Positions 1-47,089 of a stretch of DNA of 47,089 nt are shown one piece after another. A program made the translations under genes and the position numbers. How positions within the stretch are numbered: the stretch's first letter is position 1; each line of letters begins with the position of its first letter. The notes under the pieces are model-generated. The model worked only from the letters and a program-made list of their open reading frames with translations. It was not told the DNA's origin and did not search any database. Origin of the DNA: Leucosporidium creatinivorum (lineage: Eukaryota > Basidiomycota > Microbotryomycetes > Leucosporidiales > Leucosporidiaceae); NCBI GenBank assembly GCA_001600635.1, contig BCKL01000006.1, positions 1,014,752-1,061,840 on the forward strand. The letters run 5' to 3'.

Positions 1-2625
1 AATCTTCCTGGCATCGGTGACATCCCATCCGTACTCGTCGGCGAGGACACGGGCGCGGAGCTTGAAGTCGTCGCGGGGGGCGATCTTGCCCTCCTCGACG
101 GCCTTGGCGACCTCCTCGTCGACGGGCTGGGCACTGACGTAGAGACGGTTGTGCTTGTTCTGCGACTTGGAGAGGGCCACCATGGACGACTCGGCCTGGA
201 CAGTCTCGCGGTATCCGACGACGGGGTCGGAGATCTTGAGGGGGACACCGGCGTGATCCTCAACGAGATCCTTGAGGCAAATCTCGAGGTGGAGCTCTCC
301 GGCTCCGGCGACGATGTGCTCTCCAGTCTCGGAGATCCAGGTCTGAACGCAGGGGTCGGACTTGGAGAGACGCTTGAGTCCCTCGACGAGCTTGGGGAGA
401 TCGTTGGCGTTCTTGACCTCGACGGCGACCTGAACGACAGGGGAGACGCTGTAGTGGGGAGAGTGAAGCGAGCGAAGGTCAGCGGGAGCTCGCGCCAAGC
501 GCAAGAAAGAGAAAGCTCGGCGGGGCGACGTACGAGAACTTCATGACCTTGAGGTTGTGGGCGGTGTCGGAGGTGGTGAGAGTTCCCGACTTGAGAAGGA
601 ACTGGTCGACTCCAACGAGTCCGACAATGTTTCCGGCGGGGCAGTCCTCGAGGGGATCGACCGAACGTCCCATCATGAGGACAGTGCGCTGGATCGACTT
701 GATGAAGAGGTCGTCCTTCTTTCCGGGGACGTAGTTAGGTCCCTGGATGCGGATCTTGGGTCCGGCCTTGACCGTTCCCGAGAAGACACGTCCGAAGGCG
801 TAGAAGCGGCCCTTGTCGGAGGTGGGAACCATCTTCGAGACGTAGAGCATGAGGGGACCCTTGGCGTCGCAGTCGCGGATGGCGACGGCGGCCTCGTCGT
901 CCATGGGACCCTCGTAGAGGGTCTCGACACGGTAGCGCTGGGCGGTGACGGGGGAGGGGAGGTTGATGACAATCATCTCGAGGAGGGAGTCTCCGGCGGG
1001 GAGGAACTTCCTCATGATGACCTGTGGTAGAGAGAAAGGCGAGGTCAGCTCCTGTCTCTCGCAGATACCAAGGTACGCAACGAGTAGAACGCACCTTGAG
1101 GAGAGCCTTGCCCTCGAGGTCCTTCTCGTCGGAGGTGAGGGAGACCTCGAGCTTCTCGAGGAGGGCGGGGATGGTGTCCTTCTTGAAGTTCATGACGGCA
1201 TCGAAGACCTTGAAGATGGGGTCGAGGATGAACTGTAGAAGTAGAGAAGGAGCGTGAGCGGGTCGGTTCGTCTCGCGATCGCCGAAGGAGCGCGCCGAGG
1301 AAAAAGCGCGCCCAAGTCGAAAAAACGCACCATGTTGAATCCACGCTCGAGCTGGTTGCCCTCGGCATCGGTCGACTTGGTGGACCACTTCTTGGTCTTG
1401 GGGTTGAAGTAGTTGTCTCCCCAGAGCTTGGGCATGAGCTTGTCCTTGGAGACACCGAACTTGCGAGCGTAGCGGTTGGCGAACTGGCGGAGGGTGAAGG
1501 CCCATCCGTGGAGTCCGGATCCGAAGGCGACGGTTCCCTGGTCGGGGTAGACCTGGACGTCTCCGAGAGCCTTCTCGTGGTACATGGAGATGATGACGTT
1601 GACCGACTCGATGGTGCGGGCGAAGGTCTGGTAGAGGTCCTCCTTGTTGATCTGGAGCTCGAGGAGGGCGCGGTCGACCTTGTTGATGACAATAACAGGC
1701 TTGATGCGCTCTCCGAGAGCCTGACGAAGGACAGTCTCGGTCTGGACGCAGACTCCGTCGATGGTGTCGACGACGACGAGGGCTCCATCGGTGACACGAA
1801 GGGCGGCGGTAACCTCGGAGGAGAAGTCAACGTGACCGGGGGAGTCGATCAGGTTGATGAGGAACTCTCCACCTGTGGTCGAGCGAGAAGCTTCGTCAGC
1901 GAGGGTGGCGCGACAAAGTTCGTTTCTCGGCGAACGTACCGTCGGTCTTCTGCTTGACGTCCTCAATGTTCTCCTTAGGAAGCTCGAAGAACATGGTGAT
2001 GGCGGTCGACTTGATGGTGATTCCACGGTCCTGCTCGTCCTGGCGGGTGTCCATGGCACGGGTGTCTCCAGCCTTCGACGAGGCGATGATACCGGCCTTG
2101 GCGAGGAGGGAGTCGGTGAGGGTCGACTTTCCGTGATCGACTAGATGGATGGCAAGCGAAGACGAGTTAGCTCTCCCATCCTTGATTCCCTCGGCGCAGA
2201 CCGCCCAATCGCATCGACGCCTTCCCTCTCGGCGCCCGTGAGAAATGTAAGCTTACCGTGAGCGATGACGGACACTGTGAATAGGAAGCGAGTCAGTTCT
2301 GTATTCTTATGCGGGAGAAGCGAACTCAAACGCACTGTTACGAATGCTAGAGACGGCACGATGCAAAGTGGAGGGTCAGTCTCGTGTGCGCTGAGTCGGT
2401 CGAAGCGAGGGCTCTGGGAGGTCGCCTAAAGGGCTACATACTTCGTAGGCTTGTCCATCAGGCCACGGATCTCATCTGTAGGATGGCAAGTGGGTCAGTA
2501 CAGCTGTTTCGAGCGTAGAATAGAACTCTGCGCCCCGAAAGCGTGTCGCTTTCTCTGGGGCTCGGCCCAGCAGCTGGACAGCTCGGGGCGGATGTTGGGA
2601 ACGTACCGATGGTGAAGTTAACCAT
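1..2625 (-). CDS. EFT2: Translation elongation factor 2 (eEF2), 3' end outside window
   Basis: This is the GTPase that moves peptidyl-tRNA and mRNA through the cytosolic ribosome. The spliced reading begins [16 protein letters not shown] and carries the P-loop AHVDHGKST, the G3 motif DSPGHV and the G4 motif NKVD, followed by domain II and III sequence. It runs off the window at [13 protein letters not shown], near residue 600 of about 842 in the family. The domain IV tip with the diphthamide histidine is therefore not visible. I count eight introns. The first four coding exons are tiny: 2607-2625, 2442-2475, 2336-2346 and 2257-2274, that is 19, 34, 11 and 18 nt. The start ATG (2623-2625) is fixed by the invariant N-terminus. 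The gene is divergent from LAS21 with about 280 bp between start codons. Identity is certain; the micro-exon borders follow from canonical splice sites and eEF2 conservation. Confidence 0.97.
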
Positions 2626-2907
2626 CTTGGCGGATGGTAAAGAAGGGGAGGGTAAAAAGTGGGGGAGAAGGGAGGGGGGGAGGTCAAGCGAGAGAGGCGA
2701 CGAGAAATTCGTTGAAGGGGCCGGCGAGGCTGCAATTCTTTTCGAGTCCAAAAGGCGACTCAGGAGGAGCACCACACTACTCATTTCACACCAAGTCACA
2801 ACTCTGCATTCATTTAGAACGACTCAGCCGACTCGTACATTGGATCCCTTGCTCCAACTACCGCCAAAGCTGACTTGGCCGCCGAGGCCGGCGCGGGTGG
2901 GGCTTGG
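2626..2907. promoter_or_regulatory. Divergent promoter region between EF-2 and LAS21
   Basis: These 282 bp lie between two oppositely directed start codons. The EF-2 side is rich in pyrimidine on the minus strand (CT-rich run around 2640-2700), a common feature of strongly expressed fungal genes. No clear TATA box and no CTACAG hexamer is seen. Promoter role is inferred from position only. Confidence 0.6.
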
Positions 2908-5900
2908 ATGCGGCGCACTATCGTTCAGCAGCTCAGTCTGCTCCTAGTCACCTTACTAGGCATAGGGCTCTTCTCGAGGGGCTTCTTCCCAGTCAAACCT
3001 TTGCTCCCAGGCTTCGCCGAGTTACCCTCTGCTCCCTTGCAAGAGCCTCCCTTCTCCCGACTCGTGTTCATCCTCGTCGATGCTTTGCGAAGGTGAGTCG
3101 TGTCGCCGAGCTACCTTACCGAGTCATGACTTACTCACAATATCAAAAAGTGACTTCGCTTTTGGCCCCGAGTCCAGGATGGAGTTTGTGCACTCGTAAG
3201 GGGAACCCCCAGCATCCGCTCAAGCTCGCTGCTCACCGTTCGGCGTTCATACGCAGGATCGTCGACTCGGGTCACGCTCTACCATTCACCGCCATCGCCC
3301 AAGCACCAACAGTCACCCTCCCTCGCCTCAAAGCCCTCACCACCGGCTCGAACCCCACTTTCCTCGACGCCATCCTCAACATCGCCGAGGACTCCAAATC
3401 GCCCGTCTTTGAGAACGTCGATTCGTGGGTCCGTCAACTAGCACTAGGACCACAACAGAAGCGCATCGTCTTCCATGGCGACGACACCTGGCTGCGGGTC
3501 TTCCCTCAGAGTTGGTTCGCTTCGAGCGAGGGCGTTACGAGCTTCTTTGTGGCCGTGAGTGGTCTCTAGCGCTGTGGACGATAATCTCTGCTTACCTAGC
3601 TTCATACAGGACACCCAAACCGTCGACAACAACGTCACTCGACACCTCGACGACCTGCTCGTCCCCTCCTCGCCAGCTCCCGTCGACGTCCTTATCCTTC
3701 ACTACCTCGGCCTCGACCACGTCGGTCACCTCGGCGGGCCCGAGAGCCCTCTAATGGCACCCAAGCAGATCGAGATGGACGGCGTTGTCGAACGAGTCTA
3801 TCGCTACCTCGAGCAGCAGGACGAGCGAGACGGCGAGAAGAGCTTGCTCATCCTCGTCGGCGATCACGGCATGACCGAGGTAAGTTGCTGCACTCGTCTT
3901 CCCCTAATATCTCACTGACCTCCTCTCTCCATCAGACGGGCAACCACGGAGGATCGACTGAAGGCGAGACAAGCGCCGCACGCCCTTCCCTCGGTTTCCT
4001 TCTCGCCAGAAGCTGACCTTCTTCCGCTGCAGGCCCTCCTCATTGCTGCACCCTCCCATCCGCCGATAACACCTCCCCCATCTCCTCGCTACCTCACTGC
4101 ATACCGTCATCACCAAGTCGTCAACCAGATCGACCTGGTCCCGACTCTTGCTCTCCTTCTCGGCATCGGCATTCCCACGTCCGTCGTTCGAACCTGTTCT
4201 GGTCTTGGTCGGAGTGATCTGACGAACCACTCACCCTACAGTAACTCGATGGGCAAGGTCATCGAGTCTGTCATCAAGGCTTACGGCCCCAGCGGTCAGT
4301 CGATCTGATCCTCTTCACGCCCGCCTCAACTGACTTGTCAGGCATCGATAGACTTCCCCGCTGCACTCGCGGCCAACGTTAAGCAGATCAAGGCTGTTCT
4401 CGAAGCTGCTGCGCCTGGCTCCACCGCCGAGCTGCTGCGAGAAGTCGCTCGTTCGGCCGCCGAAGCGGGAGGGGAGGAGCCGTCTTTCGAGCAGGCCATG
4501 TCGCAGGTGACCCGCTTCTGCCTCTGCACTCAGATCGATTTCTCACTAAATCTGCGCCTTCCACAGTTCCTCACCCTCGCCCAAGAACGCCTCATGAGCA
4601 CCTTCGGCGACTACCACCTCTTCCCCATGTTCGCCGGACTCGCCATCCTCGCCGCCCTCGTTGTCCTCGCTGCTCGGTTTGCCATCCTTTATCTCTCTAG
4701 GGAAGGCAAGACCACCCGACGAGCAGTGGGAGCAGCGCTGGCCGTCTACTTGGCGACTTTCTTCGCCACCAGCTTCATCGAGGAGGAGCATGACTTTTGG
4801 TACTTTGCGACGACCACGCTGCTGCTCGCCCTGGTGCTGAGGTGAGAAGACCTTTCTTCATCGCCTCGACGACTGCCGCTGATGCTTGCTCACTCATCAG
4901 ACCGAGGTTGGACCTGGGGGAGCGAGCGAGCTTCGTCGTCTCGGCGGGAACTGTACGATTGATGCGATCGTGGTCACATAACGGTTCGTTCGACTCTTCT
5001 CATCAACGATTCCACTAAATCCAAACTGTCTCTCAATTCCCTCTACAGGCCAGAAGGACGTCCCGAACCGAAGCATCTCCTCCTTCCTCTCGACCTCTCC
5101 TCAGCTCACCTCCCTCCTCGCCTTCCTCACCTACCTTACCATCCTCGGCATCCCAATAAACACCCTCTACACCTCCGCCCGCACTCTCTCCCGCCGCACC
5201 ACCACCATTCCCCTTAAGCAGCTCTTCTTCCGAGCTTTGACTTTCGCCATCCTCCTCACTTTCGCACTGTTGGAGGTGGGAGTGCTCATGGCGTTCAAGA
5301 CGGCGGTCGGAGGGAGGGACATCGGGTGGCTGAAGGTGTCGGGGTTAGGAACGGCGCTCGAGCTGGCGTTGCTGAGTAAGAAGATCGGAGGGATCAGCTG
5401 GGTCGTGGCGAGGCTGGCCAAGATGGTGGATCCGACGGCAGGCGAAACGTATGACAGTGAGTGACGCTGTCTTAAGCTCATCATCGAGACTGCATGACTC
5501 ACCTCTGCCGTCCACAGTCCTTAAGAACGTCTACATCTGCATCGGGATGGCTCGCTTCAGTCGACCGAGCAACCTCTTCCTCCTTGTGCTGCTCTGGTTC
5601 CAGTACTACACCATCCGCCGATCTCGGCTCTCCCCTCTCCTCTTCACGACGACCATCATCGCTCTCCAGCATGTCGCCTTCTTCGCTGCAGGCGGCTCAA
5701 ATTCGCTGGCGACGTGAGTTGGCCTCCCATCTCGGCTTCTCCAACCTCGAGATCACCACGCTGACCTATCATTCGCAACCACCAGCATCGACCTCTCCCA
5801 AGCCTACAGCACCCTCGAAGCCTACGATTTCGGCGAAGTCGCCTTCGCCACCTTTGCCGGCAACTTTGCCGGCCCCCTCTTCTGGACCAACGCCGTCCCC

Positions 5901-6125
5901 GCTCTCACTCGTCATTCCCCCTCTTCTCCCTCAACTCTCACTTCCCACATCTCTCTCTCCACCCTCTTCCACTCCCTCTCCCTCTGCACCCTCGCTGCCT
6001 CGGCGACACATTTCCGCAGGCATCTGTTCGTTTGGACGGTGTTCTCGCCCGCGCTGCTGTATAAGGGGGTGTGGAATCTGTTGGTGCATTGGTTCATGGG
6101 CGCGCTGGTGGCAGTGATTCAGTAG
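2908..6125 (+). CDS. LAS21: GPI ethanolamine phosphate transferase 2 (LAS21/GPI7 family)
   Basis: The enzyme adds ethanolamine phosphate to the second mannose of the GPI anchor in the endoplasmic reticulum membrane. The start is the ATG at 2908, giving MRRTIVQQLS and an N-terminal signal anchor. The luminal alkaline-phosphatase-fold domain shows FILVDALRSDF, the HYLGLDHVGHLGG block, VGDHGMTE and GNHGGSTEGET, the usual metal-site and GPI-transferase motifs. Many hydrophobic helices follow, from about 4600 to the stop at 6123-6125, as expected for the multi-span C-terminus. About ten short introns are needed. One of them (3978-4032) appears to be a GC-AG intron, because no GT lies near the required junction and read-through meets a stop. 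The order and length fit the family, and the convergent neighbour is TRM44. Confidence 0.94.
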
Positions 6126-6282
6126 CAGATGTCGTGCAATCTTCTTCGCTCTCGGTCGTAGATCGGCGCCGAGCGAGAGCAGGGGAGGGGGAATAGCGAA
6201 GGCGCGCTCTTCTCGCTCGCTGACAGAAGGACCGACGATGAGAGTGAAATTTTAATGGGGATGTTTGCTCCTCAGCAAAACC
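6126..6282. other. Convergent intergenic spacer (LAS21 / TRM44 3' ends)
   Basis: A short 157-bp gap between two stop codons. It contains no open frame or RNA gene that I can support and is presumably the two 3' untranslated regions and termination signals. Confidence 0.5.
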
Positions 6283-8084
6283 CTAATGCTCCCCCGCCTT
6301 GCCCTCCGGCTTCCTCGCCTTCCACCCCTCCCTCGCACCCTGCACCATCCTCTCCACCTCCTCCTCCACCCTCTTCATCATCTCCTCCCTCTCGTCCCCC
6401 TCCAGCCCATCCCAAATCCTCCTTCTCCCCAGCTGCCCGATGTTCTTCGTACTGGGCATCCTCAGCGCCTCTCGCTCGGGAACGAACCCGCAGACGAGGG
6501 TGAGATGCGCGAGGTAGAGCTGGTAGGCGTGCATTCGACCGCTGTGGTTGGGTGTGGGGGCGTAGAAAGGGAGAAGGAGGGGGTGGTGCGCTGATGATGA
6601 GGACGTTGAAGAAGGCTCGGCCGGAGCGGAAGGGAGGGAGTCGAGGAACTCGGCGGGAATCTTGTACTCTTTGCTCGTGAAGCGGTCGTTGTGGGTATGA
6701 GGACAGCAGGGTATATTGAGGAAGGCCGAGTTGGGCGTGCGGGCGGCGAAGAGGGGAAGCCAGGGAGTGAGCTCGTCGGCGTGGTTACCTATGAGGAAGG
6801 AGCCGGGTGGGAAGGGCGCCTCGGGAGAAGAGAGAAGGGTAGGAGGGTCGAGCGAGGTGGTGAGGAGTGTTGGTGAGGGCTCGTAAGATGCCCAGGACTT
6901 GCGGGCGCGGAGGTCGAGACCGTAGCCTGGGTAGCCCTCCGAATGAAGGAGGTAGGTGCTGTAGAGAGGAGTAGGTCAGCTCGAGACCTGCGAGAGGGGT
7001 ACGAGTTGACTCACAGCAGCCCATTGCCACAGCCGAGATCCACGAACCCTCCAGGCGGCTTGCCCTCACTCTCGAGGTACATGTGCTTCCAGACGATCAT
7101 GAGCCACGCCGTGACGGCCACATCCTCCCAGAGATGCTTCTGGGGATCCGTGATCTCCTTCCATTCATGTAGCATCCATCTGGGGAATGTGATGCGAGGG
7201 TCATGGAGCGGGGCGAGGTCAGCTCTGGTTCGGCGCCGAACGGGGGAGGGGGTCAATCGCTGCTCGAGCATAGAGTTCTCGGACCCTCGGCCGCTAGAGA
7301 GAACTCACCTGTACTTCTCCTTGAGGACATGGTACAGGTCCTGCACCTCTTCCTTGCCAGCGAGGAGGTCGTGGTGAACTCGCTTCTGGTACCCCTCGTC
7401 GAGGCCACAGGCAACCGAGTGCAAACTTTTGAGTAGGGCGAGGGCCGTGCGGTATATCCGATGGTCGAGGGGGAGAGGTGTAGGTAATGGCGAGGCAGGA
7501 AGAGCGAGCACATCGAGGTGAATCGAGGCGGAGGAGGGTTGCGAGTCGGTCGAACTGGACGGCGGTGGTGGGAGGTAGCGGAAGGCGAGAGCGGCGAGTT
7601 GAGGGTGGTAGTAGGGTACAAGTCCTCCGTTCTCCTTCTCCAGCAGCTCGAAGTCGGGCAGCAGCAGCACGAGGCCTTCTGCAGTCTCCGCATCCTCCTC
7701 GCTGCCTGCTGTCCTGTAGAACAGACATTCCTGCTCCATGCTCCCATCCCTCGTCTGCTTTGGCTGCAGCTTCCTCCTGATCCGCCGTACGCAATCATAT
7801 CCCTTCAATTCAACGACTGCCTGCTTCCCCAGCTCGTCCAAGTCCTCATCCGCCAAAACGTCCGCTCGCAGGATCGTAGAGCTGTTGTACTCGGGGTGTA
7901 GCGTCTGCAGCTCGACGGCTTGATAAAAGTTGGCGAGCGAGAAGGGTGCAGAGGCGCAGAGGGTGGGGATCCACGAGCTGACCGCAGAGGGGAGCGACGG
8001 AAGAGTCGAGGCAGAGGTTGCTGGGGTGCTGAAGAAGCGGGCGCGTGGTGTAGGCGCTTTCGGTGGTTGCTGGGTACGAGCCAT
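6283..8084 (-). CDS. TRM44: tRNA (uracil-2'-O)-methyltransferase TRM44
   Basis: TRM44 makes 2'-O-methyluridine at position 44 of serine tRNAs in the cytoplasm, using S-adenosylmethionine. The protein (about 540 residues) starts MARTQQPPKAP at 8084. The diagnostic middle block reads EKYRWMLHEWKEITDPQKH, then a helix ending in VDLGCGNGLL, the SAM-binding motif I, and then HSEGYPGYGLDLRARKSW. Two introns are clear: 7180-7308, and one directly after GNGLL (about 6958-7015). Both have GTGAGT donors and CTGAC branch sites, and splicing restores the family motif exactly. The C-terminal part contains the conserved NIPCCPH segment and ends KPEGKAGEH. The upstream neighbour on the same strand is the epimerase gene, 178 bp away. 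Identity rests on motif order and is strong. Confidence 0.93.
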
Positions 8085-8262
8085 GCCGAGCGAGTGGCGA
8101 GGAACGACGGAACGAGCGATGAGGAAGAGGGCAAGCTTGAGCCGAGCAGTTTCGCAGAGGATCGTCCAAGCTAGACAGAGCTAGATTCGGAATGCTGAAG
8201 CTGAGGGCTTGCAAGGCGATATAGTCGGTACTGCTCTTTCATTCTTGTCTATGACCTTGATC

Positions 8263-9789
8263 CTACTCCTTCACCTTGACCTCAATCTCGACAAAGTTCT
8301 CGTACACTTCTCCCGCCATGAGGATGGTGTCGGTGCCCGCCTTCTCAGCATATTCGGGGTGCAAGAAGGTCGCCAGAGGATGGTGGAACTCGAGGAAAAC
8401 GGCGCCTGTGCGTGGCGAAGTCGCGAGTGAGATCAGCGAGAGCTCGGCGTTGGCGGTCGAAGCGAAACGGCTCACCGAAGCGAGCATAGGGACCGATGTT
8501 CTGAGGATCGTGGATGCTCTTGCGAGCTGGTCCATGAGTGTCGAAGCCGGAAGCGGTGTAGCATTGGACGGTGCTCTGGTTGGTGCGGAAGGAGAGGGAG
8601 AGTTTGTCGTCAGGGGAGGTGAGGACGACTTGAGGAGCCGACTGCGTGAGGGAGGTGAAGGCGAAGTTGTGGTCTGGGTTGGACGAGGGTATGTGAGCAA
8701 GATCCGAGCGAGCCTGTAGTTGAAAAGACGAAGCTCACCGACTCCATCGGAGGGGAAGTTGTCGCTGAGCGTGCGATGAGGACCAGCAAGGCTAGCAGAG
8801 TGGAAGTCGAGCTCCGATCCAGGAGGGATGTTCTCCCAAGTACCCTTGGCGAGCATCTTGTTGTCCAGTGAGGGGGTTTGATTGGACTGTGGGCGACAGG
8901 AAGTGGGGTCAGCCTGCGCCGAGCTGGTCTCTGTCGCCGGGGAGTGGCTGAAGGGCCTGTTGTGGTATCCAGCCAAGGATGCGACGTACGTTGATGAACA
9001 TCTTGTGGCCCTTGACATCCTCGGTAGCGAAGTCGCTCAGATTGAATCCCCAGCTGAATGTGAGCGATGAGAGGGTGAGCGAAATGAGCGATACAGCGAA
9101 CCGGTAGCGAGGCGCCGATGGCCGAAGAGGAAGGGAACAAAACTCACTGCACCGTCAAGTTGACAGGCGTACCCTGAGCCAGCTCCGACACCTCGGCTCC
9201 TTCCTCGATGATCTTGGCGCGCAGGATGACGGTGACTTTCCCAGCATTGTCGGCCTCAGGTGGAGAGACGGCAGAGAATCCTTCAACCTCGAGTCCGAGG
9301 GGAAAACCATCTGTCCCGGCGGAGGAGACGTGGCGATAGATCGTCGTCGACTCGGCGCCCGCCCCCTTGGGCACGTCTGCCTCGGTGAAAAGGGTAGACG
9401 TGGTCAAGTCGACCTTATCCCATCCCAGAGTATCGAGACCGGTCTCTCCTCCATGCAGGCATACGCCTGCATTTCGACGGGGTCAGCTCAGCCGGCTCTA
9501 CTTCCGAAGGGCACTGCCGCTCACCGTCATCCCCAGCCAGCTGCAGCTCCCCAGACTCTCCAAACTTGACAGCACCGGACGGTAGCCTATTGGCATAGCG
9601 TCCTACAGTAGGATTGATGAAGCGACGTCCCTTGAGAAGGTGGTGGGCAGCTGGATCGTGAGGAGCAATGAGGGCGTCGCGCTTGAGCTGGCCTGTAGGA
9701 GAAGTGACGACGAGGCCTTGAAAGGTGTGGCCGTAAGGAAGCACCTGCAGCGCGAGCTGGTCGGATTTGATCTCGTCGACGGTGAACAT
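8263..9789 (-). CDS. Aldose 1-epimerase (galactose mutarotase)
   Basis: The enzyme interconverts alpha and beta anomers of sugars such as galactose and glucose. The start at 9787-9789 gives MFTVDEIKSDQLALQVLPYG. Family marks in order are: RFINPTVGRYANRL; VCLHGGETGLDTLGWDKV, which spans an intron junction; LTVQWGFNLSDF, again across an intron; HKMFIN; the SLAGPHRTLSDNFPSDG region; and near the end FLEFHHPLATFLHPEY. The protein is about 390 residues, slightly longer than the usual 340-350, with about five introns. No signal peptide is evident, so it is probably cytosolic. It lies tail-to-head with TRM44 and is divergent from the large hydrolase gene. There is no sign of the fused epimerase domain of yeast GAL10. 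Confidence 0.92.
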
Positions 9790-10231
9790 GATGGACGAGC
9801 AGTGAAGCGGAGGAGAGAGAGCCAGCTCAGCGCTCGGCGGGAATCTGGCCAAGTCCAAGTTGCGAGTCCAAGCTCACGCTCTGATTCCTGCCATTACTTG
9901 CTCGTCTATTCCTCGACACATCAAGCGACTCGGCTACAGCTCGCTCTGGCTTCCTGCACCTCTACAGCCCTACAGCAAAGGCCCCTGGGCAGCTCGAGCA
10001 CGCTGGTCTCTCTTCTCGCGCAGGTTAGTCCTCTGGACCTCTACATCTGACGTCTAGATAGCTCACGCTCTGTCTTGCACACCTACAGAGCACACCTACA
10101 CCTCCAAGAGCCCGCTTCGTGGGGTAGCAAGCCTTACATCTCGCTTGTTTGGTGAGCCCTCGCTCAACTCTCGTTCGCGACGGCATCTGCGAGCAGCTGC
10201 TGAGTCTCTTCGACTGCAGCGGCGAGGGAAG
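9790..10231 (+). promoter_or_regulatory. Divergent intergenic region with four sense CTACAG motifs
   Basis: This 442-bp stretch lies between the epimerase (minus) and hydrolase (plus) start codons. CTACAG occurs four times on the plus strand, at 9934, 9962, 9970 and 10083, all in the sense direction of the hydrolase gene. A random 6-mer would be expected about 0.1 times. The reverse form is absent. It is probably the hydrolase promoter and leader; the motif's function is unknown. Confidence 0.55.
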
Positions 10232-13200
10232 ATGAGCGAAGGGAATGTTCCGCTGCCATCTCGGCCCTCCTACTTCGACTTGTACCCAGAGCGCAAGCCC
10301 AAGACGAGCGGGAACGCGACTTCCCCTTCTTCAACCGTTGCAGCGCCCAATGGCAAGCAGAAGGACCCACCAGGGAGCAGCACCCGCAACATCTTCAACC
10401 GGTCATCTCGCTCGGGATCCATCAGCGCTTTTGTCAACGTTACGGGCAAGAACAAGGAGCGCGAGCGCGAGGCCGGAACCGATCCTTCGCCGACATCCAG
10501 CAGAAGGCCATCTGCTTCCTCGTCGCTCTTCGCCAAAGCGTTTGGATCATCGTCGAGCGCGGATGCCAAGATGGAAGCAGCGTTGGGACTGAGGCGAGGA
10601 TCGCCGTCGGGAGTCGCGGCGGGCGTGAGGAGAGGATCTGCCACCTCCATCGCTTCAAGCTCGTCCTCGAGCTCCCGCTCAGCATCTAGGACACGGTACC
10701 CTCCTGGAGCACCACCGCAGCGCCCATCATCGACGCGCCAGCGGACTCCCGTCGCCTCCTCCTCTTCCTCGACTTTCCCTTCTCCGCGCCATTCGCCTCA
10801 ACCATCCACCAGCAGCTCTCCCAATCTTCCTCCCACCAACACATTCCCCGGTACCTCCACCGATCCGTCGATAGTCCCAGCACCACGACGAGGCAGTCTC
10901 GCACAAAGTCGGCGCTCGCAACGAACTCCCTCGGTCTCCAACTTCTCCAACGACATCTTCCCTTCCAAACCTCGGCCATCTTCGCTCTCCTCCTCCCAGT
11001 CCTCGAGCGCAGGCCACACCTTCCCTCCGCCGCCATTCAATCGCTCCCAGTCTGCCTCCACCTTCGGCTCTTTCTCTTCCAACCACACCTCCCCTCTCGA
11101 CTTCGACTCTGCCCTCGACGCCCTCTTCGAGTCTCAAGACCGACTGGAACGACCTCCATCACTCCTCTCCAAACCCTCACGCTCCTCGTTCAACGGTCGA
11201 CCCATCAGCAATGTCTTCCCATCTCGGCCGGGATTGTCCATCGGTGCAAGGAGCGTCCGGACCTTCGAGAGCGCTTCGTCGCTCAAGTCAACGTCGGTGC
11301 GGAGATCCTCGCTGGACAGCATTGAGTCGGATGACGGCGCGGGCTTTTCGGCGCAGGAGAAGGGGAAGGGGAAGGAGGTCATCCCGTGGGGATTGGCTGG
11401 TCCTCTGCCGCCGCCAGTAGCAGAGCCAGCCGCCGAACCAGATCTGTTCGCTGGACCTGGCGAGACGAAGCTGCAGTTCGATGAGGCGTCGGGAACGTAC
11501 AGGTCGGCGGCGGCGGCAGGCAGCGGTCGAGAAGCTGGGGTGAGCGGATCGGACGGCGGCGTGGATGCTCTGGTGGCGAGTATGAATGGTCTAGCGAGAC
11601 GGAGAAAGAGTGCTGCGAGCCTGAAGGAGAAGGCGAGGAGGGAGGATCTGGAGAAGGAGCGGGCTCAAGTCGAGGAAGAGCGCAAGGTCAGGGAGCGGGA
11701 GTTTAGCGCCAGCACGGTCGCCTCGGAGGGTTCGTTCGCCAGCATGACCGCTGGCCCATCGCCAGGACAACTCTCGACCTACGGACCGGGAGCATACTCG
11801 GCACCGATGATGGATAGGGACGCCAACGCGACGCTGCGACCCGACTCGGCGACAATGGACCAGCAGATGAGGCTACCCAGCGCACCAAGCATCGACGACA
11901 TCCTTCGAGCGCACGGCGTCAGCGACGAGCCAGCACCGGTACTGCCACCGAGGCGGACGTCGTGGGGCAGGCTCTCGCCTCCCGACGCCGAGGGTGCCGA
12001 AGCGACTCGACTCGGTCCAGCAATCTCAGCAGTCCCTCTCGTACCTACCACACCTCGCCCTACTGCATCCGCCACTCCTCTCCCGCCTCCGCTTTTCTCC
12101 TCGGTCGCCCTTCCTCCCCTACGCTACACCTCGGGCGCCTCCATTCGCTCCAACAGCCCTCCTCTCCAACGAGAAGCCAAACCCCCTCCTCCACTTCCCA
12201 CCTCTCGCACGGGCTCGCTCAGTACCGAACCTTTACCTGTCGAGTTCACCCCTCCGCCCATCTCGGATCCCGTCTTCCCCTCGCAACCGACTCGGATCAA
12301 GACCATCGACGAGATAATTCGCGAGCATGGAGGCAACCCTGCTGCCACCAAGCAGGAGGCGCAGACGCCTGCGCAAGTACTTGCCGCTGCTGCCCGGTCG
12401 AGGGAGTACAGCATGCCGACGAGCAACGAGGGCGAGCCGAGGAGCAGTGTCGACTCCGTGATGGCCGAGATGGAGACGAACTTGCTGCTGCAGAGGACGC
12501 TCGACAGGGAGGCGGAAGCGGAGGAGGAGAAGCAGAGAAGTCAGAAGGGTAGTCGGGGCTCGCTGGGCAAGAGCTTCTCGCTTCGTATCCCTCGGTCAGC
12601 CTCGACCACCGCCCTTCCCCTCGGCGAGGGCAACTGGGACGACAAGGCCGACACTCGCTCCATCAAGTCGAACAAGTCCTCTCACTCCATTCACGTCGCC
12701 CCTCGCGCCGCCTCCCCGGCTGCCTTCGCTCCCGAAGCCCTCGCCGTCGAACGCGAGCTCGCCACCCTCCTCAAAAGCTCTCGCCTCACTCGCATCATCA
12801 CTCTGCGTCGACCTCCAAACCAGGGCCTCAACGTCTCTCTCGCCGACGTCGGAAGTGCCACAGGCCACCCCGTCATCGTCTTCCTCGGCCTTGGATGCGT
12901 GCGCTACCTCGTCGCGCTGTACGAGGAGATGGCAGAGGCGTTTGGGCTACGGCTCATCTGCCTCGACCGTTGGGGGCTGGGACGAACGGGGGAGGTTCCA
13001 GACGAGCGTCGAGGGTTCCTCGAATGGTCCTCCGTCGTTGAGGAAGTCGCCGAGCAACTGCAGCTCTCCAACTACTCGCTCCTCGCCCATTCCGCCGGTG
13101 CGCCCTACGCTCTCGCCACCTCTCTTCGCTCACCCGAGAAGATCCACGGCTCCGTCCACCTCCTCGCTCCCTGGGTATCGACCTCGGCCGACTCTCTCGC

Positions 13201-14302
13201 CGGCGCGTACAAGTATTTGAAGTACGTCCCTTCGGGCGTCATCAAGACGGCGCAGGCGGCAGAATGGAAGATGCAGGCATGGCGACTCGGCAAACCTCCT
13301 ACCATCACCCACGCTCCCATCGGCTACGACCACAAGGCGGGCTTGCTCTCCACCGAGCAGCCGTCGCCTGCACAGGCCAAGGCCGAGGCGAAGGCGGCGA
13401 GGGAGGAGGCCTTGGATCCGATGGACGCCATGTCCATCATGTCGGGTGATGTCGACAAGATGTCGGAGATGCGACTAGGGGGAGCGACGAAGGTGGGAGG
13501 AGCGAATGGGAGGCCGCCGCTCAAGCCGAAGGGTAGCAAGTCGTTTCTCGGCAGCCTCTTCAACGCGGGAGGGTCGTCGGCAGAGCGCTCGCCCAAGTCG
13601 TCGGATGGCTCGGACGCCAACTCGCTCAAGACGCCTTCGACTGCAGGTCGACGATCCTCCTACTACGCCTCGAGCTCACTCAACACCCCCCCGCCGAGCA
13701 AGCGTCTCTCCACCACTGGCTCTTCCCTCTTCCCTCGAGTCGCCTCTCCAACCGGATATCCCTCTGCACACCGCGCCTCCATCATCTCGACCTCGTCCGT
13801 CGGCTCCAACGCGACTCCCACTCGCCGAGATTCGCTCACCTCGCTCGCTTCTCCCATCTCTCCCACCAACGGCGCACCCTCGACCCCACCACCAGCGCCC
13901 ACTCTCTCTTCCGTCACCCTATCCGGCACCGACCTCGCCAACGGCCTCCTCCGCGCCTCCTACGCCGAATCGCTGCGTGGCGGAACGAGCGATCTGATGG
14001 TCATTCTCGAGCGGACGAGCAAGTCTTGGGGGTTTAAGTACTCGGATGTGGAGAGGAGGGTCAAAGTGTGGCATGGGGATAAAGATGAGCGGATTAGTGT
14101 GGGCAGCGTTAAGGGGTTGGAGGAGGAGATGAGGAACTGCTCGGTCAAGGTCGTCGAGGGGGCGGATCACTCGTTGATGACCAGTGAGTCGTCTCTCTCG
14201 TGAGCTAGTAATATTTGCTGATGCTGACTCTGGTGCGCAGATGGTCGAGTAATGATTGACGTCTTGGAGAGCATCGCCGCCGAGTGGAATTCGAAGGAGT
14301 GA
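10232..14302 (+). CDS. Very large alpha/beta-hydrolase fold protein with disordered N-terminus
   Basis: The CDS has one intron (14184-14240) near its 3' end and codes for about 1,337 residues. The first 850 or so residues are serine/proline-rich and look disordered. They include two copies of an IDDILRAHG / IDEIIREHG motif near residues 553 and 691. The C-terminal third is an alpha/beta-hydrolase domain. It has VIVFLGLGCVRY after the oxyanion strand, LICLDRWGLGRT, and the nucleophile elbow LLAHSAGAPYAL near residue 954, with Ala in place of the first Gly of GxSxG. A low-complexity insert of about 250 residues follows. The acid HGDKDERI and the base GADHSLM (near 1280 and 1312) come last, so a Ser-Asp-His triad is present. 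Substrate and location are unknown. The ATG at 10232 is the first that begins the open frame. I do not recognise a named homologue. Confidence 0.82.
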
Positions 14303-14733
14303 AGCGCCGAGCGATTCGAGTTTGGATGTTCTTGGGGTCATTAGTTTATGTCTTGCATATCTTAGGTGCAGTCTAATTGTCGTTCAGTATGCTATCAGCT
14401 CTGCACGAGTGCCAAGTCCAGGTCGCGCGAGCAGCTTAAAGCTCAAAGCGCGGCGGAACGCGACGAGCTGCCCTTCTTCCTCCGCCAACGCCTTCGCTTC
14501 CAGCTCGCTCGCTTCGCTACAGCAAGGGCACTTGGTTACTCGACTACAGCTGCTACCTACCGCCTTCTAGTCGCCTCCTCAGCGCCTTCTCCTGCGGGAA
14601 TCCTCAACCGCCCTCAGACCCTCTCGAGCACGTCGCCACCTCGCTCTCGACGCCTCGCCTGTCTCATACACCAAGCTCGACAGCTCGTCCCATCGACTAC
14701 AGCCTCAAAACAGCTACGAGCACCTCGCCCAGC
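14303..14733 (+). promoter_or_regulatory. Upstream region of the F-box-like gene with three sense CTACAG motifs
   Basis: A 431-bp gap between two plus-strand genes. CTACAG occurs at 14517, 14544 (within CGACTACAG) and 14697 (within TCGACTACAG), all on the plus strand. An open frame crosses the region but lacks family features and overlaps the next gene out of frame, so I treat it as chance. Likely the 3' end of the hydrolase transcript and the promoter and leader of the next gene. Confidence 0.5.
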
Positions 14734-17700
14734 ATGGTCAAGCGCCATCCAGCCAGGAGGAGAGTCACGCTCCAGGACCTTCCGCCCGAGCTACTCGCCA
14801 ACATCGTCGACATCGTCGAGCAGCTGCATACCGAAGCGACTGAGCGCATAGCTGCAGGACTCGCTGGAGTGCCCGTAGGCTTGGGAGGAGCGGAGGGCGA
14901 CGACGACCCGATGGGACCGGGCGCGCTTTGGGCGGCGTTGGGAGGACTTATGGGCGCTGTAGGTGGTGGAGCACAGGCGGGAGGAGCTGGAGTCGGTGGC
15001 TTCCCTGGAGCGCCCGCTGCTGGTGCTGCTGCAGCTCAGCAGCCTGCAGGCGCAGGCGCCAACCCCCTTCGTCCGGCTGCCAACGCCAACACCGCACCGC
15101 TTCTCAATCCCGCCGCTCCCGCCTTCACCTTCGGCGCTGCTCCTGCTACTCCCACGCCCGCGACTCAAGTCGGTCAAGCTCCCCGTCCCGCCGCCCCTCC
15201 CGCTGGTCCATTCACCTTCGGCGCACCTCCCAACGCGACCCCGGCCGCTGGACAAGGCGCCAATGCTACGACTAGTCCACTCGGCTTCAACTTCAACCTC
15301 CCTCCCTTTGCGCCGCCTCCTGGGACGACTGGAAACCTGAGCGACGATGAGATGCCGCCTCTCGAGAGTGAGTGCCGTCGGTTCGGCCGAGGAGGCGTAA
15401 ACTGACTATCTTCCTCCCCCCAGCCATCAGCGATGATGAACAGCCCCGAGCGAGCACCAGCGCCACTCCCGCGACGTCGAGTTCCGCCGCCGCTCGGCCC
15501 TCCCCAGCTTCGGCGCCTCGAGCTGCTGCTGCCAACTCGGACGACGAAATGCCGCCTTTGGAAGGTGAGCGACGTTTCGCGGCGTGCCTCGGACTTGCGT
15601 TGACCCTTGCTTCCTATAGTCATGTCCGACGATGAGCCTGCTCCTCGAGCTTCCGCCTCGACCAGCGCCGCTCGGCCTTCCACCGCTTCTGCGCCTGCTG
15701 TCGTTGCGTCGGATGACGAGATGCCGCCCTTGGAAGGTGGGCTTCTGGTGCGTCTTCCTCTTGTGAGACTTGTGCTGACTAGCCGCCTTCTCTTTCGCAG
15801 CCATTTCGGACGACGAGCCTTCTCCTCGAGTCGCGACTTCGTCGAGTGCTGCCGCTCGCAGCTCTTCCGCCCCTGCTCCCGTCGCCGTCGACTCGGACGA
15901 TGACATGCCACCTTTGGAGAGTGAGTCGAGCTTGCTACCCCCAGCAGAACACGAGTTGACCCGCCTTTTGTTCGCAGCCATCGCCGACGACGAACCTTCG
16001 CTTCCTCAAGCCTCGACTTCGGCTACCGCCGACGCTCCCGATCCTCCTTCACCTACGGTCCTGCCTGTTCCTCCACCTACGGTCTTACCCATGCCTCGCT
16101 CTTCCTCGACTGACTCGATGCCTCCTCTCGAGACGATCAACGATCCGGCTGCGTCAGACGCGGATGGTGAGGATGAGGACGACGACGATTACGAAACGGA
16201 GGAGGACGATGAAGAGGACTACGATACTTACGAGGACGAGGAAGACTACGACGATGAGGAGGACAGTGACGATGAGGCGATCTACCCCGATGGGCTGCCG
16301 CTCGATCCTCTCCTCCCCCTGCTCTACCTGACGCGCCCCTTCCTTCATGCTTCTCGCAAGAAGCTCTACCGTCGGTAAGCATTGCATGTGTGTGCCATCG
16401 TTGAGCCTCGCTGACCGATTGCCCGCCCACAGCGTTACGCTCATGAGCGTCTGGCAAGCGTCGCTCCTCCTCCGCTCCCTCAAGGCGCCTCAGCACGCTG
16501 CTCGCAACGCCATCGAAGACGCCGAGGACCCCGACGGAGAGAAAAACCATCTCGCTGCCCTCGTCCGCGCCATCAACATCGACGCTCGCGGCGACATGTC
16601 GATCGGCCGAGGCGGCGCCGAGGTCTACTTTGAGCTTCTCGCCCTCTGCAAGAACCTCGAGGAGCTTCGCATCCTCCCGTCTTTGCTCAAGAGCGCCACG
16701 TGAGTTCTTCGTCCCTTCTCAACGTCAACGGATGCGCACGAGCTGACTCGGCTCGGACCTCCCTCTTCTAGCAAGCCCTTCCTCGCCACCCTCCGCACCC
16801 TCACCAAGCTCAAGAAGGTCGACCTCGCTTCGGGCGTTGATCCGGACAAGCCCTTCGTCCTCACGACTGCGCGCATCATCAGCCTCATGAGGAACAATTG
16901 GCGCGAACTCGAGGAGCTCGTCCTCGTCGGACTCAAGGGCTCGGACTTTGGGCCCATGCGCGAGCAGTCGATCATGTGGGAGCAAGATGAGGAAGAGGAC
17001 AACATGGACATGGCTATGAAGGCGATCGGCGGCGATGCGGACTGGGTCAAGAAGCGGTCTGACTTGAAGCCGAAGGGACTCAAGACGCTCAAGCTATTGG
17101 ATCCTGGTCAGTCTTTGAGCTCTGTTCTCCGACCCCGCGCAGATCTAACAACGTCGTTCCTCTTCCATAGATGCCTACGAGGACGAGTTGAGCCTCATCC
17201 TCAAGCATGTTCGTCGCCTCTCCCCTCAGTTCCTCGTGAAGCCCGCTCATCTCTTATACTACTCAACAGTCCGCCAAGACCCTCGTCAAGCTCCAGATCA
17301 CTCGCCCTTCGCAAGAGATTTCGCGCTGGGGTCTCGCCTCGATCTTCCTCAACTATGGCGCCAGCCTCACCTCGGTCGTCCTCGATTGCCCTGCGACTTG
17401 GCAGCCCATGGCGAGGACTACGACCAAGCGCGCTTTCCCTTACAAGCGCAAGGACTATAAGGCGGGCGCGCCGACTCCCAAAGATGTGAGTTGCGGCGTC
17501 CGAAGTGAAGCCGAGGAGCGCGGAAGAGCTGACCCAATGCTCATTCAACAGCTCGAGGGCCTCTCGAGGCATACCTTCTTCCTCGACGCTCTCGCTCCTT
17601 ACCTTCCTCATATCGTCGACCTCACCTGGACCGGCCCCATCGCGTCCACCTCGGCGTTCAGCTTCTTCCCTCCCTCGCTCAAGACGTAAGTTGAGACTCC

Positions 17701-18497
17701 CGTTGTCTTCGTTCTTCGTCCTGCGAACGCTCGCTAACCTCATGCGACTCTTATAGAATCCACTGGTCTCGCTCCCCCGACATCAAGCCCCTCGCCCTCG
17801 CTCGCCTCCTCCGCAAGTCGGTCACTCGCTCCAAGATCTTCACCAACACCGACGGCTCGAAGACGACCAAGCAGATCCAGACGATCGTCAGCAAGGGCTT
17901 GGAATGCTGCACCGTCGTCGTGAGTAGTCTGTACACTTCTCGACGTCGATCAAGCGCTGACCCTTTGCCTCTCTCCCGCAGAACGACGACCTCTCGTGGA
18001 CCGACGCCGACCTCGAGGCTCTCGAAGGAGCCGCCTTTGAGCGTGGCATGTGTCTCCATCTATCGGGAGGTACGGGAGCGATGCCACCTGGCCTCGGCGG
18101 ACTCGGAGGACTCGGCGGTTTCGCTATGAACCCCATCTTCGGCGTCCCGGGCGGCCCTCCTCCCCCACCTCCTGCGCATCCTGCTGGTGGTGCAGCAGGC
18201 GTGGCGGCGGCTGCCAATGTTGCTGCTGCTGCTGCTGCCGCCAATGCTCAAGGTCAGGGCGCGCCAGGAGGAGGAATGTTCGGAGGGCTCTTCGCTGGAC
18301 TCGGCGCTGGCGCTGCTCCCGCTCAGGCGGCTGCCCCTGCTCCGGCGCCGGCCGCCAACGGAGGAGGAGGAGGTGCGCAGGGAGGCAATGGAGCGCCCAA
18401 CGGCGGCGGATGGGGCGCAGGAGTAGGGCTGGGCGGCCTCGCCATTCCCATCGCTTTGCCCTTCGGCTTCCGTCCTGCTACCCCTAGGACCGGCTAA
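14734..18497 (+). CDS. F-box-like / leucine-rich protein with exon-encoded DDEMPPLE repeats
   Basis: The spliced protein has about 1,020 residues. It starts MVKRHPARRRVTLQDLPPELLANIV; the LPPELLANIV stretch resembles an F-box, which would bind Skp1 in an SCF ubiquitin ligase. A Gly/Ala/Pro-rich linker follows, then repeated acidic modules ending MPPLE. Exons 2, 3 and 4 (15424-15564, 15620-15736, 15801-15920; 141, 117 and 120 nt) each carry one module and are all bounded by phase-1 introns. Exon 1 ends and exon 5 starts with half modules. After a very acidic stretch (16140-16290) the central part (16434-17930) has leucine-patterned helices such as NLEELRILPSLL and WRELEELVLVGLKG, like degenerate LRRs. 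The C-terminus is Gly/Ala/Pro-rich. The function is inferred from the weak F-box and LRR resemblance only. Confidence 0.75.
15361..16000 (+). repeat. Tandem coding modules, phase 1-1 exons, each ending DDEMPPLE-like
   Basis: Five related segments end in MPPLE or a near form: end of exon 1 (SDDEMPPLE), exon 2, exon 3, exon 4 (SDDDMPPLE) and within exon 5 (DSMPPLE). Each following exon begins with a short [TVA][IM][SA]DDE start. Introns interrupt at the same codon position directly after PPLE each time. This is consistent with serial exon duplication in one gene. Confidence 0.85.
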
Positions 18498-18789
18498 AAG
18501 CATGTACAGTCGTCTAGCTCTTTGCTTGCAGAGTAGATATGCCCCCTTTGATAGGTCAATACATCGCACGACGTACACAGATACAAGTCGACTGACTTGC
18601 TCGGCGAAGACTAGGAGGCGAAGGAAGACGCTCGGGAGACGCAGCAGCTCGCAAAAAGAGGATGTCGCTGTTGAACGCCAGCGCATCACCTTGCTACAGT
18701 CGTACACGAATATTCCACTCCACTCACTCGAGAAAATTGGCCCTCGCTCGTCTTGACCTCGTACCGCTTACTGCTTCTCATCTCTAATC

Positions 18790-20142
18790 ATGGAAACGGC
18801 TCTACAGTCGCTAGTGAAGGACTACCAAGACCTCAACTCGTCCAGCGTTGCCGAAATCGACTACACGCCCACAGCACTCGAGTTCTCGCGATTTGTAGGC
18901 CAGAACCGCCCTCTCGTCATTCGTGGACAAGGTCAGAGGGAGCAGACACCTGCGCTGGAAAGGTGGACAAATGCATACTTGGTGGAGAAGGTGCAGGAGA
19001 AGGTAGCGATCGCTGTTTCGCCGGAAGGGTGAGCTCGCTCTCTTTCTCCTCTCTAGGCGCCCGTGAGCTGACCGTACTTATCTATAGCAACGCCGACTCG
19101 ATCGTGAATGATGAGATCTTTGTTGAGCCAGCCAGTAAGCTCCTTGAATGGACTGACTGAAGGACTGCTCGCTGACCGCTTCGCTCCCTTCGCAGCCGTG
19201 GAGCTCTCGGTGAAGGACTTCTTGGCCAAGCTCGACCGACCAAGGCCGTCACCTCCACCTTCTTCCGCTGCTGCCGATCCTGTGTACTACCTGCAAAGCC
19301 AGAACGGCAATCTCGGCGCAGAGTACGAAGCGCTGCTTGAGGACATCGGCGCGAAAGGACCTGCCTTCGCTCGAGAGGTCTTCGGTGAGTTGATGCAGGT
19401 TCACGCTCGGCGTCCGATGCTGACCGTCCTCTTCTCCTCGCAGCACAAGATCCGGACGCCTGCAACCTCTGGATTGGCGATCAGCGCAGCGTAACTTCGC
19501 TTCATAAGGGTCAGCCCTCTGATGCTCGCCTCTCGACAAGAGCTGACCGAAGTGAGTCTTCAGATCCATACGAGAACATCTACCTCGTCATCCGCGGCTC
19601 CAAGACCTTCACCCTCTTCCCGCCCACCGAGTTCTACTGCCTGCACGGTTCGTCCTCCTCTTCTCCTTCCCAGCTCTCTTTGCTCACTCGCTCGTGAAAC
19701 AGAACGAATCTACCCCCACGCGAGCTACACTTTCACCCCTCCCTCCACCTTCTCCATCACTCCCACCACTCCTCCCCTCACCCTCCCTTGGATCCCAGTC
19801 GACCCTCTCTCCCCCGACCTCGCTCGCTACCCTCGCTTCGCGCACGCTCGACCGATGCAAGTGACCCTACAGAAGGGGGACATGCTGTACCTCCCAGCCC
19901 TGTGGTTCCATCGCGTTGCGCAAGACGTCGGCGACTCCCCAGCGTTGACCTCGGCTCAGGGAGAAGGGCCCGAGATGGACATGGAGAAGCAACGAGCGAC
20001 GATCGCGGTGAATTGGTGGTATGATATGGATATGAGCTCGCCTTTGTGGAGCTTTTGCGCGTTTTTGAGGAAGGCGACGCTGGCGTTGGATGGGAGGGTC
20101 GAGGAGGAGGATGCTGAGGAGGGTAGTGACGGGTCGTTGTAG
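18790..20142 (+). CDS. JMJD7: JmjC-domain protein, JMJD7-like lysyl hydroxylase
   Basis: JMJD7 is an Fe(II)/2-oxoglutarate oxygenase that hydroxylates a lysine in DRG-family translation GTPases; a peptidase activity has also been reported. The start [15 protein letters not shown] at 18790 begins the conserved N-terminal helix. Next comes RPLVIRGQ and, after several short introns, the diagnostic block [27 protein letters not shown], which holds the HxD iron pair and the Tyr/Glu context. The [17 protein letters not shown] segment is typical of JMJD7, and the distal iron histidine sits in LPALWFHRV. The protein ends in an acidic tail after the NWWYDMDM segment. Length (about 400 residues) is a little above animal JMJD7. 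It is convergent with RAC1. The metal-binding residues are intact, so it should be active; the substrate here is inferred. Confidence 0.92.
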
Positions 20143-20665
20143 AGCTTGATAGATCGTTAGACGCGTCGAGTGAGCTGTGTCATAGCATTTTGCACCTGCA
20201 CAGTTGCCTCGAACGATTTGATAGAGAGCTCGGCGCCATTTCGCGAGCTCCCTTGTTCTCGCTCCCCACCGCCACCAGTCCTTGTTGAGGCGTCATGAGC
20301 ACATTACAGGAGAGCGAAGGAAAGGGAGCGAACGAGACGGAGGGAATGAAGACTACTGATAGTGGTGGGAAGGGCAAAGGGGGTCATGAGGAGAAGTAGA
20401 AGGGCGAATGAGGGGAAGGACTACGGTGATGTGAGGGAGAGTCGGAGGGGAAAAGGAGGGTGCAGCAAGGTCAAAGGGGATAAACAGAGTCGAAAGGAAG
20501 AGTGCGGGTCGAAAGAAGTGAAGTGGTGAACGAGAGTCGGTCGTCAGTCCGGCGAATCCTCCGCCGAGCTTTCCTTCCTCCTTCGATTCCTTCCGCTCCA
20601 TCTATCCGTCCAACGCGCGAAACCGAGAAAGAGTGTCCGATGAGGGAGGTACGCCGCGAGTCGCT
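20143..20665. other. Convergent intergenic region (JMJD7 / RAC1 3' ends)
   Basis: 523 bp between two stop codons. The stretch 20280-20620 is strongly purine-rich on the plus strand (GGGAAGG-like runs) and therefore pyrimidine-rich on the RAC1 strand. No gene, RNA or repeat family is recognised. Probably untranslated tails of both genes. Confidence 0.5.
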
Positions 20666-21876
<1,211 letters not shown>

Positions 21877-22879
21877 TACTGTAGCGGACTAGGAGGAGGG
21901 AGAAGCTGCCACAAGAGAAGCGAGACGGGTCAGCTCGACCCCCCTTCTATCGCGTGGCTCTACCGGCTAAGCGTGAACCTACAGAGATGAAGGAGAGGTC
22001 TGTAGGGGTGTAGCTGATCAGCTCTTGTTGCTGCTACAGAGATCTGCACTGCTTACAGAGTCGAAGTGCTCAGAAGCAGCTGCGTTGGCGGGTCGAGACG
22101 AGCTGAGCTGAGAGAGACGGGAGGGGCTTGCAGCAACAGACGGGCGAGAGATCCGAGTAGCCGAAGTAGGAGAATTTGCTGTAGGCTGATAGAAGAGCTG
22201 TGTTCGAGTCGAGTCGAGAGTAGCGGGAGAAGCAGAGGAGGAGGGCCACGACTGGGCAGCGAGCGGCGAGCGCACGGCCGAGCCTCCTTAACTTCTGCAC
22301 CTCATCTGGTGTAAGATGATGCACCGAATATCGTCAAGGACTCTAGAGAACTGTTTGAACAGCTCAGAGGTCGTAGCGAGCCATTGCTGGCAATCTCGGC
22401 GATGAGCTTCCGGAGTCCCTTTGCTGCCTTCGCCGAGCGGTCAGCTTGAGATCAAGAAGCAGAAGGGGCAGCCGAGCTAGATGGGCCAAGCTCGTTCTGA
22501 GATCCACTCCATCATGCCGAGCTACCCGAGATGAAGTCTTACACGGCCCTTCCCGCCCTCCAGAGACCGCCATCCACCAAGCCTCGCCACGAGCAGCCTC
22601 TCTCCCGTCGGCGTCGGCTCGCAATACCAGCGAGACAGCAACCACGATAAGTCAAGGCGATACGAAGCGAGAGGGAGCGAAACAGTCCGTGCATTGAACG
22701 GGAGGCCTTATCCTTCCTATACAGGGACCTTCTCCAGTCTCACACTCTCCTCACTTGGGAAGGTTTCGACCTCGCTCTCAGGAAACACTTGCTCCGATAG
22801 AAGGCCCCCGCTCTTGAGCAGTATCACTCTTTTGATTCATTCCCGACTTATTCACATGCAACTTCTACCTCGACAAGAT
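21877..22879 (-). promoter_or_regulatory. Long upstream region / leader of RAC1 (and LYS1 3' end)
   Basis: About 1 kb without a supported coding gene. In the sense direction of RAC1 (minus), CTACAG occurs at 21879-21884, 22000-22005 and 22179-22184; two copies are antisense (about 21979 and 22034). A CTGAC branch-like site followed by a CAG acceptor at about 21905-21950 on the minus strand suggests a 5'-leader intron. The distal part (22600-22879) contains the 3' end of LYS1. Confidence 0.5.
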
Positions 22880-24420
<1,541 letters not shown>

Positions 24421-24900
24421 GTCGTAGTGTGGTGTTGTGGTGGTGGGAGGGAAGCAGAGCGACGAAGCTTCGAGTTCGACTTGCCCCGAGTCAACCTCGC
24501 TCAGCGTCGGCTCGTGAAGGGGGCACATTCAGGTGTAGTTGAGCTCAGCAGCTAGTGAACTGAGCTCGAAAATCACCTACGAGCGAGTCCAGCTCAAGTT
24601 TGTCAAGAGCCCCTTTCTCGGCGAGACCGGCGCTGCTTCTGGCGAAGGGTGGGAGAGTCTGGCAACACCGTGTTGGGCGAGGTCGGACGCAAGACTATGC
24701 CTTGTTGCCCTCGAGCTGAGAAGCAGGACTCGGCCGAAAGCCTTGCCGTCGAGAGACGCAGCTCGGCGAAGGCTCGGCCGGCGGATGCTCTCAACGGCGT
24801 GAGCTGTCCGACCCCGTACCATACTTCAGTACAATGTGTTTAAAGCATATCACACCTCCTCCTCCAGAGCAAATCTTCCCGATTATATCGCTGCAGCTCC
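24421..24900 (-). promoter_or_regulatory. LYS1 upstream region and 3' flank of MYND gene 1
   Basis: 480 bp between two minus-strand genes. No coding frame with family features, no tRNA and no CTACAG hexamer is visible. It should contain the LYS1 promoter and the 3' end of the MYND gene. I could not identify a specific binding site. Confidence 0.45.
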
Positions 24901-25803
24901 TCACTTCGACCTCGCCGCCGAAGCCCCCGCCTCAATCTTCGCCTGCAGCACCTCCAAGCACTCATCAAACACACTTCCTGGGACTCCAATCTTGTGCCAC
25001 ATACTAGCGAGTACGGGTCGGAACTTCTTCAGGCCTTGCCCGCCGTAGTCGAACAGCCGAGCGCTTTCGACCTTGTCCCCTGCGCCGAGCAAGCGCATGC
25101 CCTCGTGGTACACCGATGCGACGTAGCTGAGCCGTAGGAGGAGATCGTCGCCGTCTTTGTTGATCCTCTGTAGCTTCTTCTGGAAGCAAAGGCCGATCGG
25201 ACCCTCAGCGAGCGAGATGGTGGCGAAGGCGAGTAGAGAGGTCGGCATCTTTCCCTCCTCGTAGCCTGGGAAGACAGTTTTATAGCATGCGTAGCGAACC
25301 GAAGCGATTCCTGTGCCGCCTCCGAGAACGCAGAGCTCGTGGTCCGTCTGGTGGGAGCAGAGATCGTGAGCTGTTGTCGTCGCCGAGAAGCCAACCGGCG
25401 GAGAAACTCACCATGTGCTGATACCCTGGGATCATGCGCTGCACGTCGTACGACAGAGGTAGTATCGGATAGGCGGGATCTGTTGTAAAGTGATGACAAT
25501 CAGCTCGGCTCTCGTCCCGTCGAGCTCTGCACTCACTCGGATGCTTCGCCGCCCACTCAAGCTCGGCTTCGGTCGGCGGTGGAGGACAGTAGAAGTCACA
25601 GGAGCAGTGGTGCTCGTGATTGGACCAGATCTATGTTACATTAGAGCGCAAGATCAGCGACACGCACTCGCTCAGAGTGTGCGGCTCGAGCTCACCAGCC
25701 TCTGATGCTCCGGACTACAGAACGGCAGCTTCTTACAGCCCGAGCAGCGTTTGTTGGTTGTGACACCGCAGACTACGCAGTCCTTGTCCTTGAACGCTTC
25801 CAT
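24901..25803 (-). CDS. MYND zinc-finger protein (copy 1 of a head-to-head pair)
   Basis: The spliced product has about 240 residues. The N-terminus MEAFKDKDCVVCG begins a MYND finger with ligands CxxC, CSGC, FC and, across an intron, the final HxxxC of WSNHEHHC. MYND fingers bind proline-rich partners and are usually protein-protein interaction modules. The rest is a helical region with no SET domain or other domain I can name, ending IEAGASAARSK. Three introns are used, after EHQRL, after AAKHP and after GYQHM. The partner gene on the opposite strand starts only 110 bp away and has a very similar N-terminus, so the two are likely paralogues. The start is the first ATG and is matched by the paralogue. 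Confidence 0.83.
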
Positions 25804-25913
25804 CCCGAGTCGAGTTGAGCAGACGAGGTGAAGCGTAAGAGGGCAAGCTCGGAGCGAGCGATTTCGTCCCTCTTCCTTCTTCCTCTCGCTCGTTTCTCGA
25901 CTCGACTACAGGA
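25804..25913. promoter_or_regulatory. Shared 110-bp promoter of the two MYND genes
   Basis: Only 110 bp separate the two start codons, so the promoters must overlap. A CTACAG at 25906-25911, within TCGACTACAG, stands two bases before the plus-strand ATG. No counterpart faces the minus-strand gene. Confidence 0.65.
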
Positions 25914-26861
25914 ATGGAAGCTACTGCTAGGGAGTGCGCTGTGTGTCCTGCTACAACCAATCTCAAGGCCTGTTCTAGGTGCAAGGAAGCCTACTACTGC
26001 TCTACAGACCACGCCAAGCTGGTGAGTCTGAGCTGGGCCCTTTGTTCGCCCCGAGGAGAAGCTCCTCTCTCCCCACTTCGCGCTTCGCTGACCGCTCGTC
26101 TATACTTGACTACAGCTCTGGCATATTCACAAGCGCTTCTGTGGAACGGGAGTCGAGGTGTGGTACGAAGAGGACTTGAGCGAAGCCGAGCTCAGGAAGC
26201 TGGTGCCGAGCGGCGAAGATTTGGCGACGAGTGAGCTTTCGCTGGTGAGCTGCAGCCTCCGAAGCTGACCTTCCAAGGTACAGAATTGTGCTCTGGCGGT
26301 ATGAGCCTCAACGAGCGGTTCAGAAAGCTCCGACACGTCCTGCCTTTCCTTCAGCCGAGGTGAGGACCAATTTGAAACGCCCCTCGCTTGCGCCGAGAAG
26401 GAGAAAGAGCTGACCACTTGCTCCAACAGACTTTCTGGCCTTCCACCTGCCTTGACGAGTGGCAAGGCTCGCCCGCCAATCGTTCTTACGCCATCGCGGC
26501 AGCACGAACTGTTTTCGCCAGCACCAGGACTTCCGCCGACGAAACGCCGCTGGAGATGTTCGAAGTCATGCTTTCGCGCACACAAGTCAGACTCTATCAC
26601 GCCGAGCTTCCAACGAGCCCGGGGCAAACCCGCTGGCGCAACAAGTACATGCGTCAGGCGACGATTGCTTTCTGGCTGCTCGGCGAAGGCAGAGGTAGCG
26701 ACAATCGAGGCTTCCTCTTCGTTCCGCTCGCCTTCAAACGCTGGCTGAGACTGCTGGACTCGAGCTTGGAGTGGGAAGAGGTGACGAGTGCGCTGAGGAC
26801 TTGGGTCACGGACGCCGGCGACACCTTGGACGGTCAGGTCTTTCAGATTCAGTTTGGGTAG
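25914..26861 (+). CDS. MYND zinc-finger protein (copy 2 of a head-to-head pair)
   Basis: The product starts MEATARECAVCPATTNLKAC and contains a complete MYND finger: CxxC, CSRC, the YYC/H element, and WHIHKRFC after the first intron, which has a GTGAGT donor and a TTGACTACAG acceptor. The C-terminal half in the most protein-like frame contains DETPLEMFEVMLSRTQVRLY and RQATIAFWLLGEG and ends FQIQFG at 26861. The exon joining finger and C-terminal half (about 26160-26360) is uncertain. A splice at the expected site near 26275 gives one frame, while the downstream exon needs another. An acceptor near 26322, or a further small intron, would fit. The paralogue on the other strand differs completely after the finger. 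Function unknown beyond likely protein binding. Confidence 0.75.
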
Positions 26862-27206
26862 GCAGTGCACGATGAGCTCAGCTTCTCGCAACAGGATACC
26901 GTTTCTGATTCTCCGAGGGATGACACGAGAGTCTTGATGCGAAGAAAAGGTCCAGCGCCGACATCGCCGAGGCGCCTCCGAGACTGACTCCAGCGGCAGG
27001 CGGAAAATCGTCAGCAGAACAGAACCCTGCGAGCGCGCCGCATCGTCATTATAGATGTGAGAGAGGTGTGTGGCCGGTAGCGCGGCCGCTCTCTCGAGAA
27101 AACGTCGCCTCTCTCGTCTCGACCGAAGCTTGATCCCAAAAATATCGTCCTTTCAGACGCTGAACCCCTAATCCCCCTCGAAACAGCTCTAGCGACTTAT
27201 CTTGAT
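26862..27206. other. Convergent intergenic region
   Basis: 345 bp between the stop codons of MYND gene 2 and the GPI-anchored protein. It contains a short palindrome-like CG-rich patch near 27080-27110. No gene or RNA is recognised. Confidence 0.4.
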
Positions 27207-28152
27207 CTACAGCGCCAGCACCGCCGCCAACAGCGCTCCCAGCAGCCCTCCAACCGAAGTGCCGAAGCTCGAGGCCGCCGAGGCAGGTGTTGACGAAGGG
27301 GCGACCGAGGCTGAGGCTGCTGTTGGGGCCGAAGGGGCCGAGGATGATTGAGATGTGGTGGAGGATGAAGATGTGGTGGTTGATAAAGATGTGGTGCTCG
27401 TGCTGGTTGTCGAAGAGGACGTGCTCTCCACGACCGAAGTGGTCGGCGATGGCTCAGCTGAGGTCGATGTCGAGGGGACGGTCTCCGATGTAGTGGTGGA
27501 GGGAGACTCGGAGGCGGCGGAGGCAGCTGATCTGGACATCTCGGCTACGATTTGAGAGGAGATGGAGGAAGGGCTGCCTGCAAGGTAGTCGTAGTCGGTC
27601 GAGGTCGAGGGGGCGCCGTTATTGGCCGACCTGGACGGGCAGAGGACTGCGTGTGAGGTCGAGAGTGATCAGTAAGCGTCTCGACACCATGCTAGCTCCA
27701 AGCCGAGGGCTCACCTCGCCTGATACTCTGGATCGTCGGCGCTGTCGCCGGATCCTGCTCGACACACTTGACGCAGGGTTCCAGCTTGGCCCAAAACGAG
27801 TCCGAGCAAGCACAATCTTCCTCCTTGCTCTTCACTGAACCAGTGTAGCAGGCCTGTGTAGAGTATCGGCGAGTCAGCTCGGTTCGGCGATTCCGGCGAC
27901 GACGGAGGAGGGAGCTGAGCTCACATTCTGCTGGTCGAGGAAAGGCTGGCATGTAGGAACACAGCTGTTGGGGAAAGCTTGACCCGAAATGATGGTGTAG
28001 TCACCTTGATACTCCGTCGTCTGTGCTCGTACAGAGGCGGCAGCGGCGACTGTTTGGAGAGGAAAGAAGGGGGGTCAACAAGCGGATCCCGTGAGGGTGC
28101 AGATTGAGAAGAGCTGACCCAGGAGAGCAGGAAGAGCAGAAGAGAGGTGCAT
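27207..28152 (-). CDS. Secreted cysteine-rich, serine-rich GPI-anchored protein (CFEM-like)
   Basis: The start MHLSSALPALLG (28150-28152) plus the next exon VAAAASVRAQ make a short signal peptide with an Ala-x-Ala-like end. A cysteine-rich domain follows with the pattern CVPTC ... AC ... DCAC ... CVKC, then one more Cys in VLCPS. This resembles CFEM or related fungal cysteine-rich wall modules, but the spacing does not fully match CFEM. The C-terminal half is a Ser/Thr-rich stalk, likely O-glycosylated, and ends in a hydrophobic GPI-attachment tail (SVGGLLGALLAAVLAL). Three introns are used. It probably sits in the plasma membrane or wall. The first part of this gene is duplicated, inverted, at 46747-47089. 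Possible roles such as haem binding or adhesion are not shown by the sequence. Confidence 0.82.
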
Positions 28153-28504
28153 GATGAGTCGCTGTCGACGAGGAAGCAGAGAAAGAGCGAGAAAGGCGAA
28201 GGGCAAGGAGGAAGAGCACCGCTCGCTGGACCCGGCGCTTCGGGAGAAGTGATCGAGCTGGGGCCGAGGAATGTCGGGATGTATGCTGTAGGGCAGTAGG
28301 AGTCACCACGAGCATCCATTGCAGATTTGCATCTTGCTCCTCGGTATGCCAGCCCAGCGAGAAGCTGAGCGCCGAAGCTGGTTCTCTCCCGCCGAACTTC
28401 CTTCGCCGAGCTGCTTGAGGTCGCATTTTTGCAGAGCGGTTCGAGGGAGGAGTGAATCAATGTACAACGCCAAACGAGTCTTCCCGTTCCTACTGCTGAT
28501 TCCC
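28153..28504 (-). promoter_or_regulatory. Upstream region of the GPI-anchored protein gene
   Basis: 352 bp between the LRR gene stop and the GPI-protein start. It has one CTACAG in the sense direction (28283-28288). It is part of the duplicated arm and contains one of the two bases that differ between the arms (28264). No coding feature. Confidence 0.5.
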
Positions 28505-30796
28505 CTAGCTCCCACCCTTCATGGTGCTCAGCCGCTGAGGCCTCCTCCTCAACCATCTCATCACCCGCTCTCCCTCCTCGAATTGCTCTGTCTCGCCCCC
28601 AGCCCCCACCAAATACTCACCCTTCACCCTCCTCTCCTCCTCGCACCCTACACACGCGCACTCCTTCCCGAGCCGCTCCCGATCTTCCCCCGCCGAGCCC
28701 TCTCCCTCCTCGCCGAGCAATCCCAAATGCCCCACCGCGCACCTTGTACAGAACCGGTGATGCCTCACGTCGCCAACTACGAGCGTAGTGAGCTCAGTAC
28801 CTCGACCGTAGAGTGCAAGGAGCACTCGCTCCTCGGTCGTTAGATGGTGAGGCTGGGGGCGAGAGGGCGAGGAGGATTGCGATGAGGGTGGAGGGCGGAT
28901 CTGGGTGGGTAGGTTGACGCCGGGTGAGAGGAAATGGATGCGTTCGTAGAGAGGTGGGAGGTGGAGGGAGATGGGGTTGAGAACCGGGCTCGGCGCGGCT
29001 GAGAGTGGGGAGGAAGAGCATGGAAAGGCGAAGGTGGGGAGAGGCGAGATGAAGCTGTGGCAGGAGGCGCAGGTGTAGGACTTGGTAAGCGCCTGATGAA
29101 GATGCGGAGGAAGGTCGTCGGAGAGGGTGCTGGCCGCCTGTGATGGTGGCGAAGAAGAGGACATGGGCTCCTTGGCGATCGTCGATTTCGGCGCTGAAGC
29201 GGCTGCGAGCAGTTCCTCATTCTCCTCCTCCGCTCGTAGCTCCGCCTGAATGACCTGCAAAGTGATCTCCACCAACGTCGGCGCCTCCCTTCCCTCACCC
29301 TTCCCTCCTTGTCGCTGCTCGGCTCCACCTACTCCCTCCAACACTCTTCCCTCGCTCCACCTCGCCATCCTCGCCCGCACCACCTGCGCCACCTCTCTCG
29401 TATTCCCTCTCACTGGTCCCTTCTGCTCCACCCCAGCAGCTTCCAGCCACGCCTGCTCGCTCTGCAGCCCTCGCACTCGTGGCAGCTTCGTTCTCCCTGA
29501 ACGAGCGAGCTGATTCCCGTTGAGCTTCAGTCGCCGGAGGTGCGAGAATTGGGCGATGGAAGGTGATAGGAGGCGGAAGGAGTTCTGAGAGAGGGAGAGC
29601 GTTTCGAGGCCGGGGAGGAGGAGCGGGAGGGTCGGAGGAAGGGCTGCGAGGAGTCGGAGGTCAACAAAAGTGCAACGAGCGAGCGCCGAGGTGGCTACGA
29701 CGCCAGCGCGAAGCAGCGACGGGAGAAGACACCTCACTCACTCGTGAGCCGATTCCTGGAGAGGTCGAGGGAGCGAACCGAGAGGAGGATCGACCGTGCT
29801 GTCGCTCGCTCTTCGGCGAAGCCTTCGAACGAGAGGTACCACTCCAGGACCTCCTCTGCACGGTGCAGGACTTCGAGCCGAGCGAAGTCGCTGAAGGTGA
29901 GGTTGAGGTTGGTGAGAGCAAGACGTGGAAGGGACGAAGGAAGAAGGAGCGATTCGAGGGAGGTGAGGAAGGAGGTCGTAGCGGTTCGGAGTGCGAGAGG
30001 TGGGTGGAAGAAGGCGGGCGGAGGGTTCTGCAGGGAGGTGAGGTGAGCGAGCGTGTCGGTAGACAGGCAGTGAGCTACGCACGGCGGCGACCAGCTCTCG
30101 AACAGCGCCGACCCATTCCAGCTCTCCCCCATCTTTTGCTTTCCCCTTGCCCTTCTCGTCGCCCAGACCCAGCCATCGCTGCCTTAGTCCCACCAACGCC
30201 CTCGCCTCCTCCTTCTTCAATCCCCGTCTCCACTCTTTCGACCCTTTCTCCTCCTCGCCGAGCATAACCTCCAAGTCCCGGCTCAATCGCTCGAGGATGG
30301 GGATGAAGACGCCCAGGCTGGCCAACTCGGTAATAGAGGTAGGTAGCGACGTCGACAGCGATTTGAGGGATGTTGCGAGCGAGTCGAAGGACGGCGAAGG
30401 CGACGAGAGGGCCTGCCGAACTCGGAGAAGGGCGAGGGACAGCTTGAGATGCGAGTGGGCTGGTCCTGATGAAGCTGAAAGGGTGGACCGTGCGCTCGGT
30501 GCTTGGCCTGCTCCCTGTATCCTTCTCATCAGCCCGCTAGTCCGCTCCAATCCCCCACCGCCCAAGCTGCCATCGGAATCTGTGCTCTCTTCGTCTGAAT
30601 CGGATGTGTCGTCGTCTTCATCATCCTCCGAAGTAGAGAAAGAGCCTGTTGATGGGTACGAGGAAGAAGCTGTACCGCTGCTGCTGCTGGACGAGCTGGA
30701 ACGGCGCCGGCGGAGACGAGGAGGAGCGCGATGAGTGCGGCGAGGCGGGAAGAAAGCCGAAGGAGCGNAAGAGGATGTGATGGGCGTCGAGGTCAT
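28505..30796 (-). CDS. Leucine-rich-repeat protein with cysteine-rich C-terminus, copy A
   Basis: The product (about 710 residues) starts MTSTPITSS and has an early serine/acidic low-complexity region. A helical part follows, then leucine-rich repeats such as LALTNLNLTFSDFARLEVL, VRSLDLSRNRLTTLP, LETLSLSQNSFRLL and LRRLKLNGNQL. The C-terminal 200 residues contain paired cysteines (TCASCHSF; HRFCTRCAVGH; CACVGCEEE) that could bind zinc. Two introns are needed, the first about 56 bp with a GTGCGT donor after ELVAA, the second just after NRLT. One base is undetermined (N at 30768, in the eleventh codon). The start is supported by CTACAG three bases upstream and by the identical second copy. I do not recognise a named homologue; an adaptor role in signalling or ubiquitination would be a guess. 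Confidence 0.83.
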
Positions 30797-30971
30797 CCGC
30801 TGTAGGCCATTGGGCGCTTCACAGGAAGCTGTAGCGGATTTGAGCAAGCGAACAGCGGCGATTCGGCGGGAGGGCAACCTTGACCGTCTCGCAGCCAGCG
30901 AAACAGCTCAGCTTCCCGCCCTCATTCGCTTCCCCGAGTCTCGACTCTCGTACAGCAAGATCAACCAGCAA
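30797..30971. promoter_or_regulatory. Divergent promoter of LRR gene and DUF2433-like gene, copy A
   Basis: 175 bp between the two start codons. On the LRR strand CTACAG occurs at 30800-30805 (three bases before the ATG) and 30829-30834. The plus-strand gene has only a GTACAG near 30951. An identical copy lies at 43928-44102. Confidence 0.6.
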
Positions 30972-33900
30972 ATGGCTAGCACAGCTCCTCCTTCCAGTTC
31001 GGCTGCTGCTGCAGCTGCACCTCAGTCGACTACACCTCTCGCTCAACCTGTCGACTCGCATTCGAACCGCGTCGATGTCATCAATTCGGCCGGGGGAAGG
31101 ATCCTCTGCGTCAGCGATATTAGGGGTGAGTTCTTGCAGTGAATCAGCGGTCTGCTACAGCTTCAAAGTGGTCCGAACGAGGGCCAACTCGGCAGGAAAC
31201 GAGAGGGAACCGTGCTCTGTGGGAAAGCAGGCGATTGAGGCGGGCTAGAAGGCTACAGAGAGTCGGCAGGGGTAGCTGGTGCTCTGGGGGAGTGCTGGCT
31301 GCTCTTTCTCGAGGCTCTCGACCGGCTACAGCCAGCTTCGGGCCGCTCCAGCTGGGAGGTTCGACCGCCTGCAGGCTGTAGAGCTGGAGCAGCCGGCGAG
31401 ACGAGGCTTTGCGGTCAGGCGGTGGGAGTGTATTATTGCGTCCTGAGCGCTGCCCCCTCATTCTTCTGGTAGCTCGCTGAGGAAGCAGCGCCGCATCGCG
31501 CTGGACGACGACGACGCGCTGTGTGGTCGACTTTCAAGCATCGTAGAGCGCGTCGAAGCAGCGAGGGACAGCCAGGGGGAGGGTAGAGTGCGCCGTACAT
31601 CTCCACTGAGCTGTCTTGTTGCCTCTGTCTGCGAGGGCTCCCCCTTTGCACGCGACTCACTCCCAGGTCTTTCGCTCGGCTCGGACAGGACTCGCCGTAT
31701 CAATGTGGCATAGCGCTGTACCAGAGGACTATTGCTGACCAGCTGTACACTCCCTCCTCCTCTGACCACCCGCAGGAGCCATCTCGACTCTCAACACGCT
31801 CGCCGCCGAGCACAATGCTGTCGCTATCATCCACAGCGGCGACTTTGGGTTCTACGGTCCGTCGCCTTTTGTCACATCATCATTTGCGCTCTCCTGCTGA
31901 CGCTGTACACCAACAGAGCCCTCCTCGCTCGCCTCCATCTCGGACCGCACCCTCCGTCATCTCGTCCAGTACTCCTCCCTAATCACCCCCCAATTCCGCT
32001 CGCAACTTCTCGCACCGAACGTCTCTCCTCTGCAACTTCGCGAACTCCTCGCTCGTGGACCCAACCCCAAGGCGCCCGCCTCGGACGACTTCTTCGGCCT
32101 CTCCGAGTTCCCCAAACTCCTCTCGGGCGACCTTGTCCTCAACGTCCCCGTCTACACCGTCTGGGGAGCATGCGAGGACGTCGCCATCCTCGAGAAGATC
32201 CGATTGGCAGCTCCCTCCCTCCTCAACGTCCCTTCCGACCCATCCGTCGTTCCCCCTCCTCCCGCACCGCCAGCCAACGGCACTCGAACCACTTCGGGCT
32301 ACTCGATTCCCAACCTCACGGTGCTGGACGAAGCGACGACGAGGGTTCTGGTCATTGGAGGAGTTCGGTTGAGGCTGTTTGGATTGGGAGGAGCGGTCGT
32401 CAGCCACAAGTTGTTCGACAACGGAACGGGAACAGCGACCATCGCTGGAGGTGGAGGAACGATGTGGACGACGGTTCTGCAGATTGGAGAGCTCGTTGAT
32501 ACCGCACAGAAGGTGAGTTCGGTGCTCGCCGCTGCTTTTGGCCTTCTCCCACGCTCGCTCGGCGAGAGGGAGGGCTCAGAGGAAGCTCAACACGAAGTAC
32601 AACGCTAACGTCTCCGCTTCCAGGTCTACGATCCCACGGAGACCCGCCTGCTGCTCACCCACGCCTCGCCCGGGCGCGAGGGCCTTCTCTCGCAACTCTG
32701 CCTCGTCCTCAAAGCCGACCTCACCCTATCCGCCGGCCTGCACTTCCGCTACGGAGTCAGCTACAACGAGTTCTCGGTGCAGCATGATCCCGAGGCGTTC
32801 AGGGGCAAGCTGGAGGCGGCGAGGAAGGGATTCAACGAGGTTTGGGAGACGGTCAAGGGACAGGTCGAGGGTGTCGTCGAGTGAGCTTCGATCTTTGTCA
32901 TCCGAGCCTCATGCGGAGCTGACCTTCTCTCCCGCCAACAGCGCCAACCAAAAGGCTCTCCTCGAGAACGCTCTCGCCGTGGCCAACCGAGTACCGGCTG
33001 CGCCCGCTGCCGGGGGCCAGGCAATTGAGGAGAGTGCGTGGAAGAACTGCTGGAACTGGTGAGTCGCTCTCCCTTCGATCTGAACGGAGTGTCGTGCTGA
33101 CCCTTCTCGCCCTGCGCAGGAACCTGCCTGACGCCGCTTTCGGTAGCCTCGTCCTCGACGTGCGCGACGGAAGGGTCGGTAGCGAGATGAAGAGTCAAGG
33201 TGGGTCCTGCTGCTGCGCTTTCACCAGTCGCAATCGCTCACCCTTCGTGTCTCGTGTTCGAAAGGCTTCAACTTTGCCTACCGCGCCAACAACGCTCGGC
33301 CGACCCCTCCTCCCGCTGCTCCTGCCGCTGCGCCTTCCACCACAACCTCGGCTTCTCGCTCCACCGCTCCCAACACCAACGGCCCCATCACCATCGCCGC
33401 CCCCGTCCCTATCAAGCCCGTTGCGCCTTCCCTCCCTTCGCAACAGCCCCAAGTCCCTCAACAGCAGCCTCAAGCTCCCTCCTCGCGTTTCCCCGGCGCC
33501 AACGGACCTCCCGCTGGACCTGGTGGATTCCGTGGCCCTGGGTCTCGTGGAGCAGGACAGCAAAACCCTCACTTGAGGCAGCCTTCGGGACCTCCTCCTC
33601 ACCACGGCCAGGCGCCGACGGGACCGAGGGGACACGCTCAGGGAGGCAGGTTCAGCGGTGGATGGGGAAGCGGAGGGAGCGCCAGTGGAGGCGAGGGAGG
33701 CAAGGGAGGCAACAAGAGGAATGCAGGCTCGCCGAGGGCTGGCTCGCCTGCCCCAGCCTCCTCTCCCGCCGCCGAGAAGAAGGATGAGAACAAGAAGCCC
33801 GCCGCTCCTCTCGCCGCTTCGCTCGCTGCTTCCCTCCCTCTTCCTGGTTCGGACAACGAAGGCGCAGCGCCGACCGTCAAGGCCGACGCCAAGGACGCTC

Positions 33901-34331
33901 AGACCAACTCTTCCGCCTCTGCCATCGCAGCCGACAACGCTACCACCGCTCCTACCACCAACTCTCGTCCTCCTTCGACTCGCGGACCTCGTCAGCCGAG
34001 GAACAACACCAAGGACTCGGTGGCGACGTCTGGCACCGAGGCCGCTGCTGCTGGGGAGAGCTCGGGAGGCGAGGCTCTCGCGTCGCCTGTCTCTGGCGCG
34101 CCTTCGCCGTTCGGCGGAAGGGGTCGTGGACGGGGACGTGGAGGTCGCGGAAGGGGAGGAGAGTTTGCGGGAGCGTCGAGGGGGCCGAGGGGAAGGGGAG
34201 GCAAGGGCGCTGAGGGCGCTGCTGCTGGAGGAGAAGGTGGGGAGGGAGCTGCCTCGAAGGCCGAGGGGGGGGCGACTACTCCTGGAGGCGGAGAGAGTAG
34301 GAAGGCCGGCGCGAACGGAGGTGGTTGGTGA
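30972..34331 (+). CDS. DUF2433-like protein: metallophosphatase-type N-terminus and RGG-rich C-terminus
   Basis: The spliced product is about 780 residues. Exon 1 (30972-31125) encodes a disordered start and then RILCVSDIRG. Across a 650-bp intron (31126-31775) it continues AISTLNTLAAEHNAVAIIHSGDFGFY, the Dx(H/R)G...GD core of a calcineurin-like phosphatase fold. Further on come TVWGACED, LLLTHASPGREGLL and GLHFRYGVSYNEF. The C-terminal 350 residues are rich in Gly, Pro, Gln and Arg with RGG/RGRG clusters, typical of RNA-binding tails. The arrangement fits the fungal DUF2433 family, whose biochemical role is not established. The first metal-site position is Arg rather than His (DIRG), which may reduce or remove catalysis. 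Exon 1 and part of intron 1 are duplicated at 43467-43927. Confidence 0.8.
31126..31775 (+). other. Unusually long first intron of the DUF2433-like gene
   Basis: The intron is 650 bp, while other introns here are mostly 50-220 bp. Donor GTGAGT and a CTGAC branch site before CCGCAG at the end are canonical. It contains several CTACAG/CTGTAG hexamers. Its first 307 bp belong to the inverted arm. The remainder resembles 43150-43466 (reverse complement) in a diverged way, including GACGACGCGCTG and GCATCGTRGAGCG. Confidence 0.75.
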
Positions 34332-34731
34332 TAGAGATAATCCGTAGCTTTCCCTCCTACCAGCATTCCCCTCCTATCGTTCTACACTCGCAAAAGAGCT
34401 TTCCCTTTCTAATCAGTCCATGCCGCTCGGGGTTTCCGAAAGCTGAGAGCGGGCGCCGAGCAAAGTGAGACGGCTTAGATGAGACTCAGGCGAGCTCCGC
34501 TCCTACAGAAGTATATATAGCGAAGCTCTGTCAGCTTGAACGACATCTTAAAGCGACTTAGATTGGCTGAGCTCGAAGGTCGGCGATGCGCAGCGAGTCT
34601 CTCTTCCGCTCGCGCTGTATCCTCTCAACCTTGCCTACAGGTCGCGCGTAATCCTAACAATTCCTTGAATCTTTACAAACCGCCCTACAGCACTACATTC
34701 CACCTCTGCCCCGCCAAGCCACCTCGGCGCT
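34332..34731 (+). other. Convergent intergenic region with promoter-like signals
   Basis: 400 bp lie between two stop codons (DUF2433-like plus, peptidase minus), so no promoter is expected. Yet it has TATATATA at 34512-34519 and plus-strand CTACAG at 34503, 34635 and 34685. No tRNA or known snRNA signature and no convincing frame is seen. A non-coding or antisense transcript is possible. Confidence 0.4.
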
Positions 34732-36796
34732 TCACCTCCTCGCCGTGAGCTTCTCAATCTGCGCCACCGTCTTTGGAAGACTGGCGGGAGTAAGGTTCTC
34801 GTAGCCCTCGGCAGTCACGAGAAGATTATCCTCGATGCGCACACCTCCGACATACATGTATTCCTCGACTTTGACGTGGTCGATGAATGGCGAGCTCTTC
34901 CAGGGCTTGAGAAGGTGGCTACTGAAATATGCGCCAGGCTCGCTCGTTAAAACGAAGCCAGCCTCCAAGGGCACCCTCAGCCTAAGGTAGCGAAGGAGTG
35001 GATCGGTCGATTTGCCTTCAGGGAGTCCTCCGACGTCGTGGCTGAGGCGGGGGAACGAGAAAAGGTCAGCCAAAATGTACGGCATTCGTGTAGGGAAATA
35101 AAGGAGTGAGGAAGGAGGAGTGGAATGTAGGATACGAAGACGTGAGGTAGAGATGGTGAGGAGAAGTGGGACGGAGGGGCACGGGGGAGCCGAAAGAGGC
35201 GCGCCGAAGAAGGTCGGCGGGAGGCAAGAAAACTTACACATCGAGGCCGAGAAGGTGACCTGAAAAGGTGCGCAAGAGAAGTCAGCATCGGATGCACTCT
35301 ATCATCCTGCAGCAGACTCACCAACGCCGTGAGGGAAGAAAGCGGTGGTCGCTCCCGACTTGAGGATGGCAGCGACGACCTCGTCCTCGGAGCCCTTTAC
35401 GTCGCCGGGGATCATGATACCGAGCTTGAGCAGTCCGCGAGCGAGCACGTCGTGCCTATGGAGCGGAAGGGCAGCAAGTCAGCGCCGCCGCAAGGTCGAG
35501 ACAGCGCGAACAACGCCGGTAGTGCTCACATCTTCCTATCAATCGGGGCGAGAGCGGTCAGCGTGCTGCGCAAAGTAATTTCGAATCTCTGTAGTAACAA
35601 CTCACCTCTGAATGGCCTCCCAATCAGCTCCGGGCTTGACCATCTTGAAGCTCTCCTCCTGCATCAGCAGCACGAGCTCGTAGATCTCCTTGCACTCCTT
35701 GGTGAAGCGGCCGTCGTTTCCGATAGGGATGCAGCGAGTGACATCGGCAGCATAGTTTTGATACTCAGCTCCAGCGTCGACGAGGAGGAGCGAGCCGGGC
35801 GCGGTGGTGGGGAAGGGGCGGTCATTGGCGACGTAGTGGAGGGTGCCGGCCGAGGTTCCCGAGGCCATGATGGGCGTGTAAGCTTGGTGCTTGGATCTAA
35901 GGGCGAGATGAGTTAGTGAGAATCGAGCGAAAGCTTCAGACGAACGCTGAGATCTGAGCGAGTCTTCAACGTCTTCACCGTCTTCAACGCGAACTCACCC
36001 ACGCTTGCGGCATACGCTCAGGAAGACAGCTTCCGCAGCATTCTCATCATTCACACTGCCATAGCCGACAGCAGCCATGAGCGCGGTGTGCGCCTCGCCC
36101 GTGATCGCCGAAGCCTTGCGCATGACGTTGAGCTCGTACTCGGTCTTGTTGCGCCTCGTCTCATGGAGAGCCTTGATGAGGTACTGAGTAGTCGAGGTGG
36201 GACCGTTGATGGAGGAGACGACGGCGGTGGGAGCGCGCGTCCAGGGGAGAGTGTGGATGAAGGTGCGAAGGCCCTCGTTCTGAGGCTTGGGAGGGTACAG
36301 GGAGACGGAGGTCCAGCCAGTGGTGATCTCGGAGAAACTGAGGGACTTGCTGAGCTCGTCGGCGGTAGGAGGGAGACCACACCACCTGCGGAAGGCGAAG
36401 CGCGAGGACGGGCGAAGACGAGCATGCGGACGAGCGATAGATCAGCGAAAGGTCGACAGGATGCCTAGCAGAAGCAGAGGATAAAAGAAGAGCTCACATA
36501 ACCTCGGCAGGGTCGACCTCGGGCAAGTGAAGCTTCGTCTGCAGCTTCTCGGGCTTGAAGGCGCCTCCCTCATGCTCGTAGCCCAGCGTGAAGGCCGCGC
36601 CGGGAACCTCGCAGCCCGTCAAATATGCGAAGTTGCTTTCCTGCCTGAAAGTCCGTTCGACGTCGGTATCGTTGCGCGAGGAGACCTTCTCTCCGTGAAG
36701 TACGATCCAGTGGAAAGCAGGACCCGTCGAGGGCTTGAGCTGCAACAGGCGCTGGACGAGCAAGTGAGCGTGGTTGAGAGGGAAGGAGGCCGCCAT
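34732..36796 (-). CDS. pepP: Xaa-Pro aminopeptidase/prolidase (M24B metallopeptidase)
   Basis: The enzyme cleaves bonds next to proline in peptides. The start MAASFPLNHAHLLVQRL opens the AMP_N domain, with ESNFAYLTGCEVPGAAF. The catalytic pita-bread domain carries all five metal ligands: Asp in LLVDAGAEYQNY, Asp in AADVTRC, His in FFPHGVGHLLGLDVHD, Glu in LTSEPGAYF and Glu in RIEDNLLVT. Six or so introns are present, with very small exons around KM and HLLGLDV. Length is about 490 residues, matching fungal cytosolic prolidase-like proteins, and there is no signal peptide. CTACAG lies nine bases before the ATG. A decayed copy of its exon 1 and leader is found about 2.6 kb away at 39345-39545. 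Confidence 0.94.
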
Positions 36797-37232
36797 ATCG
36801 AGCTTCTGTAGCAGAGCGGTCGACTTGAGAGCAGCGAGGAAAGTTGGAGGAGGAAACGAAGCGCCGCGTGGATTGCAGCGGGTTGCCTTGCACCAACACC
36901 TTGCTGCACATGACCACCAAACACCGAGGGAGCGTCGGTTCGGGAATTCGAGCTCTGCATGCTCGGCTACAGCTGCTGCTCGGCCTTCAACTCTCGACAA
37001 GGCTCTCGCTCGGCGCCTCCTCTCCCCTCGACCTGTTCTCGCAATGCCTGAATCAGCGTTTCTTTTGGAGTCACGGAGGTGGAACTGCACCTCAGAAATT
37101 CTCGGCGTGTGCTGCACTGGATTAGGTGGACTCCTTTCCCGTTCCATTGACCCCTCCTCGGAGCTGCAGCTCGTCGGCGTCGAGTCCTTTTCCTTCTTTG
37201 TCTCTTGACGGCTCGTTCATTCGACTACAGCC
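36797..37232. promoter_or_regulatory. Divergent promoter between peptidase and unknown gene
   Basis: 436 bp. CTACAG in the sense direction for the peptidase is at 36806-36811. For the plus-strand gene it occurs at 36967-36972 (CGGCTACAG) and 37225-37230 (TCGACTACAG), the last ending two bases before the ATG. No GTGAGT donor is obvious in this stretch, so these are not clearly leader-intron acceptors. Confidence 0.55.
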
Positions 37233-38970
37233 ATGCGGAAGCCGTTTAAGGCGTTCAAACTCCCCGAGAAGCTTCGGCGTCTGAGCGACGCAAAAGAGGC
37301 CTCAGGAAAGCAGGGCTACTCACGACACGCCTCGGCAGTTTCGGCCGCTTCGAGCTCGGCTCAAGTTTCCTCTCGACGAGGTTCCACCACGTCTCTTGAT
37401 TTCGAAGATCCGCCGCATCGCAGGAGCACGGAGTACGAACTTGGATTTGGCGTTCTTCCTCGTACGTCTTCGACGCCCTCACCATTTCCCCACGCTGACA
37501 CTTCGCCGAGCACAGCGGTATGGGAGCCTGTCAGGCCGAGTGAGTCGTGAAGGTGCTCCGGAGGGTACAGAATAGCTCATCGATTCTACTCGCAGAAACT
37601 GTCCCCTACGAGGCCGCCATGCGCCATCATCAAGAACTGGTCGACGGCTTTATCGCTCAAGTACGTCTTCGGCTGCTGCTCGGTGCTCCGCCTGTGCTGA
37701 CCCGTTTGATACTCTACAGGCATACCGTCAAGCACCAACTGCTCTCCCCCGCAACGAGGTTTGGGCGACGAGGGCCCATCAAGGTAAGTTTTGAACCTCG
37801 ACTCACTTCCCCGAACCTCGCCTTCTCATGCTCTGTCTCCTGCAGTGACGTCTATGATGGGCTACTCAGGCGGCGGAAAGAACGCTAAGCGCCTCGACAT
37901 CGATATCAAGGGCCCCGCCATCTTTGCCTCTGGTTCAGGATGCTGGGTGCCGGGCGGAAAGAGCATGTCGGACTCGGGCGAGGATTGCCGCGGTGCTCGC
38001 TTGTACGCTGCTGCTCCCGGTTTGGAGCACCACGGAGATCTTGAGGTCAAAACCCCCAATACCAGGTGAGTTGGTAGACCTGCGAGTGTCACCTCAAAGG
38101 CGGGACACTGACTTCGCGCCGACGCCGAGCAGGTCGATCTGGCACTATCGTCGGATGGTCGGCCGCCCTAGCGTCGAGGAGTACGCAGACGGCGCCGATC
38201 CGAGTACACGGAAGGAGGAGCACTTCGATCACTGCACCGTGTCCGTGTGGGAGTGCAAGGAGCTCGGACGACCTGGATCTGCGCCGGCGGCCGTCTCGGT
38301 CCTCTTCATCCTTCACGACGCCAAAACGAGGAAGCTGTGGCGTGAGCATTACATCAAGAAGGAAGGTCTACCGCTCTATCATCCTCCCCCTTCCTCCGGC
38401 GTGACTGCCATGCACGTCGCGCTCGTCAAGTCGGTCCTCACCTTCGTCGACGCCGACCACATCCCTCCTCGCGACTGGGAGCTTCACTGGCACCCAAAGG
38501 AGAAGTACCTCATCTGCAGGGGAGCCGACGTGCAACAGCAGTCGTGGATCCGCGACACTTATACCGTCTTCTACGGCTTGCCCGAGGCGAGGTACGAGAA
38601 CCCCCCTACCGAGGCATTTAAGAAGGCGGAGCGCGACTACCAGGCAGGACTCGAGCCGGCTGCGCTCAAGCGGCGCCAGGATTTGGTGGCTGAGAAGGAG
38701 CGAGAGATGCGCGGGGAACTGCTGGTTCGCTGGGGTGATGGTGAGCCTGCTCTCTCGCCTGCGCCGAGCTCGCCGAACCTAAACTTCTTCTCGCCGGCAG
38801 GCGGGCGCGATCACGAAGCCGTCTTTGCCCTCAAGCACGACTCGGAGCTTAAGGAGTGCGACCTCAAGAGCGACCTCGTCGTCCGTACGGTCTGGACGGT
38901 CTCATGCAGTCGCAACATCCCTCGAAGCATCATGCCCTCCGAGATTGAGTTCGTCAACAGGGAGACGTAG
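37233..38970 (+). CDS. Uncharacterised protein, about 500 residues
   Basis: The product starts MRKPFKAFKLPEKLRRLSDA, a basic N-terminus followed by a serine-rich stretch to about residue 100. Four introns split the first half, with two exons of only about 22 codons (ETVPYEAAMRHHQELVDGF and AYRQAPTALPRNEVW). The long last exon encodes SIWHYRRMVGRPSVEEYADG, a mixed alpha/beta region with HFDHCTVSVWEC and WHPKEKYLICRG, a charged helix near KRRQDLVAEKEREM, and the end SEIEFVNRET. No known motif, signal peptide or membrane helix was recognised. The reading frame is well supported by consistent splice sites and continuous protein-like sequence. Function unknown. Confidence 0.75.
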
Positions 38971-39344
38971 CCTGGGAAGTGAGGTGGACGGAGGAGCACA
39001 ACGCAGCTATATATATATCAGTATTTCTTCTGCGTCTGAGGGCTTTGTAGTCTCGCAATCGAGCGAGAAGTGTGCCGCGAGAGACGTTCGGCGTTGGCTT
39101 GAGGCTCACCGGGCGACGCACCGCTCTGTGGCGGCGTTGTATTCTGCCAGCGAGGTTCCAGCTTCACTCTAACAGCTTTTACTAACTCGTTGATGACCAC
39201 TTGTAGCTGTCAGCTGTGCAAGCGCATCTCGACGAGCCGGTTTCCTCTCGGCGACTTCGGAAGGAGCTCGGCGCTGGCGGAAATCCGCCTCGAGGCTCGT
39301 TGAAGGCGAAGAAGGGAGAGCGGGCGGCGGTAGGGAATGATTGG
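38971..39344. other. Intergenic region with short TA repeat
   Basis: 374 bp downstream of the unknown gene. A short (TA)n tract lies near 39007-39018. No gene is recognised. Confidence 0.4.
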
Positions 39345-39545
39345 GACTCGCAAGTACGCTCGACCTCGGTATCATCGCACGATGAGATCCTCTCTCTCCA
39401 TAAAGTACAATCCAATGGAAAGCGGGACCAGGTGAGGGGTTGAGTTTCAGCAGGCGCTTGAAGGGCAAGTGAGGTGGTTGAGAGAGGGAAGGAGGCTTCC
39501 ACTATCAGCTTCTGTAGCCTGCTCGAGCTGTCGACTTCGGCTTTA
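39345..39545 (-). pseudogene. Decayed partial copy of the Xaa-Pro peptidase exon 1 and leader
   Basis: The segment resembles 36650-36830 in the same orientation. Shared pieces include GACCTCGGTATCATCG / GACGTCGGTATCGTTG, the stretch around CCAATGGAAAGCGGGACC, GGTTGAGAGAGGGAAGGAGGC and the leader piece CAGCTTCTGTAG. In the minus-strand frames it still gives GPAFHWIVLYGE and DDTEVERT, like the parent's GPAFHWIVLHGE and NDTDVERT. The conserved pieces now lie in different frames and the ATG context is lost, so it cannot code for the peptidase start. Only about 200 bp are recognisable. Confidence 0.8.
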
Positions 39546-39935
39546 GGTGCTCGACGATCTTGAGAGTCAGACTTCGGCGCTAGCGCCCGCCGTCTTTCTC
39601 GAACGTGCTGGAGGTGGAACGACCGCTGCTCTTCGATGGACATCTGGAGCTTTCTAAACGGTAGCTTTGAAGTGCGCTGAGGCCGAATAGAGCTGCTCGA
39701 GCGGCGCGAACCATCCTAAACGCTACAGCTCAGGCTGCCAGGCGCCCAACGTGCGCTCGACGGCTATCGCCGAGGTAGGTCGACCGCGCTGTTCTGTGAG
39801 ACAGCGAATTGCGTAATGGTAAGCTCGTGTAGATCAAATGGCTCTCATTGGTTGATTCAAAGTGAGGAGCGATGGGAAGCGAGAGAGCCCCACTTCTTCC
39901 TCTCTCTCCTTCCTTCCTCTCGTCTCTCCATCAAG
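39546..39935 (+). promoter_or_regulatory. Upstream region of the PhoD gene
   Basis: 390 bp directly before the PhoD start codon, with one sense CTACAG (39723-39728) and a pyrimidine-rich stretch just before the ATG (39890-39930). No coding feature. Confidence 0.5.
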
Positions 39936-42825
39936 ATGCTGGCTTCGTTGAGCCTCGCCGGGCTCGCTTTAACCGTGTCTACCGTTTCTGCCCTTCCTCG
40001 CGCTGGACCTTCCGCCCTCGCCTCCAACCATGTCTATCGCTCTCCTTCGAAGCAAATCCACGACCTCGCCATCGACACTTCCGAGGTCTACTCTGGACTG
40101 GGAAAGCGTTGGACCGATACATACTCGGGGAACTTGACCTTTCCGTACGGTGTAGCCTCGGGCGATAGGTGAGTCGACTCGCGGAGCGGAGCTCGTGTTG
40201 AAACGTTTCGCTGACCGACATCTTCTGCAGCTACTCGGACTCGGTCATCCTCTGGACTATGCCTCGCAAGCTTGATCTTGGAGGACTCTACGGCGGCAAC
40301 GCTTGGCCTCCCATCTGTCTCCAATGGTGCGCGATGATAGCTGAAGCGCCGAGAAGCTCGCTGACCGATTGGCCTTCAGGGTCGTCTCCTCCAACGACAC
40401 CGACTTTACCGAGACTTCGAGGGTACAAAATGGCTTCGTGCAGACTACGTCAGTTCATTTTGATAGAGTCTATCGCCGCCTCGCTGACCCAGAGTCGCTC
40501 GGCTTCCCTGCAGTGAGGACGTGCGCTACGCTGTCAAGGTTGAGGCCACCGGCCTGAAGCCCTACACCAAGTACTACTACCGCTTCGAGTCGTGCGAAGG
40601 CGCCGACCTCGGAGTCTCGCCCGTCGGCATCTTCAAGACCCTCCCCGCCGAGGAGGACGAGATCGCCAAACTCCGCCTCGCCATCTTCTCCTGCTCTAAC
40701 CTTCCCTTCGGCATGTTTAACGCATACGGCAATGCGGCCAATCACTCGGAGACGTTGGACTTTGTGCAGCATCTCGGCGGTGAGTGCTTTTCTCGCCTCG
40801 GCGATCGTTCCCTTGCCCCAACTCTTTCGCTTTCTGCCTATTCTATCGGCCTCAAGTAACTCAAACCGATCGACTCGTTCCCAGACTACATCTACGAGTA
40901 CAAAAACGGCGACTACGGAGATGGTACAGCTCTCGGTCGAATCCCTCAGCCCGACCGAGAGATTTCATCGCTCCAGGATTATCGCGAGTGAGTCCTCGTC
41001 GGCGCCGAGCATGGGGAGACGTGGAGCTGACGTCTTCTCCTCTGCAGCCGCTACGCCTCCTACAGGGTCGATCCTGATCTGCAAGAGCTGCATCGTACTC
41101 TCGCTTGGATGGCGGTCTGGGACGACCACGAGGTCGCCGACAATTCCTGGAAGTATGGCTCGGCCGACTCCAATAACACCCTACAGGGAAAGGTGGGAGA
41201 TTACGAGTTTTCAGAACGCAAAGCCAATGCAGTTCGCGCCTACTACGAATGGTGAGTAGATCTGACTGCCGTCTGACACCGAGCGCCGGAAGTCGCGCTG
41301 GAGGGACCAAACGGCTGTAGATGAGACACCGATGCTCACGCCTCCCCATTGCCTTCCGCAGGATGCCGATTCGCCAGGTCGACACCGACGACAAGCTCCG
41401 CATCTGGCGATCTTTCAAGCTCGGAAAGCTCGGCTCGTTCGTCTTTCCTTCGCTAACAGCTCACCGGCTCCTCATCAGCTCACCTTATTGCTCTTCACCC
41501 TTTCTCAAGTATGATCATGCTCGACACCCGTCAATACGACCGCTCAAAGACAGATCTGTACTACAACACGGATGAGATTATCGCCGTCTCCGGCGATTCG
41601 GACCGCTCTCTGACGGGATGGAAGCAGCAGCAATGGCTTTACGAGCAGCTTCAGGAGCACAAGGATAGGGACGCCACTTGGCCCTTGATCATGCAGCAGA
41701 TCGTCTTCAGCCGTGTCAAGTGAGCTGCTCGGCGATCTTGTCTCGCTCGGCTCTCGCTAACTTTACTCGTTCACAGCTATTCGATCGCTACTGGAGGAGC
41801 TACCGAGTTCAACGTCGACGCGTGGGAGGGCTGTGAGTGTCTGACTTTCTCCAACCTTCGCTCGGCGACTGAGCTCTGACCTCGGCGCTATCCTCAACAG
41901 ACCGCTACGAGCGCGAGAAGATCCTCGAGTTCATCGAGGGCAAGGAGATTGAAAACGTGTACGCTTCTGGTAGCCCTTCCTGTGTGGTGTCGATGCTGAC
42001 AGTCTCGCTCTCTCGCCTCACTTCCAGGGTCGTGCTTTCGGGAGATTCTCACGCTACTTGGGTGTAAGACGACTTGTCTTGCTGTCCGAAGTCGAGGAGC
42101 TGACGTCCTGCATCCTCTCCAGCTCGGACCTCAAGCGCGAGAACGGAACCTACGACCCTGTAACAGGAAAGGGAGCGCTCGGCGTTGAGTTCGCTGGTTC
42201 GGCAGTCTCGAGTCCTTCCTCCTACGGTCACGGCCCTAGTGCGCTTTTTCCTGGTCTTTGTGAAGACTTGAGCTGACTCATGCCTCATCAGAGTACACCG
42301 AGGAAGTCTGTACGTCTGATCGCGCGTTCCCTCGACGGCTTTGCGCGGGAGCTGACGCTTTCCTCTCATCTCTCCCACCGCTTCCACGTCTTCGACATCT
42401 TCATCCTCCCTTGTCCCCTCTGTTCCTCCTCCACTCCATCGCAATCTGCAGACAAGGGAATCGCTGCCAACCTCACCGCCGCCTCGCCTTCGCTGCAGTA
42501 CGCTGAGGGGCAGCTTCGCGGATACTTCGAGCTCACGTACGTTCTCACGCCTTTCCCTGCGGCACTGTGAGAGGGCGTAAGCTCACCCTCGCTCCCACCT
42601 CCCCTCGTCACCGCCTTTCTCGGCGATCTCTCACCCTCGCCCGACAGCCTGACGCCCTCCAACATCACCGCCGACTTCTACGGCTTCGCCAAGCAAGACA
42701 CTCGCAACTCCAACGTTACGCACATGGGCTCCTTCAGCGCTCAGAAGGGAGCAAACAAGCTCTCGCGCCCCCTCAACGGAGGCCAGGCGCCGATTTACGG
42801 CTCGCTCGGAGCTGGAAAGGCTTAG
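39936..42825 (+). CDS. phoD: PhoD-type alkaline phosphatase, secreted
   Basis: PhoD enzymes hydrolyse phosphomono- and diesters outside the cell, usually with calcium and iron at the site. The start MLASLSLAGLALTVSTVSALP is a clear signal peptide. The N-terminal PhoD domain reads LTFPYGVASGD and the Fn3-like part contains YTKYYYRFESC. The metallophosphatase core shows LAIFSCSN, the signature MAVWDDHEVADN, MIMLDTRQYDRS and VVLSGDSHATW. The end is YGSLGAGKA, followed by the stop at 42823-42825. It is split by about a dozen introns, many under 80 bp, and all exons rejoin in frame with CTGAC branch sites. Several NxT/S sites (for example GNLT) suggest glycosylation. Phosphate control is likely for the family but no Pho site was identified. 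Confidence 0.93.
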
Positions 42826-43466
42826 AGGATGTTCCCGACAAGCGCAAAGCAGTAGAAATGACTCGGAAAGCCCGCTTGACGCTTATAGTACTGTGACTGC
42901 ATTTGTATTCGCGTCAAAAGTCAACTCAAGCGCTCGGCGTCGCATCGCAGAGCCTCTTGAACAGCCGAGACGCTCGCTGCTTCCTGCTATCAATTGGTCG
43001 ACAAGGGATTTGTACAGGCAAGTGCATGTTCGAGATACGCTTCTACATCAATCGAGACGACTCTGAGCTCCGAAGCTCTCAACGCTCCCTCCCGCTCGCC
43101 CTGCCTCCCTCTCCTCACCGCTGCCCCACAGTCCGTCGCTCGGTCTACAGCTCCAAGCTGAGTGCGTCATACAGATCACCTCGCCTGATTTTGCCAGCAC
43201 GTGAATAGTCCTGGGCTCGGCGGAGAATCCTCCTGCGAGTCGCAGCGAACGCCGAGCCATCGCCGAGGGAGCTCTGCAGGGTCCACTGTAGCGCACACTC
43301 CAGCTTTATTCCCCTCGTCTCCTCGAGTCCGGTGCTCCAGCACGCTCCACGATGCCCGAGGCGCGACTGCCAGCGCGTCGTCCGAGTCCTCTGGGCCGAC
43401 TCGGCCCTGCCTCGTCGGTGAGCAGCGGAAGCAACGAGGGTCTCAGCCGCTAGGAAGTGAGAGTAC
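42826..43466. other. Spacer between PhoD and the right inverted arm; diverged relative of the long intron
   Basis: 641 bp without a supported gene. The part 43150-43466, read as reverse complement, shows scattered similarity to 31433-31760 beyond the inner end of the left arm: GACGACGCGCTG, GCATCGTGGAGCG versus GCATCGTAGAGCG, GAGTGTGCGC versus GAGTGCGC, and CAGGACT, in the same order and with similar spacing. I estimate this by eye only. Confidence 0.5.
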
Positions 43467-43773
43467 TACACTCCCACCGCCTGACCGCAAAGCCTCGTCT
43501 CGCCGGCTGCTCCAGCTCTACAGCCTGCAGGCGGTCGAACCTCCCAGCTGGAGCGGCCCGAAGCTGGCTGTAGCCGGTCGAGAGCCTCGAGAAAGAGCAG
43601 CCAGCACTCCCCCAGAGCACCAGCTACCCCTGCCGACTCTCTGTAGCCTTCTAGCCCGCCTCAATCGCCTGCTTTCCCACAGAGCACGGTTCCCTCTCGT
43701 TTCCTGCCGAGTTGACCCTCGTTCGGACCACTTTGAAGCTGTAGCAGACCGCTGATTCACTGCAAGAACTCAC

Positions 43774-43927
43774 CCCTAATATCGCTGACGCAGAGGATCC
43801 TTCCCCCGGCCGAATTGATGACATCGACGCGGTTCGAATGCGAGTCGACAGGTTGAGCGAGAGGTGTAGTCGACTGAGGTGCAGCTGCAGCAGCAGCCGA
43901 ACTGGAAGGAGGAGCTGTGCTAGCCAT
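43774..43927 (-). pseudogene. Orphan first exon of the DUF2433-like gene
   Basis: This is an exact copy of exon 1 of the gene at 30972, with its promoter and 307 bp of the intron, pointing toward the spacer. No exon 2 (AISTLNTLAAEHN) follows within the 950 bp before the PhoD stop codon. If transcribed, it would read past DIRG into intron and stop soon at a TGA. It is best called a truncated gene copy produced by the duplication. Confidence 0.85.
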
Positions 43928-44102
43928 TTGCTGGTTGATCTTGCTGTACGAGAGTCGAGACTCGGGGAAGCGAATGAGGGCGGGAAGCTGAGCTGTTTCG
44001 CTGGCTGCGAGACGGTCAAGGTTGCCCTCCCGCCGAATCGCCGCTGTTCGCTTGCTCAAATCCGCTACAGCTTCCTGTGAAGCGCCCAATGGCCTACAGC
44101 GG
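43928..44102. promoter_or_regulatory. Divergent promoter of LRR gene and DUF2433-like exon 1, copy B
   Basis: Same as 30797-30971 in inverted orientation, with CTACAG three bases before the LRR start codon. It should drive the LRR copy and the orphan exon. Confidence 0.6.
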
Positions 44103-46394
44103 ATGACCTCGACGCCCATCACATCCTCTTACGCTCCTTCGGCTTTCTTCCCGCCTCGCCGCACTCATCGCGCTCCTCCTCGTCTCCGCCGGCGCCGTTC
44201 CAGCTCGTCCAGCAGCAGCAGCGGTACAGCTTCTTCCTCGTACCCATCAACAGGCTCTTTCTCTACTTCGGAGGATGATGAAGACGACGACACATCCGAT
44301 TCAGACGAAGAGAGCACAGATTCCGATGGCAGCTTGGGCGGTGGGGGATTGGAGCGGACTAGCGGGCTGATGAGAAGGATACAGGGAGCAGGCCAAGCAC
44401 CGAGCGCACGGTCCACCCTTTCAGCTTCATCAGGACCAGCCCACTCGCATCTCAAGCTGTCCCTCGCCCTTCTCCGAGTTCGGCAGGCCCTCTCGTCGCC
44501 TTCGCCGTCCTTCGACTCGCTCGCAACATCCCTCAAATCGCTGTCGACGTCGCTACCTACCTCTATTACCGAGTTGGCCAGCCTGGGCGTCTTCATCCCC
44601 ATCCTCGAGCGATTGAGCCGGGACTTGGAGGTTATGCTCGGCGAGGAGGAGAAAGGGTCGAAAGAGTGGAGACGGGGATTGAAGAAGGAGGAGGCGAGGG
44701 CGTTGGTGGGACTAAGGCAGCGATGGCTGGGTCTGGGCGACGAGAAGGGCAAGGGGAAAGCAAAAGATGGGGGAGAGCTGGAATGGGTCGGCGCTGTTCG
44801 AGAGCTGGTCGCCGCCGTGCGTAGCTCACTGCCTGTCTACCGACACGCTCGCTCACCTCACCTCCCTGCAGAACCCTCCGCCCGCCTTCTTCCACCCACC
44901 TCTCGCACTCCGAACCGCTACGACCTCCTTCCTCACCTCCCTCGAATCGCTCCTTCTTCCTTCGTCCCTTCCACGTCTTGCTCTCACCAACCTCAACCTC
45001 ACCTTCAGCGACTTCGCTCGGCTCGAAGTCCTGCACCGTGCAGAGGAGGTCCTGGAGTGGTACCTCTCGTTCGAAGGCTTCGCCGAAGAGCGAGCGACAG
45101 CACGGTCGATCCTCCTCTCGGTTCGCTCCCTCGACCTCTCCAGGAATCGGCTCACGAGTGAGTGAGGTGTCTTCTCCCGTCGCTGCTTCGCGCTGGCGTC
45201 GTAGCCACCTCGGCGCTCGCTCGTTGCACTTTTGTTGACCTCCGACTCCTCGCAGCCCTTCCTCCGACCCTCCCGCTCCTCCTCCCCGGCCTCGAAACGC
45301 TCTCCCTCTCTCAGAACTCCTTCCGCCTCCTATCACCTTCCATCGCCCAATTCTCGCACCTCCGGCGACTGAAGCTCAACGGGAATCAGCTCGCTCGTTC
45401 AGGGAGAACGAAGCTGCCACGAGTGCGAGGGCTGCAGAGCGAGCAGGCGTGGCTGGAAGCTGCTGGGGTGGAGCAGAAGGGACCAGTGAGAGGGAATACG
45501 AGAGAGGTGGCGCAGGTGGTGCGGGCGAGGATGGCGAGGTGGAGCGAGGGAAGAGTGTTGGAGGGAGTAGGTGGAGCCGAGCAGCGACAAGGAGGGAAGG
45601 GTGAGGGAAGGGAGGCGCCGACGTTGGTGGAGATCACTTTGCAGGTCATTCAGGCGGAGCTACGAGCGGAGGAGGAGAATGAGGAACTGCTCGCAGCCGC
45701 TTCAGCGCCGAAATCGACGATCGCCAAGGAGCCCATGTCCTCTTCTTCGCCACCATCACAGGCGGCCAGCACCCTCTCCGACGACCTTCCTCCGCATCTT
45801 CATCAGGCGCTTACCAAGTCCTACACCTGCGCCTCCTGCCACAGCTTCATCTCGCCTCTCCCCACCTTCGCCTTTCCATGCTCTTCCTCCCCACTCTCAG
45901 CCGCGCCGAGCCCGGTTCTCAACCCCATCTCCCTCCACCTCCCACCTCTCTACGAACGCATCCATTTCCTCTCACCCGGCGTCAACCTACCCACCCAGAT
46001 CCGCCCTCCACCCTCATCGCAATCCTCCTCGCCCTCTCGCCCCCAGCCTCACCATCTAACGACCGAGGAGCGAGTGCTCCTTGCACTCTACGGTCGAGGT
46101 ACTGAGCTCACTACGCTCGTAGTTGGCGACGTGAGGCATCACCGGTTCTGTACAAGGTGCGCGGTGGGGCATTTGGGATTGCTCGGCGAGGAGGGAGAGG
46201 GCTCGGCGGGGGAAGATCGGGAGCGGCTCGGGAAGGAGTGCGCGTGTGTAGGGTGCGAGGAGGAGAGGAGGGTGAAGGGTGAGTATTTGGTGGGGGCTGG
46301 GGGCGAGACAGAGCAATTCGAGGAGGGAGAGCGGGTGATGAGATGGTTGAGGAGGAGGCCTCAGCGGCTGAGCACCATGAAGGGTGGGAGCTAG
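44103..46394 (+). CDS. Leucine-rich-repeat protein with cysteine-rich C-terminus, copy B
   Basis: Complete second copy of the gene at 28505-30796, with the same two introns and the same product apart from the base that is N in copy A. Here that codon is complete and reads Tyr (SSYAPSAFF). Both copies have their whole promoter, so both could be expressed. No substitution between the copies lies in the coding sequence, which points to a very recent duplication, gene conversion or a single locus assembled twice. Confidence 0.83.
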
Positions 46395-46746
46395 GGGAAT
46401 CAGCAGTAGGAACGGGAAGACTCGTTTGGCGTTGTACATTGATTCACTCCTCCCTCGAACCGCTCTGCAAAAATGCGACCTCAAGCAGCTCGGCGAAGGA
46501 AGTTCGGCGGGAGAGAACCAGCTTCGGCGCTCAGCTTCTCGCTGGGCTGGCATACCGAGGAGCAAGATGCAAATCTGCAATGGATGCTCGTGGTGACTCC
46601 TACTGCCCTACAGCATACATCCCGACATTCCTCGCCCCCAGCTCGATCACTTCTCCCGAAGCGCCGGGTCCAGCGAGCGGTGCTCTTCCTCCTTGCCCTT
46701 CGCCTTTCTCGCTCTTTCTCTGCTTCCTCGTCGACAGCGACTCATC
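46395..46746 (+). promoter_or_regulatory. Upstream region of the GPI-anchored protein gene, copy B
   Basis: Inverted copy of 28153-28504, differing at 46635. It has the same sense CTACAG and no coding feature. Confidence 0.5.
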
Positions 46747-47089
46747 ATGCACCTCTCTTCTGCTCTTCCTGCTCTCCTGGGTCAGCTCTTCTCAATCTGC
46801 ACCCTCACGGGATCCGCTTGTTGACCCCCCTTCTTTCCTCTCCAAACAGTCGCCGCTGCCGCCTCTGTACGAGCACAGACGACGGAGTATCAAGGTGACT
46901 ACACCATCATTTCGGGTCAAGCTTTCCCCAACAGCTGTGTTCCTACATGCCAGCCTTTCCTCGACCAGCAGAATGTGAGCTCAGCTCCCTCCTCCGTCGT
47001 CGCCGGAATCGCCGAACCGAGCTGACTCGCCGATACTCTACACAGGCCTGCTACACTGGTTCAGTGAAGAGCAAGGAGGAAGATTGTGC
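46747..47089 (+). CDS. GPI-anchored cysteine-rich protein, copy B, 5' part only
   Basis: Second copy of the gene at 27207-28152, cut by the window end. The visible part covers the signal peptide exon MHLSSALPALLG, the first cysteine exon ending PFLDQQN, and the start of the next (ACYTGSVKSKEEDC). The serine-rich stalk and GPI tail, if present, would lie outside the window. The visible coding exons show no difference from copy A. Confidence 0.8.

Follow-up and report, generated by a model that had tools for sequence, protein, structure and literature searches.

Near-identical inverted arms with diverged edges

The genome of Leucosporidium creatinivorum holds a pair of inverted, gene-bearing arms that probably derive from an older duplication of at least 4.2 kb, the core of which, judging from sequence comparison, appears to have been homogenised recently and most likely by arm-to-arm gene conversion. 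The window analysed here, a stretch of 47,089 nucleotides, corresponds to C6:1014752-1061840 and is a single contig of scaffold C6, within an assembly of 27.7 Mb in 63 pieces. Pairwise comparison of positions 27810-31432 (arm A, plus strand) with the reverse complement of positions 43467-47089 (arm B, minus strand, reaching the contig end as seen from the arm comparison and the N run that follows) yields an ungapped alignment of 3,623 bp with 3 differences. This identity of 99.9% is far above chance.

The first-pass annotation had described these two intervals as reverse complements with two non-coding substitutions and one N, and all three differences were recovered: a substitution at 28264/46635, an N at 30768 (opposite 44131) and a substitution at 31184/43715. 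By-eye gene models place the substitution at 28264 between two genes and that at 31184 in an intron, in agreement with the description; the N falls in the open reading frame (ORF) of a gene for a leucine-rich repeat (LRR) protein. No full 200-bp bin of the core contains more than 1 difference, and intergenic and intron DNA is no less similar between the arms than coding DNA.

A genome search with the arm finds three places, counts that are lower bounds: arms A and B themselves and, at C6:1063696-1064149, a piece of 454 bp. The search, which strongly diverged copies could escape, gave no sign of a third, diverged copy of the core. The two long copies lie in opposite orientation on one chromosome and have different neighbours, as befits an inverted segmental duplication. 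A mobile element was rejected as an explanation, given that the arm was found in two copies plus the 454-bp piece and that its genes look ordinary (Pfam searches on chosen ORFs). We found no report of the locus of this inverted pair in the literature, though a search without the species name had little chance of finding one.

Homology continues beyond the core on both sides

The window is adjoined by runs of Ns, 4,785 bases long before it and 1,855 bases long after it, and position 47089 is the end of a contig and not the end of the repeat. The next contig opens with an unchanged direct copy of the last 454 bp of the window (46636-47089, plus strand; repeated at C6:1063696-1064149 after the 1,855 Ns, as seen by genome search and flank comparison) and continues with an inverted match to 27208-27809 that runs up to C6:1064760, the partner of position 27208. 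This outer part of arm A (27208-27809, plus strand) and its partner in the next contig (C6:1064150-1064760) differ by 27 mismatches over 602 bp and by two gaps, an identity of 95.6%. The contrast between 27/602 differences in the outer flank and 3/3,623 in the core is pronounced (Fisher p 2e-20). Divergence within the outer flank is uneven, with mismatches at 9/142 positions in 27208-27349, 3/200 in 27350-27549 (a stretch diverged by 1.5% only), 14/200 in 27550-27749 and 1/60 in 27750-27809. Past 27208 and C6:1064760 homology ends without a gradient, and anchored comparisons of 60-300 bp beyond these points are at chance level (z -0.3 to 1.6). Once the next contig is counted, arm length is at least 4,225 bp, which would make arm B at least 4.2 kb long.

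Arm A and the next contig first differ at 27809; the window ends one base short of this difference, and the next contig begins one base past the 28264/46635 difference. Such endpoints would be expected if the 454 bp between these two variant sites formed a single assembly-graph edge used by both contigs, and the 1,855 Ns probably stand for a 454-bp overlap that was never merged. The stated size of 1,855 Ns conflicts with such an overlap if the gap estimate is good; the gap may instead be real and contain more of the repeat, conceivably even part of a third copy.

Diverged homology is also present on the inner side. Positions 31441-31563 of arm A (plus strand) and 43330-43455 of arm B (minus strand) align collinearly, with 89 identical (69%), 31 mismatched and 9 gapped positions among 129 columns. 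The alignment score of 46 exceeds all of those obtained with 500 dinucleotide shuffles (mean 21.7, maximum 31, 0/500 as high). Of the arm limits first proposed, 27810-31432 and 43467-47089, the span of the core therefore stands, whereas the outer end must be moved to C6:1064760 and the inner edges are not clean breaks, given their collinear homology.

Gene content of the arms and the spacer

Three genes lie wholly or partly in the arms. Outermost is a gene for a predicted secreted, serine/threonine-rich protein with a tail resembling a GPI signal (27207-28152, minus strand), as read by eye from the translations; Pfam, run on the overlapping frame 27924-28616, gave no match. The homology of the arms stops at the stop codon of this gene, and its arm-B copy is divided between the end of the window and the next contig. 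The LRR-protein gene (28505-30877, minus strand) comprises two adjoining ORFs that we take to be one gene: the ORF at 28505-29737 has a weak LRR_8 match (E 8.7e-05, under the curated cut-off), and that at 29738-30877 has no Pfam match. The same gene is found in arm B at 44022-46394 on the plus strand.

The third gene (30972-34331, plus strand; exons assigned by eye and the 3' end guessed) encodes a DUF2433 protein, with an E-value of 3.4e-13 on four joined exons and no Pfam match for the individual exon pieces. Its exon 1 (30972-31125) is in arm A and its later exons are in the spacer, such that the intron at 31126-31775 contains the inner edge of the core. Arm B carries only an orphan exon 1 (43774-43927, minus strand), the mirror of 30972-31125, and later DUF2433 exons were not found beside it. 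The DUF2433 gene is thus intact across the inner edge of arm A, which supports the join at this edge and marks arm A as the likely source.

The spacer holds further genes. An aminopeptidase P / M24 metallopeptidase (34732-37147, minus strand), taken as one gene, matches AMP_N (E 1.5e-11) and Peptidase_M24 (E 2.2e-05). An ORF of 348 amino acids follows at 37924-38970 (plus strand), without a Pfam match over the tested part, 38002-38967. A gene for a PhoD-like phosphatase (39936-42825, plus strand, exons assigned by eye) matches PhoD with an E-value of 4e-36 on joined pieces and 0.001 on a single ORF, and ends about 0.6 kb from the core of arm B. The spacer also includes a partial direct copy of the start of the aminopeptidase P / M24 gene (36649-36812 and 39352-39518, 80-82% alike), and the second copy is probably a decayed fragment.

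A probable older duplication with a homogenised core

These observations are most simply explained by an older inverted duplication, the middle of which later became homogenised. Arm A would be the original site, and a reversed copy of at least 4.2 kb would have been laid down as arm B on the same chromosome arm, beside the PhoD-like gene and with exon 1 of the DUF2433 gene only, leaving 12 kb of other genes between the two. The direction from A to B is likely, as judged from this one gene. The duplication does not appear to be very recent, because the homologous stretches that border the core have diverged. One arm may subsequently have been repaired from the other, which would have erased the differences within the 3.6-kb core by ectopic gene conversion between inverted repeats. 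Evidence for conversion comes from the step in divergence, which is also seen in neighbouring inverted pairs (see below). The homologous flanks are more diverged than the core, as in an inverted repeat homogenised by gene conversion, and since the non-coding core is as similar as the coding core, constraint does not explain the step. In this history the end of the contig at 47089 would reflect the failure of a short-read assembler to cross the repeat.

The process is an ordinary one for such repeats, and no new kind of mechanism is needed. Palindrome arms are described as being kept alike by gene conversion in the parts of a review that we consulted (PMC3403216). The palindromes of the Y chromosome (PMC3403216) and the X chromosome (PMC8981503), as presented there, likewise have inverted gene-bearing arms that are far more alike than their edges. 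Unlike these, the pair described here has 4-kb arms and a spacer about three times the length of an arm, conversion is deduced only from sequence, and nothing points to a sex or mating-type locus. A mating-type pheromone-receptor locus was considered and rejected: the only STE3 matches are at C25:435951-436551, on another scaffold, with none at the locus itself. For fungi, the consulted sections of a review on structural variation (PMC8150848) name recombination between repeats and origin-dependent amplification of inverted repeats. Inverted copies that arise in yeast from errors of replication or repair (PMC8150848; PMC4689423; PMC10622511, each consulted in part) offer a plausible origin for an inverted copy near its source, although the triplication of the yeast amplification is not seen here.

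It is also conceivable, though unlikely, that a duplication of about 3.6 kb occurred very recently, as had been offered in the first-pass annotation, and that the diverged flanks reflect a separate, older paralogy. The 99.9% identity of the core and its abrupt edges would suit such an event. A new copy, however, would be identical up to its break and flanked by unrelated DNA beyond it, whereas both flanks are collinear with the core and in the right orientation (95.6% over 602 bp and 69% over 129 columns). With 27/602 bp differing in the outer flank and 31% of columns in the inner one, against 3/3,623 in the core, the data do not favour a very recent duplication. In a draft genome, two arms can be nearly identical without being the product of a recent duplication; it is the flanks that show the age.

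Further inverted pairs and the distribution of single Ns

Self-comparison of C6:1000001-1242253 (242,253 bp, 0.9% of the genome), a stretch whose end carries a short TTAGGG run, gives 45 matches at E 1e-10 or better. Seven of these span at least 700 columns. One is direct (two near-tandem copies, 84% identical over 798 columns), and six are inverted: arms A and B and their outer part, pair 2 and its outer stretch, pair 3 and pair 4. Besides arms A and B there are thus three further inverted pairs longer than 1 kb in these 242 kb. Pair 2 (C6:1088880-1092106 and 1113982-1117216, 96%) carries a gene with a VWA domain (VWA_3, E 8.1e-08), and its outer stretch is at 85%; pair 3 (C6:1161361-1163101 and 1171344-1173078, 93%) and pair 4 (C6:1118104-1119208 and 1160671-1161781, 88%) overlap in part. 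Divergence profiles of pairs 2 and 3 each show a near-identical block; in pair 2 it is bordered on both sides by homologous stretches diverged by 5-30%, and in pair 3 by a stretch of this kind on the inner side and by an abrupt outer edge.

We suggest only tentatively that the last ~290 kb of this chromosome arm might form an ampliconic region of inverted gene duplicates, with cores repeatedly homogenised, spacers possibly flipping by crossing-over and a repeat family of its own. If the cluster of inverted pairs is real, conversion between inverted repeats and spacer flipping could be studied here in a compact fungal example.

The same 242,253 bp contain five runs of Ns (4785, 1855, 100, 2 and 2) and 52 single Ns. 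All 52 lie within pairs 1-3 (pair 1 being arms A and B) and a repeat shared by scaffolds C6 and C24, intervals that amount to 21,003 of 235,457 non-N bases and that were picked after the Ns had been seen. Both arms carry an N at 10 of the 11 N columns of pair 2 and at all 11 of pair 3, including a run of two, and 50 of the 52 single Ns have a partner N. Arms A and B carry one N, in arm A only. This pattern suggests that reads of two copies were pooled, with true differences leaving N marks. Ambiguous bases can arise where reads from several instances of a collapsed repeat mix, according to the part of the Pilon description that we consulted (PMC4237348). Similarly, the single Ns here are all in two-copy repeats; unlike the collapsed repeats of that description, both copies are present in the assembly. 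Mirrored Ns imply that repeat copies share reads, such that the identity of the core may be overstated and its exact value is uncertain; arm identity in assemblies of this kind can come partly from shared reads. With a single N in arms A and B, and that in arm A only, we read their near-identity as mostly real. The suspicion that one set of reads served for both arms is borne out in part by the mirrored Ns in the other repeats of the scaffold.

Taken further, this suspicion would have the core of arm B filled with arm A sequence, through shared reads or a fold-back, with the true arm B absent or more diverged. We consider this improbable. Consistent with it are the confinement of all 52 single Ns of the 242 kb to two-copy repeats, 50 with an N at the partner site, the run of arm B to a contig end at a gap, and the fact that one of the three differences between the arms is an N. 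Against it, the arms have different neighbours on both their inner and outer sides, where a fold-back would place the same neighbour on both. Moreover, sequence specific to arm B is joined to sequence identical to the core in two contigs: in the window on the PhoD side, and in the next contig on the outer side, where 454 bp match the core at 100%. A simple assembly fold-back, one of the possibilities raised initially, is therefore unsupported. Differences also survive in the C6/C24 repeat (37 mismatches and 12 shared Ns, compared with 3 differences in arms A and B), and the genome search did not find the diverged third copy that an overwritten arm B might have left in the assembly.

Two alleles, a caution raised in the first-pass annotation, would account for near-identity with few differences if those of a heterozygous diploid or dikaryon had been placed together on a single contig, but this is highly improbable: the two arms share a contig, the 12 kb separating them have no second copy except the fragment inside the spacer, their flanks are non-homologous past a few hundred bases, the remaining 214 kb of the 242-kb stretch have no single N (52/52 being in two-copy repeats), and one STE3 locus was found, on another scaffold. 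Two haplotypes joined head to head were likewise rejected, with the ORFs of the two inner sides being unrelated (best E 0.058).

Several other repeats were observed on the scaffold. The repeat common to C6 and C24 is 3.8 kb long and ~99% alike (C6:1231779-1235597, near the telomere at 6.7 kb from the scaffold end, and C24:167293-171079); 12 of its sites are N in both copies and 2 in C24 only, and 30 of its 37 mismatches are inside 1234279-1234778. Positions 1-132 of the window have an inverted counterpart at C6:1009716-1009838, identical except for one 9-bp gap, and the two flank the 4,785-N gap; the translation presumably resembles elongation factor 2, and the only Pfam match was a weak one to SRI (E 0.015). 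A dispersed repeat family is represented in the window at 25681-26177 and by 13 other matches, 70-85% similar to the window copy and some of them short fragments, which were found only on C6, between 957 and 1208 kb. One copy, at C6:1162646-1163138, overlaps an ORF for which Pfam gives a weak zf-MYND hit (E 0.0089, under the cut-off).
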